NCBI RefSeq assembly: GCF_006494775.1
Contig: NZ_CP041146.1
Location: 1,798,001 to 1,862,000, forward strand
Length of the DNA: 64,000 bases
Direction of reading: 5' to 3'
DNA from: Nocardioides humi
GTDB taxonomy: Bacteria > Actinomycetota > Actinomycetes > Propionibacteriales > Nocardioidaceae
Shown in pieces: positions 1-64,000 of this stretch. The notes beneath the pieces are model-generated. The model was given only the letters and a program-made list of their open reading frames with translations. It made no database searches and was not told the DNA's origin. Numbering within the stretch: the stretch's first letter is position 1; every line of letters starts with the position of its first letter. Made by a program: the position numbers and the translations under genes.

Positions 1-642
1 GACGTCGTCCTCAACAACGTGTTCCACACGTTCCCCGCCGATCTGGACATCTTCCTCCAGGCGCCGGGGTCCACCGAGGTCGTCCGGCTGATGTCGGACA
101 CCTGCGGAGGCGGCGGCACGCCCCTGGCCGGGGCCTTCCTGACGATCGACGACCAGGCGGGGACCAGCATGCCGCCGGCCGGGCCGTGCCCGACGGGCTC
201 CTACCGGCCGACCAATGTCGGCACGGGCGACACCGCCCCGGTCGGGACGACCATCGTCGACACGCTGTCGACGTTCAACGGGCGCGACGCCAACGGCACC
301 TGGACGCTCTTCGTGACCGACGACGCCGCCGGCGACGTCGGCCAGCTGGCGGGCGGGTTCACGCTGACGATCACCACGGACGACACCCCCGGCGACACCA
401 CCATCACCAGCAAGCCCAAGAAGGTCAGCAAGAAGAAGAAGGCCACGATCGCCTTCACCGCCGACAAGGCCAACGTGACCTTCGAGTGCAAGGTGGACAA
501 GAAGGTGTGGAAGGCCTGCGTCTCACCGCTCACCGTGAAGAAGCTCAAGCCCGGCAAGCACCGGGTCCGGGTCCGTACCGTCGGCGCCTCCGGCGTCGTC
601 GAGAGCACGCCCGCGGTGGCGAAGTGGAAGGTCCGTCGCTGA
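1..642 (+). CDS. Secreted protein, P-domain-like C-terminal part (5' end outside window)
   Basis: The reading frame is open from the first base, so the start lies upstream of the window; 213 residues are visible. Residues about 1-130 look like a proprotein-convertase P domain (jelly-roll beta fold): an acidic, Gly-rich stretch ends in NGTWTLFVTDDAAGDVG followed by a beta strand. A Lys-rich linker (KPKKVSKKKK) leads to an Ig-like tail of the FECKVD...GKHRVRVRTVG type found at the ends of actinobacterial surface proteins. P domains usually follow a subtilisin-like protease or another secreted enzyme, but the catalytic part is not visible, so the activity is unknown. No sortase motif or membrane anchor is seen at the C-terminus. 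Confidence 0.7.
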   Translation, partial: DVVLNNVFHTFPADLDIFLQAPGSTEVVRLMSDTCGGGGTPLAGAFLTIDDQAGTSMPPAGPCPTGSYRPTNVGTGDTAPVGTTIVDTLSTFNGRDANGTWTLFVTDDAAGDVGQLAGGFTLTITTDDTPGDTTITSKPKKVSKKKKATIAFTADKANVTFECKVDKKVWKACVSPLTVKKLKPGKHRVRVRTVGASGVVESTPAVAKWKVRR

Positions 643-673
643 CGAAGCGAGAAGCGGGGACACGTGGGGACAA

Positions 674-704
674 GGAGGCGGATCGGCCCGGCCGGTCCGC
701 CTCC
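674..704. terminator. Bidirectional terminator-like hairpin
   Basis: GGAGGCGGA at 674-682 pairs perfectly with TCCGCCTCC at 696-704, and the inner CGGCC/GGCCG bases extend the stem. It lies between two convergent genes, the P-domain protein and the PEP mutase-family gene, where a shared terminator is expected. There is no clear U-tract, which is common in high-GC actinobacteria. Confidence 0.6.
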
Positions 705-715
705 GGTCGCGCCCG

Positions 716-1528
716 CTACCGCAGCGTGCCGAAGAGCGCGTCGAGATCCGGACCGGGGACCGCGCCGTCGAAGCCGTCGAACCGGCCCTCCACGAGGCCA
801 GCGGCAGCGCGCCCGAGCCCGCCCCAGGCCGCCCGCGCCAGCGCACCGCCGACGCTGACCCGGCGCACGCCGAGCCCGGCGATCTCCGCGAGGGTCCGCG
901 GGCTCGGGCCGCCGACGAGCAGGTTGACCGGCTTGGGGGCGACCGCCGCCACCACCGCGGCGACGTCCGCCGGGGCGCTGACGCCGGGTGCATAGAGGCA
1001 GTCGGCGCCGGCGGCGGCGTACGCCCGCAGCCGGTCGAGCACGTCGGCCAGATCGGGGCGGCCCGCGATGAAGCCCTCGGCGCGCCCGACGAGGAGTACG
1101 TCGTGGCCGCTGGCGTCGATCGCCTCCCGGGCCGCGGCCAGCCGCTCCACCGCCACGTCGAGGTCGTAGAGCTCGCCGCCGGCCGCGTCCTCCACGGACA
1201 GGCCCGCGACGCCGGTCTCCACGGCGAGGGCCACGCTGGTGGCGACGTCGTCGGCGGTCTCGGCGTACCCGTTCTCGAAGTCGGCGTTCACCGGCAGGCC
1301 GGTGGCGGCGACGATGTCCGCGAGGTGGTCGAGCGCCTCGTCGCGCGTCGCCGAGCCGTCGGGCCGACCACGGCTCCAGGCCGCTCCGGAGCTCGTGGTC
1401 GCCAGCGCGGCGAAGCCGAGGCTCTCGAGGTAGCGCGCGGAGCCGCGGTCCCACGGGTTCGGCAGCAGGAAGCAGCCCTGCTCGTGGAGGGCGCGGAAGG
1501 CGGCGCGGCGCTCGGCGATGCTCGTCAT
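716..1528 (-). CDS. Isocitrate lyase/PEP mutase family protein
   Basis: This is a 270-residue TIM-barrel enzyme of the PEP mutase/isocitrate lyase superfamily, which makes or breaks C-C or P-C bonds next to a carboxylate using Mg2+. Visible marks are NPWDRGSARYLE near the N-terminus, the metal-site motif NADFENGYAE (about residues 79-88), LSVEDA and VGRAEGF. The cysteine loop of true isocitrate lyase is not evident, so it belongs to the large uncharacterised oxaloacetate-decarboxylase/carboxyvinyl-carboxyphosphonate-mutase-like group and the substrate is unknown. The ATG at 1528 was chosen because the conserved sequence begins there and a -10-like TACCGT lies seven bases upstream, suggesting a leaderless transcript. 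It is convergent with the upstream gene. Confidence 0.82.
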   Translation of the reverse strand: MTSIAERRAAFRALHEQGCFLLPNPWDRGSARYLESLGFAALATTSSGAAWSRGRPDGSATRDEALDHLADIVAATGLPVNADFENGYAETADDVATSVALAVETGVAGLSVEDAAGGELYDLDVAVERLAAAREAIDASGHDVLLVGRAEGFIAGRPDLADVLDRLRAYAAAGADCLYAPGVSAPADVAAVVAAVAPKPVNLLVGGPSPRTLAEIAGLGVRRVSVGGALARAAWGGLGRAAAGLVEGRFDGFDGAVPGPDLDALFGTLR

Positions 1529-1557
1529 GACCACGACGGTAGGCCGGGCCACCGACA

Positions 1558-2051
1558 TCAGTCCTGCCGGTCGGCCTCCAGCCACCCCCGGAACGCCTCC
1601 AGGTTGGCGGTGGACTCGCCCCGCTCGATCCGCCACGCCCACTCCTTGCGGATGGACGACTCGAAGCCGAGCTCGAGGATGGTGTTGAACGCGGAGTCGG
1701 CGTACTCCAGCACCGAGCCGAGCAGCCGGTCCAGGTCGTCGGGGTGACCGACGAGAGCGGGAGGCGGGCGTCGAGGTAGATGTCGCCGTGGCGGTCGAGG
1801 CCGAACGCGACGGCGTACATCCGCATGTTCCGCTCGAGCAGCCACCGGTAGACGCGCTCGAACTCCTCGTCGGGACGGCGGCAGACGAAGGCGTGCACGC
1901 CGAGCGCGTGGGGGCCGAGGTCGAGGCGGACCGGCGTCTGCAGCTTGCGCTCGCCGGGGAGCGAGAAGCCGAACGTGCGCTCCTCGGTCTCCTCGAAGGC
2001 GATCTCGTTGTCCTCGAGCCAGGTGCGTACGACGTCCGCCGGGTTCGTCAT
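1558..2051 (-). CDS. YbjN domain protein (frameshifted in this sequence)
   Basis: This small acidic protein of the YbjN family (a type III secretion chaperone-like fold) is commonly found directly downstream of mshA in actinobacteria; its function is not established. The start ATG overlaps the mshA stop codon (ATGA), so the two are co-translated. The N-terminal part ([20 protein letters not shown] to [11 protein letters not shown]) and the C-terminal part ([16 protein letters not shown] to GWLEADRQD) are in different frames. The break lies near 1750, and the total length of 494 bases is one short of a multiple of three. A missing base in the assembly explains this best, because both halves are well conserved in style. 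Confidence 0.75.
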
Positions 2052-3324
2052 CCGACGCGTGCCTCCTGTCGGAGCAGTGCGTGCGCCCGCTCGTAGACCT
2101 CCACCGTGTGGGCGGCGGTCGCCTCCCACGAGAACTGCCGGGCGTGGGCGAGGGCGCCGTCGGCCAGCCGGTCCCGGAGGCCGGGATCGGCGACGACCCG
2201 CTCCAGCGCGCGGGCCCAGTCGCGGGGTCGTGGGTGTCGACGAGCAGGCCGCTGTGACCGTCCCGGACGACGGTCGTCAGGCCGCCCACGGCCGCGGCGA
2301 CGACGGGGGCGCCGGAGGCCTGCGCCTCGGCGGCGACCAGGCCGAAGGACTCGTTGTAGGACGGGACGGCGACGAGCGTGGCCGCGGCGTACCAGCCCGC
2401 GAGCTCGGGCTGCGGTACCGGCGGCACGAACCGCACGACGTCGTCGATGTGGAGCTCGGCGGCCAGATTGGCCAGCGCGGCGGGGCGCTCCAGGCCGGTG
2501 CCGGAGGGGCCGCCGACGACCGGGACCACCAGCCGCGGGCGGAGGTCGGGGCGGCGCACGAGCAGCTCGGCGACCGCGCGCAGCAGCACGTCGGGGGCCT
2601 TGAGCGGCTGGATCCGGCCGGCGAAGAGCAGCACGAGGGCGTCGTCGGCGAGGTCCCGCTCGCGGCGGGCCAGGCGTTGCTCGGCGCGGGTCAACGGCCG
2701 GAAGACCTCGGTGTCGACGCCCGGGTGGACGACCTCGACCCGGCCCGGGTCGGCGTCGTACAGGTTGATCAGCTGCTTGGCCTCGAGGTCGGTGTTGGCG
2801 ATGAGCACGTCGGCGGCGTCCACCACCTGCTCCTCGCCGATCACGCGGGCCTGCGGCTCGGGGGTGTCGCCGGCGGCGAGGGCCTCGTTCTTGACCTTCG
2901 CCATGGTGTGCATCGAGTGGACCAGGGGCACCCCCCAGCGGTCGCGGGCGAGCGCGCCGACCTGGCCGGAGAGCCAGTAGTGGGAGTGGACGACGTCGAA
3001 GTGGCCGGCCGGCTGGGCCGCCTCCTCGCGCAGCACCTCGCGGGCGAACACGCAGAGCTGGCCGGGCAGCTGGTCCTTGGTCAGCCCCTCGAAGGGCCCG
3101 GCGTGCACGTTGTGCACCGTGACGCCGTCGCGGACGGGGACGACGGGGTCGAGCCGGGAGCTGGTCGCCCGGGTGAAGATGTCGACCTCGATGCCGCAGT
3201 CGGCGAGCCGACGGGCCAGCTCGACGACGTACACGTTCATGCCGCCCGCGTCCCCCGTGCCGGGCTGGTCGAGCGGCGAGGTGTGGAGGCTGATCATGGC
3301 GACGCGACCGATCGTCTCCCCCAT
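2048..3324 (-). CDS. mshA: D-inositol-3-phosphate glycosyltransferase MshA (frameshifted)
   Basis: MshA transfers GlcNAc from UDP-GlcNAc to 1D-myo-inositol 3-phosphate, the first step of mycothiol synthesis in the cytosol. It is a GT-B fold, GT4-family enzyme. The N-terminal [10 protein letters not shown] loop (residues 24-33), HSHYW (113-117), the nucleotide-site segment [12 protein letters not shown] and the [15 protein letters not shown] motif with its catalytic-family Glu are all present. A good Shine-Dalgarno sequence (GGAGGTGG) precedes the ATG at 3324. The last roughly 60 residues ([14 protein letters not shown] to LLRQEARVG) are in a different frame. A GGGG run (plus-strand 2224-2227) probably lacks one G, and the length of 1277 is one base short of a whole number of codons. 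The YbjN gene follows with overlap. Confidence 0.92.
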
Positions 3325-3420
3325 GCCACCTCCTGCTTCTCTGGCTCGCGCGCGCAACGCCGGTCGATCGGTCAACCCTCCCAGTGTGCCCGGCATTCCC
3401 GATCGACCAAGATGGAGTCC

Positions 3421-4164
3421 ATGACCACACCCATCGCCGTCGTCACCGGAGCCTCCAGCGGCATCGGCGCCGCCACCGCCCGCCACCTCGCCCGCGCGGG
3501 CTTCGAGGTCCTCTGCGCCGCCCGCCGCGCCGACCGGATCGAGGCCCTCGCCACCGAGATCGGGGGCCGCGCCGTGGTCTGCGACGTCACCTCGGAGTCG
3601 TCCGTCGCGGCGCTGGCGTCGGCTGCCGGCCCGCGGGTCGACGTACTCGTCAACAACGCCGGCGGAGCCTTCGGCCTCGCGCCGGTGGCCGAGGCGGACG
3701 CCGACGAGTGGCGCCGGATGTACGACGTCAACGTGCTCGGCCTGATGCAGGTCACCAAGGCGCTGCTCCCGGCGCTCGTCGCCAGCGGCGCGGGGATCAT
3801 CGTCAACGTCGGCTCCACCGCCGGCCGGAGCGCGTACGAGGGCGGCGCCGGCTACACCGCCGCCAAGCACGGCACCAAGGTCGTCACCGAGACGCTGCGC
3901 CTGGAGCTCTACGACCAGCCGGTGCGGGTCTGCGAGGTGGCGCCGGGCATGGTGCACACCGAGGAGTTCTCGCTGGTCCGCTTCGACGGCGACCAGGCCC
4001 GCGCCGACGCCGTGTACGCCGGCGTCCCCGACCCGCTGGTCGCCGACGACGTCGCCGACGCGATCACCTGGGTCGCCACCCGGCCGCCGCACGTCAACAT
4101 CGACGAGCTGGTGATCAAGCCGCGGGCCCAGGCCGCGCAGCACAAGGTGCACCGGACTTCCTGA
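3421..4164 (+). CDS. SDR family NAD(P)-dependent oxidoreductase
   Basis: This is a classical short-chain dehydrogenase of 247 residues. TGASSGIG (residues 9-16) forms the cofactor loop, NNAGG the central motif, and Ser with YTAAK the catalytic triad region. It resembles the YdfG/serine 3-dehydrogenase-like subgroup (NADP-dependent 3-hydroxy acid dehydrogenases), judging from the C-terminal region around [17 protein letters not shown], but the substrate cannot be read from sequence. An alternative in-frame ATG lies three codons upstream at 3412. The gene is divergent from mshA with about 90 bases between them, and no clear operator is visible. Confidence 0.85.
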
Positions 4165-4173
4165 CCGTCTCTT

Positions 4174-4207
4174 GCGCTTGTTGACCGTTGCAACGGGCAA
4201 CAAGCGC
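4174..4207. terminator. Near-perfect 34-base palindrome, convergent intergenic
   Basis: Two 17-base arms meet without a loop: GCGCTTGTTG (4174-4183) pairs with CAACAAGCGC (4198-4207), and the core CCGTTGCAACGG (4185-4196) is itself a perfect palindrome. Only one position (A/G) fails to pair. It lies ten bases after the SDR stop codon and before the end of the convergent racemase gene, so a terminator role is likely. The near-lack of a loop is odd for a terminator. Confidence 0.6.
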
Positions 4208-4208
4208 G

Positions 4209-4234
4209 GGAATCACCGCCGAAGCGGCGATTCC
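4209..4234. terminator. Second hairpin adjoining the palindrome
   Basis: GGAATCACCGC (4209-4219) pairs with GCGGCGATTCC (4224-4234) around a CGAA tetraloop, with one mismatch. It directly abuts the preceding palindrome, giving a two-hairpin cassette in an 84-base convergent gap. It could act as a bidirectional terminator or be a dispersed palindromic repeat. Confidence 0.55.
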
Positions 4235-4247
4235 TGCAGCGGCCGCC

Positions 4248-4937
4248 TCAGCCGAGCGCGCGATCCAGCGCGGCGGTGACGTGCAGGGTCGTGCAGGGGA
4301 AGACGGGGATCTCGGAGTCGGCCTGTCGGATGAGCAGCTCCAGCTCGGAGCAGCCGAGGATGACACCGCCGGCGCCGGCGTCCCACAGCTCGCTGATCAT
4401 GCCGACGACGGCGCGGCGGGAGTCGTCGACGACCTTCCCGTGCACCAGCTCGTCGTAGATGATCCGGTTGAGCTCGTCGTGGTGGGCGGCGTCGGGGACG
4501 AGGACGCCGAGGCCGTGGCCGGCGATCCGGTCGGTGAAGAAGGTCCGGGACATCGCGAACCTCGTGCCGAGGAGGGCGACGCTCTCGACTCCCTCGGCCT
4601 TGCACGCCTCCGCGACGACGTCGCCGAGGTGGAGCAGCGGGATGGAGACGGCGTCCTGGACCTGCTCGGCGACCCGGTGGAAGGTGGTGGTGCAGAGCAT
4701 GAGGAAGTCGGCGCCGGCGCGCTCGACGGACTCCGCGGCCGAGCGCAGGATCGCGGCCACGCCGTCCCAGTCCTCGTCCTCCTGGAGGGCGGTGACCTCG
4801 GCGAAGTCGACCGACGCCAGCACGGTCTTCGCCGAGTGCAGGCCGCCGAGCCGCTCCTCGACGCCGCGGTTCAGCGCCTCGTAGTACGCCGCGCTGCTCT
4901 CCCAGGACATGCCGCCGACGAGCCCGATGGTCTGCAT
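4248..4937 (-). CDS. Aspartate/glutamate racemase family protein
   Basis: This 229-residue protein belongs to the cofactor-independent Asp/Glu racemase superfamily, whose two cysteines abstract and donate the alpha proton on opposite faces. [20 protein letters not shown] is the classic N-terminus. The first cysteine is in MLCTTTFH, where most aspartate racemases have an Asn-Thr motif with Cys, and the second is in [11 protein letters not shown]. Length is normal for the YgeA/RacX subgroup, whose members have broad amino-acid racemase activity. A -10-like TAGACT (minus strand, 4949-4944) ends six bases before the ATG, suggesting a leaderless mRNA. It stands alone, divergent from typA. Confidence 0.85.
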
Positions 4938-4943
4938 GGCGTG

Positions 4944-4949
4944 AGTCTA
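4944..4949 (-). promoter_or_regulatory. Leaderless -10 box for the racemase gene
   Basis: On the minus strand TAGACT matches the actinobacterial TANNNT -10 consensus and ends six bases before the ATG at 4937. Transcription would start at or next to the start codon. No Shine-Dalgarno sequence is present, which fits. Confidence 0.5.
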
Positions 4950-4989
4950 GGACCACCGCGACGATGCGAGGGGGACGGTCCAGCGCCAG

Positions 4990-4995
4990 TAGGCT
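4990..4995 (+). promoter_or_regulatory. Putative -10 box of typA
   Basis: TAGGCT matches TANNNT and ends eight bases before the GTG start of typA. With no Shine-Dalgarno sequence visible in between, the typA message is probably leaderless or nearly so. Confidence 0.4.
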
Positions 4996-5003
4996 GGTCG
5001 CTC

Positions 5004-6907
<1,904 letters not shown>

Positions 6908-6910
6908 GTG

Positions 6911-6950
6911 AAGGCTCTCGGGCACCGGTGACCCGGCGCCCGAGAGCCTT
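6911..6950. terminator. Bidirectional terminator between typA and the HtaA protein
   Basis: AAGGCTCTCGGGC (6911-6923) and GCCCGAGAGCCTT (6938-6950) form a perfect 13-base stem with a 14-base loop. It starts three bases after the typA stop codon and ends 13 bases before the end of the convergent gene. The A/T bases at the stem ends supply short U-tracts both ways. Confidence 0.85.
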
Positions 6951-6963
6951 CGATCGATCCGTC

Positions 6964-9900
6964 CTAGCGAGTCACCTTGACCTTGGTCGTCGCCGTGACG
7001 GGGTCGTAGGCGGCCGATGCCCTCAAGGTCACCGTCACCTTCCACCTGCCGCGGGGCAGCCGGGGCAGGGCGACGACGGCTCGGCCGTCGACCACCTTGG
7101 CCTTGACTTTCTTCTTCACACCGCCCTTCTTCAGCACGACCCTGACCTTGCCGTCGACGGGAGCGCCGTCCGAGGCAGCCACCCGCACCCGGATCCGCCC
7201 CGGCGCGCTGCGGGTGGGCCTCTTGACCACCTTCACCTTGGTGAAGCCCACCGTGGCCCGCTGGGCGGCCGAGACGACCGACAGCGTCGCCGGCTCGGAG
7301 AGGACCGCGCCCCGGGCGTTGGACACCCTGACCCGGAACCGGGCGCCGTCGTCAGCGGTCTCGGCCGCGGCGATGACCAGCCGGTCCGTCGTCTCGCCCT
7401 CGACCGAGATCCACGACGAGCCGACCCGGCGCTGCCACTGGTAGGCCAGCCCGGACCCGGTCGCCGTGACGCGGAGCGCGACCGGGTCGCCGACCTTCGC
7501 CGAGACCGAGGCCGGCTGGCCCGTGATCACCGGCGCGGTCGCGCCCGCCCCCTGCTCGGCGTCGGTGAGGTCCACGACGGACGGGAGCGGCGCCTTCTTG
7601 GCGTCCGCCGCCCCGCCCGAGGAGTACCAGTACGACGACAGCCCGGTGGCGAAGTGGAAGTCCACGAACTCCTGCGGCCACGAGCCCCAGCCGGTCACGC
7701 TCCGGTTCTGCGCGGTCTGGCCGGCCGGGACGTCGAGCTCCACGCCGGCGTACTCGGGTGTGATGGTCACCCGGCCCGCCGGGTCCAGCTCGACGTCCTG
7801 GTACGTCGCGATGGTCACGTCCTCGACCGGGTCGAGCGGTGTGCGGTCGTCCGGGTTCTCCATGGTCGCCGCGTAGCCGGAGAGGTCGGCACGCAGCGTG
7901 CCGGTGCCGTCGGCGGCCACGGACAGGTGCGGATCGGTGAGCGTGAACGGCACCAGGCCGCCGTAGAAGTTGACGCTGAACGAGCCGTCCCACTCCACCG
8001 ACGCGGAGCCGTCGGCCTCGATCTGCGCGTGTCCACCGGAGAGGCGGACCAGCTGGGTCACCGCGCCGCCGGTCTGGGCCGCACGCGTGTCGTACGACGC
8101 CGGGGACTCGGCGCCCGCGGCGTCGCGGTGCACGACGGCGACATCGCCGTCCACGGCGCGGTAGGTCGCCTCGTCGCCGTCGGAGGCGCCGGCCGAGAGG
8201 TAGTTCGACCCGCCGAACGGCGGGGCCGACTGCACCTCCTGGTTGCCCGACCACTCCAGGCTCACGCCCTCCAGCGACAGCCCCTCCTCGGGGATCGACA
8301 CCGCCGGGTTGACCGTCAGCGTCGCCGCCGAGGAGCTGACGGTGCCGACGCCGTTGCTCACCCGCGCCCGGAACCGGGTCCCGCTCTGCGCGACATCGGT
8401 GTCGGGGACCATCAGGGAGCCCTCCTCCACGACGAAGTTCTGGTCGTCCTCGTCGATGGGCTGCCAGAAGCCGTTCACCTGCCGCTCCCACACCAGCGCG
8501 GGCGCGGGCAGGCCGGTGAAGGTGGTGGTGAAGACGGCCGGGGTGCCCGCGCTGACCGTGGTCGATCGCGGCGGCGCCACGATCGACGGCGCTGCCCGGA
8601 CGGTGAGCGTCGCGACCTCGGAGACCACGGTGCCGATCTCGTTCGTCGCCACGACGCGCACCTGGGTGCCGTCGTCGGCGGCTCCCGCGGTCAGCTCGAG
8701 CGTAGAGCCGGTCTCGCCCTCGACGTCGGCGAAGCGCCGCGCACCGGGCGCCTTGACCTGCCACTGCAGCTCGCCGGTGGAGCCGTCCGCGAGGGCGGCC
8801 TCGAAGGTCACCGGCCTCCCGGACTGGCCGGCGTCCAGAGTCACGGTCGCGTCCGCGGGATCGGCGCCGAGCCGCGGCGTGAACCCGTCGAGCTCGAGCC
8901 GGTGCACGTACTTGTTGGCCGAGAGCACGTAGACCGCGTCGTCGTGGACCACCGTCCCGGCGATCGTCGTACCGAAGCCGCGGGGCTTGCTCAGTGCGCC
9001 GTGGAGGTACATGCGCAGCTCGCGCCCGTTGGAGCTGGCCAGGGCGAGCAGGTCGCCGCTCTGGCGGATGCTGGACTGGAAGCCGCCCACATCGGGGCTC
9101 GTCCCGAACGGGATGAGCGGGTCGGCCGACGCGTACTCGTCATCGGTGAGCGCCCAGCGCAGCACGCCATACTTGACCGTCGGGTACTCGGTGTAGTCGG
9201 CCGCCGCCTGCAGCAGCGTGCCGTCGTCGAGGATCCCGTATCCGCCTCCCTGGACGACACCCTCGATCGGCTCGACCGTCTCATCACCGGCGTCGCCGAC
9301 GATCCGGAAGGCACCGACCGCCTGAGCCTGGTAGGTCGCACCGATCGCGACTCCGTGACCGTTGCTCGAGAAGAGCACCGTGCCCGGGGTCGACCCGTCC
9401 GGATAGGCGACGTCGCGGTAGGTGTGGCTGCCGTCGGCCTGCAGGGTGTAGACGCGGAGGGCGGCCGTTCCCTGCTGCCAGGAGGCCCAGACCTCACCGG
9501 TGGCGGGGTTGACCGCGATGTCGTTGCTCGCACCCGTGCCCGGCACCGGGAGGGTGTCGAGGACCCGCCAGTCGCCGTCCTCGTCCTGGCCGATGACCGT
9601 CACCGCGGTGTCGATGACGTACGCCCGGTCGAACTGCGGCGAGTACACCACATTGCGCGGGTTCTGGCCGGGAACGGTGACGGCGACGGCCTTCTCCAAG
9701 GTCGCCGCATCGAACGCGACCACCTCGCCGGTGTTGTAGTTGCGGGTCCACAGCCAGTCGTGGTCGGTGTCGTAGGTGAGACCGGTCCCCTGGAAGTCGT
9801 CGTGCAGGACGCTGGTGTTGGCGTACGACGGCTGGCCCTGCGGATCCCAGGTCTCCGTCGTGACGACCGGCTGACCACCCGGCCCGGCGTAGCCGAGCGC

Positions 9901-10545
9901 GACCGGGTCGAGCTCGGTGCCACCGGCGTAGAAGCCGCCGAACGCCGGGGCGCCCGCTGCGCTCAGGCGGGCGGGGATGCCGGACCAGGTCGAGCTGCCG
10001 TCCTCACCGGCGTAGGTGCCGGCCTCGGGGTCGAGGGTCGCCACGACGACGTCGGGGTAGTCGACGACCTCGCCCGAGGTCATGTCCTTGCTCGTCATGT
10101 CGGCCCGTACGACGCTCTGGTCGCCGTTGAGGTCGACGCGGACGTCGCTGATGTCGAGGTCGAGCTGGCCGTCGTGACCGTCGAAGCTGACGGTGCCCGC
10201 GAAGGAGAGCTCGGTCAGGTTGCCCTCGTCGTCGAAGGTGCCGGAGCCGTCCACGAACCGGAAGGTGCCGTCCGCGTTGCGGGTCGCCCCACCGGAGGTG
10301 GAGATCGAGCCGTGCGCGATCGAGCCCTCGATGTAGTTGCGGAAGGACGCCTTGATGCCCCAGTCCAGGGTGGCGCCCGTGATCGGGCTCTCGGCCGCCC
10401 GCGCCGGCGATGCGCCGGTCGCGAGGAGGCCGAGCACGACGCCCGCCGCGGTCGCCGCGGCGATCAGGCGTCCGGGTCGGGTACGGCGGGTGGTGGCGCG
10501 GGAGGGCTCGGGCGGCGCCCACGAGCGGCGCCTTGTCGCTGTCAT
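6964..10545 (-). CDS. Giant secreted HtaA-domain haem-uptake protein with beta-propeller and Ig-like domains
   Basis: The 1193-residue precursor has a signal peptide (Arg-rich start, hydrophobic residues about 28-46, ASPARA/AES cleavage near 50). An HtaA haem-binding domain follows at about 54-215 (ATLDWGIKASFRNYIEG, with candidate haem-ligand Tyr and a nearby His). Next come a YVTN/NHL-like beta-propeller (about 240-590), Ig-like domains (about 590-790), a second HtaA domain (about 795-1000), another Ig-like domain and a very basic C-terminus. HtaA domains capture haem or haemoglobin at the surface of corynebacteria. No sortase signal or C-terminal membrane helix is seen, so it may be released or held by the basic tail. 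The ATG at 10545 has an AGGAGAT ribosome site, and an iron box lies about 65 bases upstream, so it should be induced by iron lack. Confidence 0.85.
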   Translation of the reverse strand: MTATRRRSWAPPEPSRATTRRTRPGRLIAAATAAGVVLGLLATGASPARAAESPITGATLDWGIKASFRNYIEGSIAHGSISTSGGATRNADGTFRFVDGSGTFDDEGNLTELSFAGTVSFDGHDGQLDLDISDVRVDLNGDQSVVRADMTSKDMTSGEVVDYPDVVVATLDPEAGTYAGEDGSSTWSGIPARLSAAGAPAFGGFYAGGTELDPVALGYAGPGGQPVVTTETWDPQGQPSYANTSVLHDDFQGTGLTYDTDHDWLWTRNYNTGEVVAFDAATLEKAVAVTVPGQNPRNVVYSPQFDRAYVIDTAVTVIGQDEDGDWRVLDTLPVPGTGASNDIAVNPATGEVWASWQQGTAALRVYTLQADGSHTYRDVAYPDGSTPGTVLFSSNGHGVAIGATYQAQAVGAFRIVGDAGDETVEPIEGVVQGGGYGILDDGTLLQAAADYTEYPTVKYGVLRWALTDDEYASADPLIPFGTSPDVGGFQSSIRQSGDLLALASSNGRELRMYLHGALSKPRGFGTTIAGTVVHDDAVYVLSANKYVHRLELDGFTPRLGADPADATVTLDAGQSGRPVTFEAALADGSTGELQWQVKAPGARRFADVEGETGSTLELTAGAADDGTQVRVVATNEIGTVVSEVATLTVRAAPSIVAPPRSTTVSAGTPAVFTTTFTGLPAPALVWERQVNGFWQPIDEDDQNFVVEEGSLMVPDTDVAQSGTRFRARVSNGVGTVSSSAATLTVNPAVSIPEEGLSLEGVSLEWSGNQEVQSAPPFGGSNYLSAGASDGDEATYRAVDGDVAVVHRDAAGAESPASYDTRAAQTGGAVTQLVRLSGGHAQIEADGSASVEWDGSFSVNFYGGLVPFTLTDPHLSVAADGTGTLRADLSGYAATMENPDDRTPLDPVEDVTIATYQDVELDPAGRVTITPEYAGVELDVPAGQTAQNRSVTGWGSWPQEFVDFHFATGLSSYWYSSGGAADAKKAPLPSVVDLTDAEQGAGATAPVITGQPASVSAKVGDPVALRVTATGSGLAYQWQRRVGSSWISVEGETTDRLVIAAAETADDGARFRVRVSNARGAVLSEPATLSVVSAAQRATVGFTKVKVVKRPTRSAPGRIRVRVAASDGAPVDGKVRVVLKKGGVKKKVKAKVVDGRAVVALPRLPRGRWKVTVTLRASAAYDPVTATTKVKVTR

Positions 10546-10610
10546 CGGTGGTGATCTCCTGGGAACGGACCGGACCGTGGTCCGGGCGGGGCCGCCCGAG
10601 CGACCGTTGA

Positions 10611-10629
10611 TAAGGTTTGGCAAACCTAA
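10611..10629 (-). promoter_or_regulatory. DtxR/IdeR iron box
   Basis: The minus strand reads TTAGGTTTGCCAAACCTTA, a near-perfect 19-base inverted repeat matching the DtxR/IdeR consensus TTAGGTTAGGCTAACCTAA at nearly every position. It sits upstream of the HtaA gene. With Fe2+ bound, the repressor would block transcription, so the haem-uptake protein is made when iron is scarce. Confidence 0.88.
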
Positions 10630-10663
10630 GTTGGCACACCAGAGATCTTCTTGACAAGGAGTC

Positions 10664-10708
10664 AGAAAAAGAGGAACCGGCTGCGGAGGCGATGCCTTCC
10701 ACAGCCGG
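10664..10708 (-). terminator. Rho-independent terminator of the FadA6-like thiolase
   Basis: Read on the minus strand after the thiolase stop codon, CCGGCTGTGGA (10708-10698) pairs with TCCGCAGCCGG (10687-10677), with one wobble pair, and is followed by a T-rich tract (TTCCTCTTTTTCT). It separates the thiolase from the iron-regulated promoter that follows. Confidence 0.8.
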
Positions 10709-10719
10709 GTCGAGCCTGC

Positions 10720-11936
<1,217 letters not shown>

Positions 11937-11950
11937 GGAGGGCTCCTGAC

Positions 11951-12718
11951 TCAGGCGTTGGGGGTGTGCTGCAGGAAGGCGGGCCACTCGCCGCCGCCGT
12001 CGACGTTGAGGACGGCACCCGTGATGTGGGCGGCGAGCGGCGAGGACAGCAGGACGCAGGCCTGCCCGACCTCGAGCGGGGTGGCGAAGACGCCCCGCGG
12101 GATGGTGGCGGCGACCCGCGCGAACTGCTCCGCGTCGCCGTAGTGATCGACCGATCCGGGCGTCTCGACCAGGCCGCAGCTGACCGCGTTGACGCGGACG
12201 TCGGGCGCCCACTCCACCCCGAGACTGCCGGTGAGGCTCTCGAGCGCGGCCTTCGCGGCGCCGTACACCGCCGTGCCGGGGCTGGGCCTGCGGGCCGAGA
12301 TCGAGGTGACGTTGACCATCGAGCCACGCGCCGCCCGCAGGTGCGGGTGGGCCGCGAGGGCGACGTACACCGCGGACATGAAGTTGAGGTCGTTGATCTT
12401 CGCGTGGAAGCGCGCGGACGCGGCACCGAAGTCCGCATGGGGCGCTCCCCCGGCGTTGTTGACGGCGACGTCCAGGCGCCCACGACGGCGTACGACGTCC
12501 GCGACCCAGGCCGCGACCTGGTCGGCCTCGCGCACGTCGACCGGCGCGAAGTGCGGTGTGCGGCCGTCGACCTCGCGCAGCGACCCGGGGGTGCTGCGGC
12601 CGCAGATCTCCACCTCGGCGCCGGCCTCGAGGTAGGCCTGCACGATGCCGTCGCCCACGCCCCGGCCGCCACCGGTCACGAGCACCACCTGGCCGGTCAT
12701 GTCGATGCTGTACGCCAC
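11951..12718 (-). CDS. SDR family oxidoreductase, paired with the FadA6-like thiolase
   Basis: A 255-residue classical SDR. TGGGRGVG (cofactor), NNAGGAP, SISARR with YGAAKAAL (catalytic Ser, Tyr, Lys) and a C-terminal ITGAVLNVDGGGEWPAF loop are all intact. The last is typical of 3-hydroxyacyl-CoA dehydrogenase-like SDRs. It precedes the thiolase by 14 bases in the same direction, so it probably oxidises a hydroxyacyl-CoA that the thiolase then cleaves. GTG at 12718 is preceded by AAGGGG; an internal ATG at 12700 is possible. A palindromic operator lies 45 bases upstream. Confidence 0.85.
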   Translation of the reverse strand: MAYSIDMTGQVVLVTGGGRGVGDGIVQAYLEAGAEVEICGRSTPGSLREVDGRTPHFAPVDVREADQVAAWVADVVRRRGRLDVAVNNAGGAPHADFGAASARFHAKINDLNFMSAVYVALAAHPHLRAARGSMVNVTSISARRPSPGTAVYGAAKAALESLTGSLGVEWAPDVRVNAVSCGLVETPGSVDHYGDAEQFARVAATIPRGVFATPLEVGQACVLLSSPLAAHITGAVLNVDGGGEWPAFLQHTPNA

Positions 12719-12762
12719 GGGATCCCCTTCGTCGCCCTCGAGCGACGATCATAGGGTCAACT

Positions 12763-12780
12763 ACCAAGCAAGTGCTAGGT
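12763..12780. promoter_or_regulatory. Palindromic operator upstream of the SDR-thiolase pair
   Basis: ACCAAGCAAGTGCTAGGT is an inverted repeat (ACCAAGCA against TGCTAGGT, one mismatch) of the size bound by TetR-family repressors of acyl-CoA genes. A TATGAT -10-like hexamer lies between it and the SDR start on the minus strand. It differs in spacing from the KstR2 consensus, and no TetR gene is in the window. Confidence 0.5.
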
Positions 12781-12782
12781 TG

Positions 12783-14279
12783 CTATCGTCGTCCGCACAG
12801 GTAGGAGAGCACGCCCAGCGCCAGCGCCATGGCCAGCACCGCCCCGCCGGCGGTCGGGCTGAGCAGCATCGGCAGCGCGGTCAGCACGGCCACGTCGACG
12901 CCCCGCAGCACGCTGCCGTAGAGGTTCGTCGGCACGCCGCCGGCCGGCGTCGAGACGAGCGGACGGCCGTAGTCCGGCGGGCGTCCCGTCACCCAGCGCA
13001 CCCCCGCGGCCAGGCCGCCGAGGCCGGCCGCCGCACCGAGGAGCGCGAGGTCGGGGCCGGTGCCGTCGAGGGTGCGGTGCAGTGCGGGAGCGCTGAGCAG
13101 GCCGTGGCCGACCAGCAGCGCCCCCGGGACGACGACCGCCGCGGCGCGGGTCGGCCCCAGCGCCGTCGGGAACATCCGGGCCATGCCCGACGACCGGGTC
13201 AGCACCCGCAGCGCCACCAGGAACGGCAGCACGAGCACGAAGCACACCAGCACCTCGACCAGGACGACCACGACGCCGCCGCCGACCGCCGCGACGGCGT
13301 ACGGCACCAGCAGGGAGCCGGCGAGCAGCGCCACTCGGCCGGGGTGACGCCGCAGCCGGACCAGGTCGCGCCAGGCGAGGGCCGCGAGCCCCTGCGGACC
13401 GCCGCGGCGCGGCCGCACCGCACCGCGTCGGCCGGTGGCGTGGGCGACGAGGACGTCGAACATCAGGGCCAGGTCCAGGGTCGCCAGGGCGCCGCCCAGA
13501 CCGGGGACGAGCACCCCGCCCGGGGCCACGTCGCGACGGCGCAGCCGGGCGGTGAGGCGTCGTACCCGGAGCAGGAGCACCACGACGGCGACCCAGACCA
13601 GCGCCGTGCCGACCGTCCACGGCACCCGGGCGGCCCCGGACACCGACAGCGCGGGGGCGCGGGAGGACGCGATCGCCGCGAGGCCGGCGCCGACCGCGAG
13701 CAGGCTCACCGGCCCGAGCAGCAGCGCTGGATGGCGGCTCCGCGGCCCGGTCGCCGTGGCCTGGGCGTGGACGAGCGCGCCCACGCCGTACGCCGCCACA
13801 CCGGCCGCGCAGGCCGTGAACAACGCCGACGACGGCATCCCGAGTCCGGCCAGGGTCGCGGCGGCCGCCGCGACCGGCGCGACGAGCGCCGCCGCGAGGA
13901 GCGTCGTACCGCGGGCGCGGCCGCGGAGCAGCTCGCCGCGGTCGACCGGGGTGGGCAGCAGCCACGCGGCCACGCCCGGGCTGACCGCCACCGGGCCGAC
14001 CATCCGGGCCAGCGACCACAGCACGGCCAGCAGCGTCCCGACGACCAGCCAGGGCAGCAGTGACCGGGCCGCCGAGCAGTCGGCCGCGACACACGACCGG
14101 TCGCCGAGGTCGGAGAGGTTCACCAGGACGCTGATCAGCATCGAGCCGAGCATCAGCACCGCGAACACGCCGATGTACAGGTCCTGCAGCGCCTCGCCCA
14201 GGCTCAGCGTCCGCCGGCTGCGGCGCCAGTGCCGGATCTCGGCCCGGAGCTCGGCGACGGCGGCCGGATCGGTGCTCAC
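12783..14279 (-). CDS. ABC transporter permease-like membrane protein (DUF6297-type)
   Basis: A 498-residue integral membrane protein with about ten hydrophobic segments; the first is near residues 30-50 (DLYIGVFAVLMLGSMLISVL). The sequence style matches the DUF6297 proteins that accompany a single ATPase in actinobacteria, though I cannot confirm the family by search. The GTG start overlaps the stop codon of the ATPase gene (GTGA), so the two form an exporter pair. The long Leu/Ala/Val-rich helices and short charged loops give no substrate clue. Confidence 0.7.
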   Translation of the reverse strand: MSTDPAAVAELRAEIRHWRRSRRTLSLGEALQDLYIGVFAVLMLGSMLISVLVNLSDLGDRSCVAADCSAARSLLPWLVVGTLLAVLWSLARMVGPVAVSPGVAAWLLPTPVDRGELLRGRARGTTLLAAALVAPVAAAAATLAGLGMPSSALFTACAAGVAAYGVGALVHAQATATGPRSRHPALLLGPVSLLAVGAGLAAIASSRAPALSVSGAARVPWTVGTALVWVAVVVLLLRVRRLTARLRRRDVAPGGVLVPGLGGALATLDLALMFDVLVAHATGRRGAVRPRRGGPQGLAALAWRDLVRLRRHPGRVALLAGSLLVPYAVAAVGGGVVVVLVEVLVCFVLVLPFLVALRVLTRSSGMARMFPTALGPTRAAAVVVPGALLVGHGLLSAPALHRTLDGTGPDLALLGAAAGLGGLAAGVRWVTGRPPDYGRPLVSTPAGGVPTNLYGSVLRGVDVAVLTALPMLLSPTAGGAVLAMALALGVLSYLCGRR

Positions 14280-14911
14280 GACGGCCGGGCCAGTCGGACC
14301 ACGTCGTCGGCCACGGCCTCGACCAGGACCGGCGAGTGGCTGGCCAGCAGGACCGCGAGCCCGGCCCGCTTCTCGGCCTGCAGCCGGGCCACCAGCCAGT
14401 CGAGGCCCTCCGAGTCCAGCCGCTGCTCGGGCTCGTCCAGCACCAGCAGGCGCCGGGGCCGGACGAAGGCACCGGCCAGCGCGAGCCGCCGCCGCTGGCC
14501 GGAGGAGAGCGAGGTCGGCAGCTGCCCGGACTGCGCGGTGAGCCCGACCTCGTCGAGCACGTCGTCGACCACGGCGTCCGGGTCCGGCGTACGGTGGGCG
14601 CGCGCGAACAGGTCGAGGTGCTCGACCACGGTGAGGTCGGGGAAGAAGTCGAGGTCGTCCATCACCACCGCCATCGCGGCGCGGATGGTGGCCGAGCGCT
14701 CGTCGAGCCGCTCCCCCAGCACCTCGACGGTGCCGGCGTCGGCCTGGTCGGCTCCCGTGATGCACCGCAGCGCGGTGGACTTGCCCGCGCCGTTCGGGCC
14801 CACCAGGACCGCCGCCGATCCCGCGGCCACCTCCAGGTCGAGGTCCGCCAGGACCCGGTGCTCGCCGAAGGTGCGCGTGAGGCCGCGCACCGACAGGACG
14901 GTCCCGCTCAC
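14276..14911 (-). CDS. ABC transporter ATP-binding protein
   Basis: A 211-residue ATPase with Walker A GPNGAGKST, signature LSSGQRRRLA, Walker B LLVLDEP and a switch His (LASHSP). It is short but complete. It energises the membrane protein encoded directly downstream, whose GTG overlaps its stop. The GTG at 14911 is the likely start, since the conserved beta strand (VLSVRGLTRTFG) begins four residues later. It resembles export-type (CcmA/NatA-like) ATPases rather than importers, and no binding protein is nearby. Confidence 0.85.
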   Translation of the reverse strand: MSGTVLSVRGLTRTFGEHRVLADLDLEVAAGSAAVLVGPNGAGKSTALRCITGADQADAGTVEVLGERLDERSATIRAAMAVVMDDLDFFPDLTVVEHLDLFARAHRTPDPDAVVDDVLDEVGLTAQSGQLPTSLSSGQRRRLALAGAFVRPRRLLVLDEPEQRLDSEGLDWLVARLQAEKRAGLAVLLASHSPVLVEAVADDVVRLARPS

Positions 14912-14925
14912 CCGCTCGGCCCGGT

Positions 14926-16344
14926 TCAGCTCAGCTCGGCCTCGAGCTCGTGGAAGGGGTAGTCCTTCGGCCCGAGGTACCTGCTGTCCTCGGGAGCGTC
15001 CTTCCGGGGCTTGGGGTCGGGGTCCGCGGAGTTGACGTAGTTGCTCAGCTTCCGCGGCGCCTCGCGGTAGATCAGGTCGACGTGCTTGACGTACTTCTGC
15101 GTCATCGCCGCGTCGCCGCGGATGATGATGTTCTGCTCGTCGGAGTGCCAGCCGAGCCGGGTCCAGTTCTCGCTGCTGGACAGCACCACGTTGCCGTCGC
15201 TGCGGCCGTCGACATTGCCCTGCACGGCGAGGCCCTTCATGTGGACGTAGCGGTCCTTGAACTTGTCGGCCGTCGAGCCGACGATGTAGACCATCTGCTT
15301 GGCGCGCATGCCGCGCAGGATGCCGCGGATCTTGCGCTGCATCATCATGAACACGATCTCGACGTCGCAGCCCTGGCGGTCGAGCTGACGCGCCTTCCGC
15401 GCGATCCGCGCCCCGCGCTCCTCGCCCCACACCGCGTTGGCGATCCGCACCTTGGTACGCCCGCTCGCCGTGTTGGTGGCGCCCGTGCACTGCACCTTGT
15501 TGAGCACGGTCAGCGCCGGGTCGGTGTGCTTGCGGTGGGGCGCGAACATGGAGGTGATGTTGCCGGTGGTGAACCGCAGCACCGGGAAGTTCCGGTCCTG
15601 GGTCGCCTGGTCCCACATGTGCATCCAGCCGTCGTACAGCGCCTTGTTCTCCGTGACCGTGGTCCAGTCGTTGAACTGCTGCACCGCGGCGGCGCCGGTG
15701 AAGTTGCCGGAGCCCTGCATGACGATCCAGTTCGTGGCGCCCGACCGGCTGACGATCATCAGCTTCGGGTGCATCGACCCGCGCTTGCCCCGGCAGGTCT
15801 GCTTGCAGGTCCGGATCCAGCTCTTCAGGCCCGCGGGCCGCTTCTTGTCCCCCTGCGCGAAGGCGCGCAGCATCATCGGGTACGAGCGGCTGGGGTTGCC
15901 CCCCTGCGACCGGGCGAGCCCGCGGGACATGATGATCTGCACCGAGACGCCCCGCTTGTGGGCGGCGATGAACTTGCGGGCGAGGTACGGCGAGTCGAAG
16001 TTCCACGTGATGACGCGGACGGTGGCGCCGGCCGGCGCGTTCTTGAGCGTCTTGACGATCTTGCGGTGGATCTTGCCGCGCTTGCCGTGGCGGAACGGGT
16101 GGTTGAACGTGATCCCCGGCTTCACGACGTACTTCGGGTTGGGCTTCTCGGCCGCCGCCGCGGCTCCTGCGGGCGCCGCGACCGCTGCGGGCGCGGCCCC
16201 GTCGGTCGCCGGCGCGGCGTCCGCCCGGCCCAGGCCCCCCGGCCCGGCGACCAGCAGCGCCGCCGTGAGCAGCAGCGCCACCCCCGTCGCCACCAGACCC
16301 CTGGTCCCCCGAGCCGCCGACGCCGTCCCCCATGCAGCCGCCAC
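14926..16344 (-). CDS. Secreted phospholipase D-like protein
   Basis: A 472-residue precursor with an N-terminal hydrophobic segment (about residues 17-36) and a likely cleavage after ADA, followed by an Ala/Pro-rich linker. Two HxK half-sites of the PLD superfamily are visible: MHPKLMI (His192, Lys194) with GSGNFTG downstream, and YVHMKG (His368, Lys370) with SSSENW downstream. These give the two-lobed active site that hydrolyses phosphodiesters through a phospho-His intermediate. The substrate may be phospholipid or nucleic acid. The mature part is strongly basic. It lies 14 bases upstream of the ABC ATPase gene. Confidence 0.85.
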   Translation of the reverse strand: MAAAWGTASAARGTRGLVATGVALLLTAALLVAGPGGLGRADAAPATDGAAPAAVAAPAGAAAAAEKPNPKYVVKPGITFNHPFRHGKRGKIHRKIVKTLKNAPAGATVRVITWNFDSPYLARKFIAAHKRGVSVQIIMSRGLARSQGGNPSRSYPMMLRAFAQGDKKRPAGLKSWIRTCKQTCRGKRGSMHPKLMIVSRSGATNWIVMQGSGNFTGAAAVQQFNDWTTVTENKALYDGWMHMWDQATQDRNFPVLRFTTGNITSMFAPHRKHTDPALTVLNKVQCTGATNTASGRTKVRIANAVWGEERGARIARKARQLDRQGCDVEIVFMMMQRKIRGILRGMRAKQMVYIVGSTADKFKDRYVHMKGLAVQGNVDGRSDGNVVLSSSENWTRLGWHSDEQNIIIRGDAAMTQKYVKHVDLIYREAPRKLSNYVNSADPDPKPRKDAPEDSRYLGPKDYPFHELEAELS

Positions 16345-16428
16345 GATCGCTCTCCCCCTACGTCGCCCCGCTACCCCACTGACTCCGGGACCCTACCCAA
16401 CGTGGGGCCGTCGCGAACCGGGAACTCC

Positions 16429-16756
16429 TCACTCGGCCCTGAATCCGAGGAACTGCTCGACGACCTGGTTGAAGTCGCGAGCACGTTCGATCTGGGTCCA
16501 GTGGCCGCAGCGGGCGAAGACGTGGAGGTCCGGCTGCCGACATAGGTGTCGAACGCGGTGCCGCGCATGCGGAACACCGCGAAGTTCGCGCGCACCCTCA
16601 CCCTGCCGTCCAGCCGATCCGCTGCTCGAGCAGGAAGCGGTCGTCCTGGACCAGGAAGAGGTCGCGCCCCGGGTCGCCGCCGGGCGGTGGCACCTCAGGC
16701 TGCCGCGCCGCGCAGGCCCGGAGAACCTCCCGTTCCGGGGTCCGGAACCCGCGAGG
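16429..16756 (-). pseudogene. Fused remnants of a ring-hydroxylating dioxygenase beta subunit and an alpha/beta hydrolase
   Basis: No intact gene lies between the PLD-like gene and the thiolase. On the minus strand, right after the thiolase stop, one frame reads EREVLRACAARQPEVP then DLFLVQDDRFLLEQRIGW. After a shift near 16612 comes VRVRANFAVFRMRG then TAFDTYVG, a pattern typical of the small (beta) subunit of aromatic-ring dioxygenases (VRSNFLVYR...VGRRED). It then switches to HVFARCGHWTQIERARDF then NQVVEQFLGF and a stop at 16429, the C-terminus of a MhpC/HsaD-like hydrolase with its catalytic His. The middles of both genes are gone. It looks like the deletion scar of an aromatic-degradation cluster. 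Confidence 0.5.
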
Positions 16757-17935
16757 TCACACCCGCCGGAAGAGCGCGGCCAGCGCCTGCCCGCCGCCGA
16801 TGCACATGGTGACGATGCCGAGCTCGAGGTCGCGCCGGACCAGGTCCCGCGCGACGCGCAGGGAGAGGATCGCGCCGGTCGCGCCGACCGGGTGGCCGAG
16901 GGCGATCGCGCCGCCGTAGGGGTTCACCCGCTCGGGGCCCAGGCCGGCGTCGCGGATCACGGCGACGGCCTGCGAGGCGAAGGCCTCGTTGAGCTCGATC
17001 GTCCCGATGTCGGACGGCGAGGTGCCGGTCCGCTCGAACAGCGCCTTCAGCGCGAGCACCGGCGCGTAGCCCATCAGCTCGGGCTCCATCGCCGCGGTCG
17101 CCACCGCCTCCAGCGCGACGAGCGGACGCAGCCCGCGCTCCGTCGCCGCGGACTCGCGGGCCAGGACGACGGCGGCCGCGCCGTCGTTGATCCCGGAGGC
17201 GTTGCCCGCGGTGACCGTGCCGTCCTTCTGGAAGGCGGGCCGGAGGCCGGCGAGGGTCTCGACGGTCGTGCCCGGCTTGGGATGCTCGTCCTCGCTCACG
17301 GTCACCGGGCGGCGACCGCCCACCTCCACCGGAACGATCTCCTCGGCGAAGACCGCCTTGGCCTCCGCGGTGGCGGCGCGACGCTGGGACTCGGCCGCGA
17401 ACTCGTCCTGCTCGACCCGGGAGACGCCGTACCTCTCGGCGACCTTCTCCGCGGTGATGCCCATGTGGATGCCGTGGAAGGGATCGGTCAGCATCATCAC
17501 GGTGCCGTCGACGAGCGTCCGGTCGCCCAGCCGGTAGCCGTCGCGGGCGCCGAAGTCGTAGAACGGCATCCGGGTCATCGACTCGTCGCCGCCGGCCAGG
17601 GTGATGTCGAGGTCGTTCCACCGCATCTCCATGGCGGCCGACCAGATGGCCTGCAGGCCCGATCCGCACAGCCGGTTGACGGTGTACGCCGGCACGCCGG
17701 TCGGCAGCCCGGCCGTGATCGCCACCCGGCGGGCGTTGTAGGCGTCCGGTCCGACCTGGCCGATGCAGCCCATGACGACCTCTCGGACATCCGTCGCCGC
17801 CACCCCCGACCGGTCGAGGGCGGCGCGCACGGCCGTCGCGCCCAGCTCGAACCCCGGCACGTCCTTGAAGACGCCGCCGAAGCTGCCGATCGGGGTCCGC
17901 GCGCCGTCCACCAGCACGATCCGCTCGTCCACCAT
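16757..17935 (-). CDS. Thiolase (acetyl-CoA acetyltransferase)
   Basis: A 392-residue degradative thiolase. NRLCGSGLQAIWSA holds the nucleophilic Cys, ELNEAFASQAVAV and GGAIALGHPVGATGA the His/Asn region, and TMCIGGGQALA the second Cys. It should cleave a 3-ketoacyl-CoA to acetyl-CoA or a shorter acyl-CoA. The ATG at 17935 has a GAGAGGAGA ribosome site. It is the last gene of a minus-strand operon that begins with the acyl-CoA ligase at 23529 and includes the epoxide hydrolase, LLM oxidoreductase, MDR enzyme and enoyl-CoA hydratase, with gaps of 13 bases or overlaps. Confidence 0.92.
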   Translation of the reverse strand: MVDERIVLVDGARTPIGSFGGVFKDVPGFELGATAVRAALDRSGVAATDVREVVMGCIGQVGPDAYNARRVAITAGLPTGVPAYTVNRLCGSGLQAIWSAAMEMRWNDLDITLAGGDESMTRMPFYDFGARDGYRLGDRTLVDGTVMMLTDPFHGIHMGITAEKVAERYGVSRVEQDEFAAESQRRAATAEAKAVFAEEIVPVEVGGRRPVTVSEDEHPKPGTTVETLAGLRPAFQKDGTVTAGNASGINDGAAAVVLARESAATERGLRPLVALEAVATAAMEPELMGYAPVLALKALFERTGTSPSDIGTIELNEAFASQAVAVIRDAGLGPERVNPYGGAIALGHPVGATGAILSLRVARDLVRRDLELGIVTMCIGGGQALAALFRRV

Positions 17936-17948
17936 CGTCGATCTCCTC

Positions 17949-18725
17949 TCAGCGCATGCGCCACTCGGGCGCACGCTTCTCCCGGAAGGCGGTGACGCCC
18001 TCCTTGATGTCCTCGGTCGTGAAGGCGAGGGCGAGCTGGGACTGCAGCGCCGACAGGGCCTCCGGGAGCGCCAGGTCGCGGGTCGCGTCGATCGCGTCCT
18101 TGCCCAGCCGCATCAGCAGGGGCGACTTCGCGGCGAGCCGGCCGGCCCAGTCCCGCACCGTGGCGTCGAAGTCCTCGGCCGGGACGACCACGTTGACGAT
18201 GTCGAGCCGCTCCGCCTCGCGTGCGTCGATCGGCTCGCCGAGCATCATCAGCTGGTTCGCGCGCATCCGCGGGACGTTGCGATAGATCAGCGCCGAGATC
18301 ATGAACGGGAACACCCCCACGTTGATCTCGGGGCAGCCGAAGCGCACTCCCTCGCGCGCGATCACCAGGTCGCAGGCGAGCGCGAGACCGAAGGCGCCGG
18401 CGAGCACGTCGCCGCCGGCCGCGCAGATCACCGGCTTGCCGAGTCCGCCGATCAGCGCGTAGAGGCGGGGGAAGCGGTCGAGGCCGGCGTACTTCTCGAT
18501 GATCGGGGTGTCGCTCGCGAACGCCTTGAGGTCGCCGCCCGCCGAGAACACGCGGTCGTGGGACGAGGCGAGCACGACCACGCGCACCGTGTCGTCGGCG
18601 CCGGCGCGCTCGACCGCGGCGAGCAGCTCGTCGAGAAGCGCGTCGCCGAGGGCGTTGCGGGTCTCGGGCGCGTCGAGGGTGACGAACGCGATCCGGTCCT
18701 CGACCTCGTAGCGGACCTGGCCCAT
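17949..18725 (-). CDS. Enoyl-CoA hydratase/isomerase family protein
   Basis: A 258-residue crotonase-fold enzyme. SAGGDLKAFA and DVLAGAFGLALACD form the oxyanion hole, and FGCPEINVGVFP carries a Glu at the expected catalytic position. The C-terminus EGVTAFREKRAPEWRMR is typical. It should hydrate or isomerise an enoyl-CoA. It sits between the MDR dehydrogenase (13-base gap) and the thiolase (13-base gap), so it probably supplies the hydroxyacyl-CoA stage of the same short beta-oxidation route. Confidence 0.9.
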   Translation of the reverse strand: MGQVRYEVEDRIAFVTLDAPETRNALGDALLDELLAAVERAGADDTVRVVVLASSHDRVFSAGGDLKAFASDTPIIEKYAGLDRFPRLYALIGGLGKPVICAAGGDVLAGAFGLALACDLVIAREGVRFGCPEINVGVFPFMISALIYRNVPRMRANQLMMLGEPIDAREAERLDIVNVVVPAEDFDATVRDWAGRLAAKSPLLMRLGKDAIDATRDLALPEALSALQSQLALAFTTEDIKEGVTAFREKRAPEWRMR

Positions 18726-18737
18726 GACGTACCTCTC

Positions 18738-19721
18738 TCAGATCTCGAGGACGACCTTGCCGAAGCCGGAGCCCGACTCGAGATGAGCGTGGGCGTCCGC
18801 GGCGCGGTCGAGGGGGAAGGAGCGGTCGACGACCGGGGGCGGGACGTCGTGCTCGGCCATCAGGCGCAGCAGGCCGGCGAAGTCGTGGGGGCTGCCCATC
18901 GTGGTGCCGAGCAGGTCGTACTGGCCGAAGTAGAACGGTCGCACGTCGATCTCGGCCCGGTCGGCCCGGCTGGCGCCGAGCACGACCAGCCTCCCGCCGG
19001 GCCGGAGCGCCCGGATGGCCTCCGGCCAGCTGCCGACCGAGTCGAGGACGACGTCGAAGCCCCGGCCGCCGGCCAGCTCGCGAGCCGCCTCGGGCCAGGA
19101 CGCCGTCCCGTCGCCGTCGTAGCGGACCCCGCCGGCCGCACCCAGCGCGACCGCCTGGTCGATCTTGGCATCGGCGGACGAGGTGACGACGACGCGGACG
19201 CCCACCGAGGCGGCGAGCATCACGGCCGTCGTCGCCACTCCCCCACCCGCTCCGAGGACGAGCAGGGTCTCGCCGGCGCGCAGTCGGGCGCGGGAGAAGA
19301 GGGCGCGGTAGGTGGTCAGCCCGACCAGGGGCAGAGCGGCCGCCTGGGACCAGCTCAGGCCCGCGGGCCGGGGCGCCACGCACCCGGACGGCACCGCGAC
19401 TCGCTCGGCGTAGGTGCCGGGGCGGTGATCGCCGAGGATCTCCCACTCGGGACCGGGCGCGGACTCGTCGGCACCCCACCACAGGGAGGGCAGGATGACG
19501 ACCTCCTCGCCCGTGGCGAGGTCGATGCCGGCCCCGTCCGCTCCCGGCGTGTGCGGCAGCGGCGAGTCGTACCTGCCCTGGCGGACGAGGACGTCGTGCC
19601 AGTTGAGCGCCGCGGCACGCAGCTCGACGACCGTCCATCCAGGCTGCGCCTCCGGGGCGGGACGGTCGCCGAGCCTCAGCACCTCTGCGGGGCCGTAGGC
19701 CTCCTGCAGGATCGCCTTCAT
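18738..19721 (-). CDS. Zinc-independent medium-chain dehydrogenase/reductase (quinone oxidoreductase-like)
   Basis: A 327-residue MDR protein with an N-terminal GroES-like domain (MKAILQEAYGPAEVLRLGD) and a Rossmann domain (LVLGAGGGVATTAV). At the zinc-ligand position it has LNWHDVLVRQGRY instead of Cys, and the structural-zinc cysteines are missing. It is therefore of the NADPH-dependent quinone/enoyl reductase type. Its start overlaps the stop of the LLM gene (ATGA). In this operon it could reduce an enoyl-CoA or enone intermediate; the substrate is not evident. Confidence 0.85.
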   Translation of the reverse strand: MKAILQEAYGPAEVLRLGDRPAPEAQPGWTVVELRAAALNWHDVLVRQGRYDSPLPHTPGADGAGIDLATGEEVVILPSLWWGADESAPGPEWEILGDHRPGTYAERVAVPSGCVAPRPAGLSWSQAAALPLVGLTTYRALFSRARLRAGETLLVLGAGGGVATTAVMLAASVGVRVVVTSSADAKIDQAVALGAAGGVRYDGDGTASWPEAARELAGGRGFDVVLDSVGSWPEAIRALRPGGRLVVLGASRADRAEIDVRPFYFGQYDLLGTTMGSPHDFAGLLRLMAEHDVPPPVVDRSFPLDRAADAHAHLESGSGFGKVVLEI

Positions 19722-20674
19722 CGCACCGCCGCGAGGGCGCGGAGCCGCTCGCGCACCTGACCCGAGAGCTCGATCGCGGCGTCGGTGGAGCCGGCGACCG
19801 GGATCAGGGTGATCGTGCGCGCGCCCCCGTCGACGTACGGCGCGACGAACGCGGCGACGTCGTCGGGCGTCCCGGCCGCACTGATGTGCTGGAACTTCTC
19901 CGGCGGCAGGTTGTAGAGAGCCGACATCCGCTCGCCGAGGGCCGCCCGCGCGGCCGCGGCGTCGGCACCGAGCCCGACCCAGATGTTCAGGCCCGCGAAC
20001 GTCGGGCCCTCCCGCCCCGCCGCGGCGAAGCCGTCGACGATCTGCCGGTGCGTGGCGGCGTACCGGCGGGCCGAGCACCACATGCCGAGCCAGCCGTCGC
20101 CGTGCTCGACCGTCCGGCGGACGGCGACCTCACCCCCGCCGCCGATCACGATCGGCACCCGCGGCTGCGGTGCGGGGAGGATGCTGGCTCCCTCGAGCCG
20201 GAAGAACTCGCCCTCGTGGTCGATCGTCTCTCCGGTCGCGAGCCGGCGCAGCACCTCGAGGGTCTCGTCCATCCGGCGTCCGCGACTCGCGGGATCGACG
20301 CCCATGTTGGCGACCTCCCGGCGGTCCTCCCCGGCGACGCCGACGCCGAGGGTGAGCCGCCCCGGCGCGATCTGGCCGACCGTGGCCAGCTGCCGCGCGG
20401 TCGCCATCGGATGACGCAGGCCGGCGAGGTAGACCCCCATCAGCACGTTGAGGGTGTCGCTGGTGGCGAGCGCGGTGCTGGCGGCGACGAAGCCGTCGAA
20501 GCCGACGCCGCCGTGGAAGCTGATGTGGTCGCCGACCGTCAGGTGGTCCAGTCCGGCGTCCTCCATCCGGGCGAGCAGATCGCGTCGGCGTCGCGGAGAG
20601 GCCTCGAGGAAGGCGTCGTTGAGCGCGACTCCGAGCTCGATGTCCGTCGTCATGGTGGGATTGTGGGCGCTCAT
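19718..20674 (-). CDS. LLM class flavin-dependent oxidoreductase
   Basis: A 318-residue luciferase-like monooxygenase family (beta/alpha)8-barrel using FMN or F420. Typical segments are TVGDHISFHGGVGFDGF, GRLTLGVGVAGEDRREV, DETLEVLRRLATGE and VPIVIGGGGEVAVRR. The GVGAE-like loop suggests the F420-dependent group, but FMN use cannot be excluded. The ATG at 20674 overlaps the epoxide hydrolase stop; an internal ATG seven codons later is also possible. It is co-transcribed with the epoxide hydrolase and the MDR enzyme. Confidence 0.85.
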   Translation of the reverse strand: MSAHNPTMTTDIELGVALNDAFLEASPRRRRDLLARMEDAGLDHLTVGDHISFHGGVGFDGFVAASTALATSDTLNVLMGVYLAGLRHPMATARQLATVGQIAPGRLTLGVGVAGEDRREVANMGVDPASRGRRMDETLEVLRRLATGETIDHEGEFFRLEGASILPAPQPRVPIVIGGGGEVAVRRTVEHGDGWLGMWCSARRYAATHRQIVDGFAAAGREGPTFAGLNIWVGLGADAAAARAALGERMSALYNLPPEKFQHISAAGTPDDVAAFVAPYVDGGARTITLIPVAGSTDAAIELSGQVRERLRALAAVR

Positions 20675-21867
20675 CGAGGACCTTCACAAGGATTGGACTG
20701 ACCATTAACTGGAGAACTCTCCAACCGGTGCAGCTGCTCGGCGAGCTCCCGGATCTCGGCGGCGAGCAGCTCCGGGACCTCCGCCGCCGGGAAGTGGCCG
20801 CCTCGCTCCAGCTCCCGCCAGTGGCACAGCCGGCGGTACTGGCGCTCGACCGCGGTCCGCGGGGGCCGGATGATCTCGGCCGGGAAGATCGAGCACCCGG
20901 TCGGGACGTCGACCGGCGCCTGCTGCGCGCGCCAGTCCACCTCCCGGTAGAGCCGGGCGGCGGACGCACCGGTCGCGCTCAGCCAGTAGACGGAGACGGC
21001 GTCCAGCACGTCGTCGTCACTGAGCAGGCTGCCACCGTCCGGCGCCGTGTCGGACCAGGCCCACATCTTCTCCGCGATCCACGCGCACAGGCCCACCGGC
21101 GAGTCGACCAGGGCGTAGCCGATCGTCTGCGGACGGGTGCGCTGGAGCTGCGCATAGGCAGAGCCGTCCCTTCGGTACGCCGCCTCCCGGATCAGGCCGC
21201 GCTGCTCACGCGGCGACGCGGTGGCCCGGTCGTCGTCCGTCGCGGCCGACATCGGCAGCGTGAGGTGGAGGCCGCGGACCCGCTCCGGGTGCCGTCGGGC
21301 GAGGGTGGTGCTGACGACGGCGCCCCAGTCACCACCGTGGGCCACGAACCGTGGGTATCCGAGGCGGTCCATCAGCGCTGCCCAGGCGTCGGCCGTCCGC
21401 TCGATGCCCCAGCCGGGCTCCGACGGCCGGTCGCTCCAGCCGTAGCCGGGCAGCGAGGGCGCCACGACGTGGAAGGCGAGGCCCTGCGCCGGCTCGGCCA
21501 GCAGCGGGAGCAGGCGCAGGAACTCGTAGCAGGTGCTCGGCCAGCCGTGGGTCAGCAGGAGGGGGATGGCGTCGGAACGGCGCGAGCGGACATGCATCGC
21601 ATGCACGCCCAGCCCGTCGATGTCCACCTTGAGCTGCGGGACCGACGCGATGCGACCGGCGAAGGCGGCCCAGTCGTAGCCGTCGCGCCAGTGGCCGACG
21701 AGGCGCTGCACGTCCGCGAGCGCCGGCCCCTGGGCAGCGCCCGGCTCGGTCGCCTCCTCGGGCCAGCGCGTGAGCGCGAGCCGTGCCCGCAGGTCCGCGA
21801 CCTGCTCGTCGCGGACCTCCGGCACGAACGCCCGGACGGCGCCGCTCGGCGGGAGGGCCGCCGCCAC
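20671..21867 (-). CDS. Epoxide hydrolase family protein (alpha/beta hydrolase)
   Basis: About 398 residues: an N-terminal epoxide-hydrolase cap segment (FVPEVRDEQVADLRARLALT) is followed by the alpha/beta core. The HGWP oxyanion motif, the nucleophilic Asp in HGGDWGAVVS and the catalytic His in RGGHFPA are present. A candidate second acid lies in the VPTGCSIFPAE region. It should open an epoxide to a diol, although some family members act on other substrates. The GTG at 21867 starts three bases before the ligase stop ends; no better start is visible. It follows the CoA ligase directly and overlaps the LLM gene. Confidence 0.85.
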   Translation of the reverse strand: MAAALPPSGAVRAFVPEVRDEQVADLRARLALTRWPEEATEPGAAQGPALADVQRLVGHWRDGYDWAAFAGRIASVPQLKVDIDGLGVHAMHVRSRRSDAIPLLLTHGWPSTCYEFLRLLPLLAEPAQGLAFHVVAPSLPGYGWSDRPSEPGWGIERTADAWAALMDRLGYPRFVAHGGDWGAVVSTTLARRHPERVRGLHLTLPMSAATDDDRATASPREQRGLIREAAYRRDGSAYAQLQRTRPQTIGYALVDSPVGLCAWIAEKMWAWSDTAPDGGSLLSDDDVLDAVSVYWLSATGASAARLYREVDWRAQQAPVDVPTGCSIFPAEIIRPPRTAVERQYRRLCHWRELERGGHFPAAEVPELLAAEIRELAEQLHRLESSPVNGQSNPCEGPR

Positions 21868-21869
21868 AC

Positions 21870-23529
21870 TCAGGATGCGCTCGGGGACTCGAGCTTCGCG
21901 GCGATGTCCGCGCGCAGCAGGTGCTTCTGGATCTTCCCGGTCGCCGTCATGGGCAGCGCACCGGTGATCTCGAGGCGCTCGGGAGCTTCTGCGTCGCGAC
22001 GTCGTGCTCGCGGAGGTAGGCCGTGACGTCGTCGAGGCTGACCGCGCTGCCCGCATCCGCGGGCACGACGTACGCACAGACCTTCTCGCCGAGACGCTCG
22101 TCCGGCATGCCCACCACGGCGACATTGGCGATCGCCGGGTGCTGGAGCAGGTGCTCCTCCAGCTCACGGGCGCTGATGTTCATGCCGCCGCGGATGACGA
22201 TGTCCTTGAGCCGTCCGGTCACCCGCACGAAGCCGTCGGCGTCCATCCGGCCGAGGTCGCCGGAGCGGGAGAAGCCGTCGGGCGTGAAGAGCGCCGCGGT
22301 CTCCTCGTCGTTGTGGAAGTACTCGATCATGTGACTCGGACCGTGGTAGGCGATGTCCCCTCCTCGCCTCGCGGCAGCTCCCGGCCCTCGGAGTCGACCA
22401 CGCGGACCTCCGCACCCGCGAGGGCCGATCCGTCGGAGGAGGCGGAGCGGGTCGGCGCGTCGCGCACCGTGCACATCGTCGTGAGGAAGTTCTCCGAGCG
22501 GCCGTACAGCGAGAGCGTCTGGCAGCCGGCGAACATCTCGCGCGACTGCTCGACGACCGAGCCCGGGATCGGCGAGCCGGCGCACACCCACAGGCGCAGG
22601 CTCGAGGCGTCGTGCTTGCCCGGCTCGTAGGCGCCCATGAGCATCTGCAGGAACGGGGTCGCCGTGACGGCGGCGGTGCACCGGTGCTCCTCGATGATGC
22701 GCAGCCCCTCAGCCGGGTCCCAGGCCTCCATGAGGTAGGACTTCGCGCCGGCCAGCAGGGGCAGCACGACGCTGGTCACCAGACCCGTGCTGTGCGTGAT
22801 CGGCGACGGGCCGAACTGCACGTCCGCGGCGGTGTAGTCCAGGCTCTGCGCGATCGCCGCGGCGCTCGAGCGCAGGGTGTTGAAGGTGTGGAAGCAGCCC
22901 TTGGGCCGCGACGTGGTCCCCGACGTGTAGACGATCAGGAAGCCGTCGTCCGGCGACGAGTCGGCACCCACCTCGGCCTCCAGCTCGGCCGGCTCGCCCG
23001 TCGCGAAGAGGGCGTCCAGCGAGTCGGCGCCCGAGGCGCCCGCACGCGCCACGAACACCTTGCGCAGGTCGGGAGTCCGCGGGCGCAGCTCGGCGAACAT
23101 CGCGGCGTGGTCGAAGCCGCGGAACTCCCCGCAGGTCACCGCGAACGCCGCTCCGGAGTGCTGCACGACGTACCCGACCTCGTCACCGCGGTAGATCGGC
23201 ATGATCGGCACGACGATCGCGCCGATCCGCGAGGCCGCGGCGGCGACGAGCGGGAACTCGACCCAGTTCGGCAGCTGCACCGCGATCCGCTCACCGCGGC
23301 GCAGGCCCGCGCGGTGGAGCCCGGCGGCGAGCCGGAGCACGCGGTCGGCGAACTCGGCGTACGTGAGCGACGTGGAGGAGTCCACGAGGAACGGGGCGTC
23401 CGGCGTCGCGGCCGCCTGGTCGGTGGCCAGGCGGTAGAAGCTGGACTCCTGCCAGAAGCCCTGCGCGTAGTACGAGGCGATCTCCTCATCCGAGTATCGG
23501 TCCCGAACCGTCTTCAACTGCTCCGCCAT
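21870..23529 (-). CDS. AMP-binding acyl-CoA ligase (two frameshifts)
   Basis: First gene of a minus-strand catabolic operon. It adenylates a carboxylic acid and transfers it to CoA. The P-loop IVYTSGTTSRPKG, the YGRSENF/GEEG region, the hinge GRLKDIVIRGGMNISARELE and the C-terminal catalytic Lys in TATGKIQKH are all recognisable. They lie in three frames, breaking at the CCCC run 22357-22360 and at GGG 21981-21983. The total of 1660 bases is two bases short of whole codons, as expected for two single-base losses. The ATG at 23529 is followed by MAEQLKTVRDRYSDEEIA. A GntR-type operator overlaps the promoter about 50 bases upstream. Confidence 0.88.
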
Positions 23530-23573
23530 GTCGACTCCTTGTCCCCGGGTGAGATGTGCGTCACGTCGCATGT

Positions 23574-23588
23574 TATAATGGTCAGTCC
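23574..23588. promoter_or_regulatory. Promoter with FadR-type operator half in the divergent region
   Basis: TATAAT (23574-23579, plus strand) runs into TGGTCAGTCC (23579-23588), which matches nine of the first ten positions of the repeat TGGTCAGACCA. The minus strand offers an ATTATAACATG -10-like sequence for the CoA ligase. The rest of the 249-base region (23530-23778) holds nothing else I can name. Confidence 0.45.
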
Positions 23589-23778
23589 TTTTTATCAAGC
23601 CCCTCGTGCCCCCACGGCACGCATCGGGCAAGCCGCGACTAGGTCGCGTGCCGGGCCGCCCGCGCGGCGGGAGCGGCAGGTGGCCGCGCTGCGCCGCCGT
23701 TGGGCCCGGTGGGGAGATCTCCAGCGCCGACCGCCCTCCCCGTTGCGAGCCGACGGATCGGACCGGGACAGTGAGGGC

Positions 23779-24792
23779 GTGACGACACGAGGCATCACCG
23801 TCCTTGCCGGCGGACTCACGGAGACCGTCGAGATCACCCGGGCTGCCGACCGCGCCGGGTTCGACGGCGCGTGGTCCGGCGAGTTCCTCAACCGTTCCGC
23901 GGTCGTGTCCGTGGCGGCCATGGCCGCGGCCACGGAGCGGATCGGGGTGGGCACGGCGATCGCCTACGCCGTCGGCCGCTCGCCGCTGGTGCTCGCCAAC
24001 GACGCCCGGTTCCTGGACGAGCTGAGCGGCGGGCGGCTCACCCTGGGCCTCGGCACGGGCACCCGGGGCATGATGATCGGCTGGCACGGGGTCACCGATC
24101 CCGACGGCCCGGCGAGCCGGATGGAGGAGCTCCTCCCGCTGTTGCGCCGGCTCTGGCGCCTGCACGAGGGGCCGGTCCGGCACGAGGGCCGCTTCTACAC
24201 CTGCGACATCACCCCGACGGCGGATATCCAGCCGCCGGTGCGACCCGAGATCCCGATCTACACCGCCGGCGTCAACGCGCGCATGATCGAGGTGGCAGGA
24301 CGGGTCTCCGACGGCCTGATCTGCCACCCGACGCTGACCGACCGCTACCTCGAGGAGACCGCACGGCCCGCGATCGAGCGCGGCGCGGCGAAGACCGGGC
24401 GCGGCGCCGCCGACGTCCGGCTCAAGGGAGTGATCATCACCTCGATCCACGACGACCCCGACGTCGCGCGACGCGAGGCCGCCGCGCAGATCGCGTTCTA
24501 CGTCGCGCCGAAGGCCTACGGACCGGTGATGGAGGCGTCCGGGTTCGGCGACGAGGCCGCGGCGATCCAGGCCGCCTTCCGGGCCAAGGACCATGACGCC
24601 ATGGTCGCGGCGGTGTCGGACCGCATGCTCGACGAGATGGCCGCGGCGGGCACTCTCGACGAGGTACGGGACCGGGTGGCACTGCTCGAGAAGCGCTACG
24701 ACCACGCAGCCCTCTACTCGCCGAGCTTCACCATGGCGGCGGAGCGGGTCACCGAGAACACCTTCGCGATCATCGAGGCCTTCCGCCGGTGA
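23779..24792 (+). CDS. LLM class F420-dependent oxidoreductase
   Basis: A 337-residue luciferase-like family protein (ITVLAGGLTETVEITRAADR, GGRLTLGLGTGTRGMM, IPIYTAGVNARMIEVAGRVS), of the type annotated in mycobacteria as F420-dependent. The GTG at 23779 begins the conserved part. It overlaps the downstream SDR gene (GTGA) and is divergent from the CoA ligase, with which it may share the operator at 23574-23588. The substrate is unknown; a role in oxidising or hydroxylating a CoA-pathway intermediate is inferred only from context. Confidence 0.82.
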   Translation: MTTRGITVLAGGLTETVEITRAADRAGFDGAWSGEFLNRSAVVSVAAMAAATERIGVGTAIAYAVGRSPLVLANDARFLDELSGGRLTLGLGTGTRGMMIGWHGVTDPDGPASRMEELLPLLRRLWRLHEGPVRHEGRFYTCDITPTADIQPPVRPEIPIYTAGVNARMIEVAGRVSDGLICHPTLTDRYLEETARPAIERGAAKTGRGAADVRLKGVIITSIHDDPDVARREAAAQIAFYVAPKAYGPVMEASGFGDEAAAIQAAFRAKDHDAMVAAVSDRMLDEMAAAGTLDEVRDRVALLEKRYDHAALYSPSFTMAAERVTENTFAIIEAFRR

Positions 24793-25562
24793 GCGTCGAC
24801 GACCTGGCGGGCACCGCCCTCGCGGGCACCGTCGCGCTCGTCACCGGCGCGACCAGCGGGATCGGACGGGCGGTCGCCGAGTCGCTGGTCGGGCAGGGCG
24901 CATCCGTCGTCGTCGTAGGACGACGGGCCGGGCGGCTCGACGACCTCGTCGGGCGCCTGGGCCCGGAGCGCTGCGTGGCGATGCCGGCCGACCTCGCCTC
25001 CCGCGCCGCGGCGACCACCGCGGTCGCGACCGCGATCGAGCGGTTCGGCCGGCTGGACACCGTGGTGAACAGCGCCGGCGTGATGCTCAACGGCCCGACG
25101 CTCGACGCCCACCTCGACGAGTGGGATGCCATGGTCGACCTCAACGTCAAGGGCGTCATGTACGTCGCCAAGGCGGCGCTCCCGCACCTCGTGGAGGCGG
25201 CCGCGACCGGCCCGCGGCGGGTGGCGGACCTGGTCAACATCTCCTCGATCGCCGGGCGGTTCGCGAACCGCAACGTCGCGGTCTACAACGCGACCAAGTT
25301 CGGCGTGAGCGCGATGTCGGAGTCGTGGCGCCAGGAGTTCTCGCCCCGCAGCGTGCGGGTGTCGGTCGTCGAGCCCGGCGTGGTCGAGACCGAGCTGTTC
25401 GGCCACCAGCAGGCGCCGGTCCAGGAGCACTACGAGCGCCTGTTCGCGGGCGTCGAGCGACTGCGCGCCGAGGACGTGGCCGACGTGGTGGCCACCATCG
25501 TGACCGCTCCCCGACGCGTCGCGCTCGCCGAGGTCGTCGTACGACCCACGGACCAGGTCTGA
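24789..25562 (+). CDS. SDR family NAD(P)-dependent oxidoreductase
   Basis: A 257-residue classical SDR: TGATSGIG cofactor loop, NSAG in place of NNAG, Ser of ISSIAGRFANR and YNATKFG with the catalytic Tyr and Lys. It is similar in layout to clavaldehyde dehydrogenase/YdfG-type enzymes (EPGVVETELFGHQQ). The GTG start overlaps the stop of the LLM gene, so the two are translationally coupled and probably act in sequence. It is convergent with the MaoC gene; the 114-base gap after it shows no strong hairpin. Confidence 0.87.
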   Translation: MSVDDLAGTALAGTVALVTGATSGIGRAVAESLVGQGASVVVVGRRAGRLDDLVGRLGPERCVAMPADLASRAAATTAVATAIERFGRLDTVVNSAGVMLNGPTLDAHLDEWDAMVDLNVKGVMYVAKAALPHLVEAAATGPRRVADLVNISSIAGRFANRNVAVYNATKFGVSAMSESWRQEFSPRSVRVSVVEPGVVETELFGHQQAPVQEHYERLFAGVERLRAEDVADVVATIVTAPRRVALAEVVVRPTDQV

Positions 25563-25676
25563 CGGGACCGAAAAGGCACAAGGCCTCGCGCCCCACGGCG
25601 GCGGCCATGACCACGGTCCGCCTGGTGACGCGCGAGCGCCTCCTCACCCGGTGCACAGCCGACCCACGGCCGCGCT

Positions 25677-26138
25677 TCAGGACGCGGCGTAGGTGAGGTA
25701 GATCGACTCGCCCACCATCGCCGGTCGCTCCTGGTCCTTGATCTCGACCCGGAGCGCGACGCGGTACTGGACGCCGCCGTCGTCGCGGCGCACGCCCTCC
25801 GGGATCGAGGCGCTGAGCCGGATCTCCGCGTCGACCGGCACCGGCGAGGTGAATCTGACCTTCTCGAGGCCGTAGTTGGTGCCGCGGCCGTGGTCGGTGA
25901 TCACCATCAGCCGCTTGAGCATCGACGGGACGAGAGACAGCGTCAGGTAGCCGTGGGCGATCGTGCGGCCGAAGGGCCCGTCGGCCGCGCGGTCGGGGTC
26001 GACATGGATCCACTGGTGGTCGTCCGTCGCGACGGCGAAGGTGTCGATCCGGCCCTGCTCGATGCGCTGCCATGGCGACGAGCCGAGGTCGAGATCCCTC
26101 GCCTCGGCCAGCTCGGCGACGGTGATCTCCAGGGTCAT
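25677..26138 (-). CDS. MaoC family dehydratase (hot-dog (R)-hydratase)
   Basis: A 153-residue single hot-dog protein. DDHQWIHVDPDRA then GPFGRTIAHGYLTLSL is the hydratase-2 motif with the catalytic Asp/His pair; it hydrates trans-2-enoyl-CoA to the (R)-3-hydroxy form. It resembles the NodN/Rv0130-type group. It is divergent from the thioesterase gene at 26286, and the 147-base gap carries a strong inverted repeat that could regulate both. Confidence 0.88.
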   Translation of the reverse strand: MTLEITVAELAEARDLDLGSSPWQRIEQGRIDTFAVATDDHQWIHVDPDRAADGPFGRTIAHGYLTLSLVPSMLKRLMVITDHGRGTNYGLEKVRFTSPVPVDAEIRLSASIPEGVRRDDGGVQYRVALRVEIKDQERPAMVGESIYLTYAAS

Positions 26139-26152
26139 CGACTCTCCTCGTC

Positions 26153-26169
26153 AGTGGTGGGGCCCACCA
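26153..26169. promoter_or_regulatory. Perfect inverted repeat in the MaoC-thioesterase divergent promoter
   Basis: GTGGTGGG and CCCACCAC flank a single central G, and the following bases repeat the theme (ACCACGGTGGT). It lies 15 bases upstream of the MaoC start, a good place for a repressor site. No regulator family can be assigned. Confidence 0.45.
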
Positions 26170-26273
26170 CGGTGGTCGAGCTGGGACTGCCGGGTCAACG
26201 CGTGCGGCGGCCGGGACTGTCGCGGCCCACAGTGACCCGTGCCGTCTCACTCCCGCCGCACCCGGCGAGGTCC

Positions 26274-26279
26274 TAGATT
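26274..26279 (+). promoter_or_regulatory. Leaderless -10 box of the thioesterase gene
   Basis: TAGATT ends six bases before the ATG at 26286, and no Shine-Dalgarno sequence is present. Transcription would start at the A of the start codon. Confidence 0.5.
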
Positions 26280-26285
26280 GCCGGC

Positions 26286-26795
26286 ATGAGCCGCCCCGCC
26301 CTGCCGACGTACGAGCAGGTCCTCGACCTTCCGGTGCTCCTCGAGAGCGAGGTCACGCCGGACTTCATCGACGTGAACGGCCACATGAACGTCCGGCACT
26401 ATCTCGACGCGGGCGCGCACGGCGCCGACGTGCTGTGCCGCCGGATCGGGATCGACGACGCCTACCGGGCCCAGCGCCGCCTCGGCATCTTCACCGCCGA
26501 GCACCACATCCGCTACTTCTCCGAGATGCACGAGGGCGAGAAGCTCTCGGTGCACACGGCCGTCGTCGATCGGTCGGCGCGGGCCGGGCATCTGCTGTCG
26601 TTCATCCTCGACCGCGACGGCGAGCGGCTGGCGTGCACCGTCGAGATCGTCATCGTCGGCGTCGACATGGACACGCGTCGGCCGGCGGAGTTCCCCGCCG
26701 ACGTGGCCGCCGCCCTGGACGAGCGGGTCGAGGCAGCGCGACGGCTCCCCTGGCCACTGCCACTGTCCGGCGCGATGGGCATCCGCCGGGACTGA
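26286..26795 (+). CDS. Acyl-CoA thioesterase, 4-hydroxybenzoyl-CoA thioesterase-like
   Basis: A 169-residue hot-dog protein. The motif DFIDVNGHMNVRHYLDAG, with its catalytic Asp in the usual (D)xNxHMN setting, and HHIRYFSEMHEGEKLSV are typical of the YbgC/FcbC thioesterase family, which frees CoA from acyl or aroyl thioesters. It stands alone between divergent MaoC and convergent FadD genes. It may prevent CoA from being trapped by dead-end intermediates. Confidence 0.85.
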   Translation: MSRPALPTYEQVLDLPVLLESEVTPDFIDVNGHMNVRHYLDAGAHGADVLCRRIGIDDAYRAQRRLGIFTAEHHIRYFSEMHEGEKLSVHTAVVDRSARAGHLLSFILDRDGERLACTVEIVIVGVDMDTRRPAEFPADVAAALDERVEAARRLPWPLPLSGAMGIRRD

Positions 26796-26820
26796 GAACG
26801 TGTTCTGAGCCGGCTCGACC

Positions 26821-28488
26821 TCAGCCGCGGAGCCTCTCCCGGAGCTCGTGCTTGCGGACCTTGCCGCCGACGGTCTCGGGCAGGCCGTCGGCCACGACGA
26901 CCCGCTTCGGCGTCTCGTAGCCGGCGAGGCGCTCCCGCGCCCAGGCGATCAGGTCGTCCTCGACGACCTCCGCACCCGCCGCGGGTACGACGACCGCCGT
27001 GACCAGCTCGCCCCAGGTCTCGTCCGGCAGGCCGACCACGGCGACCCGCTCCACGGCCGGATGGGCGGCCAGCACGGCCTCGACGCGGACGCTGGAGACG
27101 TTCTCCCCGCCGGTCTTCACGACGTCCTTGAGCCGGTCGAGCATGATCTGCGAGCGGTCCGGCCCGCCGACGTAGGCGCAGCTGTCGCCGGAGTGGAACC
27201 AGCCGTCGCGGAACGCCTCGGCGGTCGCCTCCGCGTTCCGGTAGTAGCCCTGCGTGATCACCGGGCTGCGGTAGACCGCCTCGCCCGCCTCCCCCGCCGT
27301 CCCGGCGAGGCTGCGCCCGTCCGGGGCGTGGATGTCGGCGGCGAGGAGCGGGACGGGCAGGCCCACGTGGTTGGTGCCGCGGTAGGACTCCTCCGCCCGC
27401 TCGGGGTGCGCGTCGGGCCAGAACCGGAAGCAGGTCTGGGACTCGGTCTGCCCGAACACCTCCACCGGCTGCACCGAGCCGCCCGTCACGGCACGCAGCC
27501 GCGGGAACAGGTCCGGCGTCAGGGCGCCCCACGAGAACAGGGCGACGGTCACCGAGGTGAGGTCGATGTCGTCGGGTCGTGCCTCCGCGACCTCGACCAG
27601 CTTGCGCACCCACAGCGGCGAGCCGGCCCACACCGTGGTGATCCGCTCGCGGGTGATCGCCTCGGCGAGCGCGACGTCGTCGGGACGACGCCCGATGACA
27701 CAGGTCCCGCCGCTCAGCGCGGCCGGCATCACCGTCGCGTTGTGGCCGCAGTGGTAGACGATCGGCAGGAAGGTCCCGACCACCAGGTCCGTCTCGTAGG
27801 GCAGGCCGCGGGTGAACGACATCGCGTACGTGTAGGCGCTCAGGTAGGAGTACGAGTGCGCGGTCATCGACGCCTTCGGCATCGAGGTGGTCCCCGAGGT
27901 GAACAGCAGTGCCCAGATGTCGTCGCCGTGCACCGCGACGTCGACCTCGTGCGTGGGCATGGCGGCGATCCAGTCCGGGAAGGCGACGGCCCCGTCCGCT
28001 GCCGTGCCGCCGATCTCGATGACCACGTCCGGCTCGAGCCCGGCCGCGGCGAAGACCTCGGCGCCACGTGGCAGGAGCGCAGCATCGGCGACCACGAAGG
28101 ACGCGCCGACGTGGTCGATGGCCCAGGCGAGGACGTCGGGGGCCAGCAGCGAGTTGACCGGTACGACGACCATGCCCGCCTTGGCGATGCCGAACATCGT
28201 GACGATCGCCTCGACCGAGTTGTCGCAGTAGAGGAGGATCCGGTCCCCCGGGCGGCGGCCCGCGGCCAGCAGGGCGTGCGCCACCTGGTTCGCGGCGCGG
28301 TCCGCCTGCAGGTAGGTCATCCGCTCGAACTGCGGCGTCGCGAAGGCTCCCTCCCACCCGACCAGGGCGACCTTGTCGGGCGTCGCCCAGGTGACGCGCT
28401 CCAGCACGTCGCCGACGGACATCCGGTTCCACCGCTGGTCGGCCCGCCGTCCGCGCAGCGTCTCGACGTCGAACTCGTGCTCGTCCAC
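26821..28488 (-). CDS. AMP-binding acyl-CoA synthetase
   Basis: A 555-residue, full-length FadD-type ligase. LLFTSGTTSMPKAS is the P-loop, EVFGQTESQT the adenine-side motif, GDSCAY/DRLKDVVKTGGENVSSVRVEAV the hinge, and GGKVRKHEL near the end carries the catalytic Lys. The start is GTG at 28488. It lacks obvious membrane segments. It stands alone, convergent with the thioesterase gene, and precedes by 90 bases another minus-strand thioesterase gene, which may be in the same transcript. Its acid substrate cannot be told from sequence. Confidence 0.9.
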   Translation of the reverse strand: MDEHEFDVETLRGRRADQRWNRMSVGDVLERVTWATPDKVALVGWEGAFATPQFERMTYLQADRAANQVAHALLAAGRRPGDRILLYCDNSVEAIVTMFGIAKAGMVVVPVNSLLAPDVLAWAIDHVGASFVVADAALLPRGAEVFAAAGLEPDVVIEIGGTAADGAVAFPDWIAAMPTHEVDVAVHGDDIWALLFTSGTTSMPKASMTAHSYSYLSAYTYAMSFTRGLPYETDLVVGTFLPIVYHCGHNATVMPAALSGGTCVIGRRPDDVALAEAITRERITTVWAGSPLWVRKLVEVAEARPDDIDLTSVTVALFSWGALTPDLFPRLRAVTGGSVQPVEVFGQTESQTCFRFWPDAHPERAEESYRGTNHVGLPVPLLAADIHAPDGRSLAGTAGEAGEAVYRSPVITQGYYRNAEATAEAFRDGWFHSGDSCAYVGGPDRSQIMLDRLKDVVKTGGENVSSVRVEAVLAAHPAVERVAVVGLPDETWGELVTAVVVPAAGAEVVEDDLIAWARERLAGYETPKRVVVADGLPETVGGKVRKHELRERLRG

Positions 28489-28578
28489 GCGACCGAGTCT
28501 CGTCGCGCCCGCCGGGGCCTCGAAGGGCAGCGGCGCCGACCCACTGTGGACTTCGACAGCGGCACTCCGGGAACGGAC

Positions 28579-29342
28579 CTACTCCTGGGCCGTGACGGTG
28601 GCGACCGTGCACACCTTGCCGGCGACGGTGCCGACGACCTCCGAGACCCAGAGGCTGCGTCCGGCGTGCCGCGCCTCGCACCGGAACACGACGGGCGCGC
28701 CCACGGGGACGCCGCGGGTGTGCACGATGTGCACGGACGACGTGGGCAGCTCGCATCCGAGGTCCACCCGGGTCCGGGTCGCCACCACCTCCGATGCCGC
28801 CAGCGACACACCTCCGTGCAGCACGCCGTTGGGATTGGCGAGGTCCGGCCTGGTCTCCATGACGTGGACATCACCCTCGGCGCGGAGGCCGAGGAGCTCC
28901 TCCATGCCGCGCGCGGAGCGGATGCCGGCCGGGACGACCGGCCCGTCGTACCCGTCCGGTGGCGTGGTGAAGCGACCCCGCTGCCGGCACAGCACGATCG
29001 GCCGTCCGGCTCCGTCGCGGAGCTCGCCCGCCGCGTACGAGCCCGCCTGCACCGGTGTGGCATGCGCCGCGACGGTGTCGCCGGCCCCGGGCAGGGCCCC
29101 GACGACGTCGAGCCAGATCTCCGTGCTGATCGACCACGCGCCCTGGGGCAGCGAGGCCATCAGCGCGTAGCCGAGGACCTCGTCGGCCAGCACGCCCACG
29201 GCACCCACCGCGGTGCGGCGGTCCGGCCCCGTCGCCCAGCGGCCGAGCGTCATCCCCCGCCGACGCCGTCGGAGCACTGGCGCAGCCTGCCGACGCCGAA
29301 GAGGTCCTCCGGTCCGCTGCCCATGAATCGAAGCTGCTGCAC
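28579..29342 (-). CDS. PaaI-type acyl-CoA thioesterase, double hot-dog (frameshifted)
   Basis: Two hot-dog halves are visible: GVLADEVLGYALMAS...WSISTEIWLDVVG and LANPNGVLHGGVSLAASE...TSSVHIVHTR. The second has the HGG motif of the PaaI/YiiD thioesterases. The N-terminal 30 residues (VQQLRFMGSGPEDLFGVG then RLRQCSDGVGG) are in another frame from the rest. They join if one base is restored in the C-run 29254-29258 (764 bases, one short). Without the repair, an ATG at 29253 gives a shorter protein. Its promoter region is shared with the divergent BadI-like gene and contains two operators. Confidence 0.8.
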
Positions 29343-29360
29343 GCGACTGCCTCCGGGGGT

Positions 29361-29378
29361 TGTGAACGATCGTTTACA
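29361..29378. promoter_or_regulatory. TetR-type palindromic operator
   Basis: TGTGAACGATCGTTTACA is an 18-base inverted repeat with one mismatched pair around the perfect core AACGATCGTT, the usual form of a TetR-family operator. It lies between the divergent thioesterase and BadI-like genes. A shorter palindrome TTGTTACAA follows at 29385-29393. No TetR gene is present in the window. Confidence 0.6.
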
Positions 29379-29394
29379 GCCCTATTGTTACAAA

Positions 29395-29405
29395 TGGTCA
29401 GGCCA
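29395..29405. promoter_or_regulatory. FadR/GntR-type operator
   Basis: TGGTCAGGCCA differs by one base from the perfect repeat TGGTCAGACCA found at 54120-54130. It lies 54 bases upstream of the BadI-like gene start, next to the TetR-type site. Confidence 0.5.
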
Positions 29406-29458
29406 AACGTCACCTGCATGCGACGTACGCCCCGCACTCCACGAGAAGGACACCGAGC

Positions 29459-30253
29459 ATGGACAACTTCACCGACATCACCTACGAGGTCGAGAACGGC
29501 CTCGCCTGGATCACGATCAACCGCCCGGAGCGCTTCAACGCCTTCCGCGCCCAGACGGTCGACGAGCTGGTCCTGGCCTTCAAGCGGGCATGGGCGAGTC
29601 CCGAGGTCGGCACGATCTGCCTCACCGGCGCGGGCGAGAAGGCGTTCTGCGCCGGCGGCGACCAGAAGCAGCGGATGGAGACCGGCGACTACGGCCCGTC
29701 CCAGAGCGGGCTGTTCGAGGTCGAGGCGCTGCACCGGGTGATGCGCGACGTCCCCAAGCCCGTGATCGCCGCCGTCAACGGTCTCGCCATCGGCGGCGGC
29801 CACGTGCTCCACGTCCTCGCCGACCTGACGATCGCCGCCGACACCGCGAGCTTCGGCCAGAACGGCCCGCGGGTCGGCAGCTTCGACGCCGGGCTCGGCT
29901 CCGGCTATCTCGCGCGCGTCGTCGGCGAGAAGCGGGCGCGGGAGATCTGGTTCATGCTGCGTCGCCTCAGCGCGGAGGAGGCGCTCGACTGGGGCCTGGT
30001 CAACAAGGTCGTCCCCGCCGCCGAGCTCAAGGACGAGGTCCGCCGGTGGGCGGAGACCATGAACGCCTACTCCCCGACCGCCCTGAAAGTGCTCAAGCAG
30101 TCGTTCAACAGCGACACCGAGCACTTCGTCGCCATCGGCAACATGGCCATCACCACGCTCAAGCTGTTCGGCGAGATGCCCGAGGCCCAGGAGGGGATCA
30201 CCGCGTTCAACGAGAAGCGGCAGCCCGACTTCTCGCAGTACCGCGGGAACTGA
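29459..30253 (+). CDS. BadI/MenB-like crotonase (ring-acting acyl-CoA hydrolase or synthase)
   Basis: A 264-residue crotonase with the long conserved features of the MenB/BadI branch: ITYEVENGLAWITINRPERF, FCAGGDQKQR, FGQNGPRVGSFDAG then LGSGYLARVVGEKRAREIWF, SPTALKVLKQSFNSDTEH and EGITAFNEKRQPDFSQY. MenB closes the naphthoate ring. BadI hydrolytically opens 2-ketocyclohexane-carboxyl-CoA to pimeloyl-CoA. No other menaquinone gene is nearby, while an acyl-CoA dehydrogenase follows nine bases later and the Bcr-like genes lie 2.3 kb downstream, so the BadI role fits better. That choice is inference. Confidence 0.85.
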   Translation: MDNFTDITYEVENGLAWITINRPERFNAFRAQTVDELVLAFKRAWASPEVGTICLTGAGEKAFCAGGDQKQRMETGDYGPSQSGLFEVEALHRVMRDVPKPVIAAVNGLAIGGGHVLHVLADLTIAADTASFGQNGPRVGSFDAGLGSGYLARVVGEKRAREIWFMLRRLSAEEALDWGLVNKVVPAAELKDEVRRWAETMNAYSPTALKVLKQSFNSDTEHFVAIGNMAITTLKLFGEMPEAQEGITAFNEKRQPDFSQYRGN

Positions 30254-30262
30254 GGACCACCG

Positions 30263-31399
30263 ATGCAGCTGGACGCCGAGCGGCTCGAGTTCGCCCGGGC
30301 GATCGAGGACTTCTGCCAGCGTGAGTACGGGACGCTCGCCCAGCGCGACGCCCTGACCGAGAACGACACCGTGGCGACCAACCACGAGATCCTGCGGAAG
30401 ATGTCGGACCTGGGCTGGCTCGGCGTCTCGCTGCCGGAGGAGTACGGCGGCGGTGGCGCCGGGTTCGTCGACGAGTGCGTCTTCATCGAGGAGGCGCACC
30501 GCGGCCTCACTCCCGGCCTGCTCGCCTACACGACCGGCCTCACCGCGGCGCAGACCTATCTCAAGTGGGGCAACGACGAGCAGCGGACGACGATCGTCTC
30601 GAACCTCGTGGCCGGCCGGATCGAGGCGATCGCGCTGTCCGAGCCCGGGACCGGCTCGGATCTCGGAGCGGTCCGCACCAAGGGCATCCGCGACGGCGAC
30701 GCGTACGTCATCGACGGCCAGAAGACCTGGATCTCGGTCGCTCACGTGGCCGAGCACATGCTGGTCCTGGTCCGCGAGGACGCCTCCGGGCCCAAGCACG
30801 ACGGGCTCACCCTGCTGATGGTGCCGACCGACACGCCCGGCATCGAGATGCGCGAGGTCCGCACCATGGAGGCGCGCACCTGCAACGACGTCTTCTTCTC
30901 CCAGGCCCGGGTCCCGGTGTCGGCCGTGGTCGGCGCTCCGGGCCAGGGCTGGAAGCAGCTGATGCGCGGCCTCAGCGTCGAGCGGATGATCATCGCGGCG
31001 TTCAGCATCGGCGCCGCACGCCGCTCCCTCGAGGACGCGATCGCGTACATGCAGCAGCGCGATGCGTTCGGGCAGCCGATCAGCACGTTCCAGGCGCTGC
31101 GCCATCGCGTCGCCGACCTGGCCACCGACATCGCCGTCACCCGGTCGTTCGTCTACGACGTGGCGCAGGCGATCGACGAGGGCCGGGAGGACCACCTGGC
31201 CCGCGAGTCGGCGATGGCCAAGATGCGGGCGACGGAGGTCGCCAAGAACGCCGCCCTCGAGGCGATGCAGCTGATGGGCGGCGCCGGCTACGCGCGGGAG
31301 TACGGCATGGAGTTCCAGGTCCGCCGCGCCCTGGCGCCGCCCATCTTCGGCGGGACCAACGAGATCCAGCGCGAGATCATCGCCAAGTCCCTGTTCTGA
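30263..31399 (+). CDS. Acyl-CoA dehydrogenase
   Basis: A 378-residue FAD flavoprotein. IALSEPGTGSDLGAVRT is the first signature, DGQKTWISVAHVAEHML the flavin region, EARTCNDVFFSQARVP the middle beta domain, MQLMGGAGYAREYGMEFQVR the second signature, and FGGTNEIQREIIAKSLF the C-terminus. A candidate catalytic Glu is in the YAREYGME region; the precise base needs an alignment. It is nine bases downstream of the BadI-like gene, so the pair forms one operon. In alicyclic acid degradation such an enzyme would make the cyclohexene-carboxyl-CoA step or oxidise the pimeloyl-CoA product. Confidence 0.92.
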   Translation: MQLDAERLEFARAIEDFCQREYGTLAQRDALTENDTVATNHEILRKMSDLGWLGVSLPEEYGGGGAGFVDECVFIEEAHRGLTPGLLAYTTGLTAAQTYLKWGNDEQRTTIVSNLVAGRIEAIALSEPGTGSDLGAVRTKGIRDGDAYVIDGQKTWISVAHVAEHMLVLVREDASGPKHDGLTLLMVPTDTPGIEMREVRTMEARTCNDVFFSQARVPVSAVVGAPGQGWKQLMRGLSVERMIIAAFSIGAARRSLEDAIAYMQQRDAFGQPISTFQALRHRVADLATDIAVTRSFVYDVAQAIDEGREDHLARESAMAKMRATEVAKNAALEAMQLMGGAGYAREYGMEFQVRRALAPPIFGGTNEIQREIIAKSLF

Positions 31400-31411
31400 G
31401 CGGGGCACGGC

Positions 31412-32503
31412 TCAGGCGCCCACCGGCTCCGGGGCGGCGACGGACGATGCGAGGCGGCGGAGGATCTCCGCCGCCTCGCGTGCCATGCCCGGCACGAACT
31501 CGGCGACGTCGATCAGGTCGGTGATCGCCGAGGCCACCTGACCGGTCATCACCAGGCTGTCGGTCGTGTCGCCGGTGGTCTGCGCCCGCTGCATCGACTC
31601 GATCTTCCAGCGCACCATCTCGACCGGATCCTCCGGCAGCCCGGAGGCGCCGTGGGCGAGCAGCTGCTCCGAGGCGGCGTTGCGCAGCCCGCGACACGGC
31701 CCGTACACCCCGTCGAAGGCGACGTCGTCGCCCTCGGTGGCGTCGAGCAGCGCCTGGACGTACGCCGGGTGCCAGTCGCTGTTGTCCCGGCTGGTGATGA
31801 AGCGGGTCCCCATCGCGACGCCGTCGGCGCCCATGGCCAACGCCGCCGCGAGACCCCGGCCGTCCCGCGCACCACCGGTGAGCAGGACCGGGACGTCGAC
31901 GGCCTCGGTGACGCTCGGCACCAGCACGTAGGTGTGCACCTTGGCAGCCGGTGCGTGCCCACCCATCTCGAAGCCCGCCGCCAGGACGACGTCCACCCCG
32001 GCCTCGGCCGCCTTCACGGCCTGGCGGGTGGCCCCCACCTTGTGCTGGTGGACCATCCCCCCGTCCTTGATCATCGCGACGTAGTCGCCGGGGAACCCGG
32101 CCGAGGTCGTCATGACGGTGAGCCGGCGGGCGATCTCGCTGTCCGAGCGCCGCAGCTCCAGCACCATCCGGATGTAGACGTCGGTGAACGGCAGCACCCT
32201 GCCCGCCGCATCGACGCCGACCGGGATGTTCACCGCGAACGGCCGGTCGGTGAGGCCGGCGCACTCCTCGATGTGCTCCCGGAAGGTCCGGGCGCCGCTC
32301 TCGATGTCCTCCGGCATGCCCGGCATCGACACCGTGCCGAGCCCGCCCGCATTGGACACCGCGGCGGCGAGCCGCGGTGTCCGGAAGGGCCCGAGGCCCT
32401 CCTGCACGATCGGGTGCCGCACACCGACGAGGCGGGTCCACCTGTTGCTGATCGGGGCGGCGTCCGCCACCGGTCCGGCGCTTCCCAAGGGTTCACTGTT
32501 CAT
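31412..32503 (-). CDS. Nitronate monooxygenase family flavoprotein
   Basis: A 363-residue FMN-dependent TIM barrel of the 2-nitropropane dioxygenase/NMO family. HPIVQEGLGPFRTPRLAAAV, FAVNIPV, GFEMGGHAPA, VLLTGGARDGRGLAAALAMG and GVAMGTRFITS are the flavin- and phosphate-binding stretches. Related proteins occur in many fatty-acid and aromatic clusters, where they may act as enoyl reductases or detoxify nitronates. It is divergent from the BcrC-like gene, with a 68-base AT-richer gap that contains a TGTAGAAC element on the minus strand. Confidence 0.85.
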   Translation of the reverse strand: MNSEPLGSAGPVADAAPISNRWTRLVGVRHPIVQEGLGPFRTPRLAAAVSNAGGLGTVSMPGMPEDIESGARTFREHIEECAGLTDRPFAVNIPVGVDAAGRVLPFTDVYIRMVLELRRSDSEIARRLTVMTTSAGFPGDYVAMIKDGGMVHQHKVGATRQAVKAAEAGVDVVLAAGFEMGGHAPAAKVHTYVLVPSVTEAVDVPVLLTGGARDGRGLAAALAMGADGVAMGTRFITSRDNSDWHPAYVQALLDATEGDDVAFDGVYGPCRGLRNAASEQLLAHGASGLPEDPVEMVRWKIESMQRAQTTGDTTDSLVMTGQVASAITDLIDVAEFVPGMAREAAEILRRLASSVAAPEPVGA

Positions 32504-32571
32504 GCCCCATGTTCTACACTCTTGATGACTGAATGACTAGATACGTCAAACATTGAAAGAGTGCGGACACG

Positions 32572-33750
32572 ATGGAGAGCTCGGACGAGACCAACGGAGC
32601 GGCAGCGCTCGACACCCTGCGGACGGCCGCCCGCGACCCGCGCGGATATGTCGGAAGGTGGCGCGCCGAGCACCCGGGACGGAAGGTCCTCGGGGTGCTC
32701 CCGATGAACTTCCCCCGCGAGCTCGCCCACGCGGCCGGCGTACTGCCGGTGATCGTCGCCGACGACCAGCAGCCGGTCACCGAGGGCCGCGCCTTCCTGC
32801 CGGAGTTCTACTGCGGATTCACCCGCAATCTCGCCGACCAGGCGGCCACCGGGCGCTTCGACCTGTACGACGGCCTCTTCGTCGCCGACCACTGCATCCA
32901 GCTGCTGGGGGCGACGGACATCGTCCGCGAGCTGGAGCCGCGCGCCCCCGTGTTCCTCGGGCAGCTGATCAGCTCCCTCAACGACATCTCGGCCGGCGCG
33001 AAGATCGCCGAGATGGTCGCCACGCTGCGCACGGAGGTCGAGTCCTTCGCCGGCCGGACGATCACCGACGACGCGCTGCGGGCCAGCATCCGCTCGTTCA
33101 ACCGCGATCGCGCACTGATGCGGCGGGTCTTCGACGCGCGGGCAGCCGGAGACACCTGCTTCTCGCCGGTCGAGCTGCAGGACGTCGTGGCGTCCGCGCA
33201 GGCGATGGATCCCGACGAGCACCACCGGCTGCTGTCGGCGGTGGTCGCCGCCCGCGAGCCCCGGCCGCGCGACGACCGGATCCGTGTCCACCTCTCCGGC
33301 CATCTGTGCCACGCGCCGCGCCGCGAGCTGCTCGAGGTGATCGAGGAGGCCGGCGCGGTGGTCGTCGACGACGACCTGTGGACCGGGCGGCGCTACCTGC
33401 AGGCGATGGTGGACGAGTCCACCCCACCGTTGGAGGCCATCGGCCGGTGGTACGCCGAACGCAATGTCGCCGTGCCGTGCCCCACCCGCGTCCAGCACGA
33501 CGTCGACTGGGACCGCTGGCTCCTCGACGCCGCCGAGCGCAGCGGCGCCGAGGCGGTCGTGCACCTGATGCCGAAGTTCTGCGAGCCGCACATGCTCTAT
33601 TACCCCGAGCTCCGCCGCGCCCTGGACACCGCGGGGCTCCCCCAGCTGCTCGTCGAGACCGAGCACGAGGGCATCCCGCTGGAGTCCTTCCGCACCCGTC
33701 TCGAGGCGCTCGTCGAGCGCACCCACCGCAATCGTCCCGCCTACGCCTGA
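32572..33750 (+). CDS. Benzoyl-CoA reductase/2-hydroxyacyl-CoA dehydratase subunit, BcrC/BadD-like
   Basis: A 392-residue protein of the HgdB/BcrC fold. These subunits bind [4Fe-4S]-type clusters and the acyl-CoA, and are reduced by an ATP-driven activase to form ketyl or aryl radicals. The start GVLPMNFPRELAHAAGVLPV is the family signature. Cluster-ligand candidates are Cys81 (EFYCGFTRN), Cys108 (ADHCIQLLG) and Cys337 (MPKFCEPHMLYYPEL). The length matches BcrC. It is the first of three genes, 13 bases before the BcrB-like gene. Whether it reduces a ring or dehydrates a 2-hydroxyacyl-CoA cannot be decided from sequence alone. Confidence 0.9.
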   Translation: MESSDETNGAAALDTLRTAARDPRGYVGRWRAEHPGRKVLGVLPMNFPRELAHAAGVLPVIVADDQQPVTEGRAFLPEFYCGFTRNLADQAATGRFDLYDGLFVADHCIQLLGATDIVRELEPRAPVFLGQLISSLNDISAGAKIAEMVATLRTEVESFAGRTITDDALRASIRSFNRDRALMRRVFDARAAGDTCFSPVELQDVVASAQAMDPDEHHRLLSAVVAAREPRPRDDRIRVHLSGHLCHAPRRELLEVIEEAGAVVVDDDLWTGRRYLQAMVDESTPPLEAIGRWYAERNVAVPCPTRVQHDVDWDRWLLDAAERSGAEAVVHLMPKFCEPHMLYYPELRRALDTAGLPQLLVETEHEGIPLESFRTRLEALVERTHRNRPAYA

Positions 33751-33763
33751 CCGAGGAGCACCC

Positions 33764-35113
33764 ATGACCGTCACGATGCCCACCACCACGACCACGCCGG
33801 ACCGCTCGCGGCGCCTCGCCGTCACCCGCGAGGGCGGCCGCATGATCGCCGAGTACTGGGACGAGCTGTTCACCGCGCGCGAGCGCGGCAAGCAGATCGT
33901 CTGGTACAACGGCGGCGCGCTCAACCCGATCTTCCAGGCGGCGGGGCTGGCCTGGTGCCACGGCGAGGCGTTCGCCGCCCGTCTCGCCGCCCAGCAGCTC
34001 GAGGGACCGGCGCAGCTGGCCGGCGCCGAGTACGGCTACAACGCGGAGCTGTGCTCCTACTCGCGCACGCACCTCGGCTGCGCGGTCCTCACCCTGCAGG
34101 GCGACGAGGGCGGCAGCACCGGGGTCGTCGGCATGCACGACCAGGCCGAGCTGGCCTCCCGCCTCCCGCGGCCGGACTTCTTCGTCAACAACTACGCCGG
34201 CTGCAGCACCGGCCAGCAGTGGGACGAGATCTCCTACCGGGTCTTCGACAAGGAGGTGCCGATCTTCAACATCTCCCACCCGTTCCTCTGGGGCAACAAG
34301 CCGGACGCCGGCTACCTCGCGGGCGAGGAGTGGGAGTCGGCCTCGCGCTACGTGCGCGACCAGCTCGTCGACCTCATCGCCTGGCTCGAGGAGCGGTCCG
34401 GCAACAGGTTCGACTGGGACCTGCTGCGCGAGTCGATGACCTACATCAAGCGTGCGGCCGAGCTGCGCCGCGAGGGTCTCGAGCTGTGCAAGGCCAAGCC
34501 CGCGCCCGCGACGTTCTGGGACTGGATCTCCTGCGTGGCCCCGATCAACTTCCTGCCCGGCGACCAGAGGCTGGTCGACTACTTCCAGGCCGTGAAGGAC
34601 GAGATCCAGGACCGCATCGACAGGGGCATCTCCGGCGTCGAGAACGAGCGGTACCGCATGTACTTCGACGGGATCATGAACTGGAACAAGCTCGGGTTCC
34701 TCTCCCGCAAGTTCGCCGAGCACGGTGTCGCGGTGCTCGCCGGCCGCTACATCCAGAACGCCTTCTGGCAGGAGCCGCAGCTGATCGACACCGACGACCC
34801 GCTGCTCGGCATGGCCCAGCACTACCTGCTGTGCCCGACGAACCACGGCACGAAGACCCTCGACTACCTCACGCTGCGCGACTGCGCGGAGTACGACGTC
34901 GACGGCATCGTCTTCCACTCGACGCGCACCTGCCGCGCCTTCACCGGCCCCCAGCGCCTGCTGGCCCGGTCGGCGCAGAACAACCTCGGCATCCCGTCGA
35001 TCTTCTTCGAGGGCGACGTCGCGGACGCCTCGTTCTACAAGGAGGAGATCCTCGAGAGCCGCCTCACCGCGATGTTGGAGGCCATCGACGTCAAGCGGGC
35101 GCAGGCGTCGTGA
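33764..35113 (+). CDS. Benzoyl-CoA reductase/2-hydroxyacyl-CoA dehydratase subunit, BcrB/BadE-like
   Basis: A 449-residue partner of the preceding subunit, with an N-terminal Thr-rich start and then REGGRMIAEYWDELFTARER. Conserved cysteines are in AELCSYSRTHLG (Cys97), NNYAGCSTGQQW (Cys147) and HSTRTCRAFTGPQ (Cys390), as expected for the BcrB-type subunit, which also contacts the substrate. A GAGGAG ribosome site precedes the ATG. Its stop codon overlaps the GTG of the activase gene. Such enzymes are normally oxygen-sensitive and found in anaerobes, so their presence here is notable. Confidence 0.9.
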   Translation: MTVTMPTTTTTPDRSRRLAVTREGGRMIAEYWDELFTARERGKQIVWYNGGALNPIFQAAGLAWCHGEAFAARLAAQQLEGPAQLAGAEYGYNAELCSYSRTHLGCAVLTLQGDEGGSTGVVGMHDQAELASRLPRPDFFVNNYAGCSTGQQWDEISYRVFDKEVPIFNISHPFLWGNKPDAGYLAGEEWESASRYVRDQLVDLIAWLEERSGNRFDWDLLRESMTYIKRAAELRREGLELCKAKPAPATFWDWISCVAPINFLPGDQRLVDYFQAVKDEIQDRIDRGISGVENERYRMYFDGIMNWNKLGFLSRKFAEHGVAVLAGRYIQNAFWQEPQLIDTDDPLLGMAQHYLLCPTNHGTKTLDYLTLRDCAEYDVDGIVFHSTRTCRAFTGPQRLLARSAQNNLGIPSIFFEGDVADASFYKEEILESRLTAMLEAIDVKRAQAS

Positions 35114-36048
35114 CCAGCTGGCGGCGCTACCTCGGGGTCGACCTCGGCTCCACGACGGCGAAGGCCGTCGTGGTCGCGGAGGACGGCGCGATCGTGTCCT
35201 CCAGCGCGATCGCCATGGGAGCCGTCTCACGGGCGGGCATGCAGAAGGCCGTCGACGCCGCCCTCGCCGGAGCGGAGATCGCCGCCGCCGACCTGAGCGG
35301 CACCGTGTCGACGGGCTACGGCCGGCGCCTGGTGCCGGGGGCGCAGCGCACCTTCACCGAGATCACCTGCCACGCGCGGGGCACGTCGGCGATGGTCCCC
35401 GGCTGCCGCCTCGTGATCGACATCGGCGGCCAGGACTCCAAGGCGATCACGGTGGACGAGGCGGGCTTCGTGCAGGAGTTCGCCATGAACGACCGCTGCG
35501 CGAGCGGCACCGGACGCTTCTACGAGGTCCTGGCCACCTCCGTCGAGGTGCCGATCGAGGAGCTGGGTGCGCTCGCGCTCCGGGGCAGCAACGACCTCGA
35601 GATCTCCACCATGTGCGCCACCTTCGCCGAGACCGAGATCGTGTCGCTGCTCGCCCAGGACGCCCCGGTGGCCGACATCGCGTCCTCGGTGCATCGCGCG
35701 ATCGCGGCGCGGACCCTGGCCCTGGTGGCCCAGGTCGGCCGGCACGAGCCCGTCGTGCTGACCGGCGGCGTCGCCCAGAACCCCGCCGCCGTCGAGTTCC
35801 TGGCCCGAGCACTCGGCACCGAGGTGCTGGTGCCCGAGCATCCGCAGATCACCGGCGCGTACGGCGCCGCGCTGCTCGCGCGCGACGCGGACCGGCGCGG
35901 TCGGCCGGTGGCGGACGACGTCGCCGGGGCGGACGGTCTGTTCCCCCGGCCGAGCGAGCCACACGCGTGCGGCAGCTGCGACGGCACCATCGGCGCCCCG
36001 GCGGGCCATCCGGTCGACCTGGGCCTGCCGCTGCGGCTGGGCGGCTGA
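35110..36048 (+). CDS. BadF/BcrD/HgdC-type ATPase, activator of the radical dehydratase/reductase
   Basis: A 312-residue member of the ASKHA ATPase fold: phosphate-1 motif GVDLGSTTAKAV, the DIGGQDSKAI motif and the adenosine motif LTGGVAQNPA. NDRCASGTGRF (Cys130) and STMCATFAETE (Cys169) supply the two ligands per subunit for a [4Fe-4S] cluster at the dimer interface. It hydrolyses ATP to push one electron into the BcrB/C-like component. Only one such gene is present, so it should form a homodimer as in 2-hydroxyacyl-CoA dehydratase systems, not the BcrA/D heterodimer. The C-terminus carries an extra CGSC (287-290) beyond the usual end. Confidence 0.92.
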   Translation: MTSWRRYLGVDLGSTTAKAVVVAEDGAIVSSSAIAMGAVSRAGMQKAVDAALAGAEIAAADLSGTVSTGYGRRLVPGAQRTFTEITCHARGTSAMVPGCRLVIDIGGQDSKAITVDEAGFVQEFAMNDRCASGTGRFYEVLATSVEVPIEELGALALRGSNDLEISTMCATFAETEIVSLLAQDAPVADIASSVHRAIAARTLALVAQVGRHEPVVLTGGVAQNPAAVEFLARALGTEVLVPEHPQITGAYGAALLARDADRRGRPVADDVAGADGLFPRPSEPHACGSCDGTIGAPAGHPVDLGLPLRLGG

Positions 36049-36068
36049 CGCCGCCCGGCCGTCGCGGC

Positions 36069-37691
36069 TCAGGCCGTGGTCTGCCGCACCTCGTCGAAGG
36101 TGAGGGAGCCCGCGTCGAACCGGTCGCGCAGCACGAACTTCTGGATCTTCCCGGTCGGCGTCATCGGGAGCTCCTCGACGAACGACCAGAAGGTCGGCGC
36201 CTTGTGCGGCGCGATCTGCTCGCGGACGAAGGCGGTCAGCTCGGCGACGCTCGGCCGGTCGTGCCCGGCGCGGATGCAGAGGACCGCACCCACCTGCTCG
36301 CCCCACCGCTCGTCGGGGACGCCGATGACCGCGGCCGTCTCGATCGCCGGGTGGTCGAGCAGGACGGCCTCGATCTCGGCCGGGTAGAGGTTCATGCCAC
36401 CCCGCACGATCATGTCCTTCGCACGGCCGGTGACCCGCAGGAAGCCACGCTCGTCCATCGAGCCCACGTCGCCCATGTGCAGCCAGCCGTCGGCGTCGAC
36501 GGTCATCGCGGTCTCACCCGGCATGTCGTAGAAGCCGAGCATGTTCTGGTAGCCGCGGACGCAGATCTCACCGGGCTCGCCGATCGGGAGCGGCTCCCCG
36601 CTGCCCAGCCCGGCGATCTTCACCTCCAGCTGCGGGAGCGGCTGGCCGACCGTGTCCGCCTGGTCCTCCGGGGCGTCCGTGATCCGGGTCTGGCTGATCA
36701 CCCCGTGCGTCTCGGTCTGCCCGAAGAGGATGGAGAACCGGCACCCCAGCTGTGCCATGGTCCGCCGCACCAGCGCCGCGGGGACGGAGGCCGCGCCGCT
36801 GAGGACCGTCTTGAACGAGCTCAGGTCGCGGGTCGCGGCGTCCGGGTGGTCGAGCAGCGCGATCAGCATGGTGGGGACGACGAGGGAGTGCGTGCCGCCG
36901 TACGTCTCGACGGCCTCCAGCAGCTGCGCGGGATCGAAGCCCGGGAGGAGCACGAAGGTGCCGCGCCTGGCCCAGGCGCCGAAGGAGGTCACCGCGCCCC
37001 CGCCGATGTGGTACATCGGCATCGCGTTGACGTAGACGTCGCCGTCGTCGAACCCGGCGCGCTCGGCGACGAACGTCGCCTCGTTGACCAGACCCATGTG
37101 GTGGAGCATCGCGCCCTTCGGGAAGCCGGTCGTGCCCGACGTGTACTGGACCTGGATCATGTCCCGCGGGTCGATCTCCGGCAGTGCCGTGGCCGGGTCG
37201 GCGCTCGCGAGGAAGGCACTCCAGTCGCCGAAGGAGTGCACGTCGCGTACCTCCGGGAGCTCGTCGCGGATTCCCTCGACCATGGTGCGCATGTCGAAGC
37301 CGCGGTGGTCGTCGACACAGAAGACGGCGACCGCGCCGGACTGCTGCAGGACGAACGCCATCTCCCGGGTCCGGTACGCCGGATTGAGGGCCACCAGCAC
37401 CATGCCGGCCATCGCCACGCCGTGCTGGAGCACGATCCAGTCGGCGCTGTTGGGCGCCCAGACCGCGATCCGGTCGCCTCGCGCGTAGCGCTGGAGCAGG
37501 GCGCGCGCCGCCCGCTCGGCGTCCGCCACCAGCTCGGCGTAGCTCCACGTCCGCCGCAGCTCCGGGTCCGGCACGCAGTCGACCAGCGCCAGTCGGTCCG
37601 GGACCGTGGCCGCTGCGTTCCGCAGCACTTCGCACACGGTGACCGCGCGCACTTCGCCGGGCTCCGCCGGCCAGTAGGAGGTCTTCATCAT
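36069..37691 (-). CDS. AMP-binding acyl-CoA ligase
   Basis: A 540-residue, full-length ligase with VQYTSGTTGFPKGA as P-loop, FGQTETHGV, GYQNMLGFYDMPGETA, the hinge GRAKDMIVRGGMNLYPAEIE and the catalytic Lys in TPTGKIQKF. It resembles medium-chain or aryl FadD/LcfB-like enzymes. The ATG pair at 37691/37688 follows AGGAG. It is convergent with the activase gene (20-base gap) and divergent from the Tyr-less SDR gene. By context it probably activates the acid fed to the Bcr-like system. Confidence 0.9.
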   Translation of the reverse strand: MMKTSYWPAEPGEVRAVTVCEVLRNAAATVPDRLALVDCVPDPELRRTWSYAELVADAERAARALLQRYARGDRIAVWAPNSADWIVLQHGVAMAGMVLVALNPAYRTREMAFVLQQSGAVAVFCVDDHRGFDMRTMVEGIRDELPEVRDVHSFGDWSAFLASADPATALPEIDPRDMIQVQYTSGTTGFPKGAMLHHMGLVNEATFVAERAGFDDGDVYVNAMPMYHIGGGAVTSFGAWARRGTFVLLPGFDPAQLLEAVETYGGTHSLVVPTMLIALLDHPDAATRDLSSFKTVLSGAASVPAALVRRTMAQLGCRFSILFGQTETHGVISQTRITDAPEDQADTVGQPLPQLEVKIAGLGSGEPLPIGEPGEICVRGYQNMLGFYDMPGETAMTVDADGWLHMGDVGSMDERGFLRVTGRAKDMIVRGGMNLYPAEIEAVLLDHPAIETAAVIGVPDERWGEQVGAVLCIRAGHDRPSVAELTAFVREQIAPHKAPTFWSFVEELPMTPTGKIQKFVLRDRFDAGSLTFDEVRQTTA

Positions 37692-37736
37692 CGTCCGCTC
37701 CTGTTGCCCTGTCCTATGGTCGTCGATCACCCGTCG

Positions 37737-37752
37737 AGTGACCCGCGTCACT
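37737..37752. promoter_or_regulatory. CRP/GlxR-like operator
   Basis: AGTGACCCGCGTCACT is a near-perfect repeat of the form TGTGA-N6-TCACA used by actinobacterial CRP-type regulators. It lies in the 137-base divergent region between the CoA ligase and the SDR. A similar site precedes the paralogous SDR at 47868. Confidence 0.5.
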
Positions 37753-37803
37753 CAAAAGGTAAGACCAAAATGCTCGACATTCAAGGGCACTCAGTGACCA
37801 TAA

Positions 37804-37811
37804 TTGTAGAA
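37804..37811 (+). promoter_or_regulatory. TTGTAGAA element upstream of the SDR
   Basis: The 8-mer occurs 17 bases before the SDR start. It is found again upstream of the paralogous SDR (47944-47951) and, as TGTAGAAC, in the gap before the BcrC-like gene. The shared position suggests a common regulator or promoter element. Confidence 0.35.
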
Positions 37812-37828
37812 ATCCACAGGAGGCCCGC

Positions 37829-38617
37829 ATGCCCGTCCCGCTCGTCCGCAGCCACGCCGACTCCGCTGTCCTCATCGCCGGCGGCACCTCCGGTGTCGGC
37901 CTCGCCACCGCCGTGGCCTTCACCGATGCGGGCGTACGACGCATCGCCCTGCTGGGCCGCAACCCCGACCGCGGCGCGGCCGCACGCCAGCAGGTCGCCG
38001 ACCACTGCCCGGACGCCCGGGTCGAGTTCCTGCCCTGCGATGCGGGCGAGCTGACGCAGGTCGTCGACGCGGTCGGCAGCGCCCATGAGCTCCTCGACGG
38101 ACTCGACGTGCTGGTCAGCTCCACCACGACGGCGTACCGCCCCGACCTCCTGCACCGCACCGACCCGGCGGACCTCGAGCGCATCCTCGTCGGCCAGGCC
38201 GTGCCGCCGATGCTGCTGACCCGCGTCGTATTGCCCTACCTGCAGGAGCAGGGCGGCGGCAGCATCGTCAACATCGCCTCCGACGCCGCCAAGGTCCCCA
38301 CGCCGGGCGAGGCCGCGCTCGGTGCCGCCATGGCCGCGATCGTCGTCTTCAGCCGCGTCGCCGCGCTCGAGGCCAAGCGCGACGGCGTGCGCGTCAACGT
38401 GCTCACGCCGTCCCTGATCGCGGGGACGGCGACCGCGGCCAACGTCCTGCGCGACGGCTTCAGCAGGAAGCTGTTCGAGAAGGCGGCCGGCCAGGCGCAC
38501 CTGGGCGTCGCCGAGCCCGCCGACCTCGCGGCGATGGCGGTGTTCCTCGGCGGACCGGCCGCTGCGCGCGTCACGGGGCAGGCGATCAGCGTGAACGGCG
38601 GGGTCTCGATCGCCTGA
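37829..38617 (+). CDS. SDR-fold protein lacking the catalytic Tyr and Lys
   Basis: A 262-residue Rossmann protein. The cofactor loop AGGTSGVG is intact and the end VTGQAISVNGGVSIA is typical of BadH-like SDRs. Ser151 of IVNIASDAAK is present, but the YxxxK site is Leu164 and Met168 (PTPGEAALGAAMAAIVV), and the NNAG motif is replaced by SSTTT. It keeps the fold but cannot use the standard mechanism. A close relative with the same changes is encoded at 47004-47798. It may bind a CoA ester or act by another chemistry. It is downstream of a CRP-like site and divergent from the CoA ligase. Confidence 0.85.
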   Translation: MPVPLVRSHADSAVLIAGGTSGVGLATAVAFTDAGVRRIALLGRNPDRGAAARQQVADHCPDARVEFLPCDAGELTQVVDAVGSAHELLDGLDVLVSSTTTAYRPDLLHRTDPADLERILVGQAVPPMLLTRVVLPYLQEQGGGSIVNIASDAAKVPTPGEAALGAAMAAIVVFSRVAALEAKRDGVRVNVLTPSLIAGTATAANVLRDGFSRKLFEKAAGQAHLGVAEPADLAAMAVFLGGPAAARVTGQAISVNGGVSIA

Positions 38618-38647
38618 CGGCCCGTGCACCGAGCGCGCTCCGCGTGC

Positions 38648-39550
38648 TCAGGCCGACTCGTCCACGATCTGCCAGAAGCGGGCGTGGGCCCTGCGCGCCC
38701 ACCTCCGCCGGCGCTCGCGCAGCAGGGCAGCCGCCTCCCGTCCCACCCACTCCGGGAGAAGCGCCGACGGCAGCTGCGGGTCCCTGCGCATGAACCGCTG
38801 CTGGAGGTTGAGCAGGTCCAGGTAGGTGAGCAGGACGGCGTCGGGACCGTCGGGCTCGGGGGCGTCGGCCTCCTGGTCGATGAAGCGCCGGTACTGCGCG
38901 GCGAGCTCGGTCAGGTCCCACGACCGGTCGACCAGCTGAGCATCCGTCATGCCCACTCCCGCGGTGGGGCCGGTGACGGCCACCGCGGTGTCCTCCAGGC
39001 CCAGATCGGCGATCAGCCGCTGGAGCTCGGGCGCGCGCTCGTTGTGGGGGCTGACCCACAGCCCCGGCGTGGGGTTGCCCATCCCGAGCCAGTCGAGGCC
39101 GCCGTACAGGCGCTTCCGGGTGGTGCGCTGCTGCTGGGGCACGCTGACATACAGGAAGAGCCAGCGCCGGTCCCATCCGTCGTCGGCGGCCAGGTAGGTC
39201 TCGGAGCGCCGCACGCCCTCGGCCACCAGCTCCCGGCCGTGGCCGGCCAGCTGCCAGCGGACCGACCGGCCGACACGCTCGCGCTCCAGCCAGCCGGCGG
39301 CCGCCGACCGCGCCAGCACCTGGCGGCCGGCGTGGTCCTCGATCCCCAGCCCGCCCAGCACGCGGAGCAGCGCCGTCGTCCATGCCCCCTCGGGACGGTC
39401 GGGCAGCATCTCGCCGGCCATCGTCAACAGCAGGGAACGTGCGCTCGGCGGGGCAGCAGGGGCTGCCCACCCCGCTGGCTCGGCAGTACCAGTCCATCGG
39501 CCATGAGCACATGCAATCAGCCCGGCGCGCCCGGAGAGCGCAGGGTCCAC
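38648..39550 (-). CDS. PaaX family transcriptional regulator
   Basis: PaaX represses phenylacetate-degradation genes and is released by phenylacetyl-CoA. The N-terminal winged helix (TTALLRVLGGLGIEDHAGRQ then VLARSAAAGWLERERVG), the central PaaX domain (RRWLFLYVSVPQQQRTTRKR) and the C-terminal domain (PEWVGREAAALLRERRRRWA) are all present. About 300 residues is normal. The first 40 residues from the GTG at 39550 are poorly conserved, so the true start may be further in. It lies downstream of the FadR-type regulator on the same strand and may sense an aryl-CoA made by this cluster. Confidence 0.85.
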   Translation of the reverse strand: MDPALSGRAGLIACAHGRWTGTAEPAGWAAPAAPPSARSLLLTMAGEMLPDRPEGAWTTALLRVLGGLGIEDHAGRQVLARSAAAGWLERERVGRSVRWQLAGHGRELVAEGVRRSETYLAADDGWDRRWLFLYVSVPQQQRTTRKRLYGGLDWLGMGNPTPGLWVSPHNERAPELQRLIADLGLEDTAVAVTGPTAGVGMTDAQLVDRSWDLTELAAQYRRFIDQEADAPEPDGPDAVLLTYLDLLNLQQRFMRRDPQLPSALLPEWVGREAAALLRERRRRWARRAHARFWQIVDESA

Positions 39551-39580
39551 CGACGGCGCGGGGCGTGCCCGTCCCGCGGC

Positions 39581-40426
39581 TCACCCGCGCTCCGCGCCGG
39601 TCCAGTCGAGAACGCTGCCCACCTCCTCCCCCAGCCCGTCGACATAGGCCTGGACATGTCGCTCCATCCGCCGGCGCGCGACCTGGCGGTCTCCGCGGCG
39701 GACGGCGGCCGTGATCGCCTCGTGGGCGCGACAGGTGTCGGCCCGGACCTGCGCGTCGACCGTGCCGACATAGCCGGTCGAGTCGTAGATGAGCTCCGCC
39801 AGGGCCTCCATCAGCCCGGACAGCAGCTCGTTGCCCGAGGCCCGAGCGACGGCCATGTGCCACTCCACGTTGGCGCGCAGGAAACGGCTCACATCGCTGG
39901 TCTCGCGCATCAGCCGGTTGCTCGCCTCCAGCTCCCGCAGTGCGGGCTCGGTACGCCGTACCGCCGCCAGGCCGGCGCAGGGAGGCTCGATGGTCGCCCG
40001 CGTCTGCAGGAGCGCGGACAGCGAGACCTCGCTGCGGCGCACCACGAGGCGTACCGAGGCCGCGAGCTGGTGGCCGGTCGGACGGCGGACGACCGCCCCA
40101 CCGCCCCGCCCGGCCCGGATCTCGACGAAGCCACGCACCTCGAGCACCCGCAGCGCCTCGCGCACGGACGTCCTGCTCAGTCCGGTCTGCACCACCAGGG
40201 CTCGCTCCGGCGGGAGGGCCATCCCCTCGCGGAGCTCGCCCCTGCTGATCCTGGCCGCCAGGTCCTCGGCCAGCACGTCGCTGGCCTTGGGGACGTGGAG
40301 CGGCCGCAGCAGTGCCGGGCCTGTCGGATCGGGGCCTGTCGGATCGGGGCCGGTCGGATCGGGGCCTGTCGGATCGGGCGGGGGTGGGACCCTGCCGGTG
40401 GTGCTGCTCATCGGACTCACCCCCAC
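39581..40426 (-). CDS. FadR/GntR-family regulator with FCD domain
   Basis: After a repetitive Pro-Asp-Pro-Thr-Gly leader (residues about 18-37), a winged helix follows (ASDVLAEDLAARISRGELRE then PPERALVVQTGLSRTSVREA). The FCD domain has metal-site His residues in ANVEWHMAVARASGN, CRAHEAITAA and RRMERHVQAY. Such proteins bind TGGTnnnACCA-type repeats and respond to acyl-CoAs or carboxylates. Sites of exactly this type occur in several promoters of the window, making this the best candidate regulator. It closes the Liv operon that starts upstream, 27 bases after the binding-protein gene. A start at 40411 (MSSTTG) is also possible. Confidence 0.88.
   Translation of the reverse strand: MGVSPMSSTTGRVPPPPDPTGPDPTGPDPTGPDPTGPALLRPLHVPKASDVLAEDLAARISRGELREGMALPPERALVVQTGLSRTSVREALRVLEVRGFVEIRAGRGGGAVVRRPTGHQLAASVRLVVRRSEVSLSALLQTRATIEPPCAGLAAVRRTEPALRELEASNRLMRETSDVSRFLRANVEWHMAVARASGNELLSGLMEALAELIYDSTGYVGTVDAQVRADTCRAHEAITAAVRRGDRQVARRRMERHVQAYVDGLGEEVGSVLDWTGAERG
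40317..40376. repeat. Four 15-base tandem repeats inside the FadR-type gene
   Basis: Units of GGGCCTGTCGGATCG (the third unit has one change) occupy 40317-40331, 40332-40346, 40347-40361 and 40362-40376. On the coding (minus) strand they encode repeated Pro-Thr-Gly-Pro-Asp steps in the N-terminal leader, before the DNA-binding domain. The copy number is likely to vary. Confidence 0.9.
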
Positions 40427-40453
40427 CCGCCCGTCACCGGCGCCGACGCCCGA

Positions 40454-41674
40454 TCAGCCGAGCCGGCACGCCGGGTTGGCCTCGGGGTTGTTCTCCGACG
40501 CCGGGATCGCCGCGGTCGCGACGAGCGCGAGCGAGCCGTCGTCGGTCTTCTCCACCGTGCCGACGTAGGTCGGCGCCTCGATCTGGTGGTCCTCCGCCCG
40601 CAGCGTGACCTGGCCCTGGATGGAGTCGAAGCTCAGGCCCTCGAGGGCCTTCGCCACGTCGCCGGGGGCGATGCTGCCGGCCTTCTCGATGCCGGCGAAG
40701 ATCGCCTGCATGCCGAGGTAGCCGTTGCCGATGTTCTCCGTCGGGGCCGAGCCGTTCTTCGCCGTGTAGGCCTCGACGAACGCCTTCGTGCCCGGGGTGT
40801 CGGCGGTGGGGATCCAGGAGTTGGTGCCGAGCGCACCCACCAGCCGCTCGTCGTCGAGGGCGGCGAGCGTGGTCGACGACAGGCCGGTGTTGACCAGGAC
40901 CTTGTCGTACTTCTGGAGCACGCCGAACTGGAGCGCCTGCTTGAGGAAGTTGATCGCGTCGCTGCCGGCGAGCGACACCACGAGGCCGCCCTCGCCGCCG
41001 AGCTGGCTCAGGTAGCTGCCGAAGTCCGTCGTGCCGAGCGGCGAGAAGAGCTTGGCGTTGAGCTTGCTGCCGTCGGCCTCGAGGGTCTTCTCGACACCAC
41101 TGGTGCTGGCCTGGCCGAAGGAGTAGTCCGCGGCGATGCTGTCCCACTGCGGCAGGTCCTCCTCGGTCAGCCAGTAGGCCAGCGTGTTCACGCCGGCGCT
41201 GTCGTTGGCGGTGACCCGGAAGTAGCGCGAGGTGCAGGACTTCCCGGTGAGGTCGTCGCTCTGCCCCTGCGTGCCGATCATCAGTGCGTCCCACGCCTCG
41301 AGCTTCGGCGTGACGGCGGCCATCTCGGGCGACGACACCATGCCGATCACGAAGCGGGCGTTCTTCTCCTGCACCAGTCGCTGCGTCGCCGCGAGCGCAC
41401 CCTCCGGGGTGCCGAGGTCGTCGGCGAACTCCAGCTCGATCCGGTGGCCGTCGATGCCACCGTTGGCGTTCGCCTCGTCCGCCGCGAACTGGATGCCCTG
41501 GCGCTGCTCCTCTCCGTAGGCGGCGTAGGGACCGGACTCCGGCGTGACGACGGCGATCCGGATGGGACCGTCGTCGTCCTGCTTGCCGCTGTTGGCGGCG
41601 CCGCCCGAGCAGCCGGCGGTGGCGATCATCAGCCCGCTGAGGGCGGCGCCGAGGAGGACACGCTTGTTCTTCAT
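40454..41674 (-). CDS. Liv-type ABC transporter substrate-binding lipoprotein
   Basis: A 406-residue type I periplasmic-binding protein with a lipoprotein signal (positively charged start, hydrophobic core, lipobox IATAGC with Cys22). IRIAVVTPESGPYAAYGEE, ANGGIDGHRIELEFADD and DYSFGQASTSGVEKTL are typical of the LivK/amide-binding family. It catches the substrate outside the membrane for the permeases encoded upstream in the same operon. Similar proteins in aromatic clusters bind benzoate-like or hydroxylated acids, not amino acids. A GGAGAAACC ribosome site precedes the ATG. Confidence 0.9.
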   Translation of the reverse strand: MKNKRVLLGAALSGLMIATAGCSGGAANSGKQDDDGPIRIAVVTPESGPYAAYGEEQRQGIQFAADEANANGGIDGHRIELEFADDLGTPEGALAATQRLVQEKNARFVIGMVSSPEMAAVTPKLEAWDALMIGTQGQSDDLTGKSCTSRYFRVTANDSAGVNTLAYWLTEEDLPQWDSIAADYSFGQASTSGVEKTLEADGSKLNAKLFSPLGTTDFGSYLSQLGGEGGLVVSLAGSDAINFLKQALQFGVLQKYDKVLVNTGLSSTTLAALDDERLVGALGTNSWIPTADTPGTKAFVEAYTAKNGSAPTENIGNGYLGMQAIFAGIEKAGSIAPGDVAKALEGLSFDSIQGQVTLRAEDHQIEAPTYVGTVEKTDDGSLALVATAAIPASENNPEANPACRLG

Positions 41675-41716
41675 TGGTTTCTCCGTTCAGGTGGGCCGGT
41701 CGGCCGGTCCAGCGGG

Positions 41717-42415
41717 TCAGACCCCGACGAGCTCGCGCAGCGTCTCGGTCGTGGTCTCTTCGATGCGGCCCTCGGCGACCGTCTCCCCCTTGAGCAGTAC
41801 GGCGTACCGGTCGGCGAGACGAGTGACGAGGTCCAGGCGCTGCTCGATCAGCAGCATCGACGTCCCTGCCGCCTTGAGGCCGGCGAGGCAGTCCCCGAGA
41901 AGATCGATGACGACGGGCGCGAGTCCTTCGGACGGCTCGTCGAGGAGCAGGACGGTCGGGTTCGACATCAGCGCCCGGCCGATGGCGAGCATCTGCTGCT
42001 GTCCGCCGCTCAGATGCGTGCCGAGCGAGCCGCGGCGCTCCGCCAGGTCGGGGAACATCTCGTAGACGGCTGCGAGGCCCCACGGTCCCTTGCGCCGGGG
42101 CGCGGAGCCGACCACGAGGTTCTCCTCGACCGTCAGCGACGACAGGATCCAGCGCCCCTGCGGCACCAGGGCCGCCCCGAGGGCGGCGGCCTCGTGCGGC
42201 GCCCGGCCACGCAGTCGCCTGCCGCCGATGGTGATCGCTCCGCCACGCAGGTGCGCGATGCCGAACATCGTGTTGAGACTGGTGGTCTTGCCGACTCCGT
42301 TGGGACCGAGCAGGGCGAAGGACTCGCCCTCCGCGACCTCGAGGTCCAGACCGTCGAGGATCAGGGCGTCGTCGTAGTAGGCGCGCACGCCGTCGAAGGC
42401 CAGGACGCTGCTCAT
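41717..42415 (-). CDS. Liv-type ABC transporter ATP-binding protein (LivF-like)
   Basis: A 232-residue ATPase: Walker A GPNGVGKTTSLN, signature HLSGGQQQMLAIGRALM, Walker B VLLLDEPSEGLAP and the LivF-type end YAVLLKGETVAEG. Its ATG overlaps the LivG-like stop (ATGA). It powers the LivH/LivM-like permeases of this operon together with the LivG-like subunit. Confidence 0.93.
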   Translation of the reverse strand: MSSVLAFDGVRAYYDDALILDGLDLEVAEGESFALLGPNGVGKTTSLNTMFGIAHLRGGAITIGGRRLRGRAPHEAAALGAALVPQGRWILSSLTVEENLVVGSAPRRKGPWGLAAVYEMFPDLAERRGSLGTHLSGGQQQMLAIGRALMSNPTVLLLDEPSEGLAPVVIDLLGDCLAGLKAAGTSMLLIEQRLDLVTRLADRYAVLLKGETVAEGRIEETTTETLRELVGV

Positions 42416-43110
42416 GCCGCGCTCCGGCCGAGGTAGGCCTCCACGACCCTCGGGTCGCGCCGGACCTCCTGCGGTCTCCCGTCGGCGATGACCGCGCCCT
42501 GCTCGAGGACCGTCAGCCGGTCGCAGACCCGGTAGACCACCTCGAGGTGGTGCTCGACGAGGACGACCGTCATGCCCCGCTCGCGCACGAGGCCGGCGAG
42601 GTGGTCGGCCAGCGCGATGCTCTCCTCCCGGGAGAGGCCTGCGGCCGGCTCGTCGAGGAGCACGAGGTCGGGTGCTCCGAGCAGGGCCAGCGCGATGTCG
42701 ACGCGCCGCTGCTCGCCGTACCCGATCTCGGAGGGGGTGAGCGGGAGCGACGGGCCGAGCGCCAGGGCGGCGACCACGGCGTCGACGTCCTGCTCCCCGA
42801 CCAGGCGTCCGGCGACGTCCAGCTGATCGGCGACCGTCAGGTCCGGGTAGACGCTGATCCGCTGGAAGGAGCGGGCGATGCCGAGATGCCTGCGGCGCGG
42901 CGCGGCCATCCTGGTGATGTCGCGCTCACGGAACCGGACCGACCCGCTCGTGGGGCGCTGCCGACCGGAGATCAGGTCGATGCAGGTGCTCTTGCCGGCG
43001 CCGTTGGGGCCGATCAGGCCGTGGATGGACCCCTCGGCCACGTCGAGGGACACCTGGTCGACGGCCTTCACGCTGCCGTAGGCGAAGGACAGGTCATCGA
43101 GCTGCAGCAC
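42412..43110 (-). CDS. Liv-type ABC transporter ATP-binding protein (LivG-like), perhaps part of a LivM-LivG fusion
   Basis: A 232-residue ATPase with Walker A GPNGAGKSTCIDL, the LivG hallmark RSFQRISVYPDLTV, signature IGYGEQRRVDIALALL and Walker B LVLLDEPAAGLS. A GTG at 43110 gives a normal-sized protein, but the frame stays open upstream through a Pro-rich stretch (AEPPPVAVPEGTGPVPVPVP). That stretch looks like an interdomain linker following the LivM-like domain. If one base is missing near 43195, the two are a single fusion polypeptide. Confidence 0.9.
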   Translation of the reverse strand: MLQLDDLSFAYGSVKAVDQVSLDVAEGSIHGLIGPNGAGKSTCIDLISGRQRPTSGSVRFRERDITRMAAPRRRHLGIARSFQRISVYPDLTVADQLDVAGRLVGEQDVDAVVAALALGPSLPLTPSEIGYGEQRRVDIALALLGAPDLVLLDEPAAGLSREESIALADHLAGLVRERGMTVVLVEHHLEVVYRVCDRLTVLEQGAVIADGRPQEVRRDPRVVEAYLGRSAA

Positions 43111-44168
43111 GGCGGCCTCCTGGGGCGGGACGGGGACGGGGACGGGTCCGGTTCCTTCCGGGACCGCGACGGGAGGCGGCTCCGCGCTGCCTCGAAACCG
43201 CGCTCCAGCAGCTCGACACAGCCGCCGGGCGCGACCAGGACCACCACGATCAGCACCAGTCCGATCACCGCCTGGTAGTGATTGCCGCTGCCGGCGAGGT
43301 AGCTCTGCAGCACGACGAACAGGACCGCGCCGAGCGGGGGCCCGAGGACGCTGCGCACGCCGCCGATCACCGCGACGATGAGCGCGATGCCCGACGTCGA
43401 CCAGAACAGCGCCGAGAGCGAGATGAAGCTGGTCGTCACCAGGTTGAGCGTTCCTGCGACGCCGGCGACGGCGCCCGAGACGGTGAAGGCCAGCACCCGC
43501 GGCCAGTAGGTGGCGTATCCGGAGAAGCGCATCCGCTCGGCGTTGTCGCGGATCGACGCGAGCCGCCGGCCCCACATGGTGCGGCTCAGCGCCCAGAGCG
43601 CCGCGACGACCGTCATCAGCACGCCCCACACCAGCGGCCACGCGTCGACCGGGTTCCCGTACATCACGACGTCCTTGCCGAGCAGGGTGCCCTTGAGCTG
43701 CACGTTCAGGCCGTCGGAGCCGCGCGTGATCGAGTGGAGCTGACCGCCGGCGACCCAGACCAGCATCCCGATGGCGAGCGTGAGCATCGCGAAGGCGATG
43801 CCGGGCACCCTGATGGTCACCAGTCCGACCACGAACGCCGCGACGGTGCCGCAGGCGACACCCGCCGCCAGGGTCAGGCCGATCGGCAGGTCCGCCTCCT
43901 GGGCGACGTACGACGTGGCGTAGCCGGCGATGCCGTAGAACGCCGCGTGCCCGAAGCTGAGCTGACCGGTCTGGCGCAGCAGCCAGCCGATGCTGAGGGC
44001 GAGCAGGCCCAGCACCACGGCCTGCTGAGCCAGCTGGAGCTGGTAGAGGGAGACGACCCAGGGTGCGCCCAGCCCCGCCGCCGCGAGGCCCGCCCAGGCG
44101 ACCGCCTGCCAGCGGGCCGCGCGGTTGCGCCTGCGCAGGGTCGCGGCGACGGTCGGCTGCCCGCTCAC
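43068..44168 (-). CDS. Liv-type ABC transporter permease (LivM-like)
   Basis: A membrane protein with about nine to ten hydrophobic segments. LSFGHAAFYGIAGYATSYVA is the family signature, ASIRDNAERMRFSGYATYWP the cytoplasmic EAA-like loop, and VIGGVRSVLGPPLGAVLF the last conserved region. The GTG overlaps the LivH stop (GTGA). The frame as given ends with an unusual basic tail (SRLPSRSRKEPDPSPSPS) that overlaps the LivG gene by 43 bases. This may be an artefact of a missing base that hides a LivM-LivG fusion; the combined length of 1757 is one base short of whole codons. Confidence 0.9.
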   Translation of the reverse strand: MSGQPTVAATLRRRNRAARWQAVAWAGLAAAGLGAPWVVSLYQLQLAQQAVVLGLLALSIGWLLRQTGQLSFGHAAFYGIAGYATSYVAQEADLPIGLTLAAGVACGTVAAFVVGLVTIRVPGIAFAMLTLAIGMLVWVAGGQLHSITRGSDGLNVQLKGTLLGKDVVMYGNPVDAWPLVWGVLMTVVAALWALSRTMWGRRLASIRDNAERMRFSGYATYWPRVLAFTVSGAVAGVAGTLNLVTTSFISLSALFWSTSGIALIVAVIGGVRSVLGPPLGAVLFVVLQSYLAGSGNHYQAVIGLVLIVVVLVAPGGCVELLERGFEAARSRLPSRSRKEPDPSPSPSRPRRPPCCSSMTCPSPTAA

Positions 44169-45019
44169 AGCGCCGTCCTCCGTCCTGCGATGCCCTGGGG
44201 CCGCAGGAGCAGCACCACGAGCATCAGCAGGTAGGGCACGTACGCGGCCAGGGTCGGCACCTGCACCGTCGCCAGGGCGTTGGCGAGGCCGATCAGGAGC
44301 GCGGCGACCATCGGCCCGCCGATGCTGCCGAGACCGCCGACGACGACCACGATGAACGTGGTGATCAGGATCTCCGCCCCCATCGAGGGCGACAGGGTCA
44401 GGTAGGGGCCGGCGAGGACTCCGGCCAGCCCGGCCAGCCCGAAGCCCAGCGCCACGACGGTCGCGCTGACCCGGTCGACGTTGATGCCCATCGCCCCCGC
44501 CGTCACCCGGTCGTCGCCGGATGCCCGGACGAACAGGCCGGTGCGCGACAGCTTGAGCCACGCGACCAGACCGGCGCAGACCAGGAGGCCTGTGGCGATG
44601 ACGAACAGCCGGTAGGTCGGATAGGTCGCGAACCCCAGGTCGGTGCTCCCGGCGAGCACCCGGGGAGGATCGATGGTCCGGGCGTGCGTGCCCCAGAAGG
44701 TCTGCACGACGTCGGCGACGACGAATGTGATGCCGAAGGTCAGCAGCACCATGTCGAGCGGGCTGCGGCCGACCAGGAAGCGGAGGCCGAAGCGATCGAC
44801 GAGGAGGCCGGCCACCGCGAGCAGGATCGGCACGGTGACCAGCGCGACCCAGAACGACGTCCGGTCCGAGATCGAGAGGGCGACGTACGCCGCGAGCATG
44901 TAGATGGCGCCGTGGGCGAAGTTGACGACGCCCCGGAGTCCGAAGATCAACGCCAGTCCCGAGGAGAGGACGAGCAGGAGGACGCCGAACGCGAGACCGT
45001 TCAGCACCTGGACGAGCAT
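44165..45019 (-). CDS. Liv-type ABC transporter permease (LivH-like)
   Basis: A 284-residue permease with about eight membrane segments. GLRGVVNFAHGAIYMLAAYV is the LivH signature, FVRASGDDRVTAGAMGINVD the coupling loop, and FIVVVVGGLGSIGGPMVAAL the conserved C-terminal helix. It is the first of the five transporter genes. The gap upstream to the acyl-CoA synthetase gene carries two hairpins, so the transporter may also have its own transcript level. Confidence 0.93.
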   Translation of the reverse strand: MLVQVLNGLAFGVLLLVLSSGLALIFGLRGVVNFAHGAIYMLAAYVALSISDRTSFWVALVTVPILLAVAGLLVDRFGLRFLVGRSPLDMVLLTFGITFVVADVVQTFWGTHARTIDPPRVLAGSTDLGFATYPTYRLFVIATGLLVCAGLVAWLKLSRTGLFVRASGDDRVTAGAMGINVDRVSATVVALGFGLAGLAGVLAGPYLTLSPSMGAEILITTFIVVVVGGLGSIGGPMVAALLIGLANALATVQVPTLAAYVPYLLMLVVLLLRPQGIAGRRTAL

Positions 45020-45057
45020 GGCACCTCCAGTGGTGGCCGATGGGGGTGGAGACGGGT

Positions 45058-45088
45058 GGGCGGGACCGCCCGCGGACCGGTCGGTCCG
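45058..45088. terminator. Two small hairpins between the synthetase and the Liv operon
   Basis: GGGCGG/CCGCCC (45058-45071, two-base loop) and CGGACCG/CGGTCCG (45073-45088, two-base loop) lie in the 120-base gap between the acyl-CoA synthetase and LivH genes. They could attenuate read-through or act as operators. No U-tract is present. Confidence 0.4.
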
Positions 45089-45139
45089 TGGCAGCGGGAG
45101 AAGGGGCGACGCCGGGCTAGGGCGCCTCGACCGGGGACG

Positions 45140-47011
45140 TCATGAGACCGGCTCCGCGATCCGGAGCCGGGTGGCGAACTCGAAGCCGGCGACGGCCTGG
45201 GCGAGCCCCTCGACCACGTCGGGATCCGTGACGGTCACGTCGACCGCGAGCCGCGGCCCGGACCGGTCCAGGTCGACCGTCGCCGAGGGGTCGTGGGAGC
45301 GGGCGAGGTCACCGACCACGCGCCTGACGGCGTCGGCGCGCAGCGCCGGCTTCGCGACCTTGCCGACCGGGGTCAGCGGGATCTCGTCGATCACGATGAC
45401 CTCGACCGGCACGGCGGCGCGCTCGTGGACGTGCTCCCGACAGTGGGCGAGGAGCTCCTCCGGATCCGCCACGACACCGTCGCGGGCCTGCACGTAGGCG
45501 ATCGGGAGCTCGCCCTTGGCGAGGTCGGGGCGACCGACCGCGGCAGCGAGGCGGACGGCCGGGTGGCTGATCAGGGCGTCCTCGATCTCCTTGGGGTCGA
45601 TGTTGTGACCGCCACGGATGATCAGGTCCTTCGCCCGCCCGAAGACCCAGACGTAGCCGTCCTCGTCGACGGTGCCCACATCGCCCGTGCTGGCCCAGCG
45701 GGCCCCGGCCGGCACCTCGCCGGGCACACCGGACGGGAGGAGCTCGTCATCGCGGGAGGCGTCGTGGTAGCCGGCGGCGACCGTGGGCGTCGCGGTGAGC
45801 AGGACTCCGCGCTCCCCCACCTGGCAGTCGCGGATCCAGCGACCGTGCTCGTCGAGCTCCACCGCCTTGACGCGCACGAAGGGCAGCGGCCGACCCACCG
45901 AGCCGACCCGCGGCTGCTCGCTGCCGCCGAAGTGCCCCGTCGTCGTGCCGTGGAGCTCCGTCATCCCCCAGTTCTCGCGGAGCCAGATGCCGAAGCGGTC
46001 GTGGAAGGCGCGCACCAGCTCCATCGGCACCGCGCTCCCGCCGACGTGGAAGTCGCGGATGACGCAGCCCTCCGCGCTCCCGGGGCCGTGCAACAGCGCG
46101 AGGGCGGTCGTGGGCGTGGCCAGCAGGGACGTCACCCGGTAGTGGCGGGCGATGTCCCAGAACGCGGCGACGGCCTGCTGGGACCGGAAGCCCACCTGGG
46201 TCAGCGTCAGCAGCGTGCCGCCGAACACGACGGTGCGCAGGCCGAGCGAGATCGTCCCGCCGCAGTGGAAGTTGGGCATGCCGTGCGCGGTCACGCCGTC
46301 CGGCTCGTTGCCCATCAGGGCACCGACGTTCCAGCTGACCTGGAGCTGCCCGCCCTGCGACAGCCGGACCAGCTTCGGTGCCCCCGTCGTACCGCCGGTG
46401 GGCATCACCAGTGCGTCCCGCCAGGGGTCCGGGTCGGGGACGAAGGCGAGCCCGTCGCCGTGCTCCGCGGCGCGCGAGGCCAGATCCGTCCGGGGGTCCG
46501 CGTCGTCGACACAGAGCACGTCGACCAGCGTCGGCACGAGCGCTCGCACCGCATCGGCGCCGCCCTTCGCCTCCAGGATCTCGCGGGTCGTGACCAGCGC
46601 GGTCGCCCCGGTGTCGCGCAGGATCGCGGCAACGGGCGCCAGGTCGAGGAAGGGGTTGACCGGCACACCGACGCCGGCGGTCTGCGCACCCCACAGGGCG
46701 CTCAGGCCCTCCGGCACCATCGGCAGCATCAGCCCGACGACCGACGGCGAGGTGCCGGCGAGCGCGCGGAAGAGGTTGGCCGTCGCCTCGACGTCGGCGA
46801 CCAGCCGGGCGTAGCCGACGGTCCGGACGGGCTGCAGGAAGTCGGGCGCCTCGATCTGGAGGATCGCCGGCTTGTCGGGGTGCTGCGCGGCGACGTGGCG
46901 GAGGCAGTCGAGGATCGTGTCGGCCGGAAGGCCGGCGCCTCCCTCGGCCTCGATCGCGGCGACGTCGGCGGCGGTCCGGATGCGGCGACGGCGCAGGATC
47001 CGCTCAGGCAA
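45140..47011 (-). CDS. AMP-binding acyl-CoA synthetase
   Basis: A 623-residue ligase. The P-loop reads VMPTGGTTGAPKLVRLS, with Thr-Gly-Gly in place of the common Ser-Gly-Thr; NWGMTELHG is the adenine motif, GRAKDLIIRGGHNIDPKEIE the hinge, and TPVGKVAKPALR holds the catalytic Lys. The N-terminal extension (RRRRIRTAADVAAIEAEGGA) is seen in a FadD subgroup annotated as acyl-CoA synthetases of steroid or aryl clusters. A TTG at 47011 is the only start I see. It overlaps the SDR gene by eight bases and is co-transcribed with it. Confidence 0.88.
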   Translation of the reverse strand: MPERILRRRRIRTAADVAAIEAEGGAGLPADTILDCLRHVAAQHPDKPAILQIEAPDFLQPVRTVGYARLVADVEATANLFRALAGTSPSVVGLMLPMVPEGLSALWGAQTAGVGVPVNPFLDLAPVAAILRDTGATALVTTREILEAKGGADAVRALVPTLVDVLCVDDADPRTDLASRAAEHGDGLAFVPDPDPWRDALVMPTGGTTGAPKLVRLSQGGQLQVSWNVGALMGNEPDGVTAHGMPNFHCGGTISLGLRTVVFGGTLLTLTQVGFRSQQAVAAFWDIARHYRVTSLLATPTTALALLHGPGSAEGCVIRDFHVGGSAVPMELVRAFHDRFGIWLRENWGMTELHGTTTGHFGGSEQPRVGSVGRPLPFVRVKAVELDEHGRWIRDCQVGERGVLLTATPTVAAGYHDASRDDELLPSGVPGEVPAGARWASTGDVGTVDEDGYVWVFGRAKDLIIRGGHNIDPKEIEDALISHPAVRLAAAVGRPDLAKGELPIAYVQARDGVVADPEELLAHCREHVHERAAVPVEVIVIDEIPLTPVGKVAKPALRADAVRRVVGDLARSHDPSATVDLDRSGPRLAVDVTVTDPDVVEGLAQAVAGFEFATRLRIAEPVS

Positions 47012-47798
47012 CGGAGATCCCCCCGTTCACGCTCACGACCTGGCCGGTGATCCGACGGGACCGGGGCGAGGTCAGGAACAGCGCCGCCTCGGCGAGGTCC
47101 TCCGGCTCGGTGAGGCCGAGCGCCGCCTGCCGGGTGATCTTGTCGAAGATGCGCCTGCTGAACTCCTGGGCCATCGCCCGGTCGTACGACGCCGTGTTGA
47201 CGATGAGCGACGGGGTGAGCACGTTGACCCGGATCCCGTCGCGTTTGGCCTCGACGGCGAGGGTCTGCGAGAAGGTCACGATCGCCGCCATCGCCGCACC
47301 GATGCCGGTCTCCCCGGGCGTCGGCACCTTGGCGGCGTCGCTCGCGATGTTGACGATGGCGCCGGCTCCCGCCTCGCGCATGTACGGCAGGACGGCCCGG
47401 GTCATGAGGAGCGGTCCCAGAGCCTGCTCGACCAGCACGTCACGCAGCTGCTCGATCGCGATGTCGTGCAACAGGGTCGGCTGGTAGGGCGCCACCGTGG
47501 AGCAGACGAGCACGTCGATGCCTCCGAGCAGGCGCCGCGCGGTGGCCGCGGCGTCGAGCGCCCCCTCCGCGGTGTTGAGATCGGCCGCGACGAACTCGAC
47601 CCGCGCACCCGGGGCACGGTCGAGCACCGCCTCGACGGCCCGCTTGCCGCGCATCTCGTCGCGTCCGACCAGGACGAGATCGGTGCACCCGGCGAGCGCG
47701 TACGCGATGCCCGTCGCCAGGCCGACGCCCGAGGTGCCTCCGGCGACGACCACCCGCTGTCCGCTGAACTCGCCTGCCGTCCGGCCCTGCTGCGCCAT
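47004..47798 (-). CDS. SDR-fold protein lacking the catalytic Tyr and Lys (second copy)
   Basis: A 264-residue paralogue of the protein at 37829-38617. AGGTSGVG is kept and Ser153 in IVNIASDAAKVPTPGE is present, but Ile166 and Met170 stand where Tyr and Lys should be (GETGIGAAMAAIV). The C-terminus ITGQVVSVNGGISVA matches its relative. It is the first gene of the minus-strand operon that continues with the acyl-CoA synthetase and probably the Liv transporter. Conservation of both substitutions in two copies argues for a real, noncanonical role. Confidence 0.85.
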   Translation of the reverse strand: MAQQGRTAGEFSGQRVVVAGGTSGVGLATGIAYALAGCTDLVLVGRDEMRGKRAVEAVLDRAPGARVEFVAADLNTAEGALDAAATARRLLGGIDVLVCSTVAPYQPTLLHDIAIEQLRDVLVEQALGPLLMTRAVLPYMREAGAGAIVNIASDAAKVPTPGETGIGAAMAAIVTFSQTLAVEAKRDGIRVNVLTPSLIVNTASYDRAMAQEFSRRIFDKITRQAALGLTEPEDLAEAALFLTSPRSRRITGQVVSVNGGISVA

Positions 47799-47867
47799 CG
47801 TGCTCTCCGTCCCGCAATGTTCAGAAACACCGCTGCTGCTGAATCTCAGACCTTTTCTGGATGTCGT

Positions 47868-47883
47868 GTGACCCCAGTCACGC
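47868..47883. promoter_or_regulatory. CRP/GlxR-like operator
   Basis: TGTGACCCCAGTCACG fits TGTGA-N6-TCACA with one mismatch. It lies 70 bases upstream of the second Tyr-less SDR gene, in the 256-base divergent region to the alpha/beta hydrolase gene. Confidence 0.5.
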
Positions 47884-47943
47884 CGAGGGCGTGCGACGAA
47901 GGTAGACCCACGTTAGACAGAAAGCAACCCTCAATGTAGAAAA

Positions 47944-47951
47944 TTGTAGAA
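47944..47951 (+). promoter_or_regulatory. TTGTAGAA element
   Basis: TTGTAGAA lies within the AT-rich stretch 47931-47953, preceded by a second AATGTAGAAA. The same 8-mer lies before the first Tyr-less SDR gene. The rest of 47799-48054 shows nothing else recognisable. Confidence 0.35.
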
Positions 47952-48054
47952 CCTCAAAGGGTGGTGACTTCTCCAGCCGCCGGCCCCGACGACCGGAGAC
48001 TGCCGGTCGGGGGCGGTGGCAGCATGGACATCCCCGCGCCCCGAGGAGGCCCCC

Positions 48055-48915
48055 ATGCCGACCACCGCCACCTTCCCCTCGCCGACCGACGGCACCGCCA
48101 TCGCGACGTACGGCTGGGGCGACGAGGTCGCCGCGCCGCGCGGCGTCGTCCAGATCGCCCACGGCATCGCCGAGCACGGGCTCCGCTACGACCGGCTCGC
48201 CCGGGCGCTCGTCGGGGCCGGGTACGTCGTGCGCGCGGTCGACCACCGCGGCCACGGCCGATCGGTCGGCTCGGCCGACGAGCTCGGGCACTTCGACTTC
48301 ACCGCCCTGGTGGCCGACGTGGCCGCCTTCGGCGCCTCCCTGTGCGCCGAGCATCCCGGACTCCCGCTGTTCCTCGTCGCCCACTCCATGGGCTCCTTCG
48401 CCGCGCAGGCCGTGATCCTCGACCATGCCGATCAGTACGCCGGCGTGGTGCTCTCCGGCTCCACCGCGCTCGACGTGCTCGCCGCGGAGCTGTCGAAGGC
48501 CGAGGGACCGGTCGGGCTCGAGGCGTTCAACGCCGGCTTCGAGCACCGCACGGGCTACGAGTGGCTGTCCCGCGACGAGGCCGAGGTCGACGCGTACGTC
48601 GCCGACCCGCTCTCCGGCTTCGACCTCCCCGACGACGCCGTCCCCCAGCTCTTCGCCGGTGCCGCACGGCTGGGCGACCCCGCCGCTCTCGCGGCCATCC
48701 GGGACGACCTCCCGATCCTGGTGACCTCCGGCGACGCGGACCCGATCTCAGGCGCCGGCCAGCTCGTCCAACTGCTCGGCCAGCGCTACCGGGACGCCGG
48801 GCTGACCGACGTGACGGTCACGCTGTACCCCGAGGCGCGCCACGAGATCTTCAACGAGACCAACCGCGACGCGATCACCGCGGACGTCGTCGCCTGGCTC
48901 GACGCCCACGCATGA
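48055..48915 (+). CDS. Alpha/beta hydrolase, monoacylglycerol lipase-like
   Basis: A 286-residue serine hydrolase. QIAHGIAEHGLRYDRLARAL and DHRGHGRS are the family openings, VAHSMGSFAAQ carries the nucleophilic Ser, ILVTSGDADPIS the Asp and YPEARHEIFNETNRD the His. This order is that of YvaK/MgtL-type monoacylglycerol lipases and lysophospholipases. The ATG at 48055 follows GAGGAGG. It is divergent from the SDR operon and stands alone before a small inverted-repeat element. Confidence 0.88.
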   Translation: MPTTATFPSPTDGTAIATYGWGDEVAAPRGVVQIAHGIAEHGLRYDRLARALVGAGYVVRAVDHRGHGRSVGSADELGHFDFTALVADVAAFGASLCAEHPGLPLFLVAHSMGSFAAQAVILDHADQYAGVVLSGSTALDVLAAELSKAEGPVGLEAFNAGFEHRTGYEWLSRDEAEVDAYVADPLSGFDLPDDAVPQLFAGAARLGDPAALAAIRDDLPILVTSGDADPISGAGQLVQLLGQRYRDAGLTDVTVTLYPEARHEIFNETNRDAITADVVAWLDAHA

Positions 48916-48932
48916 GGCGGGCCCAAGGCCTC

Positions 48933-49111
48933 AGAACGTGTTTAAGAAGGTCCTGACCTGCTGCGCGCCGCCCCGTCGGCGCCTCGCGGCGTTGCAGATG
49001 CTCGATGGTGCAACCAGACCGCCGTCGCATCTAGGTCTGAACGAAGTGGCCTTGGCGAGACACTCGACGGATGCGACGCTCGCTACGGCCAGGACTTCTC
49101 AAACACGTTCT
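48933..49111. mobile_element. Small non-coding inverted-repeat element (MITE-like)
   Basis: AGAACGTGTTT(A)AGAAG...GTCCTG at 48933-48955 is repeated inverted as CAGGAC...CTTCTCAAACACGTTCT at 49090-49111, about 22 bases with one mismatch and one indel. The roughly 180-base element between carries no plausible gene and looks like a shortened insertion sequence kept only by its ends. Its right end touches the stop codon of the gene at 49111. No clear target-site duplication is seen. Confidence 0.55.
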
Positions 49112-50139
49112 CAGTCCAGCGTCGGCCGATAGCGGTACGACGACGACCGGGTCAGCGCGAACTCGAAGATGCCGGATCCCGGCCGCCCCTCCCAGTCGAA
49201 CGAGCAGAGCCGGTCGGTCAGCGAGGAGTCGAGCGTGCGCTGGGTGACCGACCCGTCGAGCGGGTAGACGTCGCTCTCGAGATGGTCCCGACCCAGCGCC
49301 TTGCCGTGGTGACCGCCGTACCCGCCGCCGGCCATGTAGCCGCCGCCGGCGGAGGCGTCGGTGTCGATCGGGTAGACCGCACCGGACGCGGTGGTGACCT
49401 GGACCCGTCCGGACCTGAGGTCGAGCTGGTCGTCGAAGACCAGGTCGTGACGTACGTCGACGATCTCGTCGAGCGTGCCGTCGGTGTGCATGACCGCGCC
49501 CTCCAGGAGGATCCGGCCGCCCTCGCGGGTCTCGACGAGCAGGAAGCCGACGGAGCGGTCCTCGAACTGGGCCTGGTACCAGATGTGCAGGCCCTGCCCG
49601 CCGGCCATGGTGCGCACGCCGCGGGAGCGGTCGCGCTGGCTGTACCAGCGCTCGACCTTGTGCTCCTCGCCGTCGACGGCGACCGTGCCGGAGACCCAGC
49701 CGGACTGGAACAGGTGCGAGAACGACGTCGTCTCCCCCGAGGAGTTCGTGACGTCGATGTCCCCCCACCAGGCGGGGGTGCGCGCCTCCCAGAGCAGGTC
49801 GAAGGTCAGCCCGGTGGGGTTGTCGGCCAGGGCGACCCGCCAGGTCTGGTTGGGCGCGAGCACGGTGTAGCTGAACGGTCCGCAGGTCCCGGGCGCGCTG
49901 GCGGACAGCTCGGTCGAGTAGCGCACATTGCGTTGCTCGGTCGCCGTCGAGAGGATCGTGAACCCGTCCACGGTGTCGCGCACCGGGTGCAGGCCGAGTC
50001 CGAAGAGGATCGACGGCGTCGTCGCGTCGGTGCGGTGCACGTTGAAGACGAAGCGGTCGAAGAAGCGCTCGGGCAGGCCGGCGGCCTCCTCGGGACGGAT
50101 GATCTCGTCGTGGAACTTCTCGTACGAGCGATTGCTCAT
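49111..50139 (-). CDS. Uncharacterised protein in the CaiB/enoyl-CoA hydratase operon
   Basis: A 342-residue soluble protein of predicted all-beta character. It has many aromatic and Gly/Thr-rich strands (VALADNPTGLTFDLLWEART, SHLFQSGWVSGTVAVDG, GGQGLHIWYQAQFEDRSVGF) and a Gly-rich loop GGGYMAGGGYGGHHG. The look is that of lipocalin-like hydratase/AttH-CrtC folds or DUF7064/7065 proteins seen beside acyl-CoA genes, but I do not recognise it firmly and give no function. The start overlaps the aminoglycoside-phosphotransferase-like gene (ATGA), so it is the last member of the five-gene operon from 54081. The stop lies at the edge of the inverted-repeat element. Confidence 0.75.
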   Translation of the reverse strand: MSNRSYEKFHDEIIRPEEAAGLPERFFDRFVFNVHRTDATTPSILFGLGLHPVRDTVDGFTILSTATEQRNVRYSTELSASAPGTCGPFSYTVLAPNQTWRVALADNPTGLTFDLLWEARTPAWWGDIDVTNSSGETTSFSHLFQSGWVSGTVAVDGEEHKVERWYSQRDRSRGVRTMAGGQGLHIWYQAQFEDRSVGFLLVETREGGRILLEGAVMHTDGTLDEIVDVRHDLVFDDQLDLRSGRVQVTTASGAVYPIDTDASAGGGYMAGGGYGGHHGKALGRDHLESDVYPLDGSVTQRTLDSSLTDRLCSFDWEGRPGSGIFEFALTRSSSYRYRPTLD

Positions 50140-51197
50140 CGGGACTCCTCAGGGTTCGGGGCGGGAGGGGGCGGCGGCAGTCCCGCCGAGCGGTGCGCGT
50201 CCTCGAGGAAGGACTGCACGAGGCGCTGGTCCGCGTAGTAGGGATCGCCGACGCCGCGCAGCGCGCGCCGGTGCCCGTACTCGTAGAGGACGGCGAGCTT
50301 CCACAGCGCCAGCGTGGTGTGCCAGCCGAGCTCGCCGAGGTCGGCGCCGGTGCGGGCGGCATAGCGCTCGGCCAGCTCCTGCCGGCCGGGATAGCCGTCC
50401 TCGAGCATCGCCAGCCCGAACCGCTCGGTCGGGTTGTACGGCTCCTCGCCGGGGACCGAGGCGAGGAAGTAGCCGAGGTCGAACAGCGGGTCGCCGAGGG
50501 TGGCGAGCTCCCAGTCGAGGACCGCCGCGATCTCGCCGGGCCGCTCCTCGGAGAGCACGACATTGCCGATCCGGTAGTCGTTGTGGACGATCGCGGTGCC
50601 CGACTCGGGCGGGACGTTCGCCTGCAGCCAGGCGTCGACCTGGGCGAAGTGCGGGGGCGGGCTGCCGTCGGCGTCCGCCACGAGCCGGGCCAGGCTGGCC
50701 CGGTGCCGGGCGTTGAAGCCCTCCGGACGACCGAAGTCGGCGAGCCCGGCGGCCCGCCAGTCCACGGCGTGCAGGTCGGCGAGGGTGTCGACGAGCGTCT
50801 CGCCGATCCGGCGGCGCGTCTCCGGGCGGTCGAGCGGCGCGGGCGTGTGCGTGGTGACGACCGGCCCGGACGCGAAGCCCATGACGTAGAAGTGGACGTC
50901 GATGACCTCGCCCGCCTCGGCCGTGGCGAGCAGCCTCGCGACCGGGACCGCCGTCTCGCCGAGCGCTCCGATCAGCCTGGCCTCGCGCAGCATGTCGTGC
51001 GCGCCGGGCGGCGTCGGCGGCGGTGGCGGCCGGCGTACGACGGTCTGCCGGCCGGCAGCGTCGGTGACCAGGAAGGTCAGGTTGGAGTGGCCGTCGCCGA
51101 TCGGCTTCGTGGTCACCTCACCGGAGGTGACCGCATGCGCCTCCAGGAACGCAGCGAGCCGTCGGCGCTCGTCGGGGCTCCAGTCCCAGTCGCTCAT
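50136..51197 (-). CDS. Phosphotransferase family protein (APH fold, acyl-CoA-linked)
   Basis: A 353-residue kinase-fold protein of the type found as the N-terminal domain of ACAD10/11. PIGDGHSNLTFLV is the Gly-rich loop, VVRRPP holds the ATP-contact region, IVHNDYRIGNVV the catalytic Asp/Asn loop, and AVLDWELATLGDPLFDLGYF the metal-binding Asp. In ACAD10/11 this domain phosphorylates 4-hydroxyacyl-CoAs so they can be isomerised for beta-oxidation. The operon (CaiB, two enoyl-CoA hydratases) supports a similar role. Start ATG at 51197; it ends in a Pro-rich tail. Confidence 0.88.
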   Translation of the reverse strand: MSDWDWSPDERRRLAAFLEAHAVTSGEVTTKPIGDGHSNLTFLVTDAAGRQTVVRRPPPPPTPPGAHDMLREARLIGALGETAVPVARLLATAEAGEVIDVHFYVMGFASGPVVTTHTPAPLDRPETRRRIGETLVDTLADLHAVDWRAAGLADFGRPEGFNARHRASLARLVADADGSPPPHFAQVDAWLQANVPPESGTAIVHNDYRIGNVVLSEERPGEIAAVLDWELATLGDPLFDLGYFLASVPGEEPYNPTERFGLAMLEDGYPGRQELAERYAARTGADLGELGWHTTLALWKLAVLYEYGHRRALRGVGDPYYADQRLVQSFLEDAHRSAGLPPPPPAPNPEESR

Positions 51198-51206
51198 CGC
51201 ACGCGG

Positions 51207-52046
51207 TCACTCGCCGGTGAAGCGCGGGGCGCGCTTCTCCTTGAAGGCGGCGAGCGCCTCGGGCATGTCCTCGGTCCGCGTCATCAGCGCCTGGCCCCGG
51301 TTCTCCAGCTCGAGCGCGGCGGCGTAGGACGTGATCTCCATGTTCCGCTGGATCGCGCGCTTCGACATGCGCACGCCGGCCGGGGAGTTCCGCGAGATCT
51401 GCTCCGCCAGCTCGACCGCGGCCGCGAAGAGCTCGTCGGTCGGCACCACGCGGTTGACCAGGCCGATCCGCTCGGCCTCCTCGGCACCGACGATCCGTGC
51501 GGTGTACCCGATGTCGGCGGCCTTGGCGGGGCCGACCAGCCGGGTGAGGTGGTACGACGTGCCGAGCTCCCCGACCGAGAGGCCGACCTTGACGAATGCG
51601 GCGCTGAACTTGGCTGCCGGATCGCACAGCCGGATGTCGGCCGCCAGGGCGAGGGCGAGGCCGCCGCCGGTCGCCGGGCCGTGGACGGCGGCGATCACCG
51701 GGAACGGCAGGAAGTGGATCCCCTGGATGCCGCCGGTGGCGGTCTCCTGGAACTTGAGGAACTCGCGCACGCCCATCTCGGTGATCTCGTGGATCTCGTC
51801 GAGGTCGAAGCCGGCGCAGAAGGCCCGGGTGCCGGAACCGGTGACGATCAGCGCACGCAGGGGCGCGTCACGCAGCGCGAGCGCGGCTTCGCCGTACTCG
51901 CCGAACATCCGGATCGTCTGGCTGTTCATCCGGTCGGGCCGGTTGATCCGCAGCACCCCGATGTCGCCGGGCAGCACCTCGAAGGTGAGCTCCTGGAGGT
52001 CGGGGAAGTCGATCTTCACGGCAGTGTTCTCCTCGATCGCGGTCAT
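51207..52046 (-). CDS. Enoyl-CoA hydratase family protein
   Basis: A 279-residue crotonase. FCAGFDLDEI and HGPATGGGLALALAADIRL form the oxyanion hole. In the catalytic helix the usual PE..LG..P is replaced by FVKVGLSVGELGTSYHLTRLVG, as in a subgroup of actinobacterial hydratases. It closely resembles the gene just upstream (52052-52864), sharing the ending ELENRGQAL...EDMPEALAAFKEKR, so the two are a tandem duplication. It is third in the CaiB operon. Confidence 0.9.
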   Translation of the reverse strand: MTAIEENTAVKIDFPDLQELTFEVLPGDIGVLRINRPDRMNSQTIRMFGEYGEAALALRDAPLRALIVTGSGTRAFCAGFDLDEIHEITEMGVREFLKFQETATGGIQGIHFLPFPVIAAVHGPATGGGLALALAADIRLCDPAAKFSAAFVKVGLSVGELGTSYHLTRLVGPAKAADIGYTARIVGAEEAERIGLVNRVVPTDELFAAAVELAEQISRNSPAGVRMSKRAIQRNMEITSYAAALELENRGQALMTRTEDMPEALAAFKEKRAPRFTGE

Positions 52047-52051
52047 CGTCG

Positions 52052-52864
52052 TCACTCCCCCTTGAACACGGGACGGCGCTTCTCCTTGAACGCCGCGAGC
52101 GCCTCGGGCATGTCGGAGCTGCGGGTCAACAGGGCCTGACCGCGGTTCTCGAGCTCGATCGCCGCGGCATAGGAGCCGACCTCCATGTTCGCGTGGAGGG
52201 CACGCTTGGACAGCTGCACGCCGCCGGGGCTGTTGGCGACGATCTGCCCGGCGAGTGCGAGCGCGTCGTCCACCACGCGGCCGGGCTCGGCGACGCTGTT
52301 GGCCAGGCCGATCCGTGCCGCCTCCTCGGCGAGGACCATGCGGCCGGTGAACGAGAGGTCGCTGGCCACCGCCGGCCCGACGAGGCGGGTCAGCAGCCAC
52401 GAGGTGCCGAGGTCGCCCGCCGTGAGGCCGATCCGGACGAAGGCCGCGTTGAACTTCGCCTCGGGCGCGGCCAGCCGGATGTCGGCCTGCAGCGCGAGCG
52501 CCAGGCCGCCGCCGGCGGCGGCGCCGTTGACCGCCGCGATCACGGGCACCCTCATCGAGCGGACCGCGAGCAGCGCCCGCGCCGCGCGCTCCTGCTGGTT
52601 CAGCATCCCGATGGCGCCGAGGTCCGAGAGGTGCTCGGCGTCGGCGAGGTCGTAGCCGGCGCAGAAGGCCGCACCGGCACCGGTCATGACGACGACCCTC
52701 AGGTCGTCCTCCTGGTCCAGGCCGAGGGCGACGCGCTCCAGCTCGGCGAACATCACGTTGGTCATCGCGTTGTACCGGTCGGGCCGGTTCAGGGTGAGCA
52801 CCACGATTCCCGGCGACACCTGCTCGACGGTCAGGGTCTCGTACGTGCGGTCGAGGCTCTTCAT
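52052..52864 (-). CDS. Enoyl-CoA hydratase family protein (tandem paralogue)
   Basis: A 270-residue crotonase with LTLNRPDRYNAMTNVMFAEL, FCAGYDLADAEHL, NGAAAGGGLALALQADIRL and FVRIGLTAGDLGTSWLLTRL. Its ATG overlaps the CaiB-type gene (ATGA), so translation is coupled. The nearby duplicate differs mainly in the N-terminal third. Retention of two copies suggests different chain positions or stereochemistry within one pathway. Confidence 0.9.
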   Translation of the reverse strand: MKSLDRTYETLTVEQVSPGIVVLTLNRPDRYNAMTNVMFAELERVALGLDQEDDLRVVVMTGAGAAFCAGYDLADAEHLSDLGAIGMLNQQERAARALLAVRSMRVPVIAAVNGAAAGGGLALALQADIRLAAPEAKFNAAFVRIGLTAGDLGTSWLLTRLVGPAVASDLSFTGRMVLAEEAARIGLANSVAEPGRVVDDALALAGQIVANSPGGVQLSKRALHANMEVGSYAAAIELENRGQALLTRSSDMPEALAAFKEKRRPVFKGE

Positions 52865-54081
52865 CGGGCCTGGCTGCCTTTCTGGTTCTCGGGGACGTCC
52901 GGGTCGATCTGCGCGATCGCTCCCGCCGTCTCCCACTCGTCGATGCGGTCCGGGGCGATACCCCAGGCGGCGAGGGCGGCACGGGTGTGCTCGCCCGGGG
53001 CGGGTGGCGGCCCGTCGACCACCGCGGCGGTCCGGCTGAACCGGGGCTGCGGCGCGGGCTGGGTGATGCCTGCGACGTCGACGAACGTTCCGCGCTCCAC
53101 GTTGTGGGGGTCGCTCCACGCCTCGCGCACCTCGAGCACCGGCGAGATGCAGGCGCGGCCGGCGGACCGGGCGACCCACTCGTCCCGGGTGCGGGTCCGC
53201 ACCGCGTCGGCGAAGACCTTCTTCATCTGCGGCCACTGCGACCGGTCGTTCTGGTCGGGCAGCGTCGCCGGGTCGATCCCGAGGACGTCCAGCAGGTCGG
53301 CGTAGAAGTGCGCCTCCATCGCCCCGACGGCGAGCCACCGGCCGTCGGCGGTCTGGTAGGCGTCGTAGAACGGCGCTCCGGAGTCGACGATATTCGTTCC
53401 CCGCTCGGTGCTCCAGGTCCCGTTGCTCACGAAGCCGTGGAAGGCCGCGGCGAGCAGCGCGGAGCCGTCGGCCATCGCGGCGTCGACCACCTGGCCGCGC
53501 CCGGTGCGCCGCGCCTCCCAGACCGCCGCGAGCACGCCGAGCGCAAGGAGCATCCCCCCACCGCCGAAGTCGCCGGCGAGGCTCAGCGGCGGCGTCGGCG
53601 GCTGGCCGTTGCGGCCCACCAGTGCGAGCAGGCCGCTCTGGGCGACGTAGTTGATGTCGTGCCCGACCGCCTGTGCGAGCGGACCGTCCTGGCCGTATCC
53701 GGTCATCCGGCCGTAGACGAGTCGCGGGTTCACCGCCGCGCAGTCGTCGGGCCCGATCCCGAGACGCTCGGTGACGCCGGGACGGAAGCCCTCGATCAGC
53801 GCGTCGGCGCCCGAGACGAGGTCCAGGACCACGTCGGCGCCCTGCGGGTGCTTGAGGTCCACGGCGACCGACCGTCGGCCCCGGTGCATCACCTCGGTCC
53901 GGAAGTCGGCGTTCGGCCCCACGAGCGCCGCACCGCTGGTCCGGTCGACGCGGACGACGTCCGCGCCGAGATCCGCCAGCAGCATCGCGCAGAACGGCCC
54001 CGGGCCGATGCTCCCGATCTCCACCACCCTGAGTCCCGCGAGCGGGCCCGTCAGCGCACGGTCGGCCGTCATCGACGCCAT
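52861..54081 (-). CDS. CaiB/BaiF CoA-transferase family protein (alpha-methylacyl-CoA racemase-like)
   Basis: A 406-residue family III CoA-transferase-fold protein. LRVVEIGSIGPGPFCAMLLA then DLGADVVRVDR, HRGRRSVAVDLK, GYGQDGPLAQAVGHDINYVA and DAAMADGSALLAA are hallmarks of alpha-methylacyl-CoA racemases, which invert the 2-methyl centre so that beta-oxidation can proceed on branched or sterol side chains. The ATG at 54081 follows GGAGGTGG. It is the first gene of a five-gene operon and its promoter carries a perfect GntR-type operator. Confidence 0.9.
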   Translation of the reverse strand: MASMTADRALTGPLAGLRVVEIGSIGPGPFCAMLLADLGADVVRVDRTSGAALVGPNADFRTEVMHRGRRSVAVDLKHPQGADVVLDLVSGADALIEGFRPGVTERLGIGPDDCAAVNPRLVYGRMTGYGQDGPLAQAVGHDINYVAQSGLLALVGRNGQPPTPPLSLAGDFGGGGMLLALGVLAAVWEARRTGRGQVVDAAMADGSALLAAAFHGFVSNGTWSTERGTNIVDSGAPFYDAYQTADGRWLAVGAMEAHFYADLLDVLGIDPATLPDQNDRSQWPQMKKVFADAVRTRTRDEWVARSAGRACISPVLEVREAWSDPHNVERGTFVDVAGITQPAPQPRFSRTAAVVDGPPPAPGEHTRAALAAWGIAPDRIDEWETAGAIAQIDPDVPENQKGSQAR

Positions 54082-54118
54082 GCCACCACCTCCGCGGGCA
54101 ACCGTACGCAGATTCCGA

Positions 54119-54131
54119 ATGGTCAGACCAT
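54119..54131. promoter_or_regulatory. Perfect FadR/GntR-type operator
   Basis: ATGGTCAGACCAT is a perfect 13-base inverted repeat around a central A, 37 bases upstream of the CaiB-type start. It has the TGGTC-N-GACCA form bound by FadR-subfamily GntR regulators. It is the best copy of the motif that recurs in this window. Confidence 0.65.
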
Positions 54132-54139
54132 AACACAGA

Positions 54140-54175
54140 GCCGGCCCCACTGGAGACTCCTCCAGTGGGGCCGGC
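54140..54175 (-). terminator. Strong terminator after the orphan binding-protein gene
   Basis: GCCGGCCCCACTGGAG (54140-54155) and CTCCAGTGGGGCCGGC (54160-54175) form a perfect 16-base stem with an ACTC loop. It begins nine bases after the end of the minus-strand binding-protein gene and separates it from the CaiB promoter. Confidence 0.85.
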
Positions 54176-54183
54176 CGGCGGGG

Positions 54184-55409
54184 TCAGAGGCGGCAGTCCG
54201 GCGACGCCTGCGGCGTCGTCTGCTCGGGCGGCACCTCGCTCACGATGTCGAAGGCGTGCGCACCGTCGGCGGTCGCCTGCACCCGCCCGACGTACGCCGG
54301 GCGCAGCAGCTGGTGGTCCTCCTCCCGGACCCGGACCGGCCCGGCGATGCTGTCGAACGCCAGCCCGGAGAGGGCTTCGCGCACCTGCGCGGGGTCGGTG
54401 CTGTCGGCGGCCCGGATGCCCTCGACCAGCATCTGCGCGGCGAGATAGGTGTTGGCCTCCACGTAGTAGGGAGCGTCCCCGAACTCGTCGGTCCATGCGG
54501 CGACGAACGCCTCGTTGAGCGCGTTGTCCGCGCCCACGTCGTAGTTGACATTGGACCAGAACCCCTCGGTCTCGCCCCCGATCACGTCGAACAGCGGCTC
54601 GGAGACCATGTTCATGGTCAAGACGTCGTCGAAGCGATCGAAGAGCCGGTACTGCTCGCCCTGCTGGGCGAAGGCGACGGCGTCCGAGCCGAAGGTGACC
54701 ACGAAGAGTCCCTCCGCGCCGCTCTGCTTCAGCTGGGTGATGTGGGTGCCGAAGTCCGTGGTCCCCAGTGGCGCGTACCTGGTCTCGACGACCTCGCCGC
54801 CCGCGGCCTCGACGGCCTCGGTGAAGGTCGCGGACGCGCTGTGCCCGATCGAGTAGTCGACCGCCAGCACCGCCCAGCTCCTCTCGGGCAGCTCGGCGAC
54901 CTGCCGGGCGAGCGCGGCCAGGTCCATCGACGCCGAGGTCACCGACCGGAAGGCGTTGGGGCTGCAGTCCTCGCCGGTGAGCTCGTCGTCGTTCCCGGTG
55001 GCGTTGAAGTTCAGCGCGCCGAGCCCCTCGAGCTGGGCGTTCAGCGCCTGGTTCTCGGGGCCCGTCATCACGGCACCCAGGAACGACACGCCGTCCTGGG
55101 TCACGGCTCGACGGGCCTCGCGGATCGTGGTGTCGACGCTGCCGTCGGTCTCGTACACCTTGATCTCGATCGTCCGGCCGTCGACGCCGCCGTCCGCATT
55201 GACCTGCTCGGCGGCGAACCTCCAGGCCGCGACCGTGTCGGTGCCGAACTGGGCGAGCGCACCTGTCGTCGGCGGGATGAGTCCCACCACGACGGTGTCC
55301 CCGTCGGCTTCGGAGCTGCGGGAGGCCGCCCCGCAGCCGGCGGCGAGGAGGGCCGCGACGGCCAGCAGGGCGCAGACGGCCCCCGGCGGCGAGGCACTGG
55401 GATCTCCAT
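54184..55409 (-). CDS. Orphan Liv-type substrate-binding lipoprotein (frameshifted at signal peptide)
   Basis: A type I binding protein (VVVGLIPPTTGALAQFGTDT, NADGGVDGRTIEIKVYETDG, SIGHSASATFTEAVEAAGGE) closely related to the one at 61309-62523. In the uncorrected frame there is no signal peptide. Restoring one base in the C-run 55380-55384 joins MEIPVPRRRG to AVCALLAVAALLAAGCG, a good lipoprotein signal, and brings the start to the ATG at 55409 after AGGAA. 1226 bases is one short. No permease genes lie beside it, so it may share the transporter encoded at 57958-61241. It follows the amidase and small-protein genes. Confidence 0.87.
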
Positions 55410-55437
55410 GGTTCCTGGACCTTTCCGGTTGGGATGC

Positions 55438-55593
55438 TCAGCGGGTCGGGTCGAACCCGCCGAGGGGATCGAGCTGGCGCGCGTCGTCGACCTCGTGCAG
55501 CAGCGCCGCCATCGCCGCGAAGACCGCACGGCTCCAGACGATCAGCTCCTCCTCGGCGGGATCGCCCCAGCGGTGGCGCTCGCCGCCGGTCAT
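55438..55593 (-). CDS. Small acidic protein coupled to the amidase
   Basis: A 51-residue protein (MTGGERHRWGDPAEEELIVW to LGGFDPTR) whose ATG overlaps the amidase stop (ATGA) and which ends 28 bases before the binding-protein start. It has one amphipathic helix (VWSRAVFAAMAALLHEVDD) and an FDP motif near the end. Size, position and shape recall GatC/AtzG-like accessory subunits of amidases, but similarity is too weak to claim membership. Function unknown. Confidence 0.6.
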   Translation of the reverse strand: MTGGERHRWGDPAEEELIVWSRAVFAAMAALLHEVDDARQLDPLGGFDPTR

Positions 55594-57013
55594 GCCGCGG
55601 CCTCCAGCCCGACGAGCGCCGGCGGGACCGGCGGCTCCCCGGAGCGCTGCTGCAGCGCTTCCGCGGCATCGAGGACCAGGGCGTCCTCCCACCAGCGGCC
55701 CGTGATCGACAGCGACAACGGCGTGCCACGCGACGAGAGGCCGATCGGCACCGCCACGGTGGGATTGCCCACCGGGTTCCAGTACGGCGTGTGCACCGAC
55801 GGCAGCGCGGTGAGCGAGTCGCCCGGGTCGAGATCCCGCAGCAACGGCGCGCCGAGGTGCCCGGTCGGCGAGACGACGAGGTCGACCTGCCCGAAGAGCG
55901 CGCGCACCCGGTCGCGCAGCAGGCGGCGTACCCGCTGCGCCTGGACGTAGTCGGCACCGGTCAGCACGTCGGCGGAGGCCAGCAGCACCCTCGTCGCCTG
56001 GCCGTAGTCCTCCCACCGGGCCCGGAGGTCGCGGGCGTGATACGCGTGCGCCTCGCACAGCATGACGACCAGGTCGATCGCCACCGCCTCGGCGTACAGG
56101 GGCAGCGTGACCTCACGGACCGCGGCACCGGCGGCGCGCAGGTGGTCGACCGCCGCATCGAACGCCTCCGGCTGTGCCGGATCGATCCCGGCCGCCGCAT
56201 GGGCGTCGAGCCGGTCGACGCCGATGGTCAGCCCGGACAGGTCGCCGACGGCTCGGGACGGCCGGGGGCGGCCGGTCGACGGCGGCGCCGCCGAGTACGG
56301 ATCGCCGGGGTCCTGGCCCTCCATGGCGGCCAGCAGGATCCTGCAGTCCGCGGCCGTGCGCGCCATCGGACCGACGTGGTCCAGGGAGTACCCGAGCGGC
56401 ACGACACCCGTCTTGGGCACGCGGCCGAAGGTCGGCTTGAGGCCGGTCACCCCGTTGAAGGCCGAGGGGATGCGGATGCTGCCGGCGGTATCGGTCCCCA
56501 CGGCACCGAGGAACATCCCGAGCGCCAGGCCCGAGGCCGATCCCGAGCTCGACCCGCCCGCCCACCGATCCGGATCCCAGGCGTTGCGGGGCACCGGGAA
56601 CGGCTTGCCCGGGTCGGGGAGGCCGGTGGCGAACTCCATCGTGGTGACCTTTCCCATCACGACGGCGCCCGCGGCGCGGAGCCGGGCCGCCACGGGCGCG
56701 GTGCCGGCCGCGGCGCTCCATGCAGGGTCGAGCACCAGGCTCTGGGCCGTCGTCACCGCCCCCGCGTCCGCCACGATGTCCTTGAGCCCGACCGGGATCC
56801 CGTCCAGAGGACCACGCGACTCGCCGGCGCGCCGGCGCTCGTCGGCCTCGGCGGCGGCAGCGAGCGCGGCCCCGGGTCCCGCGAGATGAAGACGCCCGTG
56901 CCGGCGTCGAGCGCGTCGGCGCGCGCGATGGCCTGGCGGACGAGATCCGTCGAGGACAGGGCGCCGCTGTGCAGGGCATCCATCGCCGAACGGATCGTCA
57001 GGGGCGCGCTCAT
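55590..57013 (-). CDS. Amidase signature enzyme (frameshifted)
   Basis: A GatA-like amidase that cleaves a carboxamide with a Ser-cisSer-Lys triad. GIPVGLKDI gives the Lys, AGGSSSGSASGLALG the cis-Ser and GTDTAGSIRIPSAF the nucleophilic Ser. The N-terminal 50 residues (MSAPLTIRSAMDALHSGALS to VFISRD) are in another frame. Restoring one base in the C-run 56870-56873 joins them through AALAAAAEADERR. 1424 bases is one short. The start overlaps the GntR gene (ATGA). It may release an acid from an amide that the neighbouring binding protein takes up. Confidence 0.9.
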
Positions 57014-57828
57014 CGCGGGAGCCCCGGGACGGACCCGAAGCCTCTCAGCGTCATCCGGGGTACGCCGGGGATGCCGACCCGCAGCTCGCCGTGCATGTGG
57101 ACGATGGCGAAGTCGATCGCCTGCCCGCGGTCGTCCCGGATCACCTGGTCCATCCACATGACCGGGTCGCCGGCGGCGATGCCGAGCAGGTCGGCGACCT
57201 CCGGATCGGCCAGCCGCGGCTGGAGGACGATGTCCTCCGAGGCGATCGTGCTCCCGGTTCCGCTCAGCATCGCGTAGAAGTCGTCGACGAAGTCGGCGGG
57301 GGTCAGCGACGCCGCCTCCTGCCGCCGCAGGTAGTTCGTGATCACGCAGGCGGGCGTGTCGTTGCGGAGCAGCACGTAGTCGATGCAGAGGCAGTCGTCC
57401 CCGTCGCCGACGCCGTCGAGGCGCTGGGCGACGGCCGACGGCGCCGGGAGCCAGGACCACTCGAGCAGCCGGATCGTGAGCCGATCCCGGCCACCGAACT
57501 GGGTGGCCATCGGCGTCCCGTGGGCCGGCAGCTGCACGTTGATGTCGAAGCTCTCGTCGGTGCAGAACGTGCCCAGGCCGCGACGGCGGCTGACGAGGCC
57601 CTCGTCCGCAAGCAGGGACAGTGCCTCGCGGACGGCGTCCCGCGGCGCGGCGAACTCGCTCATCAGCTCGGCCTCCCCACCCAGCCGTCGCTCCGGCCGC
57701 ACGTCGTGGGCGGCGTCCGCGAGGGTCACACGCAGCAGGTCCCGGAGCCGTCGTACCAGCAGCCGGCGAGCCGTGGGCAGTGCCATGGAACTGCCCCATG
57801 TCCTTCGGTTCACGGTGTCGATCGCCAT
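57010..57828 (-). CDS. GntR family regulator with UTRA-like domain
   Basis: About 272 residues. The winged helix (PTARRLLVRRLRDLLRV then EAELMSEFAAPRDAVREALS and LLADEGLVSRRRGLGTF) is followed by a UTRA ligand-binding domain typical of the HutC group (FGGRDRLTIRLLEWSWLPAP, DYVLLRNDTPACVITNYLR, MDQVIRDDRGQAIDFAIVHM). The conserved part begins near the ATG at 57786; the ATG at 57828 is the upstream option. It is translationally coupled to the amidase gene and probably controls the amidase or transport genes. Confidence 0.85.
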   Translation of the reverse strand: MAIDTVNRRTWGSSMALPTARRLLVRRLRDLLRVTLADAAHDVRPERRLGGEAELMSEFAAPRDAVREALSLLADEGLVSRRRGLGTFCTDESFDINVQLPAHGTPMATQFGGRDRLTIRLLEWSWLPAPSAVAQRLDGVGDGDDCLCIDYVLLRNDTPACVITNYLRRQEAASLTPADFVDDFYAMLSGTGSTIASEDIVLQPRLADPEVADLLGIAAGDPVMWMDQVIRDDRGQAIDFAIVHMHGELRVGIPGVPRMTLRGFGSVPGLPR

Positions 57829-57957
57829 GGGAGGAGCGTGACGCCGCTCACCCTTCCGCGGACAGATCGCGGGCCGAATCGGTCGTCTCCCCGCGGCAGA
57901 TAAGCCGGACGCGGGGCTTTTCGCGTCCACGGGTCGAGATCCGCGGGACGGGCACCG

Positions 57958-58656
57958 TCAGAGGGCGATGAGCTCCTGGACCGCCCGGTCGCCGAGCTGC
58001 TCGACCGGGCCGTCACCGACCAGCCGCCCCTTGCGGAGCGCCAGGTAGCGGTCGGCGACCTTCTGGATCATCCCGATGTGCTGCTCGACCAGGAGCAGCG
58101 CCGTGCCGCGGGCCCGGATCTCCTCGAGCGCCTCGACGATCGCGTCGATGATGACCGGCGCGAGGCCCTCGGTCGGCTCGTCGAGCATGAGCAGCGCCGG
58201 TCCGGACATGAGCGCCCGGGCGATGGCGAGCATCTGCTGCTCGCCACCGGACAACGAGGTCCCGGGGCGCTTGCGTCCTCGGGCGAGGTTGGGGAAGAGC
58301 TCCAGCAGGTCCGGCACGGTCCACGTCGTCGGACGCCCGGAGGCGCGCCCGAGGCGGATGTTCTCCTCGACGGAGAGATTGCTGAAGATCCGCTTGCCCT
58401 GGGGCACCAGCGAGACGCCGCGTGCGGCCGGGAGGTGGGCCTTGCGTCCCACCTCCTTGCCGTCGACGAGGATCTGGCCGGTGACGGTGGGGACGCCGTA
58501 TACGGACATCAGCGTCGTGGTCTTGCCCGCTCCGTTGCGGCCGACGAGACCGACGGTCTCGCCCGGCGCGATGGAGAAGGAGAGGTCCTGCAGGATGACC
58601 GAGCCCGCGTAGCCGGCCGTGACGCCGCGGAACTCGAGGACGGGTGTGGTGGTCAT
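57958..58656 (-). CDS. Liv-type ABC transporter ATP-binding protein (LivF-like)
   Basis: A 232-residue ATPase: Walker A GRNGAGKTTTLMSV, signature SLSGGEQQMLAIARALM, Walker B LLMLDEPTEGLAP and the LivF-type end RYLALRKGRLVGDG. The ATG overlaps the LivG-like stop. It is last in the second complete transporter operon (62523 to 57958) and is followed by a 129-base gap to the GntR gene. Confidence 0.93.
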   Translation of the reverse strand: MTTTPVLEFRGVTAGYAGSVILQDLSFSIAPGETVGLVGRNGAGKTTTLMSVYGVPTVTGQILVDGKEVGRKAHLPAARGVSLVPQGKRIFSNLSVEENIRLGRASGRPTTWTVPDLLELFPNLARGRKRPGTSLSGGEQQMLAIARALMSGPALLMLDEPTEGLAPVIIDAIVEALEEIRARGTALLLVEQHIGMIQKVADRYLALRKGRLVGDGPVEQLGDRAVQELIAL

Positions 58657-59354
58657 GCGGCGCTCCCCAGGTAGGCACGGATCACGTTCTCGTCGGCACG
58701 GACCTCGTCCGGCGTGCCGGTGGCCAGGACCTTGCCGAGGTCGAGCACCGTGATGACGTCGCAGGTCCGGAACACGCCGTCGACGTCGTGCTCGACCAAC
58801 AGGGCCGCGACGTCACGCTCCTTGCAGATGTCCCGCACGTGCTGGAGCATCCGCACCGACTCGTCGTGGACCAGGCCCGCGCACGGCTCGTCGAGCAGCA
58901 CCACCTTGGGCCGGCCGATCAGCGCGATCGCGAGGTCGACCGAGCGCTGGGTGCCGTACGCGATCTCCGAGCAGACGCGCGCCCGGACCGCGTCGAGGCC
59001 GAGGGTGTCGATGATCCCGTCGAGGTCGGGCTCGTCGTTGCGCCGCGCGATCATGTCGAGCTGGTCCCCCACCGTCATCGAGCCGAAGACGCTGGTCCGC
59101 TGGAACGAGCGCGCCAGGCCCCGACGCCGCCGCCAACGCACCGACTTGCGGGTGATGTCGACGCCCTCGAAGGTCACCGTGCCGGAGGAGGGCCGCTTCC
59201 GGCCGGACAGCGCGTCGATGAAGGTCGACTTGCCGGCGCCGTTCGGGCCGATCACGCCGTGCACGACGCCCGGCTCGAGAGTGATGTCGACGCCGTCGAG
59301 CGCCACGTGCGCGCCGTAGCGCACGGACAGGCCGCGTCCTTCGAAGATGGTCAT
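58653..59354 (-). CDS. Liv-type ABC transporter ATP-binding protein (LivG-like)
   Basis: A 233-residue ATPase: Walker A GPNGAGKSTFIDALSG, the LivG motif RSFQRTSVFGSMTVGD, the signature region IAYGTQRSVDLAIALIG and Walker B VVLLDEPCAGLVHDE. The signature is AYGTQR rather than LSGGQ, as in several actinobacterial LivG proteins of catabolic clusters and also the LivG at 42412. It overlaps both neighbours (ATGA). Confidence 0.93.
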   Translation of the reverse strand: MTIFEGRGLSVRYGAHVALDGVDITLEPGVVHGVIGPNGAGKSTFIDALSGRKRPSSGTVTFEGVDITRKSVRWRRRRGLARSFQRTSVFGSMTVGDQLDMIARRNDEPDLDGIIDTLGLDAVRARVCSEIAYGTQRSVDLAIALIGRPKVVLLDEPCAGLVHDESVRMLQHVRDICKERDVAALLVEHDVDGVFRTCDVITVLDLGKVLATGTPDEVRADENVIRAYLGSAA

Positions 59355-60390
59355 CGGCGTCCCTTCCTGATCCGGTGGTAGAGCTTCTGGAACGCACCCG
59401 TGATCCCGCCCGGCATGAAGACCAGGACGACGATGAGCGCCAGGCCGGTGAAGAGGTGCAGGTTGCCGCCGAAGTTGAAGTTGGCCTGCGCGTACACGAA
59501 GAGGAAGGTGCCCACGGCCGGCCCGGCGAGCAGGCCGAACCCGCCGACCAGGGCCGCGATGAGCGAGTCACCGGCCTTGCCGAACCCGAGGATGTCCGGG
59601 GACACGTAGCCGGCGTTGATGGCGAACAGCGCGCCGCCCAACGAGGCGACCGCCCCGAGAGGACGAAGGCCGCGAGCCGGGGCCCGAAGGTGTCGTAGCC
59701 GGAGAAGCGCATCCGCTCCTCGTTCTCGCGGATGCCCTCGAGCGTCGTGCCGAAGCGGGAGCGGCCGACCAGCCAGAGGACGGTGGCGCACACGGTGAGC
59801 GCGATCCAGGCGAAGGGCCAGAACAGCCCGGGGTTCATCACGTCGGCCTGGCTCAGCCCGAGGAAGGTCATCTCCCGGTCGTAGGACAGCAGCTTCCCGT
59901 CGTGTGCTCCGGTCAGCGGCCGGGCGGACGTCTGCACGCTGAGGGCGTAGAGCGCCTGCGAGAGCGCCAGGGTCAGCATCAGGAAGCCGAAGCCCGTGGC
60001 GCGGACGACGAGCAGGCCCATCACGAGCGCGATGGCGGTGCCGGCCAGCACACCGAAGCCCACGGCCACCGTGGGCGTCCAGCCCCAGTTGGTGGTGGCG
60101 ATCCCGACTCCGTAGGCGGCGGCTCCGAAGAACGCGCCGTGCCCGAGGCTGATGATGCCGAGGTGCCGGGCGAGGAACCCGATGCCGATCGCCATCAGGC
60201 TGAGGATCGCGCCGTCGACCAGCAGGCTCATCCGGTAGGTGTCGGTCACGGCGTGGGGAACGGCCAGTCCGACGACGACGGTGCCGACCGCGACCCCCAG
60301 ACCGACGAGGGTCCCCTTCCGCCGGCCGCGCGGAGCCGGCGACTCCAGCATCGTGGCCGTCACGTCGTCGGCGGGAGCGGTGGTCGTCAT
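59351..60390 (-). CDS. Liv-type ABC transporter permease (LivM-like; frameshifted)
   Basis: A permease of about 346 residues with around ten membrane segments. LGIISLGHGAFFGAAAYGVG is the signature, GIRENEERMRFSGYDTFGP the coupling loop, and ALVGGFGLLAGPAVGTFLFV the C-terminal conserved part. The last third is in another frame: the CCCC run 59653-59656 probably lacks one base, so LSG continues as AVASLGGALFAINAGYV. 1040 bases is one short. The ATG overlaps the LivH stop. Unlike the other operon, LivM and LivG are clearly separate here. Confidence 0.9.
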
Positions 60391-61241
60391 GACACCCTCT
60401 TTCCGGCGAGCCCGGTGGGCCGCCACAGCAGGACGATGCTCAGTGCGAGATACGGCACGATGACCGCGAAGCTGGGCGACCACACGGTGCTGACGGTCTG
60501 GATCACCCCGAGGCCCATCCCGGCCACCATCGCCCCGCCGATGCTGCCGATGCCGCCGACCACGACCACGATGAGCACGGTGATGAGGAAGGCGTTCCCC
60601 ATGCCCGGGTCCAGGGCGATGTACGGCGCCGCGAGGGCGCCCGCGAGACCGGCGAGCGCCGCGCCGACGGAGACCACGACCAGGCTGACCCGGTCGACGT
60701 TGATGCCCATGATCGACGCGGTCTCGATGTCCTGGCTGGCCGCGCGGATGTGGAGCCCGATCTCCGTGCTGCGCAGCCAGAGCACCAGGGCCGCGGCCAG
60801 CGCCATGGCGATCACGATGATCGCGAGCCGGTAGCTGGGGTACTCGACCCCGAGCACGGACGTCGTGCCCTGGAGGAACTCCGGCGGGCTCACCCGCAGG
60901 GTGCGCTCACCCCAGATCAGGACCACCAGCCGCTCGGCGATGAGCGCGATGCCGAAGGTGATGAGGCCGAGCTCGATGTGCGACCGGTGCTGCAGCGGCC
61001 GGAAGAAGGCCAGCTCCAAGATGACGCCGAGCACGGCCAGGGCGAGCGGTACGACGAGCAGCGCCGCCCAGAACCCGACGCGGTCCGACACCGAGTAGGC
61101 GATGTAGGCGCCGGACATGTAGAGGGCGCCGTGGGCGAAGTTCGCGACCCCGCGGAGCCCGTAGATCATCGCGAGCCCGGAGCTGAGCACCATCAGGAGG
61201 GAGCCCAGGGCCACACCGTTGAGCAGCTGTGCTGCGTTCAC
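60387..61241 (-). CDS. Liv-type ABC transporter permease (LivH-like)
   Basis: A 284-residue permease, about eight membrane segments. GLRGVANFAHGALYMSGAYI is the signature, LHIRAASQDIETASIMGINV the coupling loop, and VLIVVVVGGIGSIGGAMVAG the C-terminal helix. It lies 67 bases after the binding-protein gene, the usual place for partial termination that lets more binding protein be made. No hairpin stronger than background is visible there. Confidence 0.93.
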   Translation of the reverse strand: MNAAQLLNGVALGSLLMVLSSGLAMIYGLRGVANFAHGALYMSGAYIAYSVSDRVGFWAALLVVPLALAVLGVILELAFFRPLQHRSHIELGLITFGIALIAERLVVLIWGERTLRVSPPEFLQGTTSVLGVEYPSYRLAIIVIAMALAAALVLWLRSTEIGLHIRAASQDIETASIMGINVDRVSLVVVSVGAALAGLAGALAAPYIALDPGMGNAFLITVLIVVVVGGIGSIGGAMVAGMGLGVIQTVSTVWSPSFAVIVPYLALSIVLLWRPTGLAGKRVS

Positions 61242-61308
61242 GTTCGTCTCCTCGCTGCGCCGGGATGTCCGGTGCGGGGACCCGAGTCCCGCACCGGCAT
61301 CGGGCGGA

Positions 61309-62523
61309 TCAGAACTTGCAGGCCGGGTCGGGCTCGGGGGTCGTGATGTCCGGCGGCGTGCTCGAGAGCACGTCGAACGCCAGGCCCCCGTCCGCCTCGA
61401 CGACCTTGCCGAGGTAGGAGTCCCGCAGCACCTGGTGGTCCTCGGCCCGCACGGTGACCTCGCCCACGATGCTGTCGAGCGTCAGGCCGCCGATCGCCTC
61501 CGAGACCTTGGCCGGATCGGCGGAGCCCGCCTTCTCGATCGCGGCGAACAGGGTCTCCGCGGCGAGGTAGTTGTCGGCGGGCACGTAGTACGGCGCGCTG
61601 CCGTGGTCCGCCGTGTAGGCGTCGACGAACTCCTTGTTGAGCTCGTTGTCGCCGGCGACGTCGTACCCGACGTTGTTGTAGTAGCCGACGATGGTGTCGC
61701 CGAGCGTCTCGAAGAGCGGCTCGGAGACCATGTTGAAGCCGAGCACCGTCTTCAGCTGGTCGTCCAGGTTGAACTGGTCGGCCTGCTGCACGAACGCGAC
61801 GCCGTCGGCGCCGTACTCGACGGCGAAGACCGCGTCGGCGTCACTGCCCTTGATCTTGGTGATGTAGGAGCCGAAGTCGGTGGTGTTGAGCGGGGCGAAC
61901 TGCTCGAGCACGATCTCCTTGCCGGCCTTCTCGGCGGCCGCCTTGAACTTGTCCGCGGCGCTGTGGCCGGTCGCGTAGTCGACCGCCTGGATCGCCCACT
62001 TGTCGCCGTCGAGCGTCGCGAGCGAGCTGGCCAGGGCGTTGATGTCCATGCTGCTGGTCTGCACCACGTGGACCGCGTACGGCGAGCACTGCTCGCCCAC
62101 GAGGGCGTCGTCCTTGCCGAGGGCGTTGAAGGACATCGCCCCGAGTCCCTCGAGCTGGGCGTTGAGCGCCGCGTGCTCGGGCGAGGTCATCACGGCACCG
62201 ATGTACTGGGCGCCGTCCTGGGTGACCGCCTCCCGGGCCACCCGCAACGTCGTGGCCGGGTCCGCGTCGGTCGACTTCACCACCAGCTCGATCTTGCGGC
62301 CGTCGACGCCGCCGTCCTCGTTGACGAGCTTGACGGCGGTCTCCCACGCCTTGACGGCGTCGGTCCCGAACTGGGCCAGGGCGCCGCTGGTCGGCGGGAT
62401 GAGGGCGACCTTGATCGGTCCGTCCTCGCCACCGTCACCCGAGCTGGTGCTGGCCGAGCCGCACGCGGCCATGGTCATTGCCAACGTGGCGGCGCTCGCG
62501 GCCGCCAGCAGTCGTCGCTTCAT
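61309..62523 (-). CDS. Liv-type ABC transporter substrate-binding lipoprotein
   Basis: A 404-residue precursor with a lipoprotein signal (MKRRLLAAASAATLAMTMAA then Cys21). IKVALIPPTSGALAQFGTD, EDGGVDGRKIELVVKSTDAD and DYATGHSAADKFKAAAEKAG mark the type I binding fold. It is a close relative of the orphan protein at 54184-55409; the two differ most around the presumed ligand pocket. It is the first gene of the second complete Liv operon and has a GntR-type half-site in its promoter. Confidence 0.92.
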   Translation of the reverse strand: MKRRLLAAASAATLAMTMAACGSASTSSGDGGEDGPIKVALIPPTSGALAQFGTDAVKAWETAVKLVNEDGGVDGRKIELVVKSTDADPATTLRVAREAVTQDGAQYIGAVMTSPEHAALNAQLEGLGAMSFNALGKDDALVGEQCSPYAVHVVQTSSMDINALASSLATLDGDKWAIQAVDYATGHSAADKFKAAAEKAGKEIVLEQFAPLNTTDFGSYITKIKGSDADAVFAVEYGADGVAFVQQADQFNLDDQLKTVLGFNMVSEPLFETLGDTIVGYYNNVGYDVAGDNELNKEFVDAYTADHGSAPYYVPADNYLAAETLFAAIEKAGSADPAKVSEAIGGLTLDSIVGEVTVRAEDHQVLRDSYLGKVVEADGGLAFDVLSSTPPDITTPEPDPACKF

Positions 62524-62584
62524 GCGGAAGATCCCCTCGGGTCCGGGAACACCGACGTTCGGTGTGTCTCACGTCACGAAAGTA

Positions 62585-62595
62585 TGGTCCGATAG
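62585..62595. promoter_or_regulatory. FadR-type operator half-site in the binding-protein promoter
   Basis: TGGTCCGATAG keeps the left arm and centre of TGGTC-N-GACCA but loses the right arm. It lies 62 bases upstream of the binding-protein start. It is weaker than the site at 54119. Confidence 0.35.
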
Positions 62596-62631
62596 TTAGA
62601 TCAATACGACCCTACTTGGAGGGGTTTTCGT

Positions 62632-62672
62632 CTATCCCCAAAGGGATAGTGGCGCCCGTCACGCCGCGTGAC
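62632..62672. terminator. Two hairpins between the EamA and binding-protein genes
   Basis: CTATCCC/GGGATAG (62632-62649, CAAA loop) and CGTCAC/GTGACG (62656-62672) lie just after the minus-strand EamA gene and before the promoter of the binding-protein gene. They probably end the EamA transcript, although a role as operators is possible. Confidence 0.5.
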
Positions 62673-62679
62673 GCGGACG

Positions 62680-63630
62680 TCAGCCGGGCGCGACGTTCTC
62701 GGGCACCGGCCTCCGCGGGCCGACCCGCCGCTCGGAGCTGACGATGACGACGACCGCGCCGACCACCGCCGCCCCGCCCACGAGGACGCCCACGCCCACC
62801 GGCTCGGCGAGGACGAGCCAGCCGAGCAGGACGGCGACCACGGGGTTCACGTACGCATGGGTCGCCGTCAACGACAACGGCACATTGGCCAGCAGCCAGG
62901 CGAAGGCGAGGAAGGCGACGACCGAGCAGGCCAGGACGAGCCAGGCCAGGGCGAGCCAGCCGCGCGCGGAGTAGTCGATGCTGAACGTCTCGCCGGTCGT
63001 CAGCGCGAGGGTCGTCGACGAGCCCGCCGCGACCAGCTGCTGGTAGGCCGCCACCACGACGATGTCACCCGGAAGGACCAGCCGGCCCTGGAGGTACGAG
63101 CCGACCGTCCAGCTGAGGCTGGACACCAGGCAGAAGAGGGCCGCGACGAGCGGCAGCGCGTCACCACCGCGTTGCCCCAGCCCCACGAGGGCGACGAGGC
63201 CGGCGAACCCGACGGCGACGCCGCACAGGGTGGCGGCCGGCGGCCGCTCCCCGCCGGCCAGCCGGATCAGGACCGCCCACACCGGGACCGTCGCCACGAT
63301 CAGCGCGGCGACCCCCGAGGGCAGGCCGCCCACCTGCGCCAGGGCCTGGAAGCCGTTGCCGATGCCCAGGAGCAGCACCCCGGTGACCACGAGGCCGACC
63401 GCCTCGGGACGCGACACCCGCAAGGCCCCCCAGCCACGACGGACGACCGCGATGCAGGTGAGCAGCAGGCCCGCCACGACGTAGCGCTGGGCCATGGCCT
63501 GGAACGGATCGGCCTCCTGTACGACGAGCCGGATCGCCAGATAGATCGAGCCCCACAGCAGCCACACCGCCGCCAGGCAGAGGGCGAGCGTACGCCGGTC
63601 GGGCCTCCGCACCGGCCCGGGCTCAGGCAC
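62680..63630 (-). CDS. DMT-family (EamA) transporter
   Basis: A 316-residue protein with ten predicted membrane helices in two EamA repeats (AAVWLLWGSIYLAIRLVV in the first, SLSWTVGSYLQGRL and LTATHAYVNPVVAVLLGWLV in the second). Members export metabolites, amino acids or drugs; the substrate is unknown here. The GTG at 63630 lies nine bases after the enoyl-CoA hydratase stop, so the two are likely co-transcribed. The C-terminus is basic and cytoplasmic. Confidence 0.9.
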   Translation of the reverse strand: MPEPGPVRRPDRRTLALCLAAVWLLWGSIYLAIRLVVQEADPFQAMAQRYVVAGLLLTCIAVVRRGWGALRVSRPEAVGLVVTGVLLLGIGNGFQALAQVGGLPSGVAALIVATVPVWAVLIRLAGGERPPAATLCGVAVGFAGLVALVGLGQRGGDALPLVAALFCLVSSLSWTVGSYLQGRLVLPGDIVVVAAYQQLVAAGSSTTLALTTGETFSIDYSARGWLALAWLVLACSVVAFLAFAWLLANVPLSLTATHAYVNPVVAVLLGWLVLAEPVGVGVLVGGAAVVGAVVVIVSSERRVGPRRPVPENVAPG

Positions 63631-63639
63631 CGTGGGCGG

Positions 63640-64000
63640 TCACGCGAAGCTCGGCGGCCGCTTCGCGACGAAGGCCGCGATGCCCTCGGCCGCCTCGCCG
63701 TCCTCGAAGAGTCCCTGCTCCTGCTGCGCCTCGAAGGCGAAGCCCTCCTCGAGCGGCATCGCGAAGGCGGCGTCCACGGTGCGGACGACGGCGAGCTGGG
63801 CGGGCAGCGAGGAGCCCACGAGGTCTCCGGCGAGCTCGAGCGCGCCCTTGACGACGTCGTCCTCGGCCAGCCGGTCGACCAGCCCGATCCGCAGCGCCTC
63901 GTCGGCGGGCACCTGGCGCGCGGTGAGCATGATGTCGAGCGCCCGCCCCCGGCCGACCAGCTGCGGGAGCCGCTGGGTGCCGCCGGCGCCGGGGATGAGG
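63640..64000 (-). CDS. Enoyl-CoA hydratase family protein (5' end beyond window)
   Basis: Only the C-terminal 119 or so residues are in the window. They read [20 protein letters not shown] at the edge, then [20 protein letters not shown] and [14 protein letters not shown] before the stop. The GAGGTQRLP stretch is the usual helix after the second catalytic Glu of crotonases, so it appears to be a standard hydratase. It is upstream of the EamA transporter gene. Confidence 0.88.

What the first reader, a model, noticed from the sequence alone, without database searches (positions are those of the whole stretch)
32572..36048. ATP-driven radical reductase/dehydratase module (BcrC-BcrB-activase) in an apparently aerobic actinobacterium
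Three overlapping or closely spaced genes encode two cluster-binding subunits with the expected cysteines and a BadF-type activase. Such enzymes reduce benzoyl-CoA or dehydrate 2-hydroxyacyl-CoA and are normally oxygen-sensitive. Here they sit among genes typical of aerobic CoA-ester catabolism (LLM flavin enzymes, acyl-CoA dehydrogenase, epoxide hydrolase) and beside a CoA ligase and a BadI-like hydrolase. With one activase gene and no ferredoxin gene in view, it is neither a standard class I benzoyl-CoA reductase nor an obvious fermentative dehydratase. This is the best candidate for an undescribed system.
Basis: partly seen in the sequence, partly recalled or inferred. Interest (0 to 1): 0.82.

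Follow-up and report, generated by a model that had tools for sequence, protein, structure and literature searches.

The report
Aerobic benzoyl-CoA-reductase-like radical enzyme module
An apparently oxygen-loving soil bacterium and its relatives carry a new branch of an enzyme family so far known mainly from oxygen-free life, and its gene neighbours suggest that it breaks the aromatic ring of plant-terpene acids by adding electrons instead of oxygen.

Summary
The three genes are real: C subunit 32572-33750, B subunit 33764-35113, activase 35110-36048, the only such set in a 6.22 Mb genome. Cluster cysteines are conserved. In trees both subunits form a new clade (29 rows each, support 100/100) found in Actinomycetes and Proteobacteria. 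It lies outside Thauera-type and Mbd benzoyl-CoA reductases (BCR), HadBC dehydratases and double-cubane proteins; its deep placement is unresolved. A cysteine-bearing insertion in the C subunit is shared, among the rows compared, with BcrC and MbdN only. Of 12 actinobacterial genomes or records with the module, 10 have a CYP108-type P450 (P450tol/P450terp relative), each on the module's contig within about 34 kb; nine stretches read also hold ferredoxin and alcohol dehydrogenase genes, seven an aldehyde dehydrogenase. Islands hold CoA ligases and BadI/MenB-type ring hydrolases and, in three genomes, HMG-CoA-lyase, CoA-transferase and thiolase genes; no Rieske motif was seen. I infer an ATP-driven dearomatising reductase for p-alkylbenzoyl-CoA (p-cymene/p-cumate type) in aerobes. 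Against it: the window genome lacks the P450, the window lacks the HMG-CoA-lyase set, the single activase resembles that of dehydratases, and no biochemistry exists.

The parts
32572..33750 (+). C subunit (BcrC/BzdN/HadC-like), 392 aa
33764..35113 (+). B subunit, proposed catalytic (BcrB/BzdO/HadB-like), 449 aa
35110..36048 (+). BadF/HgdC-type activase (ATPase), GTG start, with C-terminal CxxC tail
   Evidence: PF01869 E 5.6e-57, TIGR00241 over its cut-off; closest solved chain 4eht 220 bits; tail C-x2-3-C in all 22 activase rows aligned, two of which are one gene
36069..37751 (-). acyl-CoA ligase (cluster 4), conserved neighbour
   Evidence: PF00501 E 1.6e-87; cluster 4 or 5 ligase in 17 of 18 loci
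37829..38617 (+). SDR-fold protein lacking the YxxxK motif, constant partner of the module
   Evidence: family found in 16 of 18 loci incl. window; TPGE..G..MA(A/G)I in 21 of 21 and YxxxK at that place in 0 of 21 rows
38648..39550 (-). PaaX-type regulator
   Evidence: PF07848/PF20803/PF08223; in 9 of 18 loci
31412..32503 (-). nitronate-monooxygenase/FabK-type flavoprotein, divergent from the module
   Evidence: PF03060 E 1.6e-45; 88-90% identical in Nocardioides Root190 and J54, a relative in the R. kyotonense island
29459..30253 (+). BadI/MenB-type crotonase, proposed ring-opening hydrolase
   Evidence: badI 313 bits (cut-off 467.6), menB TIGR01929 302 (cut-off 342.7); relatives in R. ruber, R. 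jostii, R. kyotonense, P. halophobica
30263..31399 (+). acyl-CoA dehydrogenase, next to the ring hydrolase
   Evidence: PF00441/PF02770/PF02771
25677..26138 (-). MaoC-type hydratase, kept in synteny
   Evidence: PF01575; 89-90% in J54/Root190
39581..40426 (-). GntR/FCD regulator
40454..45019 (-). branched-chain-type ABC importer genes (binding protein, two ATPases, permease)
   Evidence: PF13458, PF00005, PF02653
45140..47011 (-). second acyl-CoA ligase (cluster 5)
47004..47798 (-). second YxxxK-less SDR
50136..51197 (-). APH-family (phosphotransferase) protein, conserved in several islands
   Evidence: PF01636; in 5 regions
52861..54150 (-). family III CoA-transferase (CaiB type)
   Evidence: PF02515; in 7 of 18 loci

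Best explanation
The trio is an ATP-driven, two-subunit radical acyl-CoA reductase of the BCR/HAD superfamily that dearomatises an alkyl-substituted aryl-CoA in aerobic bacteria; the likely substrate class is p-alkylbenzoyl-CoA (4-isopropylbenzoyl-CoA from p-cymene, or p-toluoyl-CoA). Proposed mechanism: (1) a CoA ligase makes the aryl-CoA; (2) the activase, thought to be a homodimer, takes electrons from reduced ferredoxin and, with ATP, passes them to the C-subunit cluster; (3) the B-subunit [4Fe-4S] cluster with a water ligand beside Glu68 gives a hydrogen atom and an electron to the ring, as proposed for BzdNO; (4) the YxxxK-less SDR reduces or otherwise handles the dienoyl/enoyl-CoA; (5) hydratase and dehydrogenase steps lead to a 2-oxo ester that the BadI/MenB-type crotonase cleaves; (6) beta-oxidation gives a 3-alkylglutaryl-CoA, split by HMG-CoA-lyase, CoA-transferase and thiolase where these are present. 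Shown: genes, cysteines, Glu68, clade, gene linkage. Inferred: substrate, reaction, every step and its order, electron donor, life in air.
For: Catalytic residues conserved (with the BzdNO structure text). C-subunit insertion with Cys246 in 29 of 29 clade rows, 6 of 6 Thauera-type BcrC and MbdN, and in 0 of 4 HAD, 0 of 19 coriobacterial-type, 0 of 7 double-cubane rows, BzdN and 2 others (motif chosen after seeing the alignment). B subunit: YxxC(S/F)T in 26 of 29 clade and 6 of 7 BCR rows (not in MbdO or BzdO), HAD-type CCNNxC in 4 of 4 HAD, 18 of 19 coriobacterial-type and 0 of 29 clade rows. CYP108-type P450 in 10 of 12 actinobacterial genomes or records with the module, all ten on the module's contig, with ferredoxin and ADH genes in 9 of 9 and ALDH in 7 of 9 stretches read. 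P450 of R. jostii: 681 bits to P450tol, 464 to P450terp; CYP108N12 initiates p-cymene degradation (passages). HMG-CoA lyase, CoA-transferase and thiolase with a BadI/MenB-type hydrolase in R. ruber, R. jostii, P. halophobica fit a 4-alkyl ring. No Rieske motif in 793 called genes. Six POR_N matches in the own genome as possible ferredoxin reducers.
Confidence: 0.55

Rival explanations
1. It is a 2-hydroxyacyl-CoA dehydratase: the CoA-transferase or ligase makes a 2-hydroxyacyl-CoA, the activase injects one electron, B-C removes the hydroxyl through a ketyl radical and beta-oxidation follows.
For: Single activase nearest the HAD activator; B profile and fold nearest HadB; family III CoA-transferase, SDR and acyl-CoA dehydrogenase nearby in several loci, which recalls the Fld/Had gene sets (from memory).
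Against: C-subunit insertion cysteine and B motif follow BcrC/MbdN and BcrB, not HAD. The linked CYP108-ADH-ALDH genes would yield ring carboxylic acids without a 2-hydroxyl. The SDR lacks the Tyr/Lys of classical alcohol dehydrogenases. Aerobes can oxidise ordinary 2-hydroxy acids without ATP (general knowledge).
Confidence: 0.25
2. It is a dearomatising reductase for a different aryl-CoA (benzoyl-, polycyclic or heteroaryl-CoA); the P450 operon belongs to a separate terpene pathway in the same island.
For: The window genome, the Blastococcus MAG and the proteobacterial loci lack a linked CYP108-type P450; three proteobacterial genomes carry three paralogous pairs on one contig, which suggests several substrates.
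Against: P450 and module are linked in ten actinobacterial genomes or records (Nocardioides, Nocardia, Pseudonocardia, Rhodococcus, Rhodococcoides); in N. miyunensis only CaiB-, PaaX- and LuxR-type genes, a small ORF and the ferredoxin gene lie between P450 and module.
Confidence: 0.15
3. It reduces small or unusual substrates, like double-cubane cluster proteins.
For: Cys303 equals a double-cubane ligand position (BzdN C293) and is invariant.
Against: Only remote similarity to double-cubane proteins (35 and 82 bits); C36 and C263 ligands missing; two different subunits among CoA-ester catabolism genes.
Confidence: 0.05

Closest known systems
Class I benzoyl-CoA reductases (BcrCBAD, BzdNOPQ, MbdONQP)
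   Same: Two HGD-D subunits plus BadF-type ATPase; cluster cysteines and catalytic Glu; insertion cysteine of BcrC/MbdN; CoA ligase and BadI-like neighbours.
   Different: Separate clade; one activase instead of two; BzdO His131 and Trp46 not kept; BzdN double-cubane ligands C36 and C263 missing; gene context with P450; 18-27% identity to BzdNO and MbdNO in structure alignments.
(R)-2-Hydroxyisocaproyl-CoA dehydratase HadBC with activator HadI
   Different: No CCNNxC motif in B, extra insertion cysteine in C, catabolic island with ring hydrolase and, in relatives, P450.
Double-cubane cluster proteins (DCCP) with DCCP-R
   Same: Superfamily, activase type, Cys303 position.
   Different: Two different subunits; incomplete double-cubane ligand set.
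CYP108N12 p-cymene pathway of Rhodococcus globerulus
   Same: P450, ferredoxin, ADH and ALDH genes in the linked operon of relatives look of this type.
   Different: The passages seen describe the oxidation to the alcohol only; the original CYP108N12 papers are not held and were not read. The window genome lacks this operon.

Membership tests
[quoted passage not shown]
   C97, C147, C390 and E68 invariant in 33 of 33 aligned, aligned to BzdO (residues)
Class I benzoyl-CoA reductase | Full [8Fe-9S] ligand set of BzdN (C36/73/100/263/293/327) | tested here: not met
   C36 is Pro44, C263 is Trp/Tyr/Phe/His in clade rows; but the Thauera-type BcrC rows and MbdN lack them too, so it does not define all BCRs
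Class I benzoyl-CoA reductase | Two different ATPase subunits (BcrAD, MbdPQ) | tested here: not met
   one PF01869 match in the whole own genome
Class I benzoyl-CoA reductase | Membership of a known BCR clade or score over TIGR02260/02263/03190/03191 | tested here: not met
   100.7, 151, 130.6 and 72.5 bits against cut-offs of 421-487; separate clade, though its deep neighbour is unresolved
Class I benzoyl-CoA reductase | Reduction of an aryl-CoA | not testable with these tools
   needs enzyme assay
2-Hydroxyacyl-CoA dehydratase (HadBC) | CCNNxC motif around the second cluster cysteine of the alpha subunit | tested here: not met
   CSTGQQW in 120 of 120 listed homologues; CCNNxC in 0 of 29 clade rows
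2-Hydroxyacyl-CoA dehydratase (HadBC) | Single homodimeric activator | tested here: inconclusive
   single activase gene, nearest 4eht; whether it forms a homodimer was not tested
2-Hydroxyacyl-CoA dehydratase (HadBC) | Score over NF052455/NF052456 or placement in the HAD clade | tested here: not met
   129.5 and 119 bits against 750 and 700; HAD rows form their own group
Double-cubane cluster protein | Score over NF040772 and six-cysteine ligand set | tested here: not met
   118.7 and 44.4 bits against 350; two ligand positions missing

The most novel reading that the evidence does not exclude
Aerobic Actinomycetes and Proteobacteria own a third class of ATP-driven aryl-CoA reductase that works in air-grown cells (BcrCB-like reductase, one HadI-like activase with a CxxC tail, mosaic C-subunit cysteine set) and use it to dearomatise p-cymene-type acids reductively; in some Proteobacteria three paralogues act in one pathway.
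Probability: 0.4. Interest if true: 0.92.

Novelty: new variant of a known kind. Interest (0 to 1): 0.8.

Why it matters
Benzoyl-CoA reductases work near the lowest potentials in biology and are linked to anoxic habitats. If a clade in aerobes does the same chemistry, the rule that aerobes open aromatic rings with oxygen needs an exception, the fate of plant p-cymene in air gets a second route, and a Birch-type biocatalyst from air-grown cells comes into reach. The question is directly testable by knock-out in laboratory strains.

Tried and rejected
Rejected: membership in any curated BCR, HAD or double-cubane equivalog. Rejected: chance ORFs. Considered and not resolved: deep placement by phylogeny; only a pairing of the C subunit with the coriobacterial-type pairs was disfavoured (p 0.013; for B p 0.15). 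Considered: a steroid C/D-ring pathway (FadD3/IpdC/EchA20-like gene types, from memory); not tested by any search, left because the CYP108 linkage was the more specific lead. Literature: ten searches; among the titles and abstract starts listed I saw none that describes this clade or a BCR-like enzyme in aerobic p-cymene breakdown. The lists are capped, the library holds open-licence papers only, and apart from PMC11971306 (abstract, passages, three sections) and passages of PMC11279926, PMC11889516, PMC4097962 and PMC11881993 the papers were seen as listings. A search for 3-methylbenzoyl-CoA reductase found no paper. 'pdb_via' lists only what Foldseek had ranked.
Full report
What is there. 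Window 32572-36048 holds three + strand genes: a 392-aa C subunit, a 449-aa B subunit and a 312-aa activase (GTG start, 4-bp overlap with the B stop). Pfam: HGD-D twice, BcrAD_BadFG once. The genome is one 6.22 Mb contig and has no other match to either family.

Residues. 33 B and 33 C sequences, window included (a chosen part of the 120 + 120 listed and of the loci), were aligned. In B, C97, C147, C390, E68 and Y99 never vary; they align with C95, C128, C380, E65 and Y97 of BzdO, whose cluster carries the catalytic water (PMC11971306: abstract, passages and the sections on clusters, substrate binding and discussion read). BzdO His131 is Gly150 here and Trp46 falls on Gly51 or Ala52, depending on the alignment. 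In C, C81, C108 and C337 match C73, C100 and C327 of BzdN; C303 matches C293; C36 and C263 are replaced. A further invariant, C246, sits in a short insertion (SGHxCHxP) also present in Thauera-type BcrC (GSFCEQPP) and MbdN (GGFCETPP), and absent from HadC, coriobacterial-type pairs, double-cubane proteins and BzdN in the rows compared. By regular expression 29 of 29 clade rows, 6 of 6 BcrC and MbdN have it, against 0 of 33 others (4 HAD, 19 coriobacterial-type, 7 double-cubane, BzdN, 2 others); 110 of the 120 listed homologues pass the strict form. The motif was chosen after viewing the alignment. The C subunit thus has five invariant cysteines, a mosaic of BCR/Mbd and Bzd/double-cubane positions; HadC also has a Cys at the C303 place.

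Distribution. 17 loci came from genome contigs: Nocardioides, Pseudonocardia (two nearly identical), Blastococcus (MAG), Nocardia, Rhodococcus/Rhodococcoides, Burkholderiales, Rhizobiales, Paracoccus, Sphingopyxis, Rhodoferax, Novosphingobium; plasmids of R. ruber, S. macrogoltabida (two), Rhodobacteraceae QY30 and Azoarcus KH32C carry it too (13 records matched, five at 47% identity or more). That these organisms live aerobically is general knowledge, not tested. In a spread sample of 296 Actinomycetota, 101 have some PF06050 protein, but all listed positives other than the own genome are of other classes, so the module is patchy in the own class; a genus-wide count did not complete. Of 16 genomes or records with the module, eight have two or three pairs that look of this clade (the distant pairs of R. 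jostii C23 and Azoarcus 627k not counted; the third pair of the Rhodoferax genome was not put on a tree). Three proteobacterial genomes hold one pair of each of three old paralogue types on one contig.

Neighbourhood. In 18 loci including the window, gene calling found an SDR of one family in 16, a CoA ligase of cluster 4 or 5 in 17, a PaaX-type regulator in 9 and a CaiB-type transferase in 7. tblastn finds the activase in 13 of the 17 fetched loci. The SDR lacks YxxxK in 21 of 21 rows, so it is not a textbook alcohol dehydrogenase; an enoyl/dienoyl reductase role is a guess. All 22 aligned activase rows (two are one gene) have a C-terminal CxxC or CxxxC tail.

Substrate clue. Between two modules in R. 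jostii and R. kyotonense lie P450, [2Fe-2S] ferredoxin, ferredoxin reductase and ADH genes, in R. jostii with an ALDH. The R. jostii P450 scores 681 bits to P450tol and 464 to P450terp among solved chains. Searched in 20 module genomes or records, CYP108-type P450s (E at most 1e-90) occur in 10 of 12 actinobacterial ones (63-100% identity for the linked copies) and 2 of 8 proteobacterial ones (42-49%, on other contigs than the module); none in the own genome or the Blastococcus MAG. Placed at random, each single chromosome would show such closeness with p of 0.002-0.008 (seven genomes), but the genomes are related and the background rate of this P450 in genomes without the module was not measured. 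Nine of the ten stretches were read: ferredoxin and ADH genes in nine, ALDH in seven, ferredoxin reductase in six. CYP108N12 starts p-cymene degradation in R. globerulus and oxidises the C7 methyl of p-cymene, limonene and p-xylene (passages of PMC11279926 and PMC11889516). R. ruber, R. jostii and P. halophobica also have thiolase, CoA-transferase, HMG-CoA lyase and a BadI/MenB-type hydrolase close together (R. jostii and P. halophobica 64-92% identical to R. ruber); the lyase was not found in the other seven regions searched, the window among them. A 4-alkyl ring opened by a BadI-type step would give, after one round of beta-oxidation, a 3-alkylglutaryl-CoA, whose dehydrogenation and hydration yield an HMG-CoA analogue: lyase, transferase and thiolase then finish it. 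This chain is my inference from known pathway chemistry. No Rieske motif was seen in 793 called genes (the simple caller misses some genes, the CoA-transferases among them). Against a purely reductive route: p-cumate dioxygenase is the known Pseudomonas route (passages), and p-cymene induces nahA1-type dioxygenase genes in Rhodococcus strains C1 and WAY2 (passages).

The window itself. Synteny with Nocardioides J54 and Root190 runs from the MaoC gene (25677) through ring hydrolase, acyl-CoA dehydrogenase, NMO and module; upstream, where they have the P450 genes, this window has other genes. It also lacks the HMG-CoA-lyase pair. So this strain probably imports the acid (two LIV-type ABC sets) and its exact substrate may differ from p-cumate. 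Six POR_N matches could stand for ferredoxin-reducing enzymes.

Verdict. A real, conserved clade that I found described nowhere in the searches made. It works most likely like a class I BCR with a HAD-type activator, but it fails tested features of class I BCR membership (two ATPase subunits, clade/score), so I do not file it as a member.

Noticed in passing
window 37829-38617 and 47004-47798; 19 further rows: SDR-fold proteins constantly beside the module have lost the catalytic Tyr and Lys of the YxxxK motif (G-x-x-M-A-A/G-I instead), with SDAx(K/R) and TPGE conserved just before. Reaction unknown.
   Followed up: partly
window 35110-36048, C-terminus; 22 activase rows: C-terminal tail with CxxC/CxxxC on every aligned activase; possible extra metal site or redox switch.
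   Followed up: partly
L092-L093, L083-L085, L086-L089: Three old paralogue types of the B-C pair on one contig in a Burkholderiales MAG, Novosphingobium colocasiae and a Rhizobiales genome; why three is unexplained.
   Followed up: partly
L022 19385-21547, L018 11385-13544, L026, Burkholderiales island, R. jostii island (N-terminal piece called): Molybdopterin oxidoreductase (DMSO reductase type) next to the module in several loci.
   Followed up: no
L024 9887-15315 (Rhizobium leguminosarum plasmid): A distant HGD-D pair with two activases beside a sodium symporter, rhodanese-like and sulfate permease genes; a sulfur-related reductase may be worth a look.
   Followed up: no
L025, L027 (Novosphingobium ES2-1, Croceicoccus marinus plasmids): Lone B-like protein among CoA-transferases, CapA and TRAP transporter genes, with the third cluster cysteine missing in the alignment.
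   Followed up: no
L101 10674-16481 (Azoarcus KH32C plasmid): A second HGD-D pair with activase and a YfhL-type 4Fe-4S dicluster ferredoxin gene close by.
   Followed up: no
window 16000-25500: The window has LLM flavin enzyme and other catabolic genes where close relatives keep the CYP108 genes.
   Followed up: partly
Novosphingobium colocasiae island, G308:C15: The island holds a P450 only 26% identical to the CYP108 type; its role was not examined.
   Followed up: no
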